Shown in pieces: positions 1 to 64,000 of a stretch of 64,000 bases of DNA. Origin of the DNA: Solirubrobacteraceae bacterium (GTDB taxonomy: Bacteria > Actinomycetota > Thermoleophilia > Solirubrobacterales > Solirubrobacteraceae); assembly GCA_030690545.1 (NCBI GenBank), contig JAUYGN010000032.1, positions 1 through 64,000 on the forward strand. Reading direction: 5' to 3'. The translations under genes and the position numbers were made by a program. How positions within the stretch are numbered: the first letter of the stretch is position 1; each line of letters begins with the position of its first letter. Below the pieces are notes generated by a model, which was not told the origin of the DNA, searched no databases, and worked only from the letters and a program-made list of their open reading frames with translations.

Positions 1-79
1 CGGCCGCCGAGGCTGATCCGCCACACCCCCTCGCCGTCCGCGGAGCCCGCGGGCACCGGCAGCCGTCATACTCGGGCCC

Positions 80-400
80 GTGAGCGTCGTCAAGGTCAAC
101 GCGATCACCGTCCCGCGCGAGCGCTTCGAGGAGTTCGCCCAGCGCTTCGCCGCGCGTGCCGGCAAGGTCTCGAGCGCCGAGGGCTTCGAGGCCTTCGAGC
201 TGCTGCGCCCCAACGACGACCGCGAGGTCTGCCTCGTCGTGACGCGCTGGCGCTCGGAGGAGGACTTCCAGGGATGGCTGAACGGCCCGGACTTCGCGGC
301 CGGCCATTCCCAGCACCGCAGCGGCGGGCCGGTCGGCACGTCGAGCGAGCTGTGGTCCTTCGACGTGCTGGAGCTCGAAGGCCCGGCGGACGCCGGGTGA
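80..400 (+). CDS. antibiotic biosynthesis monooxygenase (ABM/HmoA-like) domain protein
   Basis: ORF translation MSVVKVNAITVPRERFEEFAQRFAARAG...FEAFELLRPND is typical of the ABM dimeric alpha-beta barrel family. Confidence 0.8.
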   Translation: MSVVKVNAITVPRERFEEFAQRFAARAGKVSSAEGFEAFELLRPNDDREVCLVVTRWRSEEDFQGWLNGPDFAAGHSQHRSGGPVGTSSELWSFDVLELEGPADAG

Positions 401-446
401 CTCCGAATCGGACGATGCCCGCGGCGCGTCCGCGCGCCTCGGTGCG

Positions 447-1343
447 TTGAGCGGCAGCCGGAGCCGGAACCGGCGGGCGATCATCGTGCTCGCGGCTGTG
501 GCGGCGTTGACGTGGGCTGCCGCGTTCACGGCGTCCGCGCTCGCGCCGGGCACGGCGCCCGCACAGGTGTCCGCTCCCGACGCGGCGGCGCCCGACACCA
601 GCACCGCGCCCGCGCTCCCCGAGCTCACGGTCCTCGACGCGCGCGCCAGCCCGCAGCGCGCCTTCTTCGCGGGCCGCCCGGTCGCGATCACGTTCGGCCT
701 CCGCGCACCGGCCCCGCTGGCGCTGCAGGTCGACGTCGTGCGCGACGCGACGAACAGGCCGGTGCGCCGCTTCGTGCTCCCCGCGGCCGCGCCCGGCGTC
801 GCGCAGCGCGTCGAGTGGGACGGGCTGACCGGCGGCGACAAGGTCGCGCCCAGCGGCGCCTATCGGATCCGCATCCGCGCGGCCGACGGCCGCGTGCGTC
901 GTGGCGGCAGGTTCGTCCTGCGCAGTCACATCTACCCGGTCCGCGGCCGCCACGTCGACCGCGGCCCGGCCGGCGCGTTCGGCGTCGGGCGCAACGGCGG
1001 GCGCACGCACCAGGGCTTCGACGTCAACGCCGCCTGCGGCACGACGCTCGTCGCCGCGCGCGGCGGGCGCGTCGTGCGCTCGGACCACGACCCGGTCCTG
1101 TACGGCCACGTCGTGATCATCCGCGGCGAGCGCACGACCCGCGACTACTGGTACTCGCATCTGCAGCGGCGCTCGCCGCTGCGCGTCGGCGACCGCGTCC
1201 GCACCGGCGCGCGGATCGGCGCGGTCGGCGCGACCGGCAACGCACGCACCGTCGGCTGCCACCTGCACTTCGAGATCCGCTCGCGCGGCGTCCCGATCGA
1301 CCCGGCGCCCGAGCTGCGCGCGTGGGACGCCTGGGACGGCTGA
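447..1343 (+). CDS. M23 family metallopeptidase, secreted
   Basis: N-terminal hydrophobic segment; HQGFDVNAACGTTLVAARGGRV ... GNARTVGCHLHFEI (LytM HxH motif). Confidence 0.9.
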   Translation: MSGSRSRNRRAIIVLAAVAALTWAAAFTASALAPGTAPAQVSAPDAAAPDTSTAPALPELTVLDARASPQRAFFAGRPVAITFGLRAPAPLALQVDVVRDATNRPVRRFVLPAAAPGVAQRVEWDGLTGGDKVAPSGAYRIRIRAADGRVRRGGRFVLRSHIYPVRGRHVDRGPAGAFGVGRNGGRTHQGFDVNAACGTTLVAARGGRVVRSDHDPVLYGHVVIIRGERTTRDYWYSHLQRRSPLRVGDRVRTGARIGAVGATGNARTVGCHLHFEIRSRGVPIDPAPELRAWDAWDG

Positions 1344-1359
1344 GCGACCGCCGCTGCGG

Positions 1360-1590
1360 CTACGGGGACTGCGGCTCCCAGCCCGACCAGCGCTCGTCGT
1401 CGGCCCGCGGCCGCTCGCGCTGACGGCGGCACAGCACGCAGACGACGTCGGCCTCCTCCGGGCGCGCCGCCTCGAACGTCGCGTACTCGTGGCGGCGCTC
1501 GCCGGCGAACCAGACGTGACCGCAGTCGTCGCAGGTGCGGTCGTTCGGATCCGGCCAGTCGTCCGGGCGTGCGGCGGGCGCGTCGGTCAT
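1360..1590 (-). CDS. hypothetical protein with zinc-ribbon-like CxxC...CxxC
   Basis: ORF from internal Met; CDDCGHVW ... CVLCRRQ. Confidence 0.5.
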   Translation of the reverse strand: MTDAPAARPDDWPDPNDRTCDDCGHVWFAGERRHEYATFEAARPEEADVVCVLCRRQRERPRADDERWSGWEPQSP

Positions 1591-1922
1591 CGGCTCGACG
1601 ACGCTCGTGCCGCTCCCTGGCGCGCCGACAGGTCGCCGCTTGCGACCTTGAAGGCGATCGTGTCGATGTAGTCGCGCCTGCCGTCGCGCGTGCGCTTGGC
1701 CGCCTGACCCGGAGTGACGCGCAGGTCGGCGAGCTCGCGCGCGGACTGCGGATCGAAGCAGCGCGCCTGCAGCCACTTGGCCGTCTCCGCGTCGTCGAAG
1801 CCGGCATCGGTCCAGGCCTTCGCGGCGATGGCGGGCTCCTCGCCGCGGTCGGCGAGCTCGCCGAAGCGGCTGATCGTGTCCGCGCTCGTCCGCGACTGTG
1901 ACCAGTAGTGCATGGCGTGCAT
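1587..1922 (-). CDS. conserved hypothetical protein
   Basis: ORF from internal Met (MHAMHYWSQSRTSADTISRFGELADRG...), overlaps the downstream gene by 4 nt. Confidence 0.5.
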   Translation of the reverse strand: MHAMHYWSQSRTSADTISRFGELADRGEEPAIAAKAWTDAGFDDAETAKWLQARCFDPQSARELADLRVTPGQAAKRTRDGRRDYIDTIAFKVASGDLSARQGAARASSSR

Positions 1923-2130
1923 GCTGCCCGATTTCGGGTCCCGCCGGAACCCCCGTTCGCAGCGGTCGGCGGCCGGCTGCCCTCGCCCACCCGGCAGCCG
2001 TTCGCCGGGCTGGGCTCGCGTGCCCGGGACGCCACCCTCCCGTCCGTCTACCATCTGCTCGGCAGCCCGCGCGCGCGGGTGGGGTTGCTGCTCAGCGCGC
2101 ATCCCACTCTTGATGCAGGAGGAGAACACG

Positions 2131-2370
2131 ATGGCTTTCGACGTTGGAGAACGCGTCTACGCAGAGAAGTCCGGCCGCCGCCGGCGCACCGCGCGCCAGC
2201 CGCTGCGGCCGGGACGCCACGGCGTGATCACCCGCGTCCTGCGCGGCGACCCGAACCCGCGCTACGAGATCCTCTGGGACGAGGGCGTCACGACGGTCTT
2301 CTCGCCGACGGGCGGCGCCCTGCACGCCGACGTCAACTACGTCGCGCCGGAGACCTCCGAGGCGTCGTAG
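2131..2370 (+). CDS. DUF1918-like small protein
   Basis: ggaggag RBS then ATG at 2131; MAFDVGERVYAEKSGR...RHGVITRVLRGDPNPRYEILWDEGVTTVFSPTGGALHAD. Confidence 0.65.
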   Translation: MAFDVGERVYAEKSGRRRRTARQPLRPGRHGVITRVLRGDPNPRYEILWDEGVTTVFSPTGGALHADVNYVAPETSEAS

Positions 2371-2375
2371 GCGGG

Positions 2376-4271
2376 CTACGGCTCGCGCAGCGCGTCGCGG
2401 ACGGCCGCGAGCGCGGGCTTGGGCCGGCCCGCGAAGTCGTAGAGCCCCTTCTCGTTGAGGCCCGGCGTGAGCGTCAGGTCGGGCCGCAGCTCGAGCACCG
2501 AGCCGCCGCGGAAGTCCGGTCGCAGGGCGTAGTCGCGCAGGTTCCAGATCAGCGTCCCGCTCAGGTTCGGCGCTCCGCGCAGCTCGCGCAGGCGCCGGCC
2601 GAGCAGGTCGGCCTGGAAGCGCAGGCTGCCGAACGCGTCGCCGCCGATCACGGCCGTGCCGGCCGCGCCGAGCTCGGTGATCACGATCGGCTTGTCGGGG
2701 AAGAAGCCGCGCAGGCGTGCGAGCCGCTCGCGCGTGATCTGCGCCTGCTCCGCCGCGTCGCGGTCCAGGCCCTCGTACCAGCCGATGTAGTCGGTCATGC
2801 CGATCGCGTCGAGGTCGGCGAAGACCCCCGCCCTGTTGGGCAGCACGCGACCCCACAGGTCGGCGGCGACCGGCCGAGTCGGGTCGAGCTCGCGCAGGCT
2901 GCGGGCGGTCTGGCGGATGTACTCCTGCTGGCCGGGCTGGCCGTTGCCGGCGACCTCGTTCGTCAGCGTCCAGGTGAGGATCGACGGGTTCGCCTGCCCC
3001 GCCTCGGCGACGCGCAGCGCGCGATCGCGCGCCGCCGCGATCTGCTGCGGCGACTCGGCGCGCCAGCGTCCGCCCGGCTCCCACGGGCCGACCTCCTGCC
3101 AGACGAGGATCCCGGCATGGTCCAGGCGCGCGAGCATGCTCTCCGACAGCGGCAGCTGCGTGCGCGTCGCGTTGGCGCCGATCGCGCGCAGCCCGGCGAC
3201 GACGCGCTGCTCGTCGGCGCCGGTCATCGCGTCCCCGCGGCCGCGGACGTCGGGCGGCAGCGAGGCGCCGCGCAGCGTCAGCCGCTCGCCGTTGACCTGC
3301 AGGCCGATCGAGTCCCAGCTGATCTCGCGCAGTCCGATCTTGCGCCGCAGGGTCGCCTCGCCGGGAACGTCGACGCGCAGGTCGTACAGCCGCGGGCTGT
3401 CGGGCGACCAGAGCTGCGGGTCGTCGATCGTCACCGTCGTCGTCAGCGCGCGCGACGTGCCGCCGCTGACTCCGGCCTGGCCGAAGTCCAGCGTGCGGAC
3501 GTTGCGGCCGTCGAGCGCGATCGAGCCGCGCGGGCGCAGCGTGCGCGAGGCGCCGCGGTTGCGCACGCGCACGCCGATCTGGACCGTCGCGCGCTCGCCG
3601 CCGTCCTGTAGCCGGGTGCGCACGCTCAGCGCGCCGAGCTCGCTGCGGCCCAGGCGCGCGATCGTGACCGGCCGGTTCAGCCCGCCGTAGTTGAACCACG
3701 CCCGCGCCCAGCCGCTGTCGGCCTGACGCCGGGGTCCGCGCCAGTCGACGCGCACGGCGATCGTGTGGCGACCGGGCTCGAGCGCGACGCGGGCGCTGAA
3801 CGGCTCGTAGGCGCCGACGTGCTCGCGCACCGGGCGACCGTCGACGTAGACCCGCGCGCGGTGGTGGGCGGACTCGAAGCGCACCGCGTAGAGGCCGGCG
3901 GCCGGCGCCTCGATGTCGGTCGCGAACCAGCCGACAGAGCCGTCGTAGGCGCGCTGGCCGGCGGTGCCGTTGTAGGCGCCGGCGTTGGGCGAGTGGGGGA
4001 CCCGGACGGGCGTTCCGCGCCATCTGCCCCGCGCCCAGCCGCGGTCGCGGCCGCGATCGTCGGGGTCGGCGCGATAGCGCCAGCGATCGAGCACGGCGAT
4101 CGCGCTGCCCGCGGGGCCGGCTCCGGTCTGCGACAGCGCGGCGGTCACGCTGTCGGCGGCGCTCGCGCCGTCGCCGGTGGTCACCGGATCCTCACCCTGC
4201 AGGGCGAGCGTCAGCGCGACCGCGCAGGCGACCACGAGCAGCAGCGCGGGTGGGAGGAGGCGACGGAGCAT
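2376..4271 (-). CDS. glycoside hydrolase family 2 protein
   Basis: signal peptide, sugar-binding domain and GH2 TIM barrel (NPSILTWTLTNEVAGNG; VITELGAAGT). Confidence 0.85.
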   Translation of the reverse strand: MLRRLLPPALLLVVACAVALTLALQGEDPVTTGDGASAADSVTAALSQTGAGPAGSAIAVLDRWRYRADPDDRGRDRGWARGRWRGTPVRVPHSPNAGAYNGTAGQRAYDGSVGWFATDIEAPAAGLYAVRFESAHHRARVYVDGRPVREHVGAYEPFSARVALEPGRHTIAVRVDWRGPRRQADSGWARAWFNYGGLNRPVTIARLGRSELGALSVRTRLQDGGERATVQIGVRVRNRGASRTLRPRGSIALDGRNVRTLDFGQAGVSGGTSRALTTTVTIDDPQLWSPDSPRLYDLRVDVPGEATLRRKIGLREISWDSIGLQVNGERLTLRGASLPPDVRGRGDAMTGADEQRVVAGLRAIGANATRTQLPLSESMLARLDHAGILVWQEVGPWEPGGRWRAESPQQIAAARDRALRVAEAGQANPSILTWTLTNEVAGNGQPGQQEYIRQTARSLRELDPTRPVAADLWGRVLPNRAGVFADLDAIGMTDYIGWYEGLDRDAAEQAQITRERLARLRGFFPDKPIVITELGAAGTAVIGGDAFGSLRFQADLLGRRLRELRGAPNLSGTLIWNLRDYALRPDFRGGSVLELRPDLTLTPGLNEKGLYDFAGRPKPALAAVRDALREP

Positions 4272-4391
4272 CCCTGGTGCAACGCGAGACTAGATGGTTG
4301 GTTGCACGACCGGCACCATCGAGGCGATCGGCTGCGCGCGAGGCTCTGATCGCTAGGATCGCCGCGGGCCGGTGCCGGTCGGCCCGCGCTC

Positions 4392-5609
4392 GTGACCCCG
4401 CGCATCCTCATCCTCTCGTGGGAGTACCCGCCGATCGTCGCGGGCGGACTCGCGCGCCATGTGCGCAAGCTCGCCGAGGCGCTCGTCGCACAGGGCGTCG
4501 AGGTCCATGTGCTGACGCGCGGCACGCGCGATCACGTCCACGAGGAGCTGCGCGCCGGCGTGCACATCCATCGCGTCGCGGAGGCGGAGATGCCGCGCGA
4601 TCTCGACGCCTTCGTCGCCTGGGTCGAGGGCATGAACTCGCACATGCACGCGGCCGGCCGCCAGCTCGGCAAGCGGCTGCGCTTCGATGTCGTCCACGGA
4701 CACGACTGGCTCGTCGCGGGCGCCGCGGCGGGGCTTGCCGAGCGACTGCGCTGCCCGTACCTGACGACGATCCACGCGACCGAGTACGGCCGCCACCAGG
4801 GCTGGGTCGACAAGCACCCGCAGTCCTACATCCACGGCATCGAGACGTGGATGGCGCGCCGCGCCGACCGCGTCATCACGTGCTCGCACTACATGCGGGG
4901 CCACGTCGCAGACGTCTACGAGATCGACGAGGCGCGGGTGACGGTGATCCCGAACGGGATCGACCCGGCCGACCTGCAGCCGGTCGCCGATCTCGGCGCG
5001 CTGCGCGCGCGCTTCGCGGCGCCGGAGGAGCGGCTCGTGCTGCTCGTCGGGCGGCTCGTCTACGAGAAGGGCTTCCAGCTGGCGCTGGAGGCGATGCCGC
5101 GGGTGATCCGCCGTGCGGGCAAGGTGCGCTTCCTCGTCGCCGGCTCGGGAACGCACGAGGCCGAGCTCAAGCGGCAGGCGCGCCGGCTCGGGCTGATGCG
5201 CCACGGGACGTTCATGGGCTGGATCGGCGACGACGTCCTGCATTCGCTGTACCGGATCGCCGACCTGTGCGTGGTGCCGAGCATCTACGAGCCGTTCGGG
5301 CTCGTCGCGCTGGAGGCGATGGCCAGTGGCTGCCCGTGCATCGTGGCCGACACCGGGGGACTGCGCGAGGTCGTGCCGAACGCCGACGTCGGGCTGCGCT
5401 TCCGCTCGCGCGACCCGCGCGCGCTGGCGACGATGATGCAGCGCGTGCTGACCGACGACGCGCTGCGCGAGCGGCTCGTCGCCGAGGCGTCGGCGCACGT
5501 GCTGCGCTTCGACTGGGCCGACGTCGCCGAGCAGACGGCGGCCGTCTACGCCGAGCTCGGCGCCGGCGGTGCGACGGGCGCGGCGGGCGCCGCGCTACGG
5601 CCGGCGTGA
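4392..5609 (+). CDS. glycosyltransferase family 4 (glycogen synthase-like)
   Basis: ILSWEYPPIVAGGLARHVRKLAEAL ... VPSIYEPFGLVALEAMASGCP. Confidence 0.9.
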   Translation: MTPRILILSWEYPPIVAGGLARHVRKLAEALVAQGVEVHVLTRGTRDHVHEELRAGVHIHRVAEAEMPRDLDAFVAWVEGMNSHMHAAGRQLGKRLRFDVVHGHDWLVAGAAAGLAERLRCPYLTTIHATEYGRHQGWVDKHPQSYIHGIETWMARRADRVITCSHYMRGHVADVYEIDEARVTVIPNGIDPADLQPVADLGALRARFAAPEERLVLLVGRLVYEKGFQLALEAMPRVIRRAGKVRFLVAGSGTHEAELKRQARRLGLMRHGTFMGWIGDDVLHSLYRIADLCVVPSIYEPFGLVALEAMASGCPCIVADTGGLREVVPNADVGLRFRSRDPRALATMMQRVLTDDALRERLVAEASAHVLRFDWADVAEQTAAVYAELGAGGATGAAGAALRPA

Positions 5610-5637
5610 CGCGCTCGCGGGCTGCTTCGGAGGCGTC

Positions 5638-5829
5638 TCAGGAATCCGACGGCGGCCGCTTGGCGCCCCAGCGCCCGCGCAGCTCGGCATCGGCTTCCTT
5701 CTCGCCGCGGCCCGAGACCATCGCGACGATGATCGCGACCGTCGCGACCGCCGGCAGCAGGATGACCCAGGTGAAGAGGAGGCCGAAGGTGTCCGACCAG
5801 ATGCCGTTGGAGGCCAGCGCGGAGATCAT
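5638..5829 (-). CDS. small membrane protein
   Basis: 63-aa ORF with one TM segment. Confidence 0.45.
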   Translation of the reverse strand: MISALASNGIWSDTFGLLFTWVILLPAVATVAIIVAMVSGRGEKEADAELRGRWGAKRPPSDS

Positions 5830-5853
5830 GCGGCGCGAAGCATACCCGGGCGC

Positions 5854-6177
5854 TCAGCGCCCGGGCTCCGCGACCGATTGGCCGATCCAGGCCAGGTAGT
5901 CCGGCGACCCGCCGGCGACGTCGAGCGCGACGAGCTCGAACGTCTCGTAGGGGTGCAGCTCGTCGAGCGCCTCGTTCAGCGACGCGACGGCGGCGCGCGT
6001 CGTCTTGATGACGAGCAGCGACTCCTCGTCGTGCTCGACGGCGCCCTTCCAGCGGTACACCGACGTCACCGCCGCCACGATGTTCACGCAGGCGACGAGC
6101 TCGCGCTGCACGAGCGCCTCGGCGATCGGGCGCGCCTGGTCGGTCGGTGTCGTGACGAGGCAGACGACGGGATCCAT
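5854..6177 (-). CDS. cutA: divalent cation tolerance protein CutA
   Basis: VCLVTTPTDQARPIAEALVQRELVACVNIV..VTSVYRWKG..EHDEESLLVIKT.....HPYETFELVALDVAGGSPDYLAWI. Confidence 0.9.
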   Translation of the reverse strand: MDPVVCLVTTPTDQARPIAEALVQRELVACVNIVAAVTSVYRWKGAVEHDEESLLVIKTTRAAVASLNEALDELHPYETFELVALDVAGGSPDYLAWIGQSVAEPGR

Positions 6178-6212
6178 CGCAGGAGCGAGGCTACCGTGCC
6201 CGTCTCGCTGGC

Positions 6213-7136
6213 CTACGACATCAACGATTCGTTGACGAAGTTGAAGAACACGCCCGACACCAGAACATACGAGAAGGCGGTGAACACGACGGAGCCCACG
6301 AGCAAGGTGACTGGACGCCCATGCCCGAGGCTCAGCCCGGCAAGCCGTCGCCAGAGCCATTGTCCGCGGGCATTGCTTGCGAAGTTGATTCGCGCGATGA
6401 GAAACAGAAGTGCCATCAGGACGGCAAGCATCGCCACGGCCAGCGTCGCGACTCCTAACAACTGGTAGACGACGAAGAAGACTCCGTCAGACCCGAACCG
6501 CTCTATGACCGCTGCGATGCCGCCACGTTCGTGTGCCAGCAGGAGCTGCTCGTAGTTCGCGAGTCTCGGCGAATCCAGCGCGACGGCACTCATCGCGCCA
6601 CCGGCGAGGACGAGCATGCTCGACACGAGGAAGGCGGTCCACTCCCACCCGGTGAGCGCTCGGGATGCAAGGAGGTATCCGAACGTTCCGAGCAGTGCTC
6701 CCGCGAGCACACCTGTTCCGATGATGATCCCGACGACGAGCTGTCCGTGGAAGCTCAAGAGGACGCTGGCTGCGCCGAACACGAAGACCGCGACGAGCGC
6801 CAGCAGTTCGCTGTCGGAGCGCGGGCCGGCTGCCGCCGGTGCACGCCGAGGGCTCGGGCGGTGAGGCGCCTGCCGAGCGGGCGGGGTGGCGTCGACCGGC
6901 GGCAGCGACCGGCGCTCATGCTCATCTCCGACGTGGAGATTGACGTCCCCCACGTGGAGATTGACGTCCCCGACGTGAACGTTGACCTGGGTCCAGCTCT
7001 GTGGTCGCCGGTCCTGCCGCTCGCGGCGATTGAGACGTCGGCTGAGCGCGTCGCTGACAAGAGCGCCGATCACCGCAGTGACGACCGCGGCCACCAATGC
7101 CACGAGGAGTGTTTCCGTGAACGTCGAGTCGGTCAA
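6213..7136 (-). CDS. multi-TM hypothetical protein with HVGDVNL repeats
   Basis: 307-aa ORF; N-terminal TM, repeat segment, several C-terminal TMs. Confidence 0.6.
   Translation of the reverse strand: MTDSTFTETLLVALVAAVVTAVIGALVSDALSRRLNRRERQDRRPQSWTQVNVHVGDVNLHVGDVNLHVGDEHERRSLPPVDATPPARQAPHRPSPRRAPAAAGPRSDSELLALVAVFVFGAASVLLSFHGQLVVGIIIGTGVLAGALLGTFGYLLASRALTGWEWTAFLVSSMLVLAGGAMSAVALDSPRLANYEQLLLAHERGGIAAVIERFGSDGVFFVVYQLLGVATLAVAMLAVLMALLFLIARINFASNARGQWLWRRLAGLSLGHGRPVTLLVGSVVFTAFSYVLVSGVFFNFVNESLMS
6931..6993 (+). repeat. 21-bp tandem repeat, about 3 copies
   Basis: acgtggagattgacgtccccc / acgtggagattgacgtccccg / acgtgaacgttgacctgggtc. Confidence 0.8.
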
Positions 7137-7240
7137 ACATCCAAACCTGACAGAAGCCGCAGACGAATCGATTCGGGTCCGGGAGATCGCAGATCTCCCG
7201 GGAGGCTTCCGTTGACGCGACCGCCTACTCTCCAGGTCGC

Positions 7241-8029
7241 ATGCGCCTCGCGACCTTCCTCCCGCCCGGCTCGACGAAGCCGCGCGCCGGGCAGATCCGC
7301 GACGACGAGGTGATCTCGTTCGTGCTCAAGCGCGAGACCGTGCTCGAGCGCCTGCGCACGAGCGACTTCGATCCCGCGCTCGGCGAGGCCTGGCCGATCT
7401 CGGAGGTCACGCTGCTCGCACCGGTGCCGCGGCCGCGCGCGATCTTCGGCATCGGGCTGAACTACGCCGCCCACGCCGCCGAGCAGGGCCAGGAGCTGCC
7501 CGAGTTCCCGATCGTCTTCATGAAGCTGCCGAGCTCGAGCGCCCCGCCGAACGGGACCGTCACGTGCCCGGCGGTCGTCAGGCGCCTGGACTACGAGGGC
7601 GAGCTCGTCGTCGTCATCGGCGAGGGCGGCAGGATCGCCGGCTACGCGGTCGCCGACGACGTCAGCGCGCGCGACCTGCAGCGCCGCGAGCCGCAGTGGA
7701 CGCGCGCCAAGGGCGCCGACGGCTTCTGCCCGTGGGGGCCGTGGATCACGACCGTCGACGAGGTGCCCGACCCGCTGAACCTGCGCCTCACGACGCGCGT
7801 CAACGGCGAGTCGCGCCAGGACTCGTCGACGAGCGACCTCATCTTCGGTCCGCAGCAGCTCGTCGACTTCATCTCGGAGACCTGCACGCTGGAGCCCGGC
7901 GACATCATCCTCACCGGCACCCCGAGCGGCGTCGGCATGTCGATGGACCCGCGCCGGTTCCTGGGCTCGGGTGACGTGGTCCGCGTCGAGATCGAGTCGC
8001 TCGGGGCGATCGAGCATGCCGTCGCCTAG
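7241..8029 (+). CDS. fumarylacetoacetate hydrolase family protein
   Basis: IFGIGLNYAAHAAEQGQELPEFPIVFMKLPSS ... GDIILTGTPSGVGM. Confidence 0.92.
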   Translation: MRLATFLPPGSTKPRAGQIRDDEVISFVLKRETVLERLRTSDFDPALGEAWPISEVTLLAPVPRPRAIFGIGLNYAAHAAEQGQELPEFPIVFMKLPSSSAPPNGTVTCPAVVRRLDYEGELVVVIGEGGRIAGYAVADDVSARDLQRREPQWTRAKGADGFCPWGPWITTVDEVPDPLNLRLTTRVNGESRQDSSTSDLIFGPQQLVDFISETCTLEPGDIILTGTPSGVGMSMDPRRFLGSGDVVRVEIESLGAIEHAVA

Positions 8030-9488
8030 CCTCGGCCTCGAGCTGCTCGAGCGCCTCGGGGAGCTCGCCGACCTCGGCCACGCCGGCCAGCTGATGGCCT
8101 GGGACCAGCAGGTGATGATGCCCGCCGAGGGGGCTGCCGCCCGCGGCGAGGCGCTCGCCACGATCAGTCGCCTGCATCACGACCGGCTCGTCGATCCGCA
8201 GCTCGGCGCGCTGCTGCAGCGCGACGCCGAGGCCGAGCCGCTGATCGTGCGCGCGGTGCGCCGCGATCACGAGGTCGCGCGGCGCGTGCCGGGCGAGCTG
8301 ACGGCGGAGATGTCGCGCGCCGGCTCGGACGGCTACGGCGCCTGGCTGCGGGCCCGCGAGTCCAACGACTTCGCCGTGTTCGAGCCGGCGCTGCGACGCA
8401 ACATCGACCTCGCGCGCCAGTACGCGGCCTGCTTCCCCGAGGCGGCGCACCCCTACGACCCGCTGCTCGACCGCTTCGAGCCGGGCACGACCACCGAGCA
8501 GGTCTCAGCGCTCTTCGAGCGCCTGCGCGCGGGACTCGTCCCGCTGCTGTCGCAGATCGCGATGCAGCCGGTGCACCAGTCTCTGCAGGGCGATCTGCCG
8601 GTCGCCGCCCAGCGCGAGATCGGCCTCGAGATCGCGCACGCGATGGGCTTCGACGCGAGCGGCTGGCGGCTGGACGACGCCGTCCATCCGTTCGCCTCCT
8701 CGCCGGCGATCGGCGACGTGCGCGTCACGTCGCGCTTCGACGACGAGAGCCTGACCGGCCTGTTCGCGCTGATGCACGAGATCGGGCATGGCCTGTACGA
8801 GCGCGGCGTCGACCCGCAGCTCGGCCGCACGACGCTCGGCAGCGGCGTCTCGCTCGGCGTGCACGAGTCGCAGAGCCGGCTGTGGGAGAACCTCGTCGGC
8901 CGCAGCCCGGAGTTCTGGACGCACTGGCTGCCGCGCATGCGCGAGCGCTTCCCGCTGACCCTGCGCGACATCGAGCTCGACGCGTTCATCCGCGCGATCA
9001 ACGTCGTGCGCCCGACGCTGATCCGCGTCGAGGCCGACGAGGTGACGTACTCGCTGCACGTCATCCTGCGCTTCGAGCTCGAGCTGGCGCTGATCGACGG
9101 CTCGCTGGATCCCGGCGACCTGCCCGCCGCCTGGGCGGCGAAGATGAAGCAGTTCCTCGGCATCGAGGTGCCCGACGACCTGCGCGGCGTGCTGCAGGAC
9201 ATCCACTGGTCGGAGGGGATCATCGGCTACTTCCCGACCTATGCGATCGGCAACGTCCTGGCGGCGCAGCTGTGGCGCGTCGCGCAGGCCGACCTGCCCG
9301 ACCTCGACGCCGAGCTCACCCGTGGCGAGCTGGGATCGCTACGTGCCTGGCTGCGCGAGAAGGTCCACCGCCACGGGCGCCTGCTGACGCCGCCCGAGCT
9401 GATCGAGCAGGCCGTCGGCGGTCCGCTGGATCCCGAGCCGATGCTCGAGCACCTGCGCGCGAAGTACGGCGCGCTGTACGCGCTCTGA
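8016..9488 (+). CDS. carboxypeptidase M32
   Basis: HEIGHGLYERGV, GVHESQSRLWENLVGRS, IRVEADEVTYSLHVILRFELE. Confidence 0.93.
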   Translation: MPSPSLGLELLERLGELADLGHAGQLMAWDQQVMMPAEGAAARGEALATISRLHHDRLVDPQLGALLQRDAEAEPLIVRAVRRDHEVARRVPGELTAEMSRAGSDGYGAWLRARESNDFAVFEPALRRNIDLARQYAACFPEAAHPYDPLLDRFEPGTTTEQVSALFERLRAGLVPLLSQIAMQPVHQSLQGDLPVAAQREIGLEIAHAMGFDASGWRLDDAVHPFASSPAIGDVRVTSRFDDESLTGLFALMHEIGHGLYERGVDPQLGRTTLGSGVSLGVHESQSRLWENLVGRSPEFWTHWLPRMRERFPLTLRDIELDAFIRAINVVRPTLIRVEADEVTYSLHVILRFELELALIDGSLDPGDLPAAWAAKMKQFLGIEVPDDLRGVLQDIHWSEGIIGYFPTYAIGNVLAAQLWRVAQADLPDLDAELTRGELGSLRAWLREKVHRHGRLLTPPELIEQAVGGPLDPEPMLEHLRAKYGALYAL

Positions 9489-9537
9489 CGACGCCGCCAC
9501 GCCGCCCCGCTCGGGACGCGCCTTGCGATGCGCGGGC

Positions 9538-10119
9538 TCAGTGCTGGTCGAGGACCCGGTCGATGAGCCCGTACTCGACGGCCTCCTCGGGCTTGAAGAA
9601 GCGGTCGCGCTCCATGTCGGCGCGGACCTGCTCCTCGGTCTGCCCGGTGTGGTGCGCGTAGATCTCGTCCATCCGCTTGCGCGTCTTGATGATCTCGTTC
9701 ATGTGGATCTCGATGTCCGTCGACTGGCCCTCGAAGCCGGCTGACGGCTGGTGGATCAGGACGCGGCTGTTGGGCAGCGAGAAGCGCTTGCCCTTGGCGC
9801 CCGCGGTCAGCAGCAGCGAGCCCATCGACATCGCGACGCCCATGCACATCGTCTGGATGTCGGGCTTGACGAAGTTCATCGTGTCGTAGATCGCCAGGCC
9901 CGCGTAGATCGAGCCGCCGGGCGAGTTGATGTACAGCGAGATGTCCTTGTCGGGATCCTCGGACTCCAGATGCAGCAGCTGGGCGACGATCAGGTTCGCG
10001 ACCTGGTCGTTGACCGCGGTGCCGAGGAAGATGATGCGCTCGTTGAGCAGGCGCGAGTAGATGTCGTACTCGCGTTCGCCGCGCGCGCTGCGCTGAACGA
10101 CTGAGGGGACGAGAGGCAT
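9538..10119 (-). CDS. clpP: ATP-dependent Clp protease proteolytic subunit
   Basis: [20 protein letters not shown] ... [18 protein letters not shown] ... RVLIHQPS. Confidence 0.95.
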
Positions 10120-10192
10120 GCGGGCATCCTAGTGGTCGCTCCCGCGCGCACGGCAGCGCGGCGCGACCGGTGTCGCGGGGTAGCCTCGGCGG

Positions 10193-10927
10193 GTGCCCAG
10201 CGCGCTGCGCATCCGCGGTCTGACGAAGCGCTACGACGACGGCTTCCTCGCCGTCGAGGACTTCGATCTGGAGATCGAGGCCGGCAGCTTCTTCGGCCTG
10301 CTGGGACCCAACGGCGCCGGCAAGACGACGATCATCAGCGCGGTCTGCAACCTGATTCGCGTGACCGCCGGCGAGATCGACATCTTCGGCGAGCCGCACG
10401 ACGCGCTCGCCGCGCGGCGGATCGTCGGCCTCGCCGAGCAGGACGTCAACCTCGACCGCTTCCTCGACGTCGAGGAGACGCTGCTCTATCACGGCGGCTA
10501 CTTCGGGATGACGCGCGCGGCTGCGCGTCGCCGCGCGGCCGCGATGATGGACGTCTTCGACCTGCACGCCAAGGCCGGCGTGCGCGCGCCGAAGCTGTCG
10601 GGTGGCATGCGGCGGCGGCTGCTGCTCGCGCGTGCCCTCATGCACGAGCCGCGGTTGGTGATCCTCGACGAGCCGACCGCGGGCGTGGACTTCGAGCTGC
10701 GCCTCGAGCTGTGGCGGTACATCCGCCGTCTGCACGACGCCGGAACGACGATTCTGCTGACCACGCATTACCTCGAGGAGGCCGACGAGCTCTGCCAGGA
10801 GATCGCGCTCATTCGCGGCGGGCGCCTGCTTGCACGGGACTCCGTGGGTGGTCTGTTGTCCGCATACGGCGTACACTCGCTGTCAGATGCGTACGTGCAG
10901 GCGATGGGAGAGGGCGTGGAAGGGTGA
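10193..10927 (+). CDS. ABC transporter ATP-binding protein
   Basis: Walker A GPNGAGKTT, LSGGMRRRLLLARALM, Walker B LVILDEPTAG. Confidence 0.93.
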   Translation: MPSALRIRGLTKRYDDGFLAVEDFDLEIEAGSFFGLLGPNGAGKTTIISAVCNLIRVTAGEIDIFGEPHDALAARRIVGLAEQDVNLDRFLDVEETLLYHGGYFGMTRAAARRRAAAMMDVFDLHAKAGVRAPKLSGGMRRRLLLARALMHEPRLVILDEPTAGVDFELRLELWRYIRRLHDAGTTILLTTHYLEEADELCQEIALIRGGRLLARDSVGGLLSAYGVHSLSDAYVQAMGEGVEG

Positions 10928-11052
10928 TCCGTCCTCAATGATCTGGTTTCCGGCATGTTTCGCGAATCTCGCCGAGGGTACAGGCGAGATCATTCGGCCT
11001 CCGCGGCAGGGATCGGCGTGACGCGGGCGCAACGTACGACGGGAGGGAAGGC

Positions 11053-12438
11053 ATGAACCCTAGGAAACTCGGCGGGCTTGCGCTGCTCATCGGCAGTCTT
11101 GTGCTCGTGGCATTGCCAGTTGGCTCGCTCGGCAACCTTCGCGAAGCGAAAGAGGCCCTCGAGCAGGTGGGCCAGCAGTTGCAGACAGGTCTGGAGAACA
11201 CCGTTCAGGCGACGGGTGAATCGACGGCCGCGCTGCTCGAGAAGACCAAGGGCTCGCTCACGCAGGCGACGGACAACGCGACCAACGAGACTCGCCAGAC
11301 GGCGACCGACCCGGCCAAGCAGCCGCCGCTGCACGGCGCCAACCCGCATGGGATGGGCAGCGTCGCGACCGTCGACCTCGATCCCAGCAACGAGCGCCCG
11401 CTCGGCGGCAGCACCGACGGCTCGGACTCCGGCGAGGAAGTCGTCGTCGGTCGCGCTCGCGGCGAGCAGCTGGCCGACGGCACCTACCGCGGTCGCATCA
11501 CGATCGCGGCGCTGTTCGGCAACGAGATCCTCGGCGTCAGCACGGCGCCCGGCGAGACCAAGGCCGGCCCGCTGGACGCGGTCCAGACCGGCATCCTCGA
11601 CCAGCTCTGCACGGGTACCGGCGGCGAGGTCTGCCTCAGCGTCCTGACGGCGAACTCCGCGACGACCGCGACGGGCTCGACGAACGAGTTCGCGGTCGCC
11701 TCCGCGCGCCTGCTCGGGATCGGCGTCGGCGCCGCCGAGAGCCGCGGCAACATCAGCCAGGACGCCAACTGCCAGACGGCCGGCGGCGAGGCCAAGACGG
11801 CGAACGTGACGACCGGCGGCACGACCACGGCGGCCGTCGCGAACTCGGCGAGCCTCTCGCAGTCCTGCCAGGGTCAGACCCCGCAGGTGAGCAACACGTC
11901 GCAGGTCATCCAGCTCGGGCAGGCCGGCATTCCGCTGCCGGCAGCCGGTTGCGCCGACGGCACGCCGGACACCGACGCCGGCATCCCGGCGATCCTGCCG
12001 ATCATCTGCAACGCCGATGAGGTCGCCGCCGCGGCGGGCGTGCGCAACGCGCTCGACGTGTTCGTCCTGACGGTCGGCAACAACTCGCTGGCCAAGGAGA
12101 CGACGGGAGCATCCGAGTCGTTCACCGTCGCGCCGGCTGCTGCCCCGGCGCCACCCGACGACGGTTCCGGCGACGGTTCCGGCGACGGTGACGGCACCGG
12201 CGACGGCTCCGGCACCGGTTCGGGCGACGGTGACGGCTCCGGCGATGGCGCGGGTGACGGCGATGGCGCCGGCGACGGCGACGGCACCGGTGCAGGCGCT
12301 GGCACAGGCGCCGGCGGCACCGGCGCAGGCGCGCTGCCGGTCACCGGCACCGACGTCCTCGGCCTGAGCCTGGCCGGTCTGCTCGTGCTCGCAGGCGGGC
12401 TGCTGCTGCGCCGGCGGGAGGATCTCCGTACCGTCTAG
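11053..12438 (+). CDS. secreted surface protein with Gly-Asp repeat stalk and LPxTG-like anchor
   Basis: signal peptide; GDGSGDGDGTGDG... repeats; C-terminal LPVTGTDVLGLSLAGLLVLAGGLLLRRRE. Confidence 0.7.
   Translation: MNPRKLGGLALLIGSLVLVALPVGSLGNLREAKEALEQVGQQLQTGLENTVQATGESTAALLEKTKGSLTQATDNATNETRQTATDPAKQPPLHGANPHGMGSVATVDLDPSNERPLGGSTDGSDSGEEVVVGRARGEQLADGTYRGRITIAALFGNEILGVSTAPGETKAGPLDAVQTGILDQLCTGTGGEVCLSVLTANSATTATGSTNEFAVASARLLGIGVGAAESRGNISQDANCQTAGGEAKTANVTTGGTTTAAVANSASLSQSCQGQTPQVSNTSQVIQLGQAGIPLPAAGCADGTPDTDAGIPAILPIICNADEVAAAAGVRNALDVFVLTVGNNSLAKETTGASESFTVAPAAAPAPPDDGSGDGSGDGDGTGDGSGTGSGDGDGSGDGAGDGDGAGDGDGTGAGAGTGAGGTGAGALPVTGTDVLGLSLAGLLVLAGGLLLRRREDLRTV
12158..12335 (+). 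repeat. low-complexity Gly-Asp/Ser coding repeat
   Basis: repeated ggcgacggtgacggctcc-type hexamers/nonamers. Confidence 0.8.
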
Positions 12439-12441
12439 GAG

Positions 12442-13020
12442 GTGCTCGACCGCATCACCGAAGCGCTGACACGGCGCCGCCTCGGCGGCGCCGTGTTGTT
12501 GTTGGCAGGCATCGCCGTCGCGGCGATCGTGCTGTGGCCCGACGACGGCGACGACGACGAGCCGGTCCGGGCGAAGGTCGCGCCCGTCCGGCTCGTCTCG
12601 GTGCCCCCGCTCGGGCTCGCCTTCGGGCATCCGACGAGCTGGAAGCGCACGGTGCGCGGCCGCGTCATCGAGCTGCGCAGCCCGGACCGCTCGGTCGTGA
12701 TGATCTTCTCGTCGCCGGTCGCCGGCGAGGAGCCGCGCGCCGCCAAGGCCGCCGCGGAGAAGGCGCTGCGCAAGCAGTTCGCGCCGGCGAAGATCGTCCG
12801 CGACGGTCCCGGCAAGCTCGGACCGCGCACGGTCGCGACGTTCGAGCTGACCGGCCGCGACAAGACCGGGCCCGTGCGCGTGCTCGTGCTCGTCGGCACG
12901 ACACCTCAGCGGACGTACGTCGTGACGCTGCTGACCGGCGGCGATCCGACCGTCGCACGGATCCGCGAGGCGCGCCAGATCCTCAACACGGTGCGCTTCA
13001 GCAAGCCCGTGAAGGGTTGA
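12442..13020 (+). CDS. membrane-anchored hypothetical protein (PsbP/LpqN-like fold suspected)
   Basis: N-terminal TM; LGLAFGHPTSWKRTVRGRVIELRSPDRSVVMIFSS...TFELTGRD. Confidence 0.5.
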   Translation: MLDRITEALTRRRLGGAVLLLAGIAVAAIVLWPDDGDDDEPVRAKVAPVRLVSVPPLGLAFGHPTSWKRTVRGRVIELRSPDRSVVMIFSSPVAGEEPRAAKAAAEKALRKQFAPAKIVRDGPGKLGPRTVATFELTGRDKTGPVRVLVLVGTTPQRTYVVTLLTGGDPTVARIREARQILNTVRFSKPVKG

Positions 13021-13045
13021 CGCACGACCGTCCAGCCTCGCTGCG

Positions 13046-13822
13046 ATGATCGCGCTGCTCGATCGTCATCGCGGGCTGATCGCGCTCTCCGCGCGCGAGT
13101 CCGAGCGCGTGCTGAAGCTCTGGTCGCAGACGATCGTCGCGCCGGTCCTCGCGTCGTTCCTGTTCATCGTCGTGTTCGGGCTGTCGCTCGGCGGGCGCAT
13201 CCGGGAGATCGGCGGCGTCCAGTACGAGATCTTCATCGTGCCCGGGCTGATCGCGATGGCGATGGCGCAGGCCGCGTACTCGAACAACTCGTCGTCGGTC
13301 TTCCAGGCGCGCGCCGACCGCTACATCAACGACGTCCTGTCGGCGCCGATGCGCCCGTGGGAGGTCAACGTCGGGCTCGCGGTCGGCGGCGTCGTCCGCG
13401 CGCTCGCCGTCGGCGGCTCGCTGCTCGTGCTCGCGCTCGTCGTCACCGACGTGCCGGTCCGCGAGCCGTTCGTGCTGGCGCTCGCGGTCGCGATCCTGCT
13501 CGTCCTGTTCGCCTCGCTGGGCGTCGTCGTCGGCGTCTACGCCGAGACCTGGGATCAGGCCGGGTTCGTCAACAACATCGTGATCCTGCCGCTGAGCTTC
13601 CTCGGTGGCGTCTTCTACTCCGTCGAGCTGCTGCCCTCGCCCTGGGAGCAGGCCAGCCACGTCAACCCGATCTTCTTTCTCATCAACGCGATCCGCTACG
13701 GGTTCCTCGGCACGAGCGACGTGCCGATCGGGATCGCGCTCGCCGTGACCGCGGCGCTGGCGCTCGCCTGCGCCGCCTGGAGCGCGGCGATGTTCCGGTC
13801 CGGCCGGCGGCTGAAGGCGTAG
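13046..13822 (+). CDS. ABC transporter permease (ABC-2 type)
   Basis: multi-TM; VPGLIAMAMAQAAYSNNSSSVFQARADRYINDVLSAPM. Confidence 0.88.
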   Translation: MIALLDRHRGLIALSARESERVLKLWSQTIVAPVLASFLFIVVFGLSLGGRIREIGGVQYEIFIVPGLIAMAMAQAAYSNNSSSVFQARADRYINDVLSAPMRPWEVNVGLAVGGVVRALAVGGSLLVLALVVTDVPVREPFVLALAVAILLVLFASLGVVVGVYAETWDQAGFVNNIVILPLSFLGGVFYSVELLPSPWEQASHVNPIFFLINAIRYGFLGTSDVPIGIALAVTAALALACAAWSAAMFRSGRRLKA

Positions 13823-13834
13823 GGTGGGCGCGAC

Positions 13835-14425
13835 GTGTTCGCGCTGAACCTGCCGAACGTCCTGACGCTGATCCGGATCCTGCTCGTGCCGGTGCTCGTC
13901 GTCGTGCTGCTCGGCCAGACCGAGAACGGCGACCTGTGGGCGGCGATCGTCTTCGCGCTCGCGTCGGCGACCGATGCGATGGACGGTTACCTCGCGCGCA
14001 CGCGCAACGCGATCACGACGTTCGGCAAGCTGATGGACCCGATCGCCGACAAGCTGCTGATCATCGCGGCGCTCGTCGCGCTCGTCTCGCTGGACCGGCT
14101 CGCCGCCTGGATCGCGATGGTGATCATCGCGCGCGAGCTGACGGTGACGGTGACGCGGATGCACGCCACGCAGCAGGGCGTCGTGATCGCCGCGAACTGG
14201 TGGGGCAAGGCGAAGACGATCGTCCAGGTCGCGGCGATCTTCTTCCTGATCGCCGCCGGCGAGCCGTCGCCGGCGTGGGTCGACGGGCTCGTCTACGGCG
14301 CGGTGGGGATCACGATCGTCAGCGGCATCGACTACTTCTTCGGGCTGCGTCGCGTGCTGCGCGAGGCCGAGGCCAGACGCGAGGCGACGACCGGCGCCGC
14401 GTCGGCCAAGACGAGCGGATCATAG
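13835..14425 (+). CDS. pgsA: CDP-alcohol phosphatidyltransferase (PgsA-like)
   Basis: NLPNVLTLIRILLVPVLV...SATDAMDGYLARTRNAITTFGKLMDPIADKLL. Confidence 0.92.
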   Translation: MFALNLPNVLTLIRILLVPVLVVVLLGQTENGDLWAAIVFALASATDAMDGYLARTRNAITTFGKLMDPIADKLLIIAALVALVSLDRLAAWIAMVIIARELTVTVTRMHATQQGVVIAANWWGKAKTIVQVAAIFFLIAAGEPSPAWVDGLVYGAVGITIVSGIDYFFGLRRVLREAEARREATTGAASAKTSGS

Positions 14426-14459
14426 GCCCCGCGCGGGTGCGCGGCGCTCGCGGCGCGGC

Positions 14460-15458
14460 TCAGCTGCCCGAGGCGTCGAGCCAGTCGCGCATCGACGTGT
14501 GACGCAGCGCGTGCTCGCCGGTCGCCAGCTCGCGGCGTAGCTCGCCGAGCAGGCCGAAGCGCTCGGCGACGACGTTGTGCTGGTGGATCGTCTCGAGGTT
14601 CTCCTGGCGCGCGCTGACGAAGTGCGCGTCGCTGAGCTCGCCGAGCCCGCCGACGACCCCGCCGATCATCTCGCGCACGCAGTCCTCCACGAAGCGCGGC
14701 CGGCGATGGGCCTTCTCGACGACGGCGCCCTCGTCGCTGCGCTTCATCAGCTCGTAGATCTCCGACGACATCGATCCCTCGACGATGTCCAGCAGCGTGC
14801 GCGCCTCGATCTGGGTCGTGCAGCCCTCGGGCATGCCGATGTGCAGCGTCCCCAGGCCGCGCTGGTTGTGCGTCGCGACGGGCACGTGCTCGAAGATCCG
14901 CTCCACCTCGGCCTCGTCGAAGCCGTCCGCGAGCAGCCGCTCGCGCGAGCTGCCGGCGACGAGCTGCTGCGCGCACGGGCAGGCGGTCATGCCCTGCGCC
15001 GCGACGCCGACGAGCCGGCGCGTGCCCTGCGCGGACGCCGCGGCGACGCCGTAGAGCGTGTAGATCTCCTGCGTCGGGATTCCGGAGACCGGCGCGGGCT
15101 TGTGCTCGGGGTAGCGGGCGGTGACGGTCACCTCGGCGCGCGCGGCGTCCTGGCGCTCGCGCACGAGCTCGGCGATGCGCGTCGCCAGCGCTTCGGCCTT
15201 GAACGTCGATTCGCCGAGCACGACCTCGCCGATGACCTCGTTGACGACCTCCTCGAAGCGCGACATGTGGGCGCCCTTCTGCTGCGGTCCGAGGTCGACG
15301 TAGCACTGCAGCCGCGCTGAGAAGAGCTGCTCCTCGCCGTTCTGGCGGATGCGGACGATCTTCTCGATCTCGCTGACGCCGACGCGCGAGAGGCTGAGGC
15401 GCAGGCTCGGCGCCTGAGCCTGCACGTCGGTGCTGCGGGCGCTCAGGCGCTGTGGCAT
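14460..15458 (-). CDS. folE2: GTP cyclohydrolase I type 2 (FolE2/MptA family)
   Basis: MTACPCAQQLV..., THNQRGLGTLHIGMPEG, EIYELMKRSDEGAVVEKAHRRPRFVEDCVREM. Confidence 0.88.
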   Translation of the reverse strand: MPQRLSARSTDVQAQAPSLRLSLSRVGVSEIEKIVRIRQNGEEQLFSARLQCYVDLGPQQKGAHMSRFEEVVNEVIGEVVLGESTFKAEALATRIAELVRERQDAARAEVTVTARYPEHKPAPVSGIPTQEIYTLYGVAAASAQGTRRLVGVAAQGMTACPCAQQLVAGSSRERLLADGFDEAEVERIFEHVPVATHNQRGLGTLHIGMPEGCTTQIEARTLLDIVEGSMSSEIYELMKRSDEGAVVEKAHRRPRFVEDCVREMIGGVVGGLGELSDAHFVSARQENLETIHQHNVVAERFGLLGELRRELATGEHALRHTSMRDWLDASGS

Positions 15459-15594
15459 CGACGCAGCGTATCGAGGGATCTGCCGAATCCTGGTTGCGGT
15501 GCCGGAATCTTGTGCTATCACTCACAAGCCGCTTCTCTACGCATCGGAGTAACGGCGCTCGTGCTTCGCGGCGGCACTCGAGGGGGGCCGAACG

Positions 15595-16746
15595 ATCAAG
15601 AACGAAGTTCTGCTGGCAGACGAAGCTCCGATCCACGAGCTCGATGAGCTGCGCGCGCTGATCGCCGATGGACAGGAGCGGGGCTGCCTGACGTTCGACG
15701 AGATCTCCACCGCGCTGGAGGAGGTCGAGGTCACGAAGGAGCAGCTCCAGGAGCTGCATGCCTATCTCTCCGAGCAGGGCATCGACATCATCGGTGCGGA
15801 CGGACGCCGCGCGTCGTCGGAGGGCGCGCGCGTCGAGGCGGCCGCGGAGGCCCGCAAGGAGCGCGCGAACGGCGGTGGCGGCGATGTGCCCAAGAAGCCC
15901 GAGCTCGACCTCACGGTCGAGCCGTCGCTGGACTCGCTGCGCCTGTACCTGCGCTCGATCGGACGTGTGCCCCTGCTGACCGCCGATCTGGAGATCGCGC
16001 TGGCCAAGCGCATCGAGCGCGGCGACATGGCTGCCAAGGAGCACATGGTCGAGGCCAACCTGCGGCTCGTCGTCTCGATCGCCAAGGGATACCTGGGCCG
16101 CGGGCTGACGTTCCTCGATCTCATCCAGGAGGGCTCGCTGGGGCTGATCCGCGCGGTCGAGAAGTTCGACTACCGCCGCGGGTACAAGTTCTCGACGTAC
16201 GCGACATGGTGGATCCGCCAGGCCGTGACGCGCGCGATCGCCGACAAGGGCCGCACGATCCGCATCCCGGTGCACATGGTCGAGAAGCTCAACAAGGTCG
16301 TGCAGGTCGAGCGCCAGCTCGTGCAGTCGCTCGGGCGCGAGCCGTCGCCGGAGGAGATCGCGGCGCAGCTGGAGTGCACCGCGCGCGAGGTGCGCGACAT
16401 CCTGCGGATGTCCCAGCAGCCGATCTCGCTCGAGCGGCCGGTCGGCGAGGAAGACGAGTCCGAGCTGGGCGATTTCGTCGAGGACGAGACGGCCGTGTCG
16501 CCGTTCGACCAGGCGTCGGACAACCTGCGCCGCGAGAACGTGCGCCGCGCGCTGGCGGCGCTGCCCCAGCGCGAGCGCGAGGTGATCGAGATGCGCTTCG
16601 GGCTGACGGGCGCGCGGCCGCGCACGCTGGAGGAGGTCGGGCGCGCGTTCAACGTCACGCGCGAGCGGATTCGCCAGATCGAGAACCACACGCTGAAGAA
16701 GCTCGAGTCGCTGCCCGAGGCGCAGACGCTGCGCGACGCCTCCTGA
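15595..16746 (+). CDS. rpoD: RNA polymerase sigma-70 factor (RpoD/SigA type)
   Basis: regions 1.2-4.2 obvious ([74 protein letters not shown]). Open frame with a region 1.1-like N-terminus extends upstream of the GTG at 15886 to an ATC codon behind aggggg. Confidence 0.88.
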
Positions 16747-16762
16747 GCCGCCGCCCGGGTAC

Positions 16763-17446
16763 GTGCGCACGACGGGCATGCGGGCGCGTTCGCGGTGGCG
16801 ACTCCTCCTCGTCGGTTCGATCGCGGTGGCGTGCGCGCCGGTCGCCGGCTGTGGCTCGGACGATGAGCCGCGCGTGCCGGCGGCGGCGAGCGATGCGAGC
16901 GTGCAGCCCGCCGTGACGACGTCGGCGTCGGCGGGGGCGTCGGACGCCCGTGCGTCCGACGCGCGAGCCGATGCGACCGCGGGCGGCGTGCTGCGCGGGA
17001 CCTACACGCGCCTGAATGGCGTCCGCGACGACCTCGCGCGCTATCGCGGCGACGTCGTGCTCGTCGTCAACACGGCCACCGAGTGCGGCTACACGCCGCA
17101 GCTGCAGGGGCTCGAGGCGCTCTACCGCGAGCGCCGCTCCGACGGCTTCGTCGTGCTCGGCTTCCCGGCCAACGACTTCGCCGGCCAGGAGCCCCGCTCC
17201 GACGACGAGATCGCCGAGTTCTGCGAGGCCAACTACGGCGTCACGTTCCCGATGTTCTCCAAGAGCGCCGTGACGGGCGACGGCGCCAACGAGCTCTTCC
17301 GGCGGCTTGCGGGCGCCGCCGGCGCGCCGCAGTGGAACTTCAACAAGTACCTCGTCGACCGGCGCGGCACGGTCGTCGCCCGCTTCGGCGCCGGCTCCGA
17401 GCCTGACAGCGCGGAGCTGACCGAGCGGCTCGACGCGCTGCGCTGA
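16763..17446 (+). CDS. glutathione peroxidase family lipoprotein/secreted protein
   Basis: VLVVNTATECGYTPQLQGLEALY ... GFPANDFAGQEP ... WNFNKYLVDRRG; signal/lipobox-like N-terminus (VAGCGSDD). Confidence 0.9.
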   Translation: MRTTGMRARSRWRLLLVGSIAVACAPVAGCGSDDEPRVPAAASDASVQPAVTTSASAGASDARASDARADATAGGVLRGTYTRLNGVRDDLARYRGDVVLVVNTATECGYTPQLQGLEALYRERRSDGFVVLGFPANDFAGQEPRSDDEIAEFCEANYGVTFPMFSKSAVTGDGANELFRRLAGAAGAPQWNFNKYLVDRRGTVVARFGAGSEPDSAELTERLDALR

Positions 17447-17516
17447 TTTCGTGGTCGAGCGGGCCCGCCCGTTCAGCGTGGCGATCGCCTCGTGGTCGCT
17501 AGACTGCGCGACCCCC

Positions 17517-17598
17517 GGCGGGGTTCCGGAGCGGTCAAACGGGCGTGGCTGTAAACCACGTGGCTCTGCCTTCGCAGGTTCGAATCCTGCCCCCGCTA
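17517..17598 (+). tRNA. tRNA-Tyr (GTA)
   Basis: acceptor GGCGGGG/CCCCGCT, anticodon arm CGTGG-CTGTAAA-CCACG, long variable arm, T-arm GCAGG-TTCGAAT-CCTGC. Confidence 0.92.
17577..17598. other. putative attL of island A in the tRNA-Tyr 3' end
   Basis: aggttcgaatcctgcccccgcta aligns with ggtgttcaaaccccgcccccgcca at 50493-50516. Confidence 0.7.
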
Positions 17599-19438
17599 TA
17601 CCAAAGTTCCGCGACCGCCCCCTGGGGCGGTCGTTTTTTTCGTGCTTGGCGACCAGCTCGGGAGTGACGGTCGCGGCGAGTTCGAGGCGGCGGGTGGGCT
17701 TGGTGTAGGTGGCGCACACGTCGAGGGCGTCGAAGACCTCGATCAGCTCGTCCTGGTTGGCCTCGCGGAGCGCTTGGCGCATGTCGGGGATGGCGTCGAG
17801 CATGGCGACGATCTGGTCGGGGTGGCCGCCCTCGGGGCGTTGGACGCGCAGCTTGGCGATGGCCTCTTCGACGGCCTCTTGGCGGGCGGCCAGCTCCTCG
17901 ATGCGGCGGGTGGCGAGCGCGACGATCGGGTGGTCGGGATCGTCGTGCTCCTCCAGTCGCAGGGTTTGGCGGTAGAGGCTGCGTTGCACGTCGCGCTGCT
18001 CGCGTTGGAGGCGGTCCAGCTCGGCGTCGTGGTCCTTCCACGAGGCGGCGGTGGCCTTCGCCAGCTCGGCCCGCAGGAGGCGCAGGCGGTCGGGGCCGAA
18101 GATGCGGCGGCCGAGGAAGTCGAGCAGGTGGTCGAGGATCACGTCCTCCTTGATCCCGAGCACGCGCGGGTGGCCGGCCACGTCGGCGGCGATCGGGCCG
18201 CGGCGGCTGACGTACTGGCAGCGGTACCAGTTGTTGTGCTTCTGGTGGCTGCCCTCCATGCGGCGTCCGCACATGCCGCAGCGGACCCGGCCGCGCAGCA
18301 CGTAGGTTCGGCCCTTGCGGGCGGGGGCGCCGTGGTAGGGGCGGGCGGTCGTCGCGGTCTTGGCGGCGACCTTGTTGCGGTGGGCGCGTTCCTCGACCTG
18401 ATCGAACAGCTCGCGCGGCACGATCGCCTCGTGCGTCGGGGTCGGACTCCAGACCCATTGCGAGCGCGGGCGGATCAGCGGGCGGCCCTTGCGCTTGTCG
18501 TGGCGGTTCCAGACGTTGTAGCCGGTGTACTTCGGGTTGCGCAGCATCGAGCGGATCTGCGACCGGCTCCAGGTCTGCCGCAGCGGCATCTCGTCCTTGC
18601 GGTTGCGCTGCGGCGGCGAGTAACGGTCGAGGTGCCGGTTGAGCTTGTCGCAGATCTCCCCGAGGCCGAGGTGGCGCAGGCAGTAGTCCTCGAAGATCAT
18701 CAGCACGATCGGCGCGCGGACGGGGTCGATCACGAGCTTGTGCTTGTGCTTGCCCTCGCGCGCCTTGTGCGGGTTGGGATGCGGGTGCGCCTCCAGCGCG
18801 TAGCCGTAGGGGACCGGCCCGCCGGTGTGCCAGCCCTGGCGGACGGACTCCTCCATGCCGCGGCGGCTCTTCTCGATCAAGTCGCGCACGTACCACTCCG
18901 CGACGCCCTGCTTGACCCGCCGGGTCAGAATCGCGGTGGCGTTAGTGACCATCGGCTCGTCGGCGGCGAACAGCGGCACGTCGAGCAGCTCCAGGTCGCG
19001 CTCGATCCGAGTGCCGTCGGCGGTCATGCGCGAGAGCCGGTCGATCGACTCCACGATCACCGCGTCGAACGGGCGGCCGTTGCCGGCGGCCGCGAGCAGG
19101 TCCGCGAGGCCACCGTCGCGGGGGACGGGCACCTTGAAGCTGGCGGGGTCGGCGCCGTTGCCCCGCTGGGCGAGGTCCTTGCGGCCGGACTCGATGTCCC
19201 AGTAGTAGGCGGCAATCTCGCCGCCGGCCGGACCGATCGCGTTCTCGCAGGCGCCGAGCTGGCGCGGGATCGACAGCGACGGGTCCTGCACGTCGTCGGT
19301 CGAGACGCGCCCGAAGAACGCAAACCGCGTCGGCGGCCCCTCGGTGAGCCCGGCGGTCGAGTCGACTGTCGGACTACTGGCGATCATCGTCTGAGACGAG
19401 ATCACATCCCGGCTGGGAGGGCAACTCACGACCGGCAC
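17599..19438 (-). CDS. large serine recombinase (resolvase N-terminal + recombinase + zinc ribbon); no own stop codon in the integrated state
   Basis: AFFGRVSTDDVQDPSLSIPRQLGACE...DAVIVESIDRLSRMTADG; RSMLRNPKYTGYNVWNRHDKRKG; CGMCGRRMEG..; ORF track shows the frame open to 16655 (927 aa); likely Met at about 19387. Confidence 0.9.
17612..17640 (+). terminator. intrinsic terminator just downstream of tRNA-Tyr, supplied by island A
   Basis: perfect inverted repeat cgaccgcccc-ct-ggggcggtcg followed by ttttttt. Confidence 0.85.
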
Positions 19439-19588
19439 GCCGGGCCAGCACGCCGCGCAGCAAACGAACGATCGCGCGCAGTTGCCGATCGCGGCGCTCG
19501 GTGTCGCCGTCAGCGAGCGGCACGATCCGGGCCTCGACTACCAGCGCGTCGGGCGCGTCCCGGCCGGGACGGGGCGTCGGCTCGCCGG

Positions 19589-20068
19589 TCACGTTGGCAG
19601 CTCCCAGCGGTACTTCTTGCCGAGCGGGTGGGTGTCGGCGGAGGGGCGTCCGGGGCGGTTCCAGCGCCCGCCGCCGGCATCGGTCTTGACGAGCTTGAAT
19701 CCGGCGGCACGGAGGGAGGCGCCGCCCTCCTCGGGCAGGGTGTAGGTAATGAGCTTGCGGTAGCCGAGCGCCTTGACCGTGCGCCAGGCGGCGCGCAGGA
19801 GCATCGAGCAGGCGTTGTAGGTGCCGTCGGTGCAGACGCGGCGGACCTCGGCGGTGTAGCCGTCATCGAGCATCCGCGCGACGGGCCGGCCGATGATCGC
19901 CACCCCGCACAACCTGCCTTCCTCTTGGACGCCGACGACGCTGATGCAGCCGGCGACGGGCCGGTTGTGGCGGTGGTGCTCGGCGACGTAGGCGTTGGCC
20001 GTCTTGAGCGAGATCGGCACCAGTTCGAGCCGCGGCCGGTCGTGCTGTCGGGCGGTCGCTGCCGTCAC
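19589..20068 (-). CDS. XF1762-like / acetyltransferase-like mobile-element protein
   Basis: LVPISLKTANAYVAEHHRHNRPVAGCISVVGV...GVAIIGRPVARMLDDGYTAEVRRVCTDGTYNACSMLLRAAWR. Confidence 0.75.
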   Translation of the reverse strand: MTAATARQHDRPRLELVPISLKTANAYVAEHHRHNRPVAGCISVVGVQEEGRLCGVAIIGRPVARMLDDGYTAEVRRVCTDGTYNACSMLLRAAWRTVKALGYRKLITYTLPEEGGASLRAAGFKLVKTDAGGGRWNRPGRPSADTHPLGKKYRWELPT

Positions 20069-20955
20069 GACTTCCCGCCTGGTCGAGCGAGCCAGTCGAC
20101 GCGGCGGCTCGGGTTCTCGGCGCGCAGCCAGACCTTGGCGAACGGGCCGCGTGTTTGGAGGTCTTCGAGCAGCGCGACGTGAACGCGCAGTTGCCGGTCG
20201 TCCTTGAGTTCGGCCTCGGCCACGTAGAGCGCGAGCAGGAGCCGCAGGCGACGCTCGAGCTGCGGACGAGGCTTACCCGCGAGCACGATCTGCACGTCGG
20301 GCAGCCCGGCCGGATACCAGCTCCGCCATGCCTCGACGCGCTCGCCGCCGCGGGGCGGTTCGGGCGCGTAGGTGCGCAGCCGCTGGTAGCGGTGCAGCTT
20401 GTCGATCAGCGCCTCGACGGGGAGCGTGCCGCGGTCCAGCTCCAGGAACCGCTGATGGCGCGTGACCTGCTCGCCATCGGTTTCCAGGTAGGTGATGAGC
20501 GCGTCAACGATCAGTTGCTCACCCGCCTTGCGGCCGGCGGGCGCGCCAATCGGGTGCGCGATCTCGTGGCGCCAGGAGAACGCCCCGAACTCGTCGCCGC
20601 GCTCGCGCGCCGCGCCCAGGTAAGCGATCCCCACGTCGTTGACGGCGAGCGTGTGCGCCTGGAGCTGGCCGGCGGCCTGCGCCGGCGTGAGGAGCTTGCG
20701 GCGCGACTCGACGCGATCGGGTAGCTGCTCGACGGCCTCCGCGCCCTGCTCGGTGACGAACCAGACGCCGATCGTGCGCGGCCCGCGCGCTACGTCGATC
20801 AGCTCGTGGCCGGCGAGCGCGCGCAGCAGTCGCAGCGTCCAGCGCCGGGTCGCGTCCGGCGTGTGCATCTGCTGGACCTGCACGGTCGTCAGCAGGCGGT
20901 GGCAGTAGAGGCTTTCCAGCACCTCGACCGCGGCGGTGGGCAGCCGGCCGATCAC
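20065..20955 (-). CDS. replication-relaxation family protein
   Basis: VEVLESLYCHRLLTTVQVQQMHTPDATRRWTLRLLRALAGHELIDVARG...WRHEIAHPIG; start inferred at the Val/GTG near 20955. Confidence 0.65.
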   Translation of the reverse strand: MIGRLPTAAVEVLESLYCHRLLTTVQVQQMHTPDATRRWTLRLLRALAGHELIDVARGPRTIGVWFVTEQGAEAVEQLPDRVESRRKLLTPAQAAGQLQAHTLAVNDVGIAYLGAARERGDEFGAFSWRHEIAHPIGAPAGRKAGEQLIVDALITYLETDGEQVTRHQRFLELDRGTLPVEALIDKLHRYQRLRTYAPEPPRGGERVEAWRSWYPAGLPDVQIVLAGKPRPQLERRLRLLLALYVAEAELKDDRQLRVHVALLEDLQTRGPFAKVWLRAENPSRRVDWLARPGGKS

Positions 20956-23540
20956 CGGCCGCCGTCCTGATCGAGTGCGGGCAGCGCTGGCAGCGCCTGC
21001 GGCCCCGCGACGGCCTCTCCGCTCCTCGGCTTGGCGCTGCCGTGCAGGTGGGCGGCGATGCGCTGGTCGTGGCCGTCGAGCGCGGCCAAGGTCGCGTCGA
21101 TCGGCTGGCGCTGGGTGGTGCGGTCGATCGTCGCGTCGAGTTCCGCGACGCATTCGGGGTGGTGGGCGTCGGCGTGCAGCTCGCGGGCGGGCACGCCGTT
21201 GACGAGGAACGGGCGGCTGGTCTGGTGGCCGAGGGTGACCTGCGCGAGGTAGGTGTAGCGGGCGAGCCGGGCGATCGTGGCCGGGTCGGGGTCGCCGCCC
21301 CACTCGCGCGAGAGCAGCCCGGCGGCCTTCGCGTTGACCGCGCTGGTGCCCAGGTGCGAGCGGTTGGTCGTGACCGCGCTCAGGGTGGAGGTGGTCAGCC
21401 GCTCGGGGTTCTGATTGAACATGAACGCGCGGCCGCCGAACTTCGCCGCCTGCTCCAGCAGCAGCGGAAGGTTCGGACCGTCGTAGGTCTGCAACTCGTC
21501 CAAGAACAGCCAGAACGGCCGTCGCCCACCATCGGCCGGTTGCTGGGCGCGGCCGCGGATCGCGTGCAGGACCTCGTAGACGAGGATCGCGGCGACGAGC
21601 TGGTCGCGCGTCGACCCGGTGCCGGGGCAGACGAGCATGACCTTGCCGGTGTCCATCGCCGCGCGCATGTCCAGCGTCGAGACCGACGATCCGAACAGTG
21701 CGGCGACCGGGCCGGCGACCCGCAGACGGTCGATGACGTTGGTGATCGGCGTGATCGCCTCGGCCGACAATCGGGGGAAGCGGTCGGTGAAGAACGCCCG
21801 CGTCCCAGCCGAGACGTGCGGCAGCACCGCGGCGCGCCAGCCCTCGTCGGAAAGCAAGCTGGGGATCTGAAACAGCGTCGGCGCCAGCTCGCGCGGGAGC
21901 ACGCGCGCCAGCTCGACCAACGCCTGCGCGGATTGGCTGGTGAGGTTCAGCGCGCGGGTGTTGCGCTCGTCCCAGCCGAGCGCCGCGGCAAAGGCGTCGG
22001 TCACGGCCTCGACCCGCTCGCCGGCCTCCCAGCCGGGCCGGCCATGCACGTCAAACGGATTCCAAGCCGGCTGGCCGTGACGACCGGCGAGGTCGGACAG
22101 GTCGATCTCGACCACCCGCTCGGCGACCCCCGCGTCGGTCAGATACGACTTGATCTCGCGCAGCGCGTCGGCGTGCGGATCGAGGAACAACCCGCCGTGA
22201 CCCGAACGCGCCAGATGAACGAACTGGCAGATCCCCGTCTCGGTCTTGCCATAGCGACTGCGACCGGCCAGATACGCGAAAACCGTCTCGCCGACGCGCA
22301 CGCCGACCAACCGCTCGCCGGTCGGGCCGGCGACGCGGCCGAGCGGGATCAAGTCGGGCTGATGGTCGAAGGTCGGCAGGCCGGGCGGCGGCGGGTCGAT
22401 CACCCCACCGGAGCGCTCCACGTTGGGCGCGTCGCAATGGACGCTCGGCGGCTTGAGCAGCCCGCCGATCTCAGCCGGCGTAACGACCTGACGACGGCGC
22501 GCGGGCGCGAACAGCCCCGAGCGCATCCGCCAGTCGAACCGGCGCCGCACCAACGGCAGGTCCGAACCGAGGAACGCCAGTCCGGCCAGCCGCACCCCGG
22601 CGACGCGTAGGTGGTTCTCGCCGGCCAGTGCATCGAAGCACGACAACAGCGCCATCAGGTGCGCCCGCTCGCGACCCTTCACCCGCGACTCGCAGCAGAC
22701 GAGCAGTTGCATCGCCAGCAGCGGCTGGGGCGAGCCGAGTTTGCCGGCCAGCGCCTTGACCTCGGCGCGGCGGGTGACGAGATCAACCGGCTCCCGGCTC
22801 GGCCGCCGGCGCGCCGCGTCGGGGCCGCGCAGGACCTCGCCGACGCTCGGCTGCTCACGCATCCGCGAGCGCGCCTGACGCACCAGCCGCCCGCGCAGCC
22901 GACGCCGACCGCCGGCGGCGACGGGCCGCAGGTCGAGTGCGACCGTGATCCGGTCGCCGAGGTCGTCCCGAGCGTCGGCGATCACCCCGGCGAGCGCCTG
23001 CAGCGGATCAGGGTCCAGGCCCACGTCGGCCAGCGCCAGCGACGCCGGCCGCGCCAGCACCAGTTCAGCCCGCGCCACGTACGATCGCGACCCCAGCGCT
23101 GAGGGACCCTCGGTTGCTGGGACGTCGTCGGTCGGCTCGTCGGCGTCGTGGAGCTGGAGCTGCGTGTAGGCGCCGAGCGCCGCACGCACGACAGGCAGGT
23201 CGCGCTCGGGGGCTTCGAGCCGGTAGCGCATCACCGCGTCGGCGTCGTGGTCGATCAGCACCCGCACAGCAAGCGCAGGACCGTCGATCCAGTCGAACAG
23301 CGCCCGCCGCGTGCGGGCAAGCTGAGCGGCGAAGCTCGCGACCGCCTGCGGACTGGGATCGAACGAGTCGGCAGGGACCACCGCGACCTGCGCCCGCGTT
23401 CGCAGCGTCCGACGAACGGCACGCCAGCGCACCGCCAGCAGCCCGCAGACCAGCCCCGCGGCGCCGATCAGCCAGGCCAGGTGATCCACCAGCAGCCGGC
23501 CGCCGGGCAGCACCCCATCCATGAGGAGCGCCGCAGGCAT
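20952..23540 (-). CDS. type IV secretion coupling ATPase (VirD4/TraD/HerA-FtsK-like)
   Basis: FAYLAGRSRYGKTETGICQFVHLARSGHGGLFLDPHADALREIKSYL; WLFLDELQTYDGPNLPLLLEQAAKFGGRAFMFNQNPERL; N-terminal TM. Confidence 0.85.
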   Translation of the reverse strand: MPAALLMDGVLPGGRLLVDHLAWLIGAAGLVCGLLAVRWRAVRRTLRTRAQVAVVPADSFDPSPQAVASFAAQLARTRRALFDWIDGPALAVRVLIDHDADAVMRYRLEAPERDLPVVRAALGAYTQLQLHDADEPTDDVPATEGPSALGSRSYVARAELVLARPASLALADVGLDPDPLQALAGVIADARDDLGDRITVALDLRPVAAGGRRRLRGRLVRQARSRMREQPSVGEVLRGPDAARRRPSREPVDLVTRRAEVKALAGKLGSPQPLLAMQLLVCCESRVKGRERAHLMALLSCFDALAGENHLRVAGVRLAGLAFLGSDLPLVRRRFDWRMRSGLFAPARRRQVVTPAEIGGLLKPPSVHCDAPNVERSGGVIDPPPPGLPTFDHQPDLIPLGRVAGPTGERLVGVRVGETVFAYLAGRSRYGKTETGICQFVHLARSGHGGLFLDPHADALREIKSYLTDAGVAERVVEIDLSDLAGRHGQPAWNPFDVHGRPGWEAGERVEAVTDAFAAALGWDERNTRALNLTSQSAQALVELARVLPRELAPTLFQIPSLLSDEGWRAAVLPHVSAGTRAFFTDRFPRLSAEAITPITNVIDRLRVAGPVAALFGSSVSTLDMRAAMDTGKVMLVCPGTGSTRDQLVAAILVYEVLHAIRGRAQQPADGGRRPFWLFLDELQTYDGPNLPLLLEQAAKFGGRAFMFNQNPERLTTSTLSAVTTNRSHLGTSAVNAKAAGLLSREWGGDPDPATIARLARYTYLAQVTLGHQTSRPFLVNGVPARELHADAHHPECVAELDATIDRTTQRQPIDATLAALDGHDQRIAAHLHGSAKPRSGEAVAGPQALPALPALDQDGGR

Positions 23541-23751
23541 TAGTAATCACCATCCGACAGAGAGTTGTCACGAACGCCGCGACGGCCGAAAACCCCGATG
23601 ACGACTGGCATCCGCGCGGCTCCGGCGGACGGCGACCGCGAACCCCAGCACGCCCCATCCACGGCCGGCGCGTACCGGGGCGCGAACCCACTGTCTGCAC
23701 TAGCGCGCGAACCAACGCACGCACCGGCGCACGCATCAAGCGGGTGCCGCG

Positions 23752-24729
23752 TCACGCCAAGCCCTCCGCGACCGCGAGGCCGAGCTGCTTGATCGCCGTC
23801 CGCGTTTGGCGTGGCAGCCCGGCGGGGTCGTAGGCGCCGGCGTCGAGCATCTGGCGCAGCCGGGGGTCGTAGGGGATCACGACGCGGCGGGCGACATCGG
23901 CCTCGCGAAAGGCCGACTCGATCAACTGGCGATCGGCGGTCTCGCGCGCCGGGGCCTGGTTGAGCACGAGCGTCAACTGCCCCTCGACGCCACGCCCTTG
24001 GATCTCGCCGAGCGCGGCAAGCACCCGCTCGGCGGTGACCCACTCCGGCGTGGCGACGACGACCGCCTGGTCGGCGCGGTGCAGCGCGAACCGCGCGAGT
24101 GGCCCGGTCAGCCCGGTGCCGAGGTCGAGCAAGATCAGCTCGTAGAAGCGGCCCAGCAGCTCGACCAGCCGGCCGTAGTGCTCCTCGGTGAGCGCGGCCA
24201 TCGCCTCGGCCGCCGGCGGCGCCGCGAGGACGTGCAGCCCGCTCGCCAGCGGTGAGATGTAGGGGCGCAGCTCGCCCGGCGCGACCGGCTCGCGATCGGC
24301 GCGCAGGAGGTCGGCCAGCGAGCGGTCAGAGCGGCTGCGATCCGGGGCCAGCGAGCCGAGCGTGCCGTAGTCGGGATTGGCGTCGACCGCGACGCAGCGC
24401 AGATGGAGATGACGGGCGAGGGTGTCGCCGGCGATCAGCGTGCAGGTCGTCTTGCCGACGCCGCCCTTGGGCGAGACGACCGCGACGTGCTCGGTGCGTT
24501 CCAGGCCACGGCCGCAGCCGGCGAGCCGCAGGTCAAGCTCGCGCTCGGCGCGTTCGCCCGGCGAGCGCAGACGCTCCCGAAGGGCGGCGAGTAGCCGTCC
24601 GACCGGGCGCGTCGGGAGGAGCCGGCCGTGCTCGTCGAGGCGGCCGCGGTAGACCTCGGCTCGCCCGAACCCCGGACGAGTGACGGCGGGCTCGCGGGTG
24701 TCGTCCGAGTTGTGCGGCCGGCCGCTCAC
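23752..24729 (-). CDS. ParA/MinD-like P-loop ATPase
   Basis: VAVVSPKGGVGKTTCTLIAGDTLARHLHLRCVAVDANPDYGTLG; VVVATPEWVTAERVL. Confidence 0.88.
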   Translation of the reverse strand: MSGRPHNSDDTREPAVTRPGFGRAEVYRGRLDEHGRLLPTRPVGRLLAALRERLRSPGERAERELDLRLAGCGRGLERTEHVAVVSPKGGVGKTTCTLIAGDTLARHLHLRCVAVDANPDYGTLGSLAPDRSRSDRSLADLLRADREPVAPGELRPYISPLASGLHVLAAPPAAEAMAALTEEHYGRLVELLGRFYELILLDLGTGLTGPLARFALHRADQAVVVATPEWVTAERVLAALGEIQGRGVEGQLTLVLNQAPARETADRQLIESAFREADVARRVVIPYDPRLRQMLDAGAYDPAGLPRQTRTAIKQLGLAVAEGLA

Positions 24730-25994
24730 TCGTTGGCCCCTTGCTCATCGTTGGAGCCCGAGCCGCCGGAGAAGACGTCGATCCAGTCGGCGGGGCGGTA
24801 GCTGGTGAGCGGCGCGTTGTCGGGCTGCCCGGCCGAGCTGGAGGTGTTCCAGGAGATGTGCAGATGCGCGCCGCCGGCACATGGGACGCAGTGCGCGGTG
24901 TCGCCGTGGTGGGGGAAGCCGTTGTAGGCGATGAACCGAAACGGCGGGTTCGCGCAGGCCGGGGCAAGGCCGCTGGCGGCGCAGCTCTCCGACCAGCCCA
25001 GGTCGCGGGCCAGCCGCTCGACCGGGGACCAGTCGCCGTCGCGGGGGACGATGTCGAGGGCGGCACCCAAGGGGTGCTCGCCGGTCAGCGAGTGGATGCC
25101 GTAGCAGGCGGTGATCAGGACGCGGTAGCGGCGCGCGAGGTAGGTCGCGTCGCGCACGATCCGCGCGTCGCACTGCTCAGGCGCGGCGGTGATCGAGGCG
25201 GGCAGCGGCGCGAGCCGCCGCGGCCCGTACAGTCGCTCGACCTCGCCGAGCCCCGGCCCGCCTGGACCAGTCGGCCGCTGGCCGCCGCAGCCCGACCCCG
25301 AAGGCGGCGCGGCGGGTTGCGCGCCGGACGGGTCGCTGGGGTCCGGTGCGCCGTCGCCGCGGAAGCCGTACTGGATCGCCCTAGCCATCACCTGGTCGGC
25401 GTAGTTGGCGTAGGCGTCGCCGCAGGCGCCGTAGTAGTTACAGGCGGCCTGCCGGTGCTCGGCGTAGGAGCCGCCGGCGGGCGGGGCGCCCTTGGCTTGG
25501 CGCAGGATGCGGGCCGCCGCAAAGATCGCGTCGGCGGGCTCGTTGACGTCGACCTCGCCGTTGCGGTTCGCATCGACGCCGTATGCCTCCCACAGCGTCG
25601 GCCCCGATCCAGGGCTGCACGGCGACCCGCGCACGTAGGAGATCTGCATCGGCCCCGCGCACCCGGACGAGTTGGTCCCCCGGCAAGTGCCGTGGTTGCA
25701 CTCCTGCGCCCCGATCGACGCGAGGAACGTCCAGTCGAGGTCGTAGCGCCGCCCGGCCTGCTGGTAGAGGCGCAACCGCGCCGGCGGGATCTCGCGCTCG
25801 GCCGACCGCGACGGCGCCGCCTGCGCGGTGCCGCCACCGCTGACCCCGCCGCCGAAGCAGCCGAGGTCGGCGCCGGTGACCGCGACCACGACGCCGAGCA
25901 CCGCTACCAGCGCCAGGGCAGCCCCACCGCCCACGAGAGCCAGCAGCGGCGAGAGCCGCCCACCACGCCGCCGGGGCAAAGCCTGGACAGCCAT
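24726..25994 (-). CDS. T4SS-associated cell-wall hydrolase: lytic transglycosylase domain plus C-terminal M15/VanY-like domain
   Basis: YQQAGRRYDLDWTFLASIGAQECNHG...GPMQIS; ITACYGIHSLTGEHPLGAALDIVPRDGDW...HLHISWNT. Confidence 0.75.
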   Translation of the reverse strand: MAVQALPRRRGGRLSPLLALVGGGAALALVAVLGVVVAVTGADLGCFGGGVSGGGTAQAAPSRSAEREIPPARLRLYQQAGRRYDLDWTFLASIGAQECNHGTCRGTNSSGCAGPMQISYVRGSPCSPGSGPTLWEAYGVDANRNGEVDVNEPADAIFAAARILRQAKGAPPAGGSYAEHRQAACNYYGACGDAYANYADQVMARAIQYGFRGDGAPDPSDPSGAQPAAPPSGSGCGGQRPTGPGGPGLGEVERLYGPRRLAPLPASITAAPEQCDARIVRDATYLARRYRVLITACYGIHSLTGEHPLGAALDIVPRDGDWSPVERLARDLGWSESCAASGLAPACANPPFRFIAYNGFPHHGDTAHCVPCAGGAHLHISWNTSSSAGQPDNAPLTSYRPADWIDVFSGGSGSNDEQGANE

Positions 25995-25996
25995 GC

Positions 25997-26569
25997 TCAG
26001 TCGACCTCCACCCGATCCACGAGCCAGCGGCCGCCGCGGCGCACGAGCACCAGCTCAAGCGGATAGCGCGCCACGCCGCCGTCGGCGATCTCGGCGACGA
26101 CCAGCTCGCGCCCCGGGTCGAGACGTTGCGCCGACAAGTCGGTCACCCGCGGGCGTCGCTGTCGCGTCGCCGGGGAGACCCGTGGCCTGTTGCGCGCGAG
26201 GCGCCGCGCGAGCGCGGGGGTTGCCGCGCGGATCGCGCCGGCTCGACCGTGACCGTAGAGGTAGGCGAGGTAGCCGTCGAGGAAGCGCCGCGCCGTCCGC
26301 TCGACCCGCTCAGCGGCGATGCCCTCCGGTGGTGGGGCACCCTCCGCGCCGGCGCTCGGCTCCCGGCGAGCGGGGGTGTCGTTTGGGGCGGTTGCGATCG
26401 GCGGTGCGCTTGCCGCGGGCGCCCGTATCTCGCCGTTTCGGTCGGCGGGGCGCACGGCCAGCAGGCCGACCGCGGCGATCAGCACGACCGCGGCAGCCAG
26501 CGCGAAGGCGCGGCGGCGCTCGTGCGCCTCGATCGGCCGCTCGGCCAGCGCCCGCAACCGCCCGATCAC
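25997..26569 (-). CDS. conjugal transfer accessory membrane protein (VirB8/TcpC-like)
   Basis: one TM, then ERTARRFLDGYLAYLYG...ATPALARRLARNRPRVSPATRQRRP.. domain. Confidence 0.5.
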   Translation of the reverse strand: MIGRLRALAERPIEAHERRRAFALAAAVVLIAAVGLLAVRPADRNGEIRAPAASAPPIATAPNDTPARREPSAGAEGAPPPEGIAAERVERTARRFLDGYLAYLYGHGRAGAIRAATPALARRLARNRPRVSPATRQRRPRVTDLSAQRLDPGRELVVAEIADGGVARYPLELVLVRRGGRWLVDRVEVD

Positions 26570-28797
26570 CGCGCCCGCCCCCTCGGCGGCGGTGGCGGCA
26601 CGTCCGGCTTGGACGCTTCCTTGCGCTGGCCGGCCGGTTGGTCCGGGCCCTCGATCGGGTCGGACCGGGCGCGGCCCGAATCGCCGCGCGCGGAGCGCTC
26701 ACGATCGAGGCGCCGTTCGTCGCCGCGCAGCTCCGCGAGCACCGGGCTCCTCGTCGGCTCACCCGCGCCGGCCCCGGAGTCGCGCGCGGTGTCCGCCGGC
26801 CGATCCGGGCGGGAACGCTCGCTCGCCGTCGGTGTCGGATCGGAGCGCTCGGCGGATGGCTTGCGCTCACCGGGCTCGTCAGGCCGGGCTTGGCGACGGC
26901 GGCGCTCGACCTTCGAGCGGTCCTGAGGCGCCGGCGGCGCAGGAGCCCCAGCCCCACGTTTGCCCTCGTCGTTGCCGGTGTCCTCTGCGGGAGCCGGCGG
27001 CTGGGGCTCCCGCGTCGATGTGTGGTGACCAGCGCCGGCGCTGTGCGTCTCGGGGTGGTCCGGGCGCCCGTCGCGGGCCGCATCGTCGCCGGACTCGCTC
27101 CCCGATGGGGCGATCCTCCCCTCGACGTCGGGGGCCGGAGTCTCGGCGCGTGCGGGCGGGGGAGCCGCGCTCGTCCCCCGCGGGTCGCGCGGGGGCTTGG
27201 GCGGCTTGCCTTTCGGCTTGCCAACACCGCCGCGCAGCGAACGAGCGAGCTGGCGTGCGTAGTACATCGCCGCGAGGCGCGACCCGGCGGCCTCGCGGTC
27301 GGCGCCGGGGCCGGCGGTGGCGGCGGTGAGCTGGCCGGCGAGCTCCTTGCGGTAGATGAAGACCGACCAGAAGAACAGCGCCTGGAGCCCAAAGGACAGC
27401 AGCCAGCCAAGGTTCGCCGAGGCGGCTTGCAGGGCGGCGGCGACGGCGAGCAGGACCGCGAGGATCAAGCTGTAGATCGCCTTGCGCAGCAAGAACGCGA
27501 CAAGCCGCATCAACCAGCCGCGGAAGAAGTCGTGGCCGCGGCCGGGGAACACGCCCACGACCAGCGCAACGGGGGCGAAGGCGAGCAGCAGCAGGACGAG
27601 GACCTGGGCGAGGATCACCGCCACTGAGAGCGCCCCCAGCAGCAGCCAGACGCCGAGCTGGGCGCCGAAGATGACCAGCGCCATCAGCAGCCGCTGGTAC
27701 TGGCCGCCCTTCTCCATCGCATCGACGGCGGGCTTGTCGGCGACGGTCAGCCGGTACCCGTCAGACCGGGCGTCCTCGGGGAGCTTCCCGGTGTCGGCCT
27801 CGTTGATCGCCTCGTACTCCTTGGTGCGGTCCTCCGAGCCGGGCGCATGGCCCAAGAAGCGCTCGGCGTACTTGTTGCGGTTGTTGATGCACGTCTTGCC
27901 CTCGGCGTCGACCTGGACGCCGGCGCGCAGCTCGCGGCGCAGCTCCGCATCGCGGCCGGGATCGGAGGCGAGCGGACGGACCGCGACCGAGTCGGGGTTC
28001 TCGTCGTCAGAGCCGGTGTCGGGCACGACGCAGTGCTCGACCCCGCCGAAGTTGAGCACCACCCACGGCTCGTAGACGAGGAGCTGGAAGAGCTGATCGG
28101 AGGCGGCGCGCTTGGCCTCCTGCTCGGAGCCCACGTCGCCCCGCTGGGAGAGCGAAAGGAACGCAGCCGACATGTCGTTCGACCACTTGCTCGCACTGCC
28201 AATCGTGCGCTCGGGCTGAGTCACGAACGCCAGCGCGATCACGACGAACACGACCGACAGGCCGAGCGCGCCGGCGGTCTCGGCGTAGCGGCGCTGGATC
28301 AGCGCCCGCCACATCGCCCACATGCCTGTCAGCACGATCGCGACCGCCAGCCACGGCGCGCCGAATACATCCGAGTAGATCGCGCGCACCGCGTCGGCGA
28401 CCGGCGCCAAAGCGCCGGCGCCGCCGGTTGCCTCCGAGCCCGAGACCAAGTCGAGGGAGAAGGCGAAGGTGAACAGCGTGATCACCGCCGAGGCGATGAA
28501 CGCCGTCAACTGCCAGAGCGCATTGGCGAGGAAGTACGCGATCAGCGGCGGCACCCCAGAGACGTCAACCCCACCGGTCAGCGACGCCTTGACCCCGTCG
28601 AAGTGCTGATCGAGCGCGTAGTGCGACAGCGGATGACGCTCGGCGAGCCCACCCTCGGGAACCTGCGACTCCGGCGCCACGTTGCCGAACAAGTCAGACG
28701 CGGCGAGCACCGTCTGCGCGCCGATGAGCAGCATGAGCACAAAGGCCGCACCGACCATCGGTGCAACCCGCCACGCGAGGAGGCGCAGACGGCTCAC
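26566..28797 (-). CDS. VirB6/TrbL-like polytopic T4SS membrane protein
   Basis: many TMs, long Pro/Arg-rich C-terminus; start inferred at GTG 28797 (VSRLRLLAWRVAPMVG), overlapping the upstream gene. Confidence 0.7.
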   Translation of the reverse strand: MSRLRLLAWRVAPMVGAAFVLMLLIGAQTVLAASDLFGNVAPESQVPEGGLAERHPLSHYALDQHFDGVKASLTGGVDVSGVPPLIAYFLANALWQLTAFIASAVITLFTFAFSLDLVSGSEATGGAGALAPVADAVRAIYSDVFGAPWLAVAIVLTGMWAMWRALIQRRYAETAGALGLSVVFVVIALAFVTQPERTIGSASKWSNDMSAAFLSLSQRGDVGSEQEAKRAASDQLFQLLVYEPWVVLNFGGVEHCVVPDTGSDDENPDSVAVRPLASDPGRDAELRRELRAGVQVDAEGKTCINNRNKYAERFLGHAPGSEDRTKEYEAINEADTGKLPEDARSDGYRLTVADKPAVDAMEKGGQYQRLLMALVIFGAQLGVWLLLGALSVAVILAQVLVLLLLAFAPVALVVGVFPGRGHDFFRGWLMRLVAFLLRKAIYSLILAVLLAVAAALQAASANLGWLLSFGLQALFFWSVFIYRKELAGQLTAATAGPGADREAAGSRLAAMYYARQLARSLRGGVGKPKGKPPKPPRDPRGTSAAPPPARAETPAPDVEGRIAPSGSESGDDAARDGRPDHPETHSAGAGHHTSTREPQPPAPAEDTGNDEGKRGAGAPAPPAPQDRSKVERRRRQARPDEPGERKPSAERSDPTPTASERSRPDRPADTARDSGAGAGEPTRSPVLAELRGDERRLDRERSARGDSGRARSDPIEGPDQPAGQRKEASKPDVPPPPPRGRAR

Positions 28798-31226
28798 CGA
28801 TCCTCCCGAACGGGGGTGGTGTCGAACGCTTGCAGCAGGTCGGCGGGCAGGTCGAACTGGACCTCGCCGACGCGGCCGTCGAGGTCGCGCATCAAGCAGC
28901 GCCCCTTGCGGAACTCGCGCAGCGCGACCAGCCGCGAGCGATCGTCGGGATCGGTGCCCAGCAGCTCCAAGGCCCGCCTGCTCTCGGCGTCGGACTCCTG
29001 GCCGAAGATGAAGTAGGTCCCGACCAGCTCGGACAGATCGCCGAGATCGGCCAAGCGTTGCGTCGCCAACAACACGGTCGCGTTGAACGCCCGCGCCAGG
29101 CGCACCAGCCGATTGATCACCGTCCGGCCCTGCGCCGAGGCGAGCAAGAACCACGCCTCATCGAGCAGCACGAGCTTGTGCTGCGAGCGATCCCCCGATA
29201 CAAGGCGCAGCGCGAGCGCGGCGACCAACGACAGCGTCGCGACCGAGACGCGCTCGCTGCGCGTGTAGGTCTCGCGCGCGGCGCGCGGGTCGGGTAGCAC
29301 CAGACCTGGGGTGCGGATCGTCGTCACCGGCGCCGCCGCCTCGGCCAGCCCGGACGCGCTTCCGTCGCCGAAGCCGAGCCGCGCGAGCCCGAAGTCGGCG
29401 ACGACCTCAAGCGCCTCGGCCGCCTCGACCGCCGCGCCGCCACCCGCGTCGCGGAGCTGGTCGATCACCGCCAGCGAGCTGCGCCCGCCGCGGCGGATGA
29501 CCTCGCGCACCGCGCGGCCGATCGCGACCTCCCACGACGGCGGCGGCTCGCGCAGCAACTCCAACAGGTAGGACGCGCACAGCTCCTCGCGCAGGTCAGA
29601 CAGCCCGATCGCCAACGGGTCCAGCGCCCCGCGGTGCTCCTCGGCGCCCGACAGCTCCAGCGCCCGCACCCGCCCCTGAAGCCCCGGCGCCTGCTCGAAG
29701 CCGTGATCGGGCTTCGGATCGAAGTCCACGATCCGGCTGCCGCGCCGCTCGGCCGCATACGCGATCGCCTCTGCGGCGACGGTCTTTCCGCTTCCGAGCG
29801 TCCCGGCGAGGAGCACCGCGGAGGTCCGGGCCTCGCGCGACGGCGCGGTCGCGTCATAGCGCACCGGCCGCGGGCGCCCGCCTGGCGTGTAGCCGATGTA
29901 GATGCCGCGCAGCGCTCCGACCTGGCGGGTCGCGATGGGCATGAGCGCGCCGAACTGCTCGACCGTCAACTGCTGGACGTAGTCGGTGGTGGCGCCGCCA
30001 TCGGGGCGCGGCAGGTGGTCGTAGAAGAGCTGTTCCTGCAACCCGCGCGGCCGGTGCAGCGCGAGGTCGCCGTAGGCGTCGCCCAAGGCCAGCATCCGCC
30101 GCTCCAACTCCTCCGTTTCGGCGGCACCTACGGCGAGGGAGAGCCAGCCGTAGAGCATCGGCGGCCGCGCGCCGGAGCCGAGGATCGCCTCGTACTCGCG
30201 CGCGAGCACGCGGTCCTCCTCGGCCAGCCAGCCCGGACCCTGTACCGAGCCCTCGGCCTGCTCGCGGAAGGCGTCCTCGACATCGAGGATGCGCCGCCGC
30301 ACCTGCGCCAGCGCCTCGCGGTTGCCCAGCCAGCGACAGTGCAGGCAGGCGTCGACCGGGAACTCGACCGCCTCCAACGGCGCGAACATCAACTCGGCCT
30401 GCGGGCCGGGGAACTCCGCCTCCTCGGCTAGCGCGCCAAGCACGCAGAACGCCTGCTGCGAGGTACCCTCCTCGGCCTCGACGCTCAACCCAGGCGGCCG
30501 CGATGGGTCCTCGCGCACCGGCGCGTTGACCAGCCGCCGCAGATCATGCTCCAGCGGCTCGTAGGCCACCTGTCCATCCGGGGCCTCGACGACCAGCGCA
30601 TCGGGGCGCCAGTGCGGGTCCGATTGCGGCTCGCCGATTCCGCGCACGGGGGCGCGGCGCAGCAGCCACTCAAGCTCGCGGGTCTCGGCGCGGCGCAGCG
30701 AGACGACGCCGAGCAGCCGCTCGAACAGCCGCTGCTCGGCCGTCGCCAGCGCCTCCAGCTCGGCGCCCGAGATCGGGCGGGCGGCGGCGACGCCGAGCAG
30801 GTCCTCGAGGCGGCGTCGGCCGCGATCGGCCTGGCGCACGAACGAGCCCCCAAACGTCGTGCTGCGGCGCTCGGCCAGTGAGACCGCGAGATAGACCTCC
30901 GGCACATGCGAGGCCAGCCCGCGCAGCCGCTCGGCGTGCTCGGCGAGATAGCCGCGCCACGCCTCGCGGTCTTGGCCGCGCTCGTCCAGCAGCCCGTCCA
31001 GCTCGGTCTCGTAGCGCTCTGCCGGGTAGGCGCGCTGCACCCGCCACAGCGAGAAGTCCGCGCCGACCACGTAGGCCAGCCGCTCCAACCGGCGCTGCCA
31101 AAGCCACTTGTCGGCGACCGGCAGGTGCGGATATGAGACCAGCGAGAGCCGGTAGAGCGCCGCGGCCTCGCCGCCGCGACCGAGGAGCATGTTGCCGCGC
31201 GCGTAGCGCAACGGGAACCCGGTCAC
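28794..31226 (-). CDS. VirB4-like T4SS ATPase
   Basis: AVLLAGTLGSGKTVAAEAIAYAAERRGSRIVDFDPKPDH; KLVLLDEAWFLLASAQGRTVINRLVRLARAFNATVLLATQRLADLGDL. Confidence 0.88.
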   Translation of the reverse strand: MTGFPLRYARGNMLLGRGGEAAALYRLSLVSYPHLPVADKWLWQRRLERLAYVVGADFSLWRVQRAYPAERYETELDGLLDERGQDREAWRGYLAEHAERLRGLASHVPEVYLAVSLAERRSTTFGGSFVRQADRGRRRLEDLLGVAAARPISGAELEALATAEQRLFERLLGVVSLRRAETRELEWLLRRAPVRGIGEPQSDPHWRPDALVVEAPDGQVAYEPLEHDLRRLVNAPVREDPSRPPGLSVEAEEGTSQQAFCVLGALAEEAEFPGPQAELMFAPLEAVEFPVDACLHCRWLGNREALAQVRRRILDVEDAFREQAEGSVQGPGWLAEEDRVLAREYEAILGSGARPPMLYGWLSLAVGAAETEELERRMLALGDAYGDLALHRPRGLQEQLFYDHLPRPDGGATTDYVQQLTVEQFGALMPIATRQVGALRGIYIGYTPGGRPRPVRYDATAPSREARTSAVLLAGTLGSGKTVAAEAIAYAAERRGSRIVDFDPKPDHGFEQAPGLQGRVRALELSGAEEHRGALDPLAIGLSDLREELCASYLLELLREPPPSWEVAIGRAVREVIRRGGRSSLAVIDQLRDAGGGAAVEAAEALEVVADFGLARLGFGDGSASGLAEAAAPVTTIRTPGLVLPDPRAARETYTRSERVSVATLSLVAALALRLVSGDRSQHKLVLLDEAWFLLASAQGRTVINRLVRLARAFNATVLLATQRLADLGDLSELVGTYFIFGQESDAESRRALELLGTDPDDRSRLVALREFRKGRCLMRDLDGRVGEVQFDLPADLLQAFDTTPVREDR

Positions 31227-31972
31227 GGCCGCACCTCGACCCGCTCGCCCGCCGCCAGCTCCAGCGAGCGAACCGGCGTCCACCGCCGCTGGCGCCAACG
31301 CACCGAACCGAGCGGCCGCGCCGCGATCCGCGAGCGACGCCGGCGAACCAGCAACCGGTCGCGCAGCCGCACGACCGCCGGGCCGCGCACGCGCGAGCGC
31401 CGCAGTCGCGAGGAGTGCTCATCCGGCGCGACCCACAGCCCCCAACGCAGGACTCGCGCGGCGCCGGCCGGGGGCAGCGGGCGGCCGAGCGACCGCCGGC
31501 CAGCGTCGAGCCGCACCCGCAACCAGCTCGCCGCGTAGCGGTGCGCGGAGCGGCCGTCCGGGGTCGCCTGCGTCGCCAGCGTCGCGACCAACGCGGGCAC
31601 GATCACGAGCCGCAACGGCCAGTCCAGCGAACCGATCAGCCAGCCGCAGACCGGCACCGCCACAAGCGCCCCGGCCGCGGCGACCGCCGCGCCCAACCTG
31701 CCACCCCAGACCGACCCTGCGAGGCCCGCGACCAGCGCGGCGACAATCGCGACCGTCCCGGACTGCGAGGAGACCAGGATGACCGCGAGCAGAGTCGCCA
31801 GCGCGTACCCGAGCCAGCGCAGCGGCACCCCGCCGGGAACCGGCAGCGGGCGGCCCTGGACCTGGTAGATACGTCGCTCGGGCGTGAAAATCCGCTGGTA
31901 GGAGCGGATCACCCCGTAGCGCTCCTCGGTCCCGCCGCCGCTGGCGGGCTCGGGCTCAGGGGAGGATCTCAT
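31223..31972 (-). CDS. TcpE-family conjugal transfer membrane protein
   Basis: SYQRIFTPERRIYQVQGRPLPVPGGVPLRWLGYALATLLAV. Confidence 0.75.
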   Translation of the reverse strand: MRSSPEPEPASGGGTEERYGVIRSYQRIFTPERRIYQVQGRPLPVPGGVPLRWLGYALATLLAVILVSSQSGTVAIVAALVAGLAGSVWGGRLGAAVAAAGALVAVPVCGWLIGSLDWPLRLVIVPALVATLATQATPDGRSAHRYAASWLRVRLDAGRRSLGRPLPPAGAARVLRWGLWVAPDEHSSRLRRSRVRGPAVVRLRDRLLVRRRRSRIAARPLGSVRWRQRRWTPVRSLELAAGERVEVRP

Positions 31973-32264
31973 TGCCGATCCCGCGGGCGGTATCGGCCAC
32001 CTGGTCGGGCGAGAACACCAGCCACGCCACGACCACCGCCGCCAAGAAGAAGACCCCGAGCTCGGTGTAGCGGCGGTTGATCAGGAAGATCAACGCGACG
32101 ATCGCGATTACCCCGCCGTAGATCTGGCCGGCGTAGCGGCGCAGCAGGCCGCCCAGGTTCTCGCCCACGTCGTTACCGGCCTGCGCCAGCGCCTCCGGCG
32201 CCACCACCAGCCCGACCACGACCACCGCAGCGAACACGACGAACACCAGCGCGCGGCGGCTCAT
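31956..32264 (-). CDS. small two-TM protein (TcpD/VirB2-like)
   Basis: signal-like N-terminus; ENLGGLLRRYAGQIYGGVIAIVALIFLINRRYTELGVFFLAAVVVAW. Confidence 0.6.
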   Translation of the reverse strand: MSRRALVFVVFAAVVVVGLVVAPEALAQAGNDVGENLGGLLRRYAGQIYGGVIAIVALIFLINRRYTELGVFFLAAVVVAWLVFSPDQVADTARGIGNEILP

Positions 32265-33232
32265 GACAGCTCCCCCGCGACCGACGCCACATACCACCGT
32301 TCGAGGCGCACGAGATCGAGCCGGTAGCGCGCCGGATAGACCGCCCGCGTCGCGGTGTCGCGCAGTCGAACGGTCGCGACCACCGTCGCTCGCGCCTCGT
32401 CCTCGGCCCGGTCGATCCGACCGACCTCGGAGACCTCGGCGAGTTCGAGCCCAGGGGCCAGCGACCCCACGCGCGCCCCAGACGCGACGAAGAACGCCAG
32501 ATCCTCCTGCCCGGCTCCCGCGAGATACGCGGCAAGGAAGCGGCCCACCAACCGCTCGATCTCCTGCGCTCCCGGCCCCGACAGGGGCGAAGGCTCCGAA
32601 ACATCGACCGCGCCGGTCTGGGGACCGGCGACCAGCGCGGGCAAGTCGAACGCCACCAATCCACCGGCGCCATCACGAGCCACCGGGACCACCACATGAT
32701 GCTGCTCGCCGCTCGCGAGCGTGCAGGCGACCGTGATCAACGCCCGGCCGGGCGCCACCCGCTCACTGCCCGCGACGACCGCCTCGACTACGGCTTGCCC
32801 TTTGCCGCGAGTCGGCAGCGCCCGAGCGAAGCGCCCGCGCAGCGACGGCGCCAACAGCCCATCCAACGCTTCGACGGCCGTGTCGTCGGCGCCCGCTCGC
32901 CAGCTCAGATACGCACGTCCGACGCCGACCGCGAATGCGCGCTCGGCATCGCCGGGGAAAGACGACGCCTCATTGAGCGGCGCCGCTGCCTGGTCTCGTC
33001 CGGCGTCGGAGACGATGTCCCCGACGCCCCGCATGAGCACCAGCAACAGCAGCGCCCACAACAGCACCCGCCCGCCGGTCCGCGCGACAGCGCCGACCGT
33101 CCTCGTACCTGCGGGATCGGAATGAGCCGACCCCGCCCCTTCGGCTCCAACGCCATCACGGCCCCCAACGCGAAGGCGAGCAGCGAGCTTTCGACCACGC
33201 CGCGGTCGATCGCTGTCTTGCCTTTGTGTCAC
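32261..33232 (-). CDS. TcpC-like conjugal transfer protein
   Basis: one TM; two NTF2-like segments; FLAAYLAGAGQEDLAFFVASGARVGSLAPGLELAEVSEVGRI. Confidence 0.75.
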   Translation of the reverse strand: MTQRQDSDRPRRGRKLAARLRVGGRDGVGAEGAGSAHSDPAGTRTVGAVARTGGRVLLWALLLLVLMRGVGDIVSDAGRDQAAAPLNEASSFPGDAERAFAVGVGRAYLSWRAGADDTAVEALDGLLAPSLRGRFARALPTRGKGQAVVEAVVAGSERVAPGRALITVACTLASGEQHHVVVPVARDGAGGLVAFDLPALVAGPQTGAVDVSEPSPLSGPGAQEIERLVGRFLAAYLAGAGQEDLAFFVASGARVGSLAPGLELAEVSEVGRIDRAEDEARATVVATVRLRDTATRAVYPARYRLDLVRLERWYVASVAGELS

Positions 33233-33471
33233 CTACGACCTCCTGGTCTGCCGCCGGCCTGATCGCGACCCAGTGCCGCGGCAACCGTTCGGCTGTTACA
33301 CAGGGAGGTCTAAGACGAATTAGGTGAAAACACCACAACTATGTACGCACACACGTTCACCACTTACGTAGTGAAAGCGGCCGCCATGCTCCGAGGAACT
33401 GACATCGACGTCTGACGGTGAAGTAACAGTGCGTCCGACGCCCTGGGTGGCGACTGGTGCCGGCCGGCCTC

Positions 33472-33831
33472 TTACTCGGAGGAGAAGAGGTCGCCAAGCT
33501 CCTCGGCACGCGCCGAGATAGACGAGGCCATCTGCTCGACCAGCCACCAGCCAGTCCAGTCGACCAGCGCATAGCGAACGGTGTTCGCCTCCTTGCGACG
33601 GCTGACCATCCCCGCCTGATGCAGCGTCGCCAGATGGCGGGAGACATTCTGATGCGTCGTGGGAAGCTGATCGCAAAGTTCCTGCACCGTCGCCTCGCCC
33701 GCGTTCAGCAGCTCCAACAGCCGAATCCGCGTCGGCTCAGCGACGACCCGCAACCGCGTCGCGATCACGTCAATCGCCTCCTCCGACAGCGGCGCGCCGG
33801 TCCTCGGGTCGCCGCTCACGACAACCACCAC
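33472..33831 (-). CDS. ArsR/SmtB-family HTH regulator
   Basis: LRVVAEPTRIRLLELLNAGEATVQELCDQLPTTHQNVSRHLATLHQAGMVSRRKE. Confidence 0.85.
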   Translation of the reverse strand: MVVVVSGDPRTGAPLSEEAIDVIATRLRVVAEPTRIRLLELLNAGEATVQELCDQLPTTHQNVSRHLATLHQAGMVSRRKEANTVRYALVDWTGWWLVEQMASSISARAEELGDLFSSE

Positions 33832-34130
33832 CCCGGCGCCGGCAACACGCAGATCGCCGATCCGGGTCCAAGATCCAGTCCGCTCGTCTCGACGCCTGTC
33901 CCGCAGCGGTCCGGGTCTGGCGTCGAACTGGCCCGGTCCGTCGAACCGCTCATCACTACCGCCAATCTTCGGAGGAGCGATCGGCTACGGACAACTCTCC
34001 TCTGCCCTTGAAACAGCATCTCCCCGCGAAAGTTGCACAGGAGCAGGGAGAACACCACAAGCGGATCAAACGTGTACGCAATTGCGCAAACAGTCAACTA
34101 TTCGGCCATGGATGACCGGGTGCGCCGGAC

Positions 34131-34526
34131 ATGCACCGGGCGCCGAGAAGTAATACTCTCTGCCCAACGATCCGAGTGGGCGACGAGCTGCCGACCACCT
34201 ACGAGCATTACGCGGACTTTCTTGCGGGCGACTCACGTCGTGAGGGCGACGCGCTTGAGCTTGGCGCCAATTGGTCAGACGGTGGAAAGTTCTATCGAGC
34301 CTGCTGGTATGCCGAGACCGGCGAGCTGACCTTCGAGCGGATCTCGGCCGCGGAACCGCTCGACCTCGAAGACTTCCACCATGGCATCGCCGGCCCAGTG
34401 GAGATCGTGACCCGTGTTCCCGATCGTCGAACGCTCGATGCTCTAGTAGGCCGCTGGCCTGATATCGCCGCCGGTCTGCCGCGCCGCCTAGAAGCACTCC
34501 GACAGTTGATCGCAAGCCACGGCTGA
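34131..34526 (+). CDS. hypothetical protein
   Basis: YEHYADFLAGDSRREGDALELGANWSDGGKFYRACWYAETGELTFERI; start uncertain (GTG near 34176 possible). Confidence 0.5.
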   Translation: MHRAPRSNTLCPTIRVGDELPTTYEHYADFLAGDSRREGDALELGANWSDGGKFYRACWYAETGELTFERISAAEPLDLEDFHHGIAGPVEIVTRVPDRRTLDALVGRWPDIAAGLPRRLEALRQLIASHG

Positions 34527-34624
34527 TCGCGATGCGGTTGCGCAGAGGGAGCCCTCGCGGGGATCAGGCGTGGGTTGTCGCGTCGCTGGTCAGACGCTGT
34601 CCAGCACATCAGCGCTAGCGCATC

Positions 34625-34730
34625 GACGCAAAGGCGGTGCGGTGACTATGAGGCTTGAGGTTGGGCGGTGGTAACCTTTCCGCAGGTGTGCCGGGAAGAC
34701 TGGTCGGCGGTGGATTCGTCGACCCATTTA
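34625..34730 (+). ncRNA. candidate structured cis-regulatory RNA leader (possible nhaA-I/Li+-type or other cation riboswitch) ahead of the CBS-NhaA-Trk operon
   Basis: aggtt(34658-62)/aacct(34673-77) hairpin; gccg(34690-93)/cggc(34705-08) hairpin overlapping an alternative ggtcg(34702-06)/cgacc(34720-24); just upstream of an aggagga SD. Confidence 0.45.
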
Positions 34731-34743
34731 GGAGGACTTCTCG

Positions 34744-34845
34744 GTGGCATCGTCCCATTCTGCGTTTGCGGCAGCCTGTAGTGCGCTTCGCCGTGCCGAG
34801 GCTTCTGTCTGCGCCGAGCGTGGCGGAGGGACGGGGGCGTCATGA
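34744..34845 (+). CDS. 33-aa leader ORF overlapping the CBS gene start
   Basis: aggagga SD, GTG start, VASSHSAFAAACSALRRAEASVCAERGGGTGAS*, stop overlaps next start as ATGA. Confidence 0.45.
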   Translation: MASSHSAFAAACSALRRAEASVCAERGGGTGAS

Positions 34846-35291
34846 TCGACGACGGGCTCGTGCTACGCGACGTGCCGACGGTGCGTGACGACGACGATGT
34901 CGGGCACGCGACGCAAGTACTTCTGAGGAGCGGGCTTCCGGCGCTGCCGGTGGTCGATGGGCAGGATCGCCTCGTCGGGATCTTCGGGGAGCGCGAGTGC
35001 ATCACGGCGATCTTCCCCGGCTACCTGGACCAGCTCACGCATCTCGGCTTCGTACCCCGAACGCTCGACGTCGTCCTGGAGCGCGACCGGAGCAGCCGCG
35101 ATGCGCCGGTCGCCGAGTGCATGAACAAAGAGCATGTCGATGTCAGCCCGGCGTTCTCTGCCCTCCAGATCGCCGAGACGTTTCTCCACCACCGCGTGTC
35201 GATCGTGCCGGTCGTCGACCGGGAGCGGATCCAGGGCATTGTCACCCGGAAGGACTTCTTCCAAGCCGCGGCGGGCCGGTTCCTTGGCTGA
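34842..35291 (+). CDS. tandem CBS-domain protein
   Basis: HATQVLLRSGLPALPVVDGQDRLVGIFGERECI ... ETFLHHRVSIVPVVDRERIQGIVTRKDFF. Confidence 0.88.
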   Translation: MIDDGLVLRDVPTVRDDDDVGHATQVLLRSGLPALPVVDGQDRLVGIFGERECITAIFPGYLDQLTHLGFVPRTLDVVLERDRSSRDAPVAECMNKEHVDVSPAFSALQIAETFLHHRVSIVPVVDRERIQGIVTRKDFFQAAAGRFLG

Positions 35292-36516
35292 GACCACCGC
35301 CCGGCGGCTCGTCCGTCGGCGCCTGGGCGCGGCGGCCGAGTTCGTGCGCGACGAGACGGTCGGTGGGGCGATCCTGCTGGCGGCGGCCGTCGTGGCACTG
35401 ATCTGGGCGAACTTGGGCGGTAGCTACGAGTCGGTGTGGTCGACCGAGTTGACGTTGGGGGTGGGGTCGCTGTCGCTGACCGAGGATCTGCGTCACTGGG
35501 TCAACGACGGGTTGATGGTGCTGTTCTTCTTCGTCGTCGCGTTGGAGGTTAAGCGCGAGTTGGTTGTCGGCGAGCTGGCCGACCGGCGGGCGGCGGCTGT
35601 GCCGGTGCTCGGCGCGTTCGGCGGGGTGGCCTTGCCAGCGGCAATCTTTCTGGCGGTCACGCTCGCTTTTGGCGATTCGGGTGCGACCGACGGCTGGGCG
35701 ATCCCGGCTGCGACGGACATCGCGTTCGCGGTCGGGGTGCTGGCGCTGCTGAGCCGTTGGGTGCCGCCGATGCTGAAGTTGTTGCTGTTGACGGTCGCGG
35801 TGGTCGACGACATCGTCGCGATCGCGATCATCGCTGTCTTCTACAGCTCGGGTGTTTCACCGGCCTGGATTGGCGCGGTCGCGGTCGGGCTGGCGACGAT
35901 CGTCGGGATGCGCGTTGCGGGCGTGCGGCCGATCGCCGCATACGTCCCGATCGGGATCGCGATCTGGGTGGCGATGCTGGAGTCCGGCGTCCACGCCACG
36001 ATCGCCGGGGTGACGGTGGGGCTGCTGACTCCGGCGCGTCCGGTGGCCGGCCGTCCGGTGATCGAGCTGCTCGAGGATCGCATTCATCCGTTCACGGTCG
36101 GCTTGGTCGTGCCGCTGTTCGCGCTCGCCAACGCGGGCATTGCGATCGACGGCGACGTGCTCGCCGACGCGGCCTCCAGCCCGATAGCTTGGGGCATCGT
36201 CGCTGGATTGGCGGTCGGCAAGCTCGCTGGCATCGCCGGCACGATGCTGCTGCTGGTGCGTTTGCGGATTGGCAGGCTCCCCGACACGATCCGAGCTACG
36301 CACGTCTGGGGAATGGCCGCCGTGGCCGGGATCGGCTTCACCGTCTCGCTGTTCATCACTCAGCTCGCCTACGAGGACCCGGCAGTGGTCGACGCTGCCA
36401 AGCTAGGAGTCTTCGCCGGCTCGATCACCAGCGCAGCGATCGGAGCGATGATCCTCATGCGGAGCGGCAGGGTCGTGCCTGGCTCGACCACGCCGCCAGG
36501 GGGCAGAGAGCGGTGA
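35284..36516 (+). CDS. nhaA: Na+/H+ antiporter NhaA
   Basis: WVNDGLMVLFFFVVALEVKRELVVGELADRR; AIPAATDIAFAVGVLALL; LLTVAVVDDIVAI; TTG start inferred, overlapping the CBS gene. Confidence 0.92.
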   Translation: MAETTARRLVRRRLGAAAEFVRDETVGGAILLAAAVVALIWANLGGSYESVWSTELTLGVGSLSLTEDLRHWVNDGLMVLFFFVVALEVKRELVVGELADRRAAAVPVLGAFGGVALPAAIFLAVTLAFGDSGATDGWAIPAATDIAFAVGVLALLSRWVPPMLKLLLLTVAVVDDIVAIAIIAVFYSSGVSPAWIGAVAVGLATIVGMRVAGVRPIAAYVPIGIAIWVAMLESGVHATIAGVTVGLLTPARPVAGRPVIELLEDRIHPFTVGLVVPLFALANAGIAIDGDVLADAASSPIAWGIVAGLAVGKLAGIAGTMLLLVRLRIGRLPDTIRATHVWGMAAVAGIGFTVSLFITQLAYEDPAVVDAAKLGVFAGSITSAAIGAMILMRSGRVVPGSTTPPGGRER

Positions 36517-37859
36517 GGGCAATAGTGATTGGTGCCGGCGAGGTCGGCGTGAACGTCGCGCGTACGCTCAGCGTCGACGGCCACGACGTTACGGTCGTGG
36601 ACACCGACCCCGTCCGCTGCGCCGCGGTTCAGGGTGAGTTGGACGTGCTCGTCGTGGAGGGCAACGGCGGCAGTCCGCGCGTGCTGGCAGAGGTCGAGGC
36701 CGGCTCGGTCGATCTGCTCGCCGCGACGACCGATAGCGACGAGGCGAACGTGATCGCCGCGCTCGGGGCGCGTCAGCTCGGGACGCGCACGACGGTCGCG
36801 CGGGTTCGTGACCCTGATTTCTTTGGTCCTGACGAGTCGTTCGCGCGTGACGTGCTGGGCATCGACTTCGTGATCGACCCGGACAGGGCGACCGCCAGGG
36901 ACGTCGCCGACGCGCTGGGGCTGCCGGGTGCGGTGTCGGTCGAGTACTTCGGCGACGGTCGCCTGGCGCTGGCTGAGGTCATCGTCACCGACTCTTCGCC
37001 ATTGCTGGGGATCGAGTTGGCCCAGCGCGAGCGGCCCTATCCGGCGTTCGTGGTCGGGCTCTCCCGCCGTGGCAAGGCGAGTCTGACCCGCCCGGAGGTC
37101 GTGCCCGAGCTGGGCGACCACCTGCTGGTCGCGGTCTCGACCGAGCATGTGCGGCCGGCAGTCGCGCATTTCGCCGGCAGGACTCGGGAGGTGCGTGAGT
37201 GCGTGGTCTTCGGCGGCGGGCGGATCGGCTTCCAGCTAGCCAAGCTGTTGGAGCGCACGCGGGTGCGGGTGACGATGCTTGAGCGCGACGAGATCCGTGC
37301 TCGATTCCTGGCCGAGAAGCTGCCCCGCGTGACCGTGTTGCACGACGAGGGCGTCAGCTCCGGGGCGTTGGCGGCCGCCAACGTCGCCGAGGCGGACGCG
37401 TTCGTCGCCTGCGCCGGGGACGACCGGGCGAACCTGCTTGCGGCGCTCAACGCCAAGCGGCTCGGGGCCGATCTCAGCATGTCGATCGTCTCGCGTGAGG
37501 AGTTCACGCCGCTGGTCGACGCGCTCGCGATCGACGCGTCGTTTTCGCCGCGCCTGATCGCCGCCGAGGCGATCTTGCGCTTCGTGCACACCAAGACGGT
37601 GCGCGCGATCCATCTGCTGCGCAGCGGGTTCGAGGTGATCGAGCTGGAGGCCGAGGAGGGAGCGCGGATCGTCGGCAAGGGGCTCGGCGACACCCACGGC
37701 ATGCTGCGCGGCTGTCGAGTCGGGGCGATCCTGCGCGGTACTGAGGCGATGATCCCCGAGCGGGGCATGGAGGTGCTCCCCGGCGATCGGGTCCTGATGC
37801 TCGGCGTTGCGGGTGCGCTGTCGGGCGTCGAGCCGTTCTTCACCTGCGACGGCCGATGA
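36513..37859 (+). CDS. trkA: Trk system potassium transporter TrkA (two RCK domains)
   Basis: VRAIVIGAGEVGVNVARTLSVDGHDVTVVDTDP ... CVVFGGGRIGFQLAKLLERTRVRVTMLERDEIRARFLAE. Confidence 0.92.
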   Translation: MRAIVIGAGEVGVNVARTLSVDGHDVTVVDTDPVRCAAVQGELDVLVVEGNGGSPRVLAEVEAGSVDLLAATTDSDEANVIAALGARQLGTRTTVARVRDPDFFGPDESFARDVLGIDFVIDPDRATARDVADALGLPGAVSVEYFGDGRLALAEVIVTDSSPLLGIELAQRERPYPAFVVGLSRRGKASLTRPEVVPELGDHLLVAVSTEHVRPAVAHFAGRTREVRECVVFGGGRIGFQLAKLLERTRVRVTMLERDEIRARFLAEKLPRVTVLHDEGVSSGALAAANVAEADAFVACAGDDRANLLAALNAKRLGADLSMSIVSREEFTPLVDALAIDASFSPRLIAAEAILRFVHTKTVRAIHLLRSGFEVIELEAEEGARIVGKGLGDTHGMLRGCRVGAILRGTEAMIPERGMEVLPGDRVLMLGVAGALSGVEPFFTCDGR

Positions 37860-39322
37860 GCGCGAGGAGACGGCTTCCGATCGGGCCTAATACGGCTTTG
37901 GTTCTGCTGACGCTCGGGGGCACGTTCGCGGTGTGCGCGCTTGGGCTCGCCGCCTGCGCGGTGGTCGGGCTGTTCGACGGTCGCGCGGCGGGCGCCTTCG
38001 CGCTCTGCGCGGCGGGCTCGCTGGCGTTGTCGGCGGTCTGCCTGCGACCGGCCCGCAGGACCGCGCGTGGGCTTGCGGTCCGCCCACTGGGCGGGCTGCT
38101 CGCGGTCACTCTCGCCTGGTCGGGCGCGAGCGTCGTCGGAGCCGTTGCACTGCTGGCGGCTGGCACGTTCGGATCGCCGCTGGACGCCCTGTTCGAGGCG
38201 ACGAGCGGCTTCACCACGACGGGCGCGACGCTGCTGTATCCGATCGAGGGCCAGCCCGACGCGGTGCTGCTGTGGCGCAGCGTCATGCAGTGGCTGGGCG
38301 GCGTCGGCATCGTAGTCGTCGTAGTCGCGATCGCTCCGGTCAGCGGCCCCGCTGTCCAGCGTGCCTTCTACGCCGAGACCAGCGGGATCACGACCGAGCG
38401 CCTGACGCCGCGGATCATCGACACCGCCAAGATCATCGGCGGCATCTACCTCGTCCTCTCGGCGGCCGCTGTGATCGCCTACCTGGCCGCGGGGATGGGC
38501 GGCTTCGACGCCTTCAACCACGCGATGACGAGCGTCTCCACCGCGGGCTTCTCGACCCGCGATGCGTCGATCGGCGGCTTCGACTCGCTGCCGATCGAGC
38601 TCGTCGCGATTGCGTTCATGATTTTCGGCGGCATCAACTTCGGCTTCTACTGGCGAGCGGTTCGCGGCAAGCCGACGATGCCCCAGGGCGCCGAGGTGCT
38701 CGCCTTCCTCGGCATTCTCGCGGGGGCGATCGCCGCGATCGCGGTCAGCGTCGAGCTGGCCGGCGACGCGTCGCTGCGCGAGGCCGCTTTCAACGTCACC
38801 AGCATCGTGACCACGACGGGCTACGCCAGCGCCGACTTCAGCGCGTGGAACGACTTCTCCCGCGTTGCGCTGCTGGTCCTGTTTTCCTCCGGGGCGTGCG
38901 CCGCCTCGACGGCGGGCGGGATCAAGGTGATCCGCAGTGTGCTGCTGCTCAAGGCCGCGCGCCAGGAGATCGACCGGCCGCTGAACCCGCTGGTTGTCAG
39001 GGTGTTGCGCTTCGGCGGACACGCCTACAGCGAGGACGTACGCCGCGCGGTGCTCGGCTACTTCCTGGTCTACGCGATCGTCATCGTCGCCGGCACGCTC
39101 GCGATGGCCACTACCGGCGTCGACCCGATCACCGCGATCAGCGCCGCGTCCTCGGCGCTGAACCTGATCGGCCCCGGCCTCGGCACGATCGGCCCCGACA
39201 CCACCTGGCAGGCGTTGCCTGACTTCGGCCGCGCTGTGGCGATTCTTCTGATGATCACCGGCCGCCTTGAGGTCTTCACCATCGTCGCCCTACTCGCCGC
39301 GATCTTCCGCTTCCGGCGCTGA
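37856..39322 (+). CDS. trkH: Trk potassium uptake membrane subunit TrkH
   Basis: EATSGFTTTGATLL ... RSVMQWLGGVGIVVVVVAI ... NLIGPGLGTIGP. Confidence 0.92.
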   Translation: MSARRRLPIGPNTALVLLTLGGTFAVCALGLAACAVVGLFDGRAAGAFALCAAGSLALSAVCLRPARRTARGLAVRPLGGLLAVTLAWSGASVVGAVALLAAGTFGSPLDALFEATSGFTTTGATLLYPIEGQPDAVLLWRSVMQWLGGVGIVVVVVAIAPVSGPAVQRAFYAETSGITTERLTPRIIDTAKIIGGIYLVLSAAAVIAYLAAGMGGFDAFNHAMTSVSTAGFSTRDASIGGFDSLPIELVAIAFMIFGGINFGFYWRAVRGKPTMPQGAEVLAFLGILAGAIAAIAVSVELAGDASLREAAFNVTSIVTTTGYASADFSAWNDFSRVALLVLFSSGACAASTAGGIKVIRSVLLLKAARQEIDRPLNPLVVRVLRFGGHAYSEDVRRAVLGYFLVYAIVIVAGTLAMATTGVDPITAISAASSALNLIGPGLGTIGPDTTWQALPDFGRAVAILLMITGRLEVFTIVALLAAIFRFRR

Positions 39323-39509
39323 TTCGAGGTCCACGATTCGACCGCAAACCACCTGTCCGGCCAGAAGCGCGTTGCCCATCTCTGGTGAGCACCGAGCCAA
39401 CCGGATCGTTCGCCGCCCGGGACCGGAGATGGGTGGCTGTGCCGCGCTCATCGAGGCCACGACGGACACGACCGACCCCACGATGAGCACCAACTAAGGG
39501 GACAGTTCG

Positions 39510-39863
39510 GTGTCGGGGCCCTGGGAGATAACGCGAGACGCTGCAGAGGCGATTGCCGAGCGCCTGCGGGTTCTTGGACAGCCTGTTCGCGCGCGTCTCA
39601 TTGCACAGCTTCACGCCACAAGCGAGATGAGTGTAGGAGCACTGGCTGACGCAATTGGTGAGAGCCGATACAACACGTCTCGGCATCTCGCCGTGTTGCG
39701 CGCCGCCGGGATCGTTGGTCGCCGCCACAAAGGCCGTGTCGTCTACTACAGGCTCGTGGATCTGAGCGTCGTGAACATCTACCGGGACATCGCTGACGGG
39801 CTGGCTAAGCACGCGGAACGACTCGAAGATGCGGTTCGAGGTCACGGTGATCTATCGGCATGA
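39510..39863 (+). CDS. ArsR-family HTH regulator
   Basis: AIAERLRVLGQPVRARLIAQLHATSEMSVGALADAIGESRYNTSRHLAVLRAAGIVGRR. Confidence 0.85.
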   Translation: MSGPWEITRDAAEAIAERLRVLGQPVRARLIAQLHATSEMSVGALADAIGESRYNTSRHLAVLRAAGIVGRRHKGRVVYYRLVDLSVVNIYRDIADGLAKHAERLEDAVRGHGDLSA

Positions 39864-39962
39864 GCATGTCTAACGCCACGCGGGAATGCTCCTGCTGCGT
39901 AAGGGATCAGTAGCGACGAAATACCTTCAGGAACGTGCACGGCGAAGTTCGGTTCACTCAAA

Positions 39963-40376
39963 TCAGGAGCCTTGATCCCCGCTATCCCCGTCCAGATCGG
40001 CTGCGAGACGAGCGACGCGGGTCGCGATGTCGTCGCGGATAGTGCGGACTCGATCGGGAGGGAGTCCTTTGGGGTCTTCGAGGTTCCAGTCGATGTAGCG
40101 CTTGCCGGGGATGTAGGGGCACTCGTCGCCGCAGCCCATCGTCACCACAACATCCGCCCGCTCGGCCAGTTCGGTAGTCAGCCGCTGAGGCGTCCGGTTG
40201 GCGAGGTCGACGTCTAGCTCGCGCATGACCTCGACGACCTCGGGATGGACTCGTTTGCCCGGCGTCGTGCCCGCCGAGGCGGCGGTGTGGCGACCGGCGG
40301 CTGCCCGCTCGAACAGGGCTTGGCTCATCTGCGACCGGCCGGCGTTATGCAGGCAGACGAACAGGACGTGCGCCAT
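39963..40376 (-). CDS. arsC: arsenate reductase ArsC (LMW phosphatase family)
   Basis: VLFVCLHNAGRSQMSQALFERAA...VVTMGCGDECPYIPGKRYIDWNLEDP. Confidence 0.93.
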   Translation of the reverse strand: MAHVLFVCLHNAGRSQMSQALFERAAAGRHTAASAGTTPGKRVHPEVVEVMRELDVDLANRTPQRLTTELAERADVVVTMGCGDECPYIPGKRYIDWNLEDPKGLPPDRVRTIRDDIATRVARLAADLDGDSGDQGS

Positions 40377-41073
40377 CCTGGCCCTCCCCGGTCTTGACGG
40401 TGGTGGCGGGTGCGCCGCGGACAAGCTGGTAGGCGAGCGCGCCGAGGGTGGCGCCGAGGAACGGCGCGGTGAGGTAGAGCCAGAGGTCGGCCAGCTCCCA
40501 CGCGGCAAGCGCGGGCGCCAGCGATCGGGCGGGGTTCATCGACGCGCCGGTGACGGGTCCGCCGAACAGGGCGTCGAGGCCGACCGTGCCTCCGATCGCA
40601 ATGGCGGCGGCGGCGCCGACGGCGCGGGTGTCGGTGGCGACGGCCATGATCACGAACATCAGCAATGCGGTCAGCACGACCTCGTAGGCGAACGCGCTGC
40701 CTGCGCCGACGGTCGGGATCGTCGCTCCGAGCTGGCCGGGCTGGTCGGGCCAGACGGCGAGCAGCGCGAGCGCGGCGAGCAGCGCGCCGCCGGCTTGGGC
40801 GGCGATGTAGGCGGCGGCGTCGCGGGCGGGGAAGTGGCGGGTGAGCGTGAACGCGACCGTGACCGCCGGGTTGATGTGCGCTCCGGACAGGTGCCCGGTC
40901 GCGTAGACCATCGCCATCACGACCAGCCCGAACGTCAGCGCGACGCCGACCGTCCCGAGCACTCCGGCGTAGACGGTGTCGGCGACGATCGCGCCGCAGC
41001 CGGCGAACACCAACGCGAACGCCGCGAACGCCTCGGCCACAGCGCGGCGCGCGAGTGGGAGCGAGCCGTCCAT
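40345..41073 (-). CDS. MIP/aquaglyceroporin (AqpS-like)
   Basis: SGAHINPAVTVAFTL and GASMNPARSLAPAL dual NPA motifs; sits between two arsC genes. Confidence 0.92.
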   Translation of the reverse strand: MDGSLPLARRAVAEAFAAFALVFAGCGAIVADTVYAGVLGTVGVALTFGLVVMAMVYATGHLSGAHINPAVTVAFTLTRHFPARDAAAYIAAQAGGALLAALALLAVWPDQPGQLGATIPTVGAGSAFAYEVVLTALLMFVIMAVATDTRAVGAAAAIAIGGTVGLDALFGGPVTGASMNPARSLAPALAAWELADLWLYLTAPFLGATLGALAYQLVRGAPATTVKTGEGQDGARPVRLPA

Positions 41074-41690
41074 TAGCCGACGGCGAGCACGTCGCAGCGC
41101 TCAGCGCGCAGGCGGTCGCGGGTGCGACGAGCGGCAAGCGCCATCAGGAAGCTGCGAACCGGCGCGTCGTCGTACTCGGCCAGGATCGCGTCGGCGCAGG
41201 CTCGGATCTCGGCTGGTGGGCGCTGTCCCCCGAACTCCGCAACGAGGCTCGGGAGCAGACGTGCGAGGCGGATCTGGTGCGCGGTGCGGTCGCCTCGGAT
41301 CGCGTCGAGGCGACCGACGATCAGCGCCTGCACCCTTCTCTCGATCTCGTCGCGGACTTCGCGGACAACCTCTAGAGGCTGATCGGCGACGTCGGGGAGA
41401 TCCCAGTCCTCCACCTTCGTCGGAACGTAGGGGCAGGCGTCGCCGCAGCCCATCGTGATCGCCCAGTCGGCGTGGAGCTGCATCTCGATGGCCAGCTTCC
41501 GCGGCCGGCGGCCGGAGAGGTCGATGCCGACCTCGGCCATCGCCTCGATCACACTTGGCCACAGCGCCCGAGCAGGTGTCGAGCCGGCCGACTCCGCGCG
41601 CACATCGGCGGGCGCTTGGCGCTCGAAGAACGCTTGGGCCATCTGCGACCGACCCGCGTTGTGGTTGCAGACGAAGCACGTACTTCATGG
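41073..41690 (-). pseudogene. arsC: second arsenate reductase ArsC with C-terminal helical domain; frameshift near codon 5
   Basis: SD ggagggagg + ATG at 41690 reads MKYVLRLQPQRG..., while the CX5R loop FVCNHNAGRSQMAQAFFERQ is in another frame. Confidence 0.65.
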
Positions 41691-41785
41691 CGATCCTCCC
41701 TCCACGTCTCCGCGGGTCGCTTCGGCTGGCGGCGGGAGTGTCGATCGCGCGGTCTCCATCTCGCCCGGCATCTTATCCATTGACA

Positions 41786-41813
41786 GATGTAAGTTCAATA
41801 GATAGGTTCAAAT
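41786..41813. promoter_or_regulatory. candidate ArsR operator
   Basis: direct repeat agttcaatagat / ggttcaaatagat just upstream of arsR (41816), between divergent arsR and arsC. Confidence 0.45.
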
Positions 41814-41815
41814 AG

Positions 41816-42169
41816 ATGGCTGTCGATCTGGAACTTGCCCCGAAGACCAAGCGCCCCGCTGGCGAGCCTTGCTGCGAGCCGGTGGTCTACCCCGATGTCG
41901 AGCGTGAGCAGGCCGAGCGCATGGCCAAGATCGCCAAGGCGCTCGGCGACCCCGTCCGCCTCCAACTCGTTGACGTGCTGCGCAAGCACGCCGGGAAGGT
42001 CTGCGTCTGCGAGTTGGTGCCGCTGTTCGATCTCTCCCAGCCGACCGTCTCTCACCACCTCAAGGTGCTGCGCGCTGCTGGCATCGTCGGCTCCGAGCGC
42101 CAGGGCCTCTGGGCGTACTACTACGTGATCCCCGATGCGCTTGAGGAGTTGTCCGCATGGCTGAGTTAG
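41816..42169 (+). CDS. arsR: arsenic-responsive repressor ArsR
   Basis: KALGDPVRLQLVDVLRKHAGKVCVCELVPLFDLSQPTVSHHLKVLRAAGIVGSERQGLWAYYYV (As(III)-type CxC in helix). Confidence 0.92.
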   Translation: MAVDLELAPKTKRPAGEPCCEPVVYPDVEREQAERMAKIAKALGDPVRLQLVDVLRKHAGKVCVCELVPLFDLSQPTVSHHLKVLRAAGIVGSERQGLWAYYYVIPDALEELSAWLS

Positions 42170-42500
42170 AGCAAAGTGCCGACTTCGGAGTGCTGTTCGA
42201 CCAAGGCGCAGGCGAGTTGTTGCGAGCCGTCGAGCAAGGACTGCGTGGAGTCCGCGAAGGGGCGGTACCTGCGGTTGCTCGGCTGGCTCGTCCGACGCCG
42301 ACGAGATCCGCGAGGCCGTGCGTGCCCGCCACGCCGCCGCGACGTCCGTCGTCGCGGGCGATTGCCTGCTGCGACGCCAACACCGGCGTCCTTAACCCGA
42401 CGAGGAGGCCGCCGTCCTCGGTGCGGGTCGCTATGGCGCCGAACGCGACAAGCTGCCCGACACGGCGACGATGGCCTCTCTCGGCTGCGGCATCTATCCC
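42157..42500 (+). pseudogene. arsM: arsenite methyltransferase (arsM) remnant, frameshifted and truncated
   Basis: Cys-rich ECCSTKAQASCCEP, DEIREAVRARHAAATSVVAGDC..., DEEAAVLGAGRYGAERDKLPDTATMASLGCG in different frames; Rossmann core missing. Confidence 0.7.
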
Positions 42501-42514
42501 GCCCGGCCGCCGGG

Positions 42515-42841
42515 TCAAGCCCCGCTTGACCGCGACCCAGAACCAGCGGAGGACTCGGGGGCCTGGGCCTCAGCAGTAGGCTCCGCCGCCGCCGCCTCGA
42601 CCTCGCGAGCCAGCCGAGAGAACACGGCGCTTGCGAGTGCCGTGCGCTCCATTCCGCGCTGGTTGAACTGATGCTCCAAGATGTCGGTCGTCAGCGAGCC
42701 GGCGGCCCGATGCTGCAACTGCGGCAGAACGCGGGCGATCTGCTGCGCGGGGCCGGTCAGCTCGAACGACTCGCGCTCGTCCTCGGCCTCCCAGCCGAGG
42801 ACGTCGAGCAGCGCAAGACAGTCGTTGAACCGCTCACCCAA
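42515..42841 (-). CDS. conserved hypothetical protein
   Basis: FNDCLALLDVLGWEAEDERESFELTGPAQQIARVLPQLQHRAAGSLTTDILEHQF. Confidence 0.55.
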   Translation of the reverse strand: MGERFNDCLALLDVLGWEAEDERESFELTGPAQQIARVLPQLQHRAAGSLTTDILEHQFNQRGMERTALASAVFSRLAREVEAAAAEPTAEAQAPESSAGSGSRSSGA

Positions 42842-42965
42842 CTTCCGTGCCTTTGGTGACCTTCCCGCGGTCGACGTACCCGGTGAAGTCGCCCACCTCG
42901 GACAACACCGTCAGAATCTCGCTGCGTACCGCGTCGCGCTCCTCGCGCGTCAACTCCATAGCCAT
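42834..42965 (-). CDS. small hypothetical protein, overlaps the downstream gene
   Basis: MAMELTREERDAVRSEILTVLSEVGDFTGYVDRGKVTKGTEVG. Confidence 0.5.
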   Translation of the reverse strand: MAMELTREERDAVRSEILTVLSEVGDFTGYVDRGKVTKGTEVG

Positions 42966-43237
42966 GTCGGCTCCCTTCTGATCACGGCACCCCGGTAAGG
43001 CAGGTCCCCCCGCGACGCGGCAGCTTCCGGCTAGAGCCGATCTGGCGTTCGATCTACGGTATGGACGCATCGTCAGGGGCTTGCTCCCTTTCGGTGCCGG
43101 CCCGGGCGGCGTCGCAAGCGTCGCTCGGGCCACTGTTTGCATTGACGGCGAGAAGAGATCAGAACGGCCGCCGGAACGCAACTCCGGCCACTCAGACCAG
43201 CCGGCCTTTGGCTTCGCCGCTACGACAGAACCCGCGC

Positions 43238-43284
43238 CTCCGCAACCGATACCCGGTCGCGGGAAGGTGTTCAAACCCCGCCCC
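43238..43284. repeat. internal att-like repeat (copy 1)
   Basis: cctccgcaaccgatacccggtcgcgggaaggtgttcaaaccccgcccc; last 32 bp identical to 50480-50511. Confidence 0.85.
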
Positions 43285-43457
43285 TCGTCTGACATCTGCG
43301 ACCCGGGTCACGCGCGTTCGCGGCTGCACGCCCGCTTCGGGGGCCAGTTCAGCGGATTGGCCCGGACCGTATCGGAGCGTGCAGGCTGGCAGTCCAACCG
43401 GGAGACGGCCGGGCTGGAGCCCCGCGCGCCGACCGCCATGGCCGGTACCTTTGCGGG

Positions 43458-44432
43458 GTGGCCGGTCGTGAGCTGAAAGCGTTGTTTCGGGCCTATCGTG
43501 AGGGCGATGAGCTGGCGTTTCGGCGTGCCGCGCAGGAGATCGTCGAGGAGGAGGAGGCGAAGAATCACGTTGCGCTGGCGCGCGATCTGCGGGCGCTGTT
43601 GGCTGGTGGCGGCGCTCGGTCGGCGGTGGCGCCGGGGGTCACGTTGCCCGAGCCACCGAAGGATCGTGAGGGCGAGTGGCCGCTGGCGCAGGTCCGTCAC
43701 GCCGAGCGAGGGCTCGATGACCTCGTGCTTGACGGAGCGCTCGTCGAGCGGTTGCGCACGCTGGCCGAGGAGTACCGGCGGTGGGAGGAGATCGACCGTC
43801 GCGGGATTCCGCGGCGTCAGCGGATCCTGTTCCATGGCCCGCCGGGATGCGGCAAGACGAGCGCGGCGGAAGCGGTCGCGACCGAGGTCGGTCTGCCGCT
43901 GGTCGTCGTGCGAATCGACGCGGTCGTCTCCAGCTACCTCGGCGAGACGGCGTCGAATCTGCACCGGATCTTCGATTTCGTTGGGCAGGGCTCGTGGGTT
44001 CTGCTGTTCGACGAGTTCGATGCGTTGGGTAAGGCTCGCGATGACCCGACCGAGCATGGCGAGGTCAAGCGGGTTATCACGGCATTTCTGCAGATGCTCG
44101 ACGCGTTCCGCGGACCGAGCCTCCTGATCGCGGCGACCAACCACGAACACTTGCTGGATCCGGCGTTGTGGCGCCGCTTCGACGACGTGCTGGAGTTTCC
44201 ACGCGCGACGGTCCATCAGAGCCGCAAGCTCCTGCGGAGTCGCCTGCGCGCCGTCAAGCACCAGAGATTGGACATCGACGCGAGCGCGTCGCGGCTGAAG
44301 GGCAAACCACACGCCGCCGTCGAGAAGGTCGCATGGGACGCGATCCGCTTCGCCGTGCTCGCCGATCGCGACGTCGTTCAGCAGAGCGACCTTGATCGCG
44401 CCATCAATGACGCGCTCGCGCGCCCGTGGTAG
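43458..44432 (+). CDS. ietA: AAA+ ATPase, IetA-like
   Basis: ILFHGPPGCGKTSAAEAVATEVGLPLVVVRIDAVVSSYLGETASNLHRIFDF...VLLFDEFDALGKARDD; directly precedes an S8 protease. Confidence 0.75.
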   Translation: MAGRELKALFRAYREGDELAFRRAAQEIVEEEEAKNHVALARDLRALLAGGGARSAVAPGVTLPEPPKDREGEWPLAQVRHAERGLDDLVLDGALVERLRTLAEEYRRWEEIDRRGIPRRQRILFHGPPGCGKTSAAEAVATEVGLPLVVVRIDAVVSSYLGETASNLHRIFDFVGQGSWVLLFDEFDALGKARDDPTEHGEVKRVITAFLQMLDAFRGPSLLIAATNHEHLLDPALWRRFDDVLEFPRATVHQSRKLLRSRLRAVKHQRLDIDASASRLKGKPHAAVEKVAWDAIRFAVLADRDVVQQSDLDRAINDALARPW

Positions 44433-44435
44433 GGG

Positions 44436-46766
44436 ATGGCCGATCACCTGCAGTTGCCGCAGCCGATCCCGCTTGAGAGTCGTCGAGCGGGTACCGGCTT
44501 CGGCGAGCGCCCCAACCGCAACCCGGGACGCCACGGCAAGAAGCTCGACGAGGACCTCAGCCGGGCAATCACGGCGATGCGCCCGTCGCGCACGATCGAG
44601 GGCGTCGATCCTGCCTACGTGTTCAAGATCCGTGCGGTCGGGCCGCTTGCCGAGAGCGCGCTTCGCGGCAGCGATTTGCAGTGGCTGGGTGACACCAAGG
44701 ATTGGATGTACTTCGTCCTGGCTCCCGGTGACGACCCAACTGAGTTGCGCAAGAACCTCAGCAGCTACGGCGCCGCCGGCGATCAGGCCGACGAAGCGCC
44801 GGGCCGGTCGTTCTTCGACTCGATCGAGGAATTCTTGCCTTACGACCGCGAGGACCGGCGAGGCCCTGGGCTTCCCGCCGACGGCGATCCCCTCGGCGAA
44901 GCCATCGCGGTCGACGTGATCTTGTGGCCATCGGCCAGCGTCCAGGCCGCGCGAGCGCGCGTCGCGGAGGTCCGTGCTGTCCTCGACCAGAGCGACGCGT
45001 CGGCGGTCCTTACGGCCGACGAACGCGCACGGTTCACCGTCGTCCGCGCCCGTGTCGACCGCGACACGCTCGACGACCTGCTCGACCTCGCCGTCGTGGA
45101 GCGCATCCGTCTCCCACCGACGCCGCGGCTGGAGCCGTCGACGTGGCGCAACGTGACGATTGACGAGCTTCCGACCCCGCGCGTCCAGCAGGTGGCGCCG
45201 ATCGGTCTCATCGACGACGACGTCATGGAGCATCCGCTGCTGCCCGCCGATGTCCTCGCTTCGCGAAGCGCGATTCCAGCAGCGCACGCATGGCTGGCAC
45301 CTAGCGACCACGGAACGATGGTCGCCGGCCTTTGCGCCTACGGAGACGTTGAGGATCCGCTCGCCGGTGCGTCAGACTGGCTCGCGTACGGGCCGATCCA
45401 CGCCGTTCGCGTGCTCGAGCCGGATCCACAGGACCAGCGACGCACGCGCTTCCCGACCGACGAGCCGGCCTACCGGGTCATCGAGTCGGCGATCCGCCAG
45501 CTCCATGACACCCACGGGGTACGCGTCTTCAATCTCTCGATCACCGATGACGTCGCCTACTCCGGGCCGCACGTCAGCGTTTGGAGCGAACGCCTCGACG
45601 AACTCGCCCATGAACTGGACATCGTGATCGTTGTCGCGGCCGGCAACCAACGCCCCGACGACCTCCCACCGCAGACCGACGTCCACGGCGCCTACCCCGG
45701 CTATCTGCTCAACGACGCCGCGCGCATCGCTGAGCCGGCCGTGGCCGCCAACGTCGTCACGGTCGGCAGCATCGCGCACGCCGACGCGCCGCAGACGTTC
45801 GACGGCACCTCTCGCCCCGGCGACCGTGCCATCGCGAAGCCGCGGCATCCATCGCCCTTTACCCGGACCGGGCCGGGCACCGCAGATGCGATCAAGCCCG
45901 ACCTGGTCGAGCGCGGCGGCAATTGGGTGCTCGACGACACCGACCGTCTCCGCGACCCCGACTACGGCGTCAGCATCATCTCGCTCGTCCGCCGCGACCA
46001 GCGCTTCTTCGGCGTCGCCAACGGCACGAGCTTCGCCGCTCCGCGCGTCACGCGGCTCGCCGCCGCGATCCTGCACCGCTACCCCGACGCCAGCGCCAAC
46101 CTCATCCGAGCGCTGCTCGGGATCGCCTCAGTTCCCGTCAACGGCCCGACATCGCTCGACGCGAAAGATCTCCGCCGGATCGCAGGGCACGGACAGCCCC
46201 TCGTTGCGCGCGCCCTCGACAGTCAAGGTCCACGAGTCGCGATGACCTACGAAGGGACGATCTCCGCCAACACGGTCGTCATCCACCCCGTGACGATCCC
46301 CGAGGAGTTCGCCCGCGGAGGATCCTGGCGCACAATCACCGTCGCGCTGGCCTACGACCCGGCGGTGCGTCGAACGCGACGGGAATACCTCGCCGGACGT
46401 ATGAGCTTCGACCTCGTCCGCAACATGTCCATCGAGGACATCAAGGCGACCTGGATCAAGCAACCAGACGACAAGGCGCTCCGGCTCGACCTTCCGAAGG
46501 ATGCGCGCCGACCGAAGCTTGAGCCCGGCGCCCAGGACAGCCAAGACAGCACCCTCCAGGTCCGGACCCTCCGCCGTCGCCGCCTTGACCCCGACGACGG
46601 TGACACCTACTACGTTGTCGTTCGCCACACCTCGTCGGCATGGACTGAAGGCGGCGAGCAGCGCTACGCGCTGGTCGTCGCCCTTGAAGACGAGGAGCGC
46701 GTCGATCTCGACCTGTACGCGACGCTCGCCGCCCGACTGCCAGTGCGCGTCCGGCTTCGGTCCTAA
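44436..46766 (+). CDS. ietS: S8 subtilisin-like peptidase, IetS-like
   Basis: VAPIGLIDDDVMEHPLL ... DHGTMVAGLCAYGD ... NGTSFAAPRVTRLAAAI (D/H/S triad regions). Confidence 0.78.
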   Translation: MADHLQLPQPIPLESRRAGTGFGERPNRNPGRHGKKLDEDLSRAITAMRPSRTIEGVDPAYVFKIRAVGPLAESALRGSDLQWLGDTKDWMYFVLAPGDDPTELRKNLSSYGAAGDQADEAPGRSFFDSIEEFLPYDREDRRGPGLPADGDPLGEAIAVDVILWPSASVQAARARVAEVRAVLDQSDASAVLTADERARFTVVRARVDRDTLDDLLDLAVVERIRLPPTPRLEPSTWRNVTIDELPTPRVQQVAPIGLIDDDVMEHPLLPADVLASRSAIPAAHAWLAPSDHGTMVAGLCAYGDVEDPLAGASDWLAYGPIHAVRVLEPDPQDQRRTRFPTDEPAYRVIESAIRQLHDTHGVRVFNLSITDDVAYSGPHVSVWSERLDELAHELDIVIVVAAGNQRPDDLPPQTDVHGAYPGYLLNDAARIAEPAVAANVVTVGSIAHADAPQTFDGTSRPGDRAIAKPRHPSPFTRTGPGTADAIKPDLVERGGNWVLDDTDRLRDPDYGVSIISLVRRDQRFFGVANGTSFAAPRVTRLAAAILHRYPDASANLIRALLGIASVPVNGPTSLDAKDLRRIAGHGQPLVARALDSQGPRVAMTYEGTISANTVVIHPVTIPEEFARGGSWRTITVALAYDPAVRRTRREYLAGRMSFDLVRNMSIEDIKATWIKQPDDKALRLDLPKDARRPKLEPGAQDSQDSTLQVRTLRRRRLDPDDGDTYYVVVRHTSSAWTEGGEQRYALVVALEDEERVDLDLYATLAARLPVRVRLRS

Positions 46767-46783
46767 CGCGAGGCAAGGGAGAA

Positions 46784-47734
46784 TTGACAGTCAGCGCGTT
46801 CGCGTCGTCGCCTCTGCCGCAGGTAACGTTGGTGGCGTCGATGCCTGCCGCTGATATGCCGGAGACGCTCTTTGCCGACCTCGCGCGCGGCGACGCTTCG
46901 GAGGCCCGGAGGGGGGAGCCGATATGGGAGTTCCTCGATCGTGTCGACGATCCCGTGTTCGATCGTGTCCGCCGTCTGTTGAACCACTGGGTGGCTTTGG
47001 CGCGCCACCAATGGTCGCCCGAAAAGGTTCCCGAGCGCCATCGGGGTGCCTACGCGCAATTGTTCGACATGGCGCGCAAGCGCAGAGTCATTCTGCCTAT
47101 CTCAGCCGCGCATCTCGTCGAGACCGCCCGCTCGGATGGTCGCTGGTGGCGCGATCTCGCCACGATCATGCTGCAGCTTTCACGCGGATGGCAGATGCGC
47201 AGTCCGCTCAAGGTGCGCCACCACGAGCTTGCTGCCGCGATGGCTGGCGACCGCCCCGTCGACGGTCCGCCCGTCTTCACGTTGGAGCCCGGAGTCCTCT
47301 TCGCATCTGACAGGCCCGCCGCTGAACGCGGGGAAGTACCAGAGTCGGTCGCGCCTGGCTTGCGCGATGTGCACGGCCGGCTGATGTGGGTATCGGCGTT
47401 GGCGGAGGTTCTCATGGAGGACGAGATTGAGGACGATCCCCATGCCAGCGCGAAGGTCGAGCGATGGCGATCTGCCTACGAGCGACTCGCGTCCCATATG
47501 GCCAACGCCAACCTTCCTAGGCAGCACATCCGTCTCAACGCACTTGCGAGCCTTCTCGCGGACTTGACTGATGACCTCGCCTGGGCCGCCACGACGGTTG
47601 GGCTCTCGACGGGGTGCTTCGAGGGATGGATCGCCAACGCCAACGAGCACATCGCGCGGATGCCGTATCTCGGCCGCCTTCAGGAGGTCATGCACCGGCG
47701 GCTGCGTAACCCGCAAGTTGCAGTGTCTGGCTGA
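46784..47734 (+). CDS. unknown protein, possible third component of the IetAS operon
   Basis: 316-aa ORF 17 nt after the ietS stop, same strand; RRVILPISAAHLVETARSDGRWWRDLATIMLQLSRGWQMRSPLKVRHHELAAAM is vaguely PIN-like. Confidence 0.65.
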   Translation: MTVSAFASSPLPQVTLVASMPAADMPETLFADLARGDASEARRGEPIWEFLDRVDDPVFDRVRRLLNHWVALARHQWSPEKVPERHRGAYAQLFDMARKRRVILPISAAHLVETARSDGRWWRDLATIMLQLSRGWQMRSPLKVRHHELAAAMAGDRPVDGPPVFTLEPGVLFASDRPAAERGEVPESVAPGLRDVHGRLMWVSALAEVLMEDEIEDDPHASAKVERWRSAYERLASHMANANLPRQHIRLNALASLLADLTDDLAWAATTVGLSTGCFEGWIANANEHIARMPYLGRLQEVMHRRLRNPQVAVSG

Positions 47735-48035
47735 CGGTCGCGGGCGGTTGGAAATCACGCCGTGACACCAGGATTCGGTCTTTCTGTGCTTGAGCGGCGT
47801 CACGGCTATTTCCCCATCAGAGCGATGGTGTTCGAACGACCCCAATGACATGCACTTCCTTTCCTGCGCCGCGGGATACGCCGACGTCATAGTTGGCGAG
47901 AAGCACATTTCGAACCACATCCGCAGCGCGGGCAGGAACGTGTCCTCGGGAGCGCTCGTCTGCTCCTCGCCCGATGAAGCCGTCAACCATCTGGTCATCG
48001 TGCTCGCGTAAACCTCGCGTCCGGGTAGGCCTGTC

Positions 48036-49976
48036 TCAATTGTCCGCCTGGGACGGCGTAACGTGATTGCGAATTGCGCGGAGAAGGTCTGTGACGAATG
48101 GCGGCGGCGTGTCGGCGAGCTGGACAGCTCTCCGATACACCTCATCTGCCTTGGCGCTGATCCCCAACTCGGACGCTACACGGTTGCGGGCGACCCCCAG
48201 GCTCGGCCAGATCTCGTCGAGGTCGTTCTCGAGCCGGTCGCGAAAGTTCGCGCAGGTCGGCCGGATCTCTCGATCGGGCCAATCTGTTGGAGTCTCCCCG
48301 TTGAGCGCGAGCAGCTGGCGGTTCTTGGCCTTGACCGCCTCTACTTGCGCTGTTCGCTGAGCTTCAGTGAGTCTCTCCTTCCGCCGAAGTCGGTCGCCAA
48401 CGCCCGCGTCGCCGTCGAAGACGACGAAGGTTGGGATATCAAGCTGCCGGAGGATCGAGAAAGCGAGTGGGATGACGGTCTTGCCCCAGCTCGCGACGAC
48501 AGCGATGCCGTCGCGATCGAGCCCGCCGCTGAGGCGGGCTGCCGCGCCGATTAGGGCTGCGTCGGATGTGCCCTCGCATAGCACGACGCCACGGGCGAAG
48601 ATCGCTTCGGCTAGCGTCGATGACAACGTCATACGCGCTGCCGCATCGATCTCCGCCGTGATGTCCACGCCCTTCAATGTCTCGCTGACCTTCGCGATAT
48701 CGGCTGCAACACCCTCAGTCGCCCCGTCCTGGCCGCGGCGAAATACCCGGATATCCTCGAAAACGGCGGGCTTGACAAAATGCGGCGAATGCGTCGTATA
48801 GACGACCTGTACTGAGCGTGTTGACGCGTTCTCTGAAGCGGTCGCAAGCGCCGCGAGTGTGTCCGCCAGGCTGCGTGCCTGGAGCGGATGCTGGTACAGC
48901 TCGGGCTCTTCGATGCCCAGCATGAGCGTCGCCGGGGCCGACTCGCCACTGGACGACTCGCTGTCAGCGTGGTCGGTTTCGTTGACGCGATCGGCAATCT
49001 CATGGAGAAGCCCGATGACGAGTGCACGCTGGATGCCGTGGCCCTGACGAGCTACGTCAGTCGCGTGTCCGACCTGATCTTGGACCGTAACATCGACGGA
49101 CAATGCTGGGGGACGAGGAGGCAAGACCTCGGGCGTCAGCTGGACTGCGACGCCCGGGATGTAGTGCTGGACGCGTTCCGTGATGGCTTGGGCGAGGTCG
49201 CTGAGCTTCTCCGCTTGCGCCGATGTCACAAGGTCCTGGATCTTCTCGGTCGCCTGCGATTGGAGGTCCGCAACTTGCTGCGCGGTCTCTGTGTCAAGTT
49301 CGCCGATCGTCGTCAGTAGCCGACCGAGTGCTGACGCCTTGCCCGTGTCGAGAGCTACACCAGCGTCGTCCGACGCGCCGATGAGAACAAGATCGAAGCG
49401 ATCCACAAGCCGCGGCTCGCCCGCAATGCCGAACAGGTGACGCGCATCCTCGGATCGAACTACGCACTGCTCCGGGTGCTCGCGCTCCCGTTGCTCCATT
49501 GCAGCATCTGCCTCGGCAACCCTTCTCGGAGCAGGCCCATCGCACCCGACACGCTCGCCGTGCTCTTCGACGTAGGCCGCAAATCGCTGGCGTCGATCGA
49601 TTCCACCCGATGCCGCCCTGATCTCGTCGAACTCGGGGAAGACCAGCGCGGAGCCTGACAGCTTGTCGGTCTCGCCCGGGCGCCACGTGCGGGTGAACGT
49701 CGTTGAGCTGCCGACTGCGTACTTTCCGAGTCGTTGACGGTCGGCCTCGTTGATGCCGTCGAAGACCACCGCGACGGATACCAGTGCGCTGGTGTTGGCA
49801 CCTTCCCAGAGGTCACGCTCGTCCAAGGGGCCTCCCCGAAAGAACCACTCGAGCGCACGCAGGAACGATGACTTCCCGACTCCGCCACTGCCGACGATTG
49901 CCGTGAGGGAGCCGATGTCGACGGTAAGATCGGCGATGCACCGGAAGTTCTGTACTCGAACCTGGGAGATCCGCAT
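48036..49976 (-). CDS. OLD-family ATP-dependent endonuclease (AAA ATPase + TOPRIM)
   Basis: VQNFRCIADLTVDIGSLTAIVGSGGVGKSSFLRALEWFFRG; MLGIEEPELYQHPLQARSLA; VVYTTHSPHFV; VLCEGTSDAALIGAAARLSG..FVVFDGDAG. Confidence 0.88.
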   Translation of the reverse strand: MRISQVRVQNFRCIADLTVDIGSLTAIVGSGGVGKSSFLRALEWFFRGGPLDERDLWEGANTSALVSVAVVFDGINEADRQRLGKYAVGSSTTFTRTWRPGETDKLSGSALVFPEFDEIRAASGGIDRRQRFAAYVEEHGERVGCDGPAPRRVAEADAAMEQREREHPEQCVVRSEDARHLFGIAGEPRLVDRFDLVLIGASDDAGVALDTGKASALGRLLTTIGELDTETAQQVADLQSQATEKIQDLVTSAQAEKLSDLAQAITERVQHYIPGVAVQLTPEVLPPRPPALSVDVTVQDQVGHATDVARQGHGIQRALVIGLLHEIADRVNETDHADSESSSGESAPATLMLGIEEPELYQHPLQARSLADTLAALATASENASTRSVQVVYTTHSPHFVKPAVFEDIRVFRRGQDGATEGVAADIAKVSETLKGVDITAEIDAAARMTLSSTLAEAIFARGVVLCEGTSDAALIGAAARLSGGLDRDGIAVVASWGKTVIPLAFSILRQLDIPTFVVFDGDAGVGDRLRRKERLTEAQRTAQVEAVKAKNRQLLALNGETPTDWPDREIRPTCANFRDRLENDLDEIWPSLGVARNRVASELGISAKADEVYRRAVQLADTPPPFVTDLLRAIRNHVTPSQADN

Positions 49977-50283
49977 GGCCGATGTCTACTCGATCGTTCG
50001 GCGGGCGATCGCCGATCGTCAGCAGATCATCGCAACCTACGGCGGACACCGTCGCGAGATGTGCCCGCACGCGATCGGCACCAAGAACGGCCGACCTCAA
50101 GCACTCTTCTTCCAGTTCGGAGGATCGACCAGCACCAGTCTCCCTCCAGGCGGGGAGTGGCGGTGCCTCCCGCTCGCCGGGTTGAGCGAGGTCGTTGCGG
50201 TCGACGGCGACTGGCACAGCGGCTCGTCGCACTCCCAGCCGAACACGTGCATCGACGAGCTTGATCTCGAGGTCGATTACTGA
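49975..50283 (+). CDS. small conserved protein (WYL-like suspected), divergent from the OLD gene
   Basis: MADVYSIVRRAIADRQQIIATYGGHRREMCPHAIGTKNGRPQALFFQFGG...PPGGEWRCLPLAGLSEV; SD ggag upstream. Confidence 0.65.
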   Translation: MADVYSIVRRAIADRQQIIATYGGHRREMCPHAIGTKNGRPQALFFQFGGSTSTSLPPGGEWRCLPLAGLSEVVAVDGDWHSGSSHSQPNTCIDELDLEVDY

Positions 50284-50460
50284 CGCGAGACGCGCTGGCC
50301 ATGGTGTCGACGCCTCACCAGTGCGCGAGCACCCTGTGCGGATGGTGGACGCCTGGGTGATCCTAGGGTATGGGAGGCGAAGGCGACAATCCTAGTGGCT
50401 CGGAAAGCTGCTACCAGGGTAGGCGAACATTGACCGAGCGGGCTTCTGCGGTAGCTCGAC

Positions 50461-50516
50461 CACCTCCACGAACCGATAGCCGGTCGCGGGAAGGTGTTCA
50501 AACCCCGCCCCCGCCA
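50461..50516. other. putative attR of island A
   Basis: carries the 43.25-kb repeat arm followed by the tRNA-Tyr-like 3' end ttcaaaccccgcccccgcca. Confidence 0.75.
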
Positions 50517-50663
50517 CTCGCAGGCGCCCGCGGAGGTGGAAGCCGATGGGCCGCCAGCGTGGATCGATGTTCGACACCTGCGGCGACGCTGTCGAGGCTT
50601 GCTGGCGCCCCGCCGCGCCAGCTGACAGGATCGGGGCGTTCCCCGAGCCGAAGGAAGTCGTCC

Positions 50664-51110
50664 ATGCAAGCCTCCGCGCCCGCGCGCGTCCTCGTCGTTG
50701 CGCACCGGACCGCCGCCACGCCCGCGCTGATCGACGCCGTCTCCGCGCGCGCCGGTGCCGGACCGGCCGTCTTCACGCTGCTCGTGCCGCGCGCCCCGCG
50801 CGGGCTGCACCGGGTCGTCGATCCGGAGGACACCGGCGAGAGCGAGGCGCAGGCGGTGCTCGAGCTCGCGCTGCCGCTGCTCGAGGAGGCCGCCGGCTCG
50901 CCCGTCGAGGGCAAGGTCGGCGATCCGAACCCGGCCGACGCGATCACCGACGCGGTCAACCTCGACGGCTACGACGAGATCATCATCTCCACGCTGCCCG
51001 CGCGCGTCTCGCAGTGGCTGCGCATCGACCTGCCGAGCAAGCTCACGCCGCTCGGCCTGCCGATCACGACCGTCACGGCGAAGAGCCCCCGCTCGGCCGG
51101 CCGCCCGTAG
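50664..51110 (+). CDS. hypothetical protein (USP-like alpha/beta fold suspected)
   Basis: ARVLVVAHRTAATPALIDAVSARAGAGPAVFTLLVPRAP...GDPNPADAITDAVNLDGYDEIIISTLP. Confidence 0.7.
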   Translation: MQASAPARVLVVAHRTAATPALIDAVSARAGAGPAVFTLLVPRAPRGLHRVVDPEDTGESEAQAVLELALPLLEEAAGSPVEGKVGDPNPADAITDAVNLDGYDEIIISTLPARVSQWLRIDLPSKLTPLGLPITTVTAKSPRSAGRP

Positions 51111-51219
51111 GCGGTCGGGCGGCGCACGTCGCGCAAGCGCCTGCTCCGCCCGAGAGCGGGCCGTCGTGGCATGGCCGGCGAGCCGCTACCGTAGCCACCC
51201 GGCGCTACGCTTCGCGTCC

Positions 51220-51292
<73 letters not shown>

Positions 51293-51585
51293 TCCCGCGT
51301 TGTCCCTGCAAACGCAGGAACGACGCGGCGGAACGCACCCGACCAGTTCTGCAGATGTGGCACCGTGTGGAACCGTGGTGCCACACATCGTGCGCGAGCG
51401 AGCGATCATAGGGACGCCTCGCATGTGGGCCGCCAACCGCTCGCCCTTGCCCGCGTCGATCGTCAGCCACAGGTGTGGGGCGCATGCGGCTGACGACTCG
51501 TAGACGTCGACCCGATCGCCATACGTCGTGTCGATCGGCCTGTAGTGCTTGAAGCCACGATCGGTCACCTGGTAGTCGGCCACGG

Positions 51586-51870
51586 TCACAACACCTGCTC
51601 TCGTCGCTCAGCGACGCGGCTGGGGTCCGCGGGGGCCGCGGTACGCGCCTCGGCGATGAAGCTCGCTCGGAAGCCGAGCGGCAACGCGAGCATCCAACGC
51701 AAGACGACGAAGATCGTCCCGGCGCGGATGAAGGGGGTGGAGGCCGTTGAGCCCTTCTTCGCACGCGCCGCGATACCTCGCCACGCCGCCAACCACTCGG
51801 CTTCGACCTGGTCCGGGGCGAGTGCATTCCCGCCTTCTAGGACCGTCATCAACGGGTGCTGCTGCTTCAT
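51586..51870 (-). CDS. hypothetical membrane protein
   Basis: MKQQHPLMTVLEGGNALAPDQVEAEWLAAWRGIAARAKKG...TIFVVLRWMLALPLGFRASF. Confidence 0.45.
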   Translation of the reverse strand: MKQQHPLMTVLEGGNALAPDQVEAEWLAAWRGIAARAKKGSTASTPFIRAGTIFVVLRWMLALPLGFRASFIAEARTAAPADPSRVAERREQVL

Positions 51871-52043
51871 GGAGTCGTCCTCCGTGTTACCGGGGCCGCT
51901 GCACGGCCTCGGTCCCCCCGGCCACGGCGACCATCGAAGGGCGAGTCTACGAACATACGTTCCCGAGTGTCGGGGACGCAAGGGGTACCAGGCCATCGAT
52001 CGTCCGTTGACCTCGCGTCCACGCATCACGTAGGGTCGCACCC

Positions 52044-53083
52044 GTGGCGTTGACCGAAGCCGAGCGCGCCCTGCGCGACGCTGACAAGGCGTATAAGGCA
52101 CGCGTGCGCGACGCCGAACGCGAACTCGAAGAAGCCCGCGTCGGAGTACCCCGCCACACGTACGGCAAAGCCAAGCTGTACGCCGAACGCCTCGTCTACG
52201 GCGAGAAGGAGATCAAGCTCGCCCGGAGACACATACGAAGATCACCGCGACCGGGTCGATCACGACCGACAAGGACGACAAGCAGATCGACTCACGGGAG
52301 CTGTACCTTCGAGTTGAAAGCGGCGCGACCTTCGTCGTCATCAAGGCCAAGCCGGACGATGGCGAGAAGGTGCAGGAGCTCGCGCAGAGGATTCGCCTCG
52401 CAAGCCCGGACGCTGAGGCACACGCGGCGGCTCGAGCCAAGAACATCCAAGTCCGCTTGGACGACCTTGAGCGCGTCCGCGCGGACCGGAGCGAGATCCA
52501 GGCGGCGGAGGCCGCGCTGTCTCCCGAGGACATCGCGAAGGTTCGTCGGCACGCGAAGCTCGTGTGGATGAAGTGGGCCGCAGCCAGCCTCGTCGCGCTC
52601 GTCGTTGCCGTCGCGATCTTCGGAAACGACGACGAGGATGGTGGCGAGCGGGCCGCGGTGACGGAGACAGTCACGGTCACGGCGCCAACGGCCGCCACAA
52701 CCCTTCTTCTTCTTCTCCTCCTCCTCCGGCAAGCACAGCCGCAGCTTCATCGCCGCCGACGACGGCACCTACGGCCCCAAAGCCCCAAGGCGCCCCAGGC
52801 GAACTTGCCGAACTCGTTTCGTCGCTACTTCGACGAGTTCAAGAACACCGACTGGGGCCTGTCGGTCAACAACATCAGCGGCAGCGACAGCGGCTGGATC
52901 GACGTGATGCTCGCTGGGTCCAGCAAGACCCCTGAGGTCATGGACCATGCAGAGCGCGTCTGCCAGACGATCAACTTCTGGCTCGCTCAGACGGACAAGA
53001 AGTGGGCGAGGATGGGCTACGTCGAACTCTTCGATGGCACGCGCCTCGCGACATGCGAGATCGGCAGTGTCTCCCTTGAGTAG
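52044..53083 (+). pseudogene. membrane-anchored hypothetical protein interrupted by a frameshift near 52.23 kb
   Basis: MALTEAERALRDADKAYKARVRDAERELEEARVG...GEKEIKLAR continues in another frame as THTKITATGSITTDKDDKQIDSRELYLRVESGATFVVIKAKPDDGEKVQELAQRI... Confidence 0.6.
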
Positions 53084-53086
53084 CTC

Positions 53087-53752
53087 GTGAGTAGCCGCGC
53101 GCTCTACGTCTGGATCGGCGTTGCGCTAGCCGGCTTGATCGTGCTCGCCGCGATCGTTGGCGACGACGACCCCGAGCCAGCGGCGGTAACCACCACGGTG
53201 ACGGTCACGACACCCCCGCCGTCTCCACCACCACCACCGCCGAGCGAGCCGGTTGAGCCCACCGAGACGATCGCGGACGCCCAGAAAGCCATCGTCGCGA
53301 ACGAGTACGCGGAAGCGCTCGACATCGCCAAGCGCATCGACATAGAGGACACCGTGCGTCAGCGGATCGCGAACCAGCTGGGGCGTCGAGCGTCCGCGGC
53401 CGTCAAGCGCGGCGATCGCAGGGCAGCGAGCAGCCTGCTGCGTCAGGCCGGCGACTATCCGGGCACGCAGGCGACGACGCAGGCTCAAGCAAGTCTCCGT
53501 GCTGCGCAGGGCCGCGCGAGCGCTCGCCGCACTGCTGCGCGGGCCGCGGCGGAACGGGCACGTCAGGCGCGGGCCGCGGCCGAGCAGACAGCAGCCGAGC
53601 CCTCGGCGAGCAACTGCGACCCGAACTACAGCGGGTGCGTGCCGCCATACCCACCCGACGTCAACTGCGCAGACGTCAGCGGTCCAGTCCAGGTGCTGGG
53701 CAGCGACCCGCACGGCTTGGATCGTGACGGCGACGGCATCGGCTGCGAATAG
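53087..53752 (+). CDS. membrane-anchored protein with C-terminal excalibur domain
   Basis: N-terminal TM, Pro-rich linker, NCADVSGPVQVLGSDPHGLDRDGDGIGCE. Confidence 0.85.
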   Translation: MSSRALYVWIGVALAGLIVLAAIVGDDDPEPAAVTTTVTVTTPPPSPPPPPPSEPVEPTETIADAQKAIVANEYAEALDIAKRIDIEDTVRQRIANQLGRRASAAVKRGDRRAASSLLRQAGDYPGTQATTQAQASLRAAQGRASARRTAARAAAERARQARAAAEQTAAEPSASNCDPNYSGCVPPYPPDVNCADVSGPVQVLGSDPHGLDRDGDGIGCE

Positions 53753-53828
53753 GCGAACCATCCGGACCGCCGGCCACCACGGCCCGCCAGCTTGACGCCG
53801 GCTCCCGTGTCGTAGAGGCTTGATCCCG

Positions 53829-54191
53829 ATGAGACTCAGACGCGCTGTCCCGGCCGGCCTGTTGGTGGCCCTGATCCTCCCGGCAACGGCCCCGGCGACC
53901 GCTCTGGAGCGTGCGCCCGTCGGCTACACGTGGTGCGGCTACCGCGACTTCATGACGAACGAGTGGTCACGCAACGTGACGCCGGACGGTGCGTTCATGG
54001 TCGCGTACGCACGCGGCATGACGTGTGCCGCGGCGATCCGCAACGCGCGGCGCGTCACGTTCGCTCGCGGGGGGCCGCGACGCGCGGGCTACCGGTGCCT
54101 GACGATGCGTTCCGCGCACGAGTTCCTTGACTATCGGTGCACGGCCCGCTCGGGCAAGCGTCGCGCGTTTCGCGTTCGCACCGGCGCGTAG
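53829..54191 (+). CDS. secreted small hypothetical protein
   Basis: signal peptide MRLRRAVPAGLLVALILPATAPATA; Cys-containing mature region. Confidence 0.6.
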   Translation: MRLRRAVPAGLLVALILPATAPATALERAPVGYTWCGYRDFMTNEWSRNVTPDGAFMVAYARGMTCAAAIRNARRVTFARGGPRRAGYRCLTMRSAHEFLDYRCTARSGKRRAFRVRTGA

Positions 54192-54591
54192 CGTCAAGCA
54201 GCTCGTCGAGGCGCCCGCTCGCCGGGACGTAGCGGGCGGCTGAAGCCGTCGCTGGCGTAAACCTCGAGCTCGTCGCGGTCTGATCGCTCAAGCAGCTCGG
54301 CCGCGATGTCCTCAAGCGATGTTGCCGTGGCCAGCATGATCCATGGCTCGGCGGTGTTGGTGATGACGTAGAGGGTCCATGCGAACGGATATTCCTAGCT
54401 TTGCCGCCGGCTCCTCGCATGTCGCAGCCATGTCCGGTGCGTGGTGGAGAATCACACGTCCCTTGACGACCTTCAGCTCCCAGGCGTGGGAGTTGAAGGA
54501 CAATCACGTCTTGCGCTGAGGCGCGTAGGCTGCAGACCAGACACCTGCAAGCGTCGCACCCAGTCGGACAGAAGTCCAGATCGGAGGGCTG

Positions 54592-54867
54592 ATGAGCGAC
54601 GAGGACGCAGGCGAAATCGAGTATCACCCAAAGCGGCGCGCAAACCTTGCCGCCAAGTGCCCGCGGCACCCCAAGAAGGACTGGCGACCGCTTGTCGCGC
54701 GTGCCTGGGACGCTGGGTGGTGGTGCGAGTGGGGTGGTAACTACGTCCGATGTTGGCCGCCGGACAAGTCCACGCCCGCTGTGTCGCTGCCAAGCACGCC
54801 GAGCAGCAGCCGGACGCTTGAGAACTACACGAAGAAGATGGAGCGGGCGGGGCTGCCGAAGCGCTAG
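54592..54867 (+). CDS. small HicA-like protein
   Basis: DWRPLVARAWDAGWWCEWGGNYVRCWPPDKSTPAVSLPSTPSSSRTLENYTKKMERAGL. Confidence 0.5.
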   Translation: MSDEDAGEIEYHPKRRANLAAKCPRHPKKDWRPLVARAWDAGWWCEWGGNYVRCWPPDKSTPAVSLPSTPSSSRTLENYTKKMERAGLPKR

Positions 54868-55151
54868 GCGATGACGGACGACTTCGCGAACCGCAGCGGC
54901 GTCTCGCCCTCGATGATCTCCTGCACGCGCGCGAGGGTCGACTCGAGTTCTTGCTCGTCGTCCGCCTCGGTCGTGAACAGGAGATGGATCTCAAGCGGCT
55001 CCAGCGTGTAGCCGACCGCCGGCCCATCGACGCAGCTCTTCGCGTACGTCTCAACGGCCTCCAGAACAGCCTCAGCACGCGTTGCCAGGGCATCGGCGTC
55101 AAGCGGACCATGAAGTCCCAGACGCATCTCAATCTCGCGCTCGCTCATCAT
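54864..55151 (-). CDS. small hypothetical protein, convergent partner of 54592-54867
   Basis: MMSEREIEMRLGLHGPLDADALATRAEAVLEAVETYAKSCVDG...HLLFTTEADDEQELESTLARVQEIIEG. Confidence 0.55.
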   Translation of the reverse strand: MMSEREIEMRLGLHGPLDADALATRAEAVLEAVETYAKSCVDGPAVGYTLEPLEIHLLFTTEADDEQELESTLARVQEIIEGETPLRFAKSSVIA

Positions 55152-55338
55152 GCTCCCTTTCGGATCGGATCGCGGCCAGTGTCACGTGACGACGGACTAC
55201 CCAGCGCGGACGGTTGATCCATGCCATGCCAGCGTAACCCATCTCGAGGATCGGTAACCTCGCAAACAACGAAGACCCCCGCAGCCGCTGAGGCTACGGG
55301 GGTTAGCTGGCGCATTTCTTGCTGGCCATCGCCTGGGA

Positions 55339-55800
55339 TCAGCAGAGCACCCACGCATGGAGGCCCTGCGAACGCAGTACCCGACGAGCTACCCGCTCCT
55401 GCTCCACCGGGGAAGCTGCGGCAGCTGGGTAGTGATCGCCGTTGCGACGGCCGCCGTTGGCGTACCACGTCGAGTCGATGACCTGGAACTTGCCGCCGGC
55501 GGTGCTCTGCGGGTTCCGGGCGCGCGCCGCCGCCCACTGGCCGAGATGGGCGCCGCTCTCGCCGTGCCATGTGCAGCGCGGCATCGGGTGGCGCTTGTAT
55601 CGCGCCATCTCGGGCGACCCGCTTTGCGCGGACGCGGTGGACGCAGCGCATGCTCGAGCAGCCGCCGTGACGCTTGGCGAACTCGCGCTGCCTGACGCGC
55701 TCCTGGCATGCCTTGCCGCACGAGGCGGCACCGGCGATCGTGGGGGCAGCGGTGAGTGCCGCGGCGGCGAGCGCTGCGGTGACGATGAGTCGGATGAGGT
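55339..55800 (-). pseudogene. secreted transglycosylase-like (Rpf-type) protein, frameshifted
   Basis: LIVTAALAAAALTAAPTIAGAASCGKACQERVRQREFAKRHGGCSSMRCVHRVRAKR in one frame; MARYKRHPMPRCTWHGESGAHLGQWAAARARNPQSTAGGKFQVIDSTWYANGG in the next. Confidence 0.6.
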
Positions 55801-55849
55801 CGTGCCTCCTGCTTCGGGTCGCGCGCCCGCTACGGGGCAGCGCATGCCG

Positions 55850-56304
55850 AAGCCGAAGGCCTTTTCGTGGTCACGCCATGGCCACCACGTCCCAAGGCGC
55901 CAGAATCCCCACGGCCGCTCCTTGGGGCAAAGAGGACCAGCGTCCGGGCGCCGCCGGGGAGCGATCGCGTGCGATGCGCGTAGTGGGCGGTGCGCCGGCG
56001 CAGCATCCCCGGCCGCATCCGCTCGCCGGCGACCTCGCCGATTGGGCCGCGCTCGGGCGCGTGCGGCAGGGCGGGCACGGCATCCAGCACTGCGAGCGAC
56101 GCAGGCCCTCGTCGCTATCGCGCAGGAGCGGGTCGCTCGCCTCGTACGCCGCGACGAGCTCGGGTCGTCGACGCGCTCCGAGCCGCCGCAGCCAGGGCAG
56201 GGCACGATGTCGTCGTAGCCACCGCGCAGCACGAACGTCCAGAACGGCGACGGGTGGTCGTGGAACGACAGATCCTCCGAGCCGGGGAGGAAGTGGTGGA
56301 TCAT
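55850..56304 (-). pseudogene. degenerate cupin-like mobile-element gene
   Basis: MIHHFLPGSEDLSFHDHPSPFWTFVLRGGYDDIVPCPGCGG..., then ERPWGFWRLGTWWPWRDHEKAFGFGMRCP after frame changes. Confidence 0.45.
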
Positions 56305-56768
56305 CAGCTTCCGGCCGCGGACACGCAGGATCGTCCAGCGGTGCCATGATCGGGCACGCGGGCGGGCCGATGACCTCGCGCTAGATCGGCCAGCGTCCGA
56401 TGAGACGCGCCGGCTCGCCGGCGTTGTCCATCACCGTCTCGCCCGCCATCAGAACGGGACCCGTGATCAATGAGTGGGCAGGCGAGGTCGAACGTCTTGG
56501 CGTTTCATCGGCTCCGAGCAGATGCAGCCGGCGGCGCGCAGCGCGTCGATGGCCTCCTTCTCCGTCTGGAGATGGGAGAGGTCGGGCATCGCCACGGACC
56601 TGAGGGCGGGCCATCCACCGACGCTGGCTCCGCGCTGGCGTCGCTCGGCGCGTCATCGTGGCCAGTTGGAACAACGGGGCCGACACGCCTCGCATGAGGC
56701 CACATCGCGCCACATCACGATTTGGCGCGTGTGCAGGGAAATCAGGCTTCCCGGCTAGCCGATCGCCC

Positions 56769-56813
56769 CCATGGTAAGGAAGGGGGTCATCGGTTCGAGT
56801 CCGATGGAGGGCT
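56769..56813 (+). repeat. tRNA-Thr 3'-half fragment (internal att of island B)
   Basis: ccatggtaaggaagggggtcatcggttcgagtccgatggagggct. Confidence 0.88.
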
Positions 56814-57106
56814 TCGTTGGTTCTGTTCGGCGACCTCGAGCCCGCTGCGGTCCTCCCCGCGGCGGAGGTCGCCGTTGAGGTCCGCCGCCGGACCGACCAG
56901 CTGCTTGCGCGCCTGTCGCGCCGCGACGACCACGGCGCGCTCCTAGCCAACGGACATGTCAGGGCGGCCCTCAGAGAGATAGCCGCCAAGGCCGCCGCGC
57001 TGCGGCACGAGACGCCGCTCAGCTTCGCGTGGGCACGCTCGTCGTGAGACTGCCTTGCGTGGACGTTCGCGAGGCCTACGCGGCACGTGGCCGCAGCGGT
57101 CTGTTG

Positions 57107-57307
57107 CTACGCCGCCGCGGCGCGGAGAGCGTCGGCGACGACCTGCTCAATGTCGCGGCCTTCGCGTTCCGCACGTTCGGTCAGGCGGTCGAGTGTCCCG
57201 CCGTCGACGGGAACCGTGACGGTCACCGCGATGTCCGGGTTGCCGGGCGTGGAATGGACCTCAGCCCCTGCGAGCGCGTCGGGAGCGTTGTCGTGAACGT
57301 CGGCCAT
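57107..57307 (-). CDS. ribbon-helix-helix-type antitoxin-like protein
   Basis: MADVHDNAPDAL...DIAVTVTVPVDGGTLDRLTERAEREGRDIEQVVADALRAAAA. Confidence 0.6.
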   Translation of the reverse strand: MADVHDNAPDALAGAEVHSTPGNPDIAVTVTVPVDGGTLDRLTERAEREGRDIEQVVADALRAAAA

Positions 57308-57324
57308 CCTTCCATCATGACGGG

Positions 57325-57612
57325 TCAGCGGGCCTTCCGGTAGAGGGCGATCTGCGCTGGAGTGGCGTCCCACGCCGTCATCACGTGCCATCGGCCGTGG
57401 TCGTCCGTGTCGCGGTCGACCACGACCGTGATCACCCGGCCATCTGGCGTCGGGACAATGACGTAACGACTGTGCTCGGCACGCGGGTTCGGGGTCGCCG
57501 TCCAGACGACTTGAGCCGCTCGGAAGAGCGACAGCGCGTCTTCCTTGGACAGCCCGCGCTCGGCGAGCTTCCGAAGGGCTTCGAGGTTGAACTCGAGCGA
57601 GAGGAACGGCAC
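57325..57612 (-). CDS. BrnT-like toxin
   Basis: FNLEALRKLAERGLSKEDALSLFRAAQVVWTATPNPRAEHSRYVIVPTPDGRVITVVVDRDTDDHGRWHVMTAWDATPAQIALYRK. Confidence 0.6.
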   Translation of the reverse strand: MPFLSLEFNLEALRKLAERGLSKEDALSLFRAAQVVWTATPNPRAEHSRYVIVPTPDGRVITVVVDRDTDDHGRWHVMTAWDATPAQIALYRKAR

Positions 57613-57792
57613 CAGCCAGAACCTACGAGGCGAATCAGATGAACAGACGTCGATCGATCCCGCCTGCTTCCGGTGCGCGCCACAACGGTGCCGGCTACGG
57701 CACCCCGTGCCCGCGATCGCTGAGGGCGCAGCGAGGGCGGCTTCAAGCCGCGGGCCAGAACGGACAGGGGCAAGGCCCCGGACGGGGCTCGG

Positions 57793-58035
57793 CTATTCGT
57801 CGGGGATTGCCACGCACTCGTAGTTGTCGTTTACCTTGCCTCCCATTGCCTCGCACTCTGCCTTTAGCGCGCGGCCGCCGTCCCAGGCCGTAACGCCATC
57901 GCACAGTCTGTGGCCGGGATACTCAGCACAGTCGACGAGGGCGGGATTCTTCGGCTCGGCCTGCTCAGCGCCACAACTCGTGATCGCAACTGCGGTCACG
58001 AGAATCGCGAGAGCATGAAGACGACGACGACGCAT
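57793..58035 (-). CDS. small lipoprotein
   Basis: MRRRRLHALAILVTAVAITSCGAEQAEPKNPALVDCAEYPGHRLCDG. Confidence 0.6.
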   Translation of the reverse strand: MRRRRLHALAILVTAVAITSCGAEQAEPKNPALVDCAEYPGHRLCDGVTAWDGGRALKAECEAMGGKVNDNYECVAIPDE

Positions 58036-58388
58036 CGGTGCATTCTCCTGCTTCTCGATCCGAGAGCGACCCTGGCTAGCGCTCCTGAGAGCCCCACAGG
58101 GTGGGCGGCTCGAAGTCTGCCCCTGTGAACGCGCCAAGAGTTATCCAGTAGGGGTGCGGGTCGAGGGGAGTCTGTTCGCCCCGAGAGCCCTGGGGATGCT
58201 GGGGCTGGCTGGTGCAGGCACTCTTGTCGGCGAGCCTGAGAACGTCGGAAGGGCGTGACGTTCGCCGAACTCCACTGTCGATGATCTTGTCATAGATCGC
58301 CTGGACCTTGCTCGCCCAGAGGGCGCAGTTAGCCTTCGCCAGCATGTGTTCGGCTTGCCGTACGTACGGTGATACGACACTTGGCGGT

Positions 58389-58432
58389 CCATGGTAAGGA
58401 AGGGGTCATCGGTTCGAGTCCGATGGAGGGCT
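58389..58432 (+). repeat. tRNA-Thr 3'-half fragment (outer attR of island B)
   Basis: ccatggtaaggaaggggtcatcggttcgagtccgatggagggct. Confidence 0.88.
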
Positions 58433-58461
58433 TGCCGGCGTGACGGCGCGCGGTATCCGGC

Positions 58462-58881
58462 TCAGCCCATCGGGCGCCCGTCACGCCGCGGCCGTGGGAA
58501 CCGCGCGTCCTCTGCGAACTCGGCGTAGCGGTCGAGGAACGTCGCGAGCAGCGTGCTCGTGTGCTTCAGCTCGGTCGCCGATTCGTGCAGGTGCGCCAGG
58601 CCCGCCGGTGTCAGCTCGTAGGTCCGCCGGTCCGGTCCGCCGGTCGACTTCTCCCACGCCGAGCGGACGAGGCCGTCGCTCTCCAGCGCGCGCAGCGCGC
58701 GATACAGGCGGCCTGGATCGTCGCGGCTGAAGCCCAGCGGTCGCAGGCGCTCGTGCAGCTCGTAGCCGTGCGCGGGGTGGTCGCGCAGGAGCAGCAGCAG
58801 GCATGGCCGCAGGAAGTTCTTCGGCAGCCCCTGCGCCGGTGTGTGATCGCTCGCGATAGCGGCCCCATCATGCCACCGCAA
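58462..58881 (-). CDS. PadR-family transcriptional regulator
   Basis: LLLLRDHPAHGYELHERLRPLGFSRDDPGRLYRALRALESDGLVRSAWEKSTGGPDRRTYELTPAGLAHL. Confidence 0.88.
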   Translation of the reverse strand: MRWHDGAAIASDHTPAQGLPKNFLRPCLLLLLRDHPAHGYELHERLRPLGFSRDDPGRLYRALRALESDGLVRSAWEKSTGGPDRRTYELTPAGLAHLHESATELKHTSTLLATFLDRYAEFAEDARFPRPRRDGRPMG

Positions 58882-58902
58882 GCGGCATTCCCGCGGCCGC
58901 TG

Positions 58903-59595
58903 TCAGCAGCCGCTGCCGTCCGCGTCGCACGTCTCGCTGCTCGCAGCGACCGCCGGCGGTGGGTTGGCGGCGCGCCCCTGGCGCAAGAGCTCGACGAGCG
59001 CCTCGGGCGGGTGCGCGCCCGACGCGCCGATCGCCCGATCGACGACGAAGAACGGCACGGCGCTGATGCCCAGCCGCGACGCGCTGCGCTCGTCCTCGCG
59101 CACCTCGGCGCCGTAGCGGTCGCCGCTCAGCACGTCGTGCACCTCGCCGGCGGGCAGGCCGACCTCGAGCGCGAGCCGTTCGAGCGTCGGGGCGTCGGAG
59201 ATCAACTCGCCCTCGCTGAGATAGGCGCGCATCAGGCGCTCCTGCATCGCGTCCTGCGCGTCATGCGCGGCCGCGAGGTGCACGATCCGGTGGGCGTCGA
59301 ACGTGTTGCCCGCGCGGGCGATGTCGAAGTGAAACTCAAGGCCGTCGCGAGCCGCGGTCTCGGTCACGCGGGCTTGCATCGCCAGCGCCTCGTCACGGGG
59401 CACGGCGTACTTCTCGGCGAGATGCGTGGCGCCGTCGACCGTGCGCTCGCGCGGCGCCTGAGGATCGAGCTCGAAGCTGCGCCAGGTGATCGTCACCTCG
59501 TCGCGGTGCTCGTAGGCGGCGAGCGCGGCCTCCAGGCGCCGCTTGCCGACGTAGCACCACGGACAGGCGATGTCCGACCAGACCTCGACGTGCAT
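58903..59595 (-). CDS. DsbA-family oxidoreductase (FrnE-like)
   Basis: VEVWSDIACPWCYVGKRRLEAAL ... LGISAVPFFVVDRAIGASGAHPPEAL. Confidence 0.93.
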   Translation of the reverse strand: MHVEVWSDIACPWCYVGKRRLEAALAAYEHRDEVTITWRSFELDPQAPRERTVDGATHLAEKYAVPRDEALAMQARVTETAARDGLEFHFDIARAGNTFDAHRIVHLAAAHDAQDAMQERLMRAYLSEGELISDAPTLERLALEVGLPAGEVHDVLSGDRYGAEVREDERSASRLGISAVPFFVVDRAIGASGAHPPEALVELLRQGRAANPPPAVAASSETCDADGSGC

Positions 59596-59644
59596 GATCT
59601 CGAGCGTAGCGCCTCCCGCGAGGTCTGCGTCTAGGCTCCGCGGG

Positions 59645-59806
59645 GTGAACCTCTCCCTGCTCGTCTACGTGATCGTGGGCGCCTTCGTCGCCGCCGCGCA
59701 CGACTTCTTCGACCACGTCGGCTCGATTCGCGGCGTCGCGTCGGCGGTGATCGCGATCCTCACCTGGCCGCTCGTCCTGCTCGGCGTCGAGATCCGCATC
59801 ACCTGA
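59645..59806 (+). CDS. small membrane protein
   Basis: VNLSLLVYVIVGAFVAAAHDFFDHVGSIRGVASAVIAILTWPLVLLGVEIRIT. Confidence 0.55.
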   Translation: MNLSLLVYVIVGAFVAAAHDFFDHVGSIRGVASAVIAILTWPLVLLGVEIRIT

Positions 59807-59874
59807 CCGAGCGCGGCGGACTACGATCGCGCCACCGTGAGGACCCCAGATCGCTTGGCGCAGGATCGAGAGCC

Positions 59875-61527
59875 GTGATCCTCGGCGTCAACGCCCCGCC
59901 GACCGGCTGGCACGACCCGGCCGCATGCCTCGTCGAGAGCGACGGCACGCTGCTGGCCTTCTGCGAGGAGGAGCGCCTGAGCCGCGCCAAGCACGCCGAG
60001 CGCAGCGGCCCGCGGCTGGCGGTCGCGCACTGCCTCGAGCAGGCGGCCGCGTCGTTCGCGGACGTCGAGCTCGTCGCCGTCGGCTGGGACGTCCCGCAGA
60101 CGGCGCCGCTGTACGGCCACCGATGGAGCCACGAAGGCGCGCCGTCGTGGCTGGAGCGCGAGCTCGGCTGGTCGCGTGCGGCGCGCGACCTGCCGGAGGT
60201 GCGCTTCGTCGGCCATCACCTCGCACACGCGACGATCGCCTTTCGGGCGTCGGACTTCGACGAGGCCGCCGTGCTCGTGATCGACGGCAACGGCGACGAC
60301 GAGAGCATCTCGATCTACCGCGCGCAGCGCGACCGGCCGCTCGTGCGCAAGCGCGTCTGGCCGCGCTCGCACTCGCTCGGCTACCTGTACGAGGCGGGCT
60401 GCCGCTGCGTCGGCTTCGGGCCGCTGCAGGCGGGCAAGCTGATGGGCCTGTCGGCGTACGGCCGCGCCGCCGGCGCCGAGCCCTGGGAGCTGCTGCCCGG
60501 CGGCGACCCCGCCGCGCCCGCCGGCGTCGACGAGGGCGACGGCTTCAACCGCTACATCCACGCCTGGATGGCGCGGCTGAGCGAGCTCGCCGGTGGGCGC
60601 CGGGTCACCCGGGCGCGCCACGAGCTGCAGCTCGATCCGCTCGCCGTGCAGATCGCCGTCTCCGCGCAGGAGGCCGTCGAGCGGGTCGTCGTCAGGCTGG
60701 CGGCGCTCGCACGCGCGCTCGCGGGGACCGAGAACCTCTGCCTGGCCGGCGGCGTCGCGCTGAACTGCAAGGCCAACGGCCTGCTCGGCGGGCCGGTCTT
60801 CGCGCCGCCCGCGCCGCACGACGCCGGCACGGCGCTCGGCGCCGCCTGGCACGTCGCACCGCCACAGGCGCACCGGAGCCCGGGCACGGGCGAACGGATC
60901 TCCGCGTTCCTCGGCCCGACGCCGGGGAGCGCCGCGCCGGCCAACGGCGCGCTCGACGGTCTGCACCGCGAGGCGCTGTCGCTGGAGCGCGTCTGCGCGG
61001 CGCTCGAGGCAGGACGGATCGGCGCGATCGTCGAGGGACCGGGCGAGATCGGCCCGCGCGCCCTCGGGCACCGGTCGATCGTCGCCGACCCGAGCAGCCC
61101 CGGCATGCACGGGCGCCTGAACGCGCTCAAGGGCCGCGAGCCGTGGCGGCCGTTCGGCGCCGCCGCGCTGCGCTCGCGCGCGGCGGCGTTGTGGCAGCCG
61201 CGGCCGCGGCTGTCGGACTACATGCTCGCCGGGACGCCGGTCTCCGACACCGGCGGCGCGCAGCTGCCCGCCGCCGTCCACGTCGACGGCACGACGCGGC
61301 CGCAGGAGCTCGATCCGGCGTCGCGCGACGTCCTGCCCGCGCTGCTGGACGAGTGGGGCGAGCGCGCCGGCGGCGCACTCGTCAACACGTCGTTCAACGG
61401 ACCCGGCGAGCCGATCGTGTCGAGCGCCGCCGACGCGGCCGGCGCTTTCCGGCGGCTCGGACTGGACTTCCTCGTGCTCGGCGACGAGCTCGTCGCCCGT
61501 GATCGCGGGTGGTGGCGCGCGCCATGA
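59875..61527 (+). CDS. carbamoyltransferase (NodU/CmcH family)
   Basis: ILGVNAPPTGWHDPAACLVESDGTLLAFCEEERLSRAKH ... GEIGPRALGHRSIVADPSS ... LVNTSFNGPGEPIV. Confidence 0.93.
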   Translation: MILGVNAPPTGWHDPAACLVESDGTLLAFCEEERLSRAKHAERSGPRLAVAHCLEQAAASFADVELVAVGWDVPQTAPLYGHRWSHEGAPSWLERELGWSRAARDLPEVRFVGHHLAHATIAFRASDFDEAAVLVIDGNGDDESISIYRAQRDRPLVRKRVWPRSHSLGYLYEAGCRCVGFGPLQAGKLMGLSAYGRAAGAEPWELLPGGDPAAPAGVDEGDGFNRYIHAWMARLSELAGGRRVTRARHELQLDPLAVQIAVSAQEAVERVVVRLAALARALAGTENLCLAGGVALNCKANGLLGGPVFAPPAPHDAGTALGAAWHVAPPQAHRSPGTGERISAFLGPTPGSAAPANGALDGLHREALSLERVCAALEAGRIGAIVEGPGEIGPRALGHRSIVADPSSPGMHGRLNALKGREPWRPFGAAALRSRAAALWQPRPRLSDYMLAGTPVSDTGGAQLPAAVHVDGTTRPQELDPASRDVLPALLDEWGERAGGALVNTSFNGPGEPIVSSAADAAGAFRRLGLDFLVLGDELVARDRGWWRAP

Positions 61528-61572
61528 GCCTGTGCGGTTTGCCACGTCCTCGGCGAGGGCACTGACCGGTCG

Positions 61573-61977
61573 ATGCGCCTGCTGCTGAACGTGATCTGGT
61601 TCCTGCTGTCCGGGCTCTGGCTGGCGATCGGCTACGCCTTCGCGGCGCTGATCTGCTTCGTCCTGATCATCACGATCCCGTTCGGGATCGCCGCGCTGCG
61701 GATCGCCGCCTTCGCGCTGTGGCCGTTCGGCTCGACGCTCGTCAGGCGCGCCGACGCCGGCGTCGGGTCGGGGATCGGCAACGTCCTCTGGGTCGTGCTG
61801 TGCGGCTGGTGGCTGGCGCTCGCGCACCTCGTGACGGGCGTCGCGCTGTGCTTGACGATCATCGGCATCCCGCTCGGCCTGGCGAACTTCAAGCTCGTAC
61901 CGGTCGCCTTCCTGCCACTCGGGCGCGAGATCGTCAGCGTCGAGGAGGCCGAGGGGATCTACGTCGGTCCCGCGTAG
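61573..61977 (+). CDS. YccF domain-containing protein
   Basis: LNVIWFLLSGLWLAIGYAFAALICFVLIITIPFGIAALRIAAFALWPFG...GIPLGLANFKLVPVAFLPLGREIV. Confidence 0.9.
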   Translation: MRLLLNVIWFLLSGLWLAIGYAFAALICFVLIITIPFGIAALRIAAFALWPFGSTLVRRADAGVGSGIGNVLWVVLCGWWLALAHLVTGVALCLTIIGIPLGLANFKLVPVAFLPLGREIVSVEEAEGIYVGPA

Positions 61978-62014
61978 GGTTGTCATCGCTGCTCAGGACG
62001 GGTAGGGGCATCGC

Positions 62015-63154
62015 ATGGCGCAGCGTGAGGGGGTGACGTTCGAGATCGAGCGGCTCGAGCTCGAGGGCGACGAGCTGGTCGTCAGCGGGTTCTGGTCGGG
62101 AGTGCGCGGCTTGCGCTTCGTGCGGCCGACGCTGCTGTCCGACGAGCATCGCATCCTCGCGACGCTCGAGCACAAGCCATGGGCGCCGTCGCCTGAGGCT
62201 GCCTGGACCGCGGCGTTCCCATGGAACGGCGGCGACGTCGATATCGGCAAGCTGGCGCTCGCGGTCGGTTCGCAGGTCACGGTGCCGCTCGGTGCCGGGA
62301 CGGTCGTCGAGGCCGCGCCCGCGCTTGCGCCCGCATCCGCGCCGGCACCTGCGGACGGAGACACGGACGACGCGGCGGATGCCGGCGCGTCGCCGCCCGC
62401 AGCGGCCGGACGCTCGCTCGATCCGGCGCTCGCCGTGGTGCCGACGGCCTCCCGGGCCGATGACGCCGAGACGGCGCACGATGATCACAGCGAGGCGTCG
62501 GATGAGAACGAGCTCGACGCGGTCGTGCGCGAGCGCGACGCCCTGCGTCGCCGCCTGGAGGATGCGGAGCTGCTGACCGCTGAGCGCGAGCGCCGCGCGG
62601 TCCAGGCGGCGAAGGCGGCCGCGCAGGAGGAGATCGCGCGCCACCGTGCCAGCGCCGACCGCGACCGCGATCGCGCGCTCGCCCAGCTCGCCGAGGCCGT
62701 CGAGGCGCGCGAGGCGGCGGTTCGCAGCCGCACCCGTATCGAGCTGGCGGCCGACGAGGCACTGCGCGCGCGCGACGATGCGGAGAACGCGCTCGACCAG
62801 GCCAAGAGCGAGCGCGACGAGGCCAAGGCGCAGCGCGACGAAGTCCTCGTCGCCTACCACACCCTGCAGCGCAGCGTCCAGCGCGAGCGCGCCCAGGAAG
62901 ACCGCGAGCGTGGCGCAGCGGCAGGGGCATCCGGTGACGACGGGGATGCGGGTGACTCCGACGAGACCAGTGCCCCGATCGGCGTGCGCACGATTCCGTC
63001 GGCTCGCACGGTCATGGCCGACCTGCAGCACCCGCGCCGCGAGGCCAAGCTCGTGCTCTCGCAGTTCGACCTGTGGGTCATCCGCGTGCTCGGCACCGTC
63101 GCGGCCGGCTGCTTCATCCTGCTGCTGCTCTCGATCCTGCGCGTGTTCATCTGA
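62015..63154 (+). CDS. hypothetical coiled-coil membrane protein
   Basis: N-terminal beta domain, long Ala/Arg/Glu coiled coil, C-terminal TM. Confidence 0.7.
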   Translation: MAQREGVTFEIERLELEGDELVVSGFWSGVRGLRFVRPTLLSDEHRILATLEHKPWAPSPEAAWTAAFPWNGGDVDIGKLALAVGSQVTVPLGAGTVVEAAPALAPASAPAPADGDTDDAADAGASPPAAAGRSLDPALAVVPTASRADDAETAHDDHSEASDENELDAVVRERDALRRRLEDAELLTAERERRAVQAAKAAAQEEIARHRASADRDRDRALAQLAEAVEAREAAVRSRTRIELAADEALRARDDAENALDQAKSERDEAKAQRDEVLVAYHTLQRSVQRERAQEDRERGAAAGASGDDGDAGDSDETSAPIGVRTIPSARTVMADLQHPRREAKLVLSQFDLWVIRVLGTVAAGCFILLLLSILRVFI

Positions 63155-63179
63155 GCGGCCGACCTGGCCACGGCGACGC

Positions 63180-63599
63180 TCAGCCCGCGCGCGCCTCCTC
63201 GAAGCGCTCCAGTCCGTCGTCCGGGATCGGCTCCCACGAGGCGGCGTCGGCGACGAACGCCCGAAAGCTGGGACGCACGCCGGGATCGGCGTCGAACGCC
63301 GACAGCCGCACGGTCATGCGGGCTCCGCCGTCCGGCGCGCGGCTGAACAGGTGCGCACCGCACGAGCGGCAGAAGCACTTCTCCATCCCGCCATCGGGGT
63401 GGCACCAGCCCTGGACGAGCTGCTCGCCCTGCACGATCGTCAGGGCGCCGCGGTCGACGAGCGCCTGCGCCGAGGACGAGGTGCCGGTGCGCCGTTGGCA
63501 GCGCGTGCAGTGGCAGTAGCCGGCGATCGCAGGCGGCTCGGTCAGCTCGAAGCGCACCGCTCCGCACAGACAGCCGCCCGTGAGCGCGTCCGGGCTCAC
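63180..63599 (-). CDS. GFA family protein
   Basis: [41 protein letters not shown]...[10 protein letters not shown]. Confidence 0.9.
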
Positions 63600-63931
63600 G
63601 CTCCGTGGCAGCGCTTGTACTTCTTGCCGCTGCCGCACGGGCACGGCTCGTTGCGAGCCGGCGTCTCGCCGACGACGCGCGGCGGCAGCGGGTTGAAGCC
63701 CGGCTCGGGCAGCTTGTTGACCCGCATCACCGCCTTGTCGATCGCGCGCCAGCCGGCGAAGTTCGACGCGCGCGCGACCGCGATGCGCTCGGTGTTGACG
63801 ATCCGCGCCGCCGTCTGGTGCGGCGCGCAGAGCGTCTCCTTGGCCTGCTCGAGGCTCGACGGGTAGCCGAAGACCTGGCCCTTGCAGGCCGGGCAGTCCT
63901 CGTCGACCGGTTCGACGGGGTCGAGTGACAC
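63596..63931 (-). CDS. SEC-C metal-binding domain protein
   Basis: C-terminus [18 protein letters not shown]. Confidence 0.8.
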
Positions 63932-64000
63932 GTTCGAGCGGTCGAGGTCGACGGCCCCGAAGGCGTGCTGGACGAGGTCGGTCAGGGCGCCGAGCCCGAC

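What the first reader, a model, noticed from the sequence alone, without database searches (positions are those of the whole stretch)
43238..50516. Defence cassette bracketed by two copies of the island's att arm: possible cis-mobilisable sub-element
ccggtcgcgggaaggtgttcaaaccccgcccc occurs identically at 43253-43284 and 50480-50511, with further imperfect upstream match (cctcc..aaccgata.cc). Only the defence genes (IetAS-like, 316-aa ORF, OLD, small partner) lie in the 7.2 kb between. Read on the minus strand, the 43.25-kb copy also encodes AGFEHLPATGYR... followed by its own tail and stop (RLRRRGFCRSGEAKGRLV*). This suggests two accreted elements sharing attP half-sites, the right one lacking a recombinase.
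Basis: partly seen in the sequence, partly recalled or inferred. Interest (0 to 1): 0.7.

Follow-up and report, generated by a model that had tools for sequence, protein, structure and literature searches.

The report
Internal att scar in tRNA-Tyr island
A mobile island driven by a serine recombinase has inserted into the cell's only tyrosine tRNA gene, and a defence-gene block at its far end lies between two copies of the recombinase's attachment arm; one copy is the island's true end and the other is an internal junction of a kind also found, around similar toxin and defence cassettes, in Conexibacter.

Summary
The repeat is real: 32/32 bases at 43253-43284 and 50480-50511 (41 bp at 98%), only two copies in the genome, none expected by chance. 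It is half of an attachment site. A large serine recombinase (LSR, 19387→17.6 kb) inserted a 32.9-kb conjugative island into the 3' end of the genome's only detected tRNA-Tyr; six congeners show the empty site. The 50.5-kb copy is attR: P arm plus the displaced native tRNA end. The P arm also encodes the LSR's C-terminal tail in the excised form. The family normally inserts into tRNA-Met, so this insertion is off-target. The 43.25-kb copy joins the same P arm to a non-tRNA half-site. In Conexibacter, tandem islands are divided by the same P arms into recombinase-less toxin-antitoxin/defence cassettes. At one junction type the right half carries the recognition motif 13 bp from the core, as in attB halves, not 18-19 as in attP halves; the 43.25-kb copy is a degenerate example (14 bp). 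'Cis-mobilisable' is not: both copies are attR-like, so no 7.2-kb circle is expected, and a 25.7-kb excision would break the tRNA. The 32.9-kb unit is what should move. New variant of a known kind.

The parts
17517..17598 (+). tRNA-Tyr (GTA), only full-length copy found; attL = native tRNA (B half) + core GCCC at 17589-17592 + element-supplied 3' end CCGCTA (P')
   Evidence: congeners end CCGCCAC instead
17593..17620 (.). P' half-site, GCGACC motif 18 bp from the core
17591..19387 (-). large serine recombinase (599 aa to the core; the integrated ORF runs on antisense through tRNA-Tyr to 16655, 910 aa)
19589..20020 (-). XF1762-family protein next to the LSR; a similar region lies next to the LSR in both Conexibacter islands
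20065..20955 (-). Replic_Relax (replication-relaxation) protein
26566..28758 (-). TrbL/VirB6-like T4SS protein
28794..31226 (-). VirB4/TcpF-like conjugation ATPase
35284..42169 (.). cargo: NhaA antiporter, TrkA, TrkH, aquaporin, LMW phosphatase (ArsC-like), ArsR
43244..43284 (+). internal copy of the P arm (core GCCC 43280-43283); the encoded LSR tail on the minus strand (to stop at 43192) departs from the conserved YRFV(A/E)V tail after ATGYR
43284..43303 (+). right half at the internal junction: degenerate B'-type (A-type) half-site, GCGACC 14 bp from the core
   Evidence: rank 4 of 3324 scored positions
43458..44432 (+). IetA-like AAA ATPase
44436..46766 (+). IetS-like subtilisin protease
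46784..47734 (+). 316-aa protein, no family match
48036..49976 (-). OLD-family ATPase/TOPRIM nuclease
49975..50283 (+). small ORF (about 102 aa) divergent from OLD
   Evidence: no family match
50471..50511 (+). P arm of attR (core GCCC 50507-50510), GCGACC motif 19 bp from the core
50392..50511 (-). C-terminal LSR tail as read in the excised 32.9-kb circle: AGFEHLPATGYRFVEVVEL...SFPSH*
50511..50517 (+). displaced native tRNA-Tyr 3' end (CCGCCAC) = B' of attR
   Evidence: same bases end tRNA-Tyr in the congeners

Best explanation
The two repeats are copies of one arm (P) of the attachment site of the island's large serine recombinase. The LSR inserted a 32.9-kb conjugative island (17.59-50.51 kb) into the 3' end of tRNA-Tyr, an off-target site for a family that normally uses tRNA-Met. 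The left end (attL) rebuilt the tRNA with an element-supplied end; the right end (attR, 50.5 kb) is the P arm plus the displaced native tRNA end. The P arm also encodes the last residues of the LSR, so the protein's tail changes on insertion. The 43.25-kb copy is an internal P-B'-like junction left when an LSR element inserted beside a recombinase-less defence cassette that began with an attB-type half-site and ended with a P arm; the whole then moved as one unit. Shown by sequence: the ends, the empty sites, the identity of the arm, the recurrence in Conexibacter. Inferred: the order of events, capture at a B' half-site, and that only the 32.9-kb unit excises usefully today.
For: Six same-genus genomes have tRNA-Tyr followed by tRNA-Thr at 0.7-1.3 kb with no island; their tRNA ends in CCCCCGCCA(C) (CTCCCGCCAC in one), and the CCGCCAC sits at 50.5 kb in the window while its tRNA carries CCCCCGCTA. 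LSR relatives in other genera and a remnant in the own genome lie at tRNA-Met(CAT), whose end is CCCCCGCTA. The junction at G116r 29336 reads an LSR remnant in frame into the P arm, and P-arm copies encode a conserved tail AGFEHHPATGYRFVAVREL. The GCGACC motif lies 18-19 bp from the core in P/P' halves and 13 bp in the tRNA-Met B half and in A-type halves, 14 bp at 43.25; a 5-bp shift between attB and attP halves is the published rule (PMC3783163). Conexibacter islands carry 4 P-arm junctions each, with LSR C-terminal remnants and TA/defence cassettes between.
Against: The 43.25 right half matches the A-type motif only in its outer part (score 3 against 13-28 for the members; three other places in the window score higher), and its spacing is one base off. 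No excised circle or reads were examined. No recombination directionality factor was identified. The cassette has not been found alone elsewhere; IetAS relatives in other genomes share only 43439-46772 and lack the repeats.
Confidence: 0.72

Rival explanations
1. Simple tandem accretion of two LSR elements at the tRNA: the right one (43.3-50.5) was a complete element with its own LSR, later deleted, and 43.25 is P2-core-P1' (attP-like).
For: Such P-P' junctions followed by LSR C-terminal remnants exist in G116 (G116r 23839 and 29336). In G027 an LSR remnant lies about 90 bp right of an A-type junction.
Against: At 43.25 the right half does not restore a tRNA end, has no LSR remnant (tblastn found only the LSR at 17.6-19.4 kb in the window), and its motif lies 14 bp from the core rather than 18.
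Confidence: 0.2
2. The cassette is a true cis-mobilisable element that the LSR excises alone as a 7.2-kb circle.
For: Direct repeats of an LSR half-site flank it; recombinase-less cassettes flanked by the same arms recur in Conexibacter.
Against: Both sites are P-B' (attR-like); attR x attR in direct orientation is not a productive pair (PMC3783163).
Confidence: 0.08
3. The 43.25 copy is a duplication by homologous or replicative recombination with no relation to LSR recombination.
For: Only about 41 bp is shared, with little similarity further upstream.
Against: The shared segment ends at the LSR core, exactly as at other P junctions in Conexibacter; the right half ranks 4th of 3324 positions for the A-type half-site.
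Confidence: 0.07

Closest known systems
Dehalococcoides ssrA genomic islands (DsiB serine integrase; PMC3146451)
   Same: CcrB-like LSR, insertion at the 3' end of an RNA gene, tandem islands separated by short direct repeats, several islands without an integration module (proposed there as cis-mobilisable), an ssrA direct repeat embedded in dsiB in a related fosmid.
   Different: Target is tRNA-Met/tRNA-Tyr, not tmRNA; the repeated unit is a P arm joined to different right halves; conjugation genes on board; cargo is TA/defence rather than dehalogenases.
Composite SCC elements of staphylococci (Ccr recombinases, rlmH)
   Same: LSR islands in tandem at one site, with recombinase-less parts bounded by att repeats (from own knowledge); weak match of the LSR to CcrB/CcrC models.
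   Different: LSR far below the Ccr cut-off (36.6 of 900 bits); different target and host; no ccrA/ccrB pair seen.
CIMEs and ICE accretion in streptococci (from own knowledge; reviewed in PMC5704250)
   Same: Recombinase-less block next to a conjugative element sharing att sequences.
   Different: Those accrete by tyrosine-integrase cores that are alike at every site; here an LSR with distinct P and B halves restricts which pairs can recombine.

Membership tests
LSR-driven integrative and conjugative element | Resolvase + Recombinase + zinc-ribbon integrase on board | tested here: met
LSR-driven integrative and conjugative element | Defined attL/attR with an empty site in relatives | tested here: met
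LSR-driven integrative and conjugative element | Conjugation genes (VirB4, VirB6, relaxase) | tested here: inconclusive
   VirB4/TcpF, TrbL and Replic_Relax found; no coupling protein recognised
LSR-driven integrative and conjugative element | Excises and transfers | not testable with these tools
   needs experiment
Cis-mobilisable element (CIME) | Bounded by att sites, no recombinase | tested here: met
Cis-mobilisable element (CIME) | The two bounding sites can recombine with each other | tested here: not met
   by site polarity: both are P-B' (rule from PMC3783163); not tested at the bench
SCC (Ccr) element | Ccr recombinase above the model cut-off | tested here: not met
   36.6 bits against 900
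IetAS defence system | Adjacent IetA ATPase and IetS protease matching PADLOC models | tested here: met

The most novel reading that the evidence does not exclude
A serine-recombinase gene-cassette system: recombinase-less TA/defence cassettes carry an attB-type half-site (GTAGATGGACCTGCGA) at one end and the P arm at the other. Beside a tRNA-derived B half the first forms an attB landing site; an LSR element that lands there becomes linked to the cassette and can later carry it off by using the cassette's outer P arm. The 43.25-kb junction would be a degenerate example.
Probability: 0.3. Interest if true: 0.75.

Novelty: new variant of a known kind. Interest (0 to 1): 0.5.

Why it matters
It shows how defence genes can be joined to a conjugative island without a recombinase of their own, and gives a readable rule (which half-sites meet at each junction) for telling cassettes that can still move from locked scars. 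It is also a clear case of a serine integrase family aimed at tRNA genes, which the 2014 Islander paper stated was not known (PMC4383910), with an off-target insertion into a second tRNA and a recombinase whose tail changes on insertion.

Tried and rejected
Dispersed genomic repeat: rejected, two copies only. tRNA-Thr at 51.2 kb as the target: rejected, intact and syntenic in congeners. The P arm as a host-gene 3' end: rejected, the conserved tail is in frame with the LSR at a P-P' junction. X_A (the A-type half) as a conserved host sequence: rejected, 7 exact hits in 146 family genomes, control 0; single-mismatch hits across the class look like background. LSR relatives and P arms in viral contigs: none. 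One literature search failed on term length.

Full report
OBSERVATION.

THE ISLAND. On the minus strand from 19387 lies a large serine recombinase (Resolvase, Recombinase and zinc-ribbon domains). Its frame is open through the antisense of tRNA-Tyr (17517-17598) to 16655. Six same-genus genomes have tRNA-Tyr and tRNA-Thr 0.7-1.3 kb apart, against 33.6 kb in the window. Their tRNA-Tyr ends ...TTCGAATCCTGCCCCCGCCA(C) (one has CTCCCGCCAC); the window's ends ...TTCGAATCCTGCCCCCGCTA, and the missing CCGCCAC lies directly after the repeat at 50.5 kb. So 17.59-50.51 kb is an island, the 50.5 copy is attR, and the repeat is the element's P arm. The crossover lies in the shared GCCCCCGC. Only one full-length tRNA-Tyr was found in the genome.

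TARGET. Relatives of the LSR in other genomes of the family (67-78% identity in the closest), and a broken copy in the own genome (89-91% over its pieces), lie at tRNA-Met(CAT). tRNA-Met ends CCCCCGCTA, which is what the window's element brought to tRNA-Tyr; in the own genome the sequence after tRNA-Met is nearly the same P'. The insertion at tRNA-Tyr is therefore best read as off-target use of a similar T-arm.

THE ARM IS ALSO CODING. At tRNA-Met most LSR relatives end ...AGFEPATFGL*, the stop falling in the antisense anticodon loop. Across a P' to P junction the LSR would instead end ...AGFEHHPATGYRFVAVREL..*; one junction in G116 shows an LSR remnant reading through in this way, and the tail is conserved among P-arm copies, with differences most frequent at third codon positions (24/65/89 for positions 1/2/3). 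The 50.5 copy keeps this tail (YRFVEVVEL); the 43.25 copy departs from it after ATGYR through an indel. The LSR's natural partner arm is therefore the 50.5 copy.

THE 43.25 COPY. Its right half, CTCGTCTGACATCTGCGACC, is neither tRNA end nor P'. P-arm junctions in Conexibacter explain it. Junctions are of two main types. B-type: P followed by the tRNA-Met end and P'; two in G116 are followed by LSR C-terminal remnants. A-type: P followed by a conserved ~15-bp half, GTAGATGGACCTGCGA. In G116 they alternate A, B, A, B; in G027 the order is A, A, B and one unclassified.

POLARITY. The GCGACC motif lies 18 bp from the core in all five P' halves, 19 in the four P halves tested, 13 in the tRNA-Met B half and in the A-type halves where the motif is recognisable (in one, G116c, the best match falls elsewhere), and 14 at 43.25. 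Serine integrase attB halves carry the zinc-domain motif 5 bp nearer the centre than attP halves (PMC3783163). A-type halves are thus B'-like, and in G020 one sits beside a tRNA-Met-like B half, making a near-palindromic attB-like site at a contig end. The 43.25 half is a degenerate match: rank 4 of 3324 scored positions in the window, about one in a thousand for a place named beforehand.

CASSETTES. The segments between junctions in Conexibacter hold VapC-like PIN toxins, a TacA/GNAT pair, a kinase resembling PD-T4-6/Mads6, ApeA and a weak IIG-like protein, with no LSR beyond remnants. The window's segment holds IetAS, a 316-aa protein and OLD. IetAS relatives in G001, G026 and G038 share only 43439-46772.

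MECHANISM. Shown: ends, arm, off-target tRNA, recurrence. Inferred: an LSR element inserted at an attB formed with the cassette's B'-like half, leaving P-B' at 43.25; the linked unit later used the cassette's outer P arm for attP and entered tRNA-Tyr. Recombination of 43.25 with 50.5 is an attR x attR pair and is not expected to excise the cassette (PMC3783163); attL with 43.25 would leave tRNA-Tyr without its acceptor end.

NOVELTY. Tandem LSR islands with recombinase-less parts are known (Dehalococcoides ssrA islands, PMC3146451; composite SCC). New here, as far as the searches reached: tRNA-Met as the family's site (the 2014 Islander paper knew of no serine integrase targeting tRNA genes, PMC4383910), the off-target tRNA-Tyr insertion, the LSR tail carried by the P arm, and a conserved B'-type half at cassette ends. 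The literature search was limited to an open-access library.

Noticed in passing
G000 contig C144:18761-19258 (locus L080 about 8530-9353): Broken sister LSR (89-91% identical pieces, frameshifted) at tRNA-Met in the same genome; no second P arm was found for it.
   Followed up: partly
window 16655-19387: In the integrated state the LSR frame is open through antisense tRNA-Tyr into host DNA (910 aa).
   Followed up: partly
window 19589-20020: XF1762-family protein next to the LSR; tblastx shows a conserved region at the same place in the G116 and G027 islands (99% between those two). Candidate partner or directionality factor.
   Followed up: no
G116 C1 4734039, 4758941 and 890988 (L112, L086, L113): P-arm junctions far from tRNA-Met, with no LSR homologue in the stretches examined: two A-type or A-like, one unclassified.
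   Followed up: partly
G020 C15:87924-87944 (L087 1501): Truncated tRNA-Met-like 3' half joined to the A-type half-site, a near-palindromic attB-like site 87 bp from the contig end, next to a tRNA-Leu.
   Followed up: partly
L165 10550-13264 (G038): IetAS relative with stops and frame breaks, a decaying copy.
   Followed up: no
L033, L034, L035, L037: tRNA-Tyr to tRNA-Thr interval is 3-10 kb in G014, G034, G035 and G021 against 0.7-1.3 kb in the genus; possible insertion hotspot.
   Followed up: no
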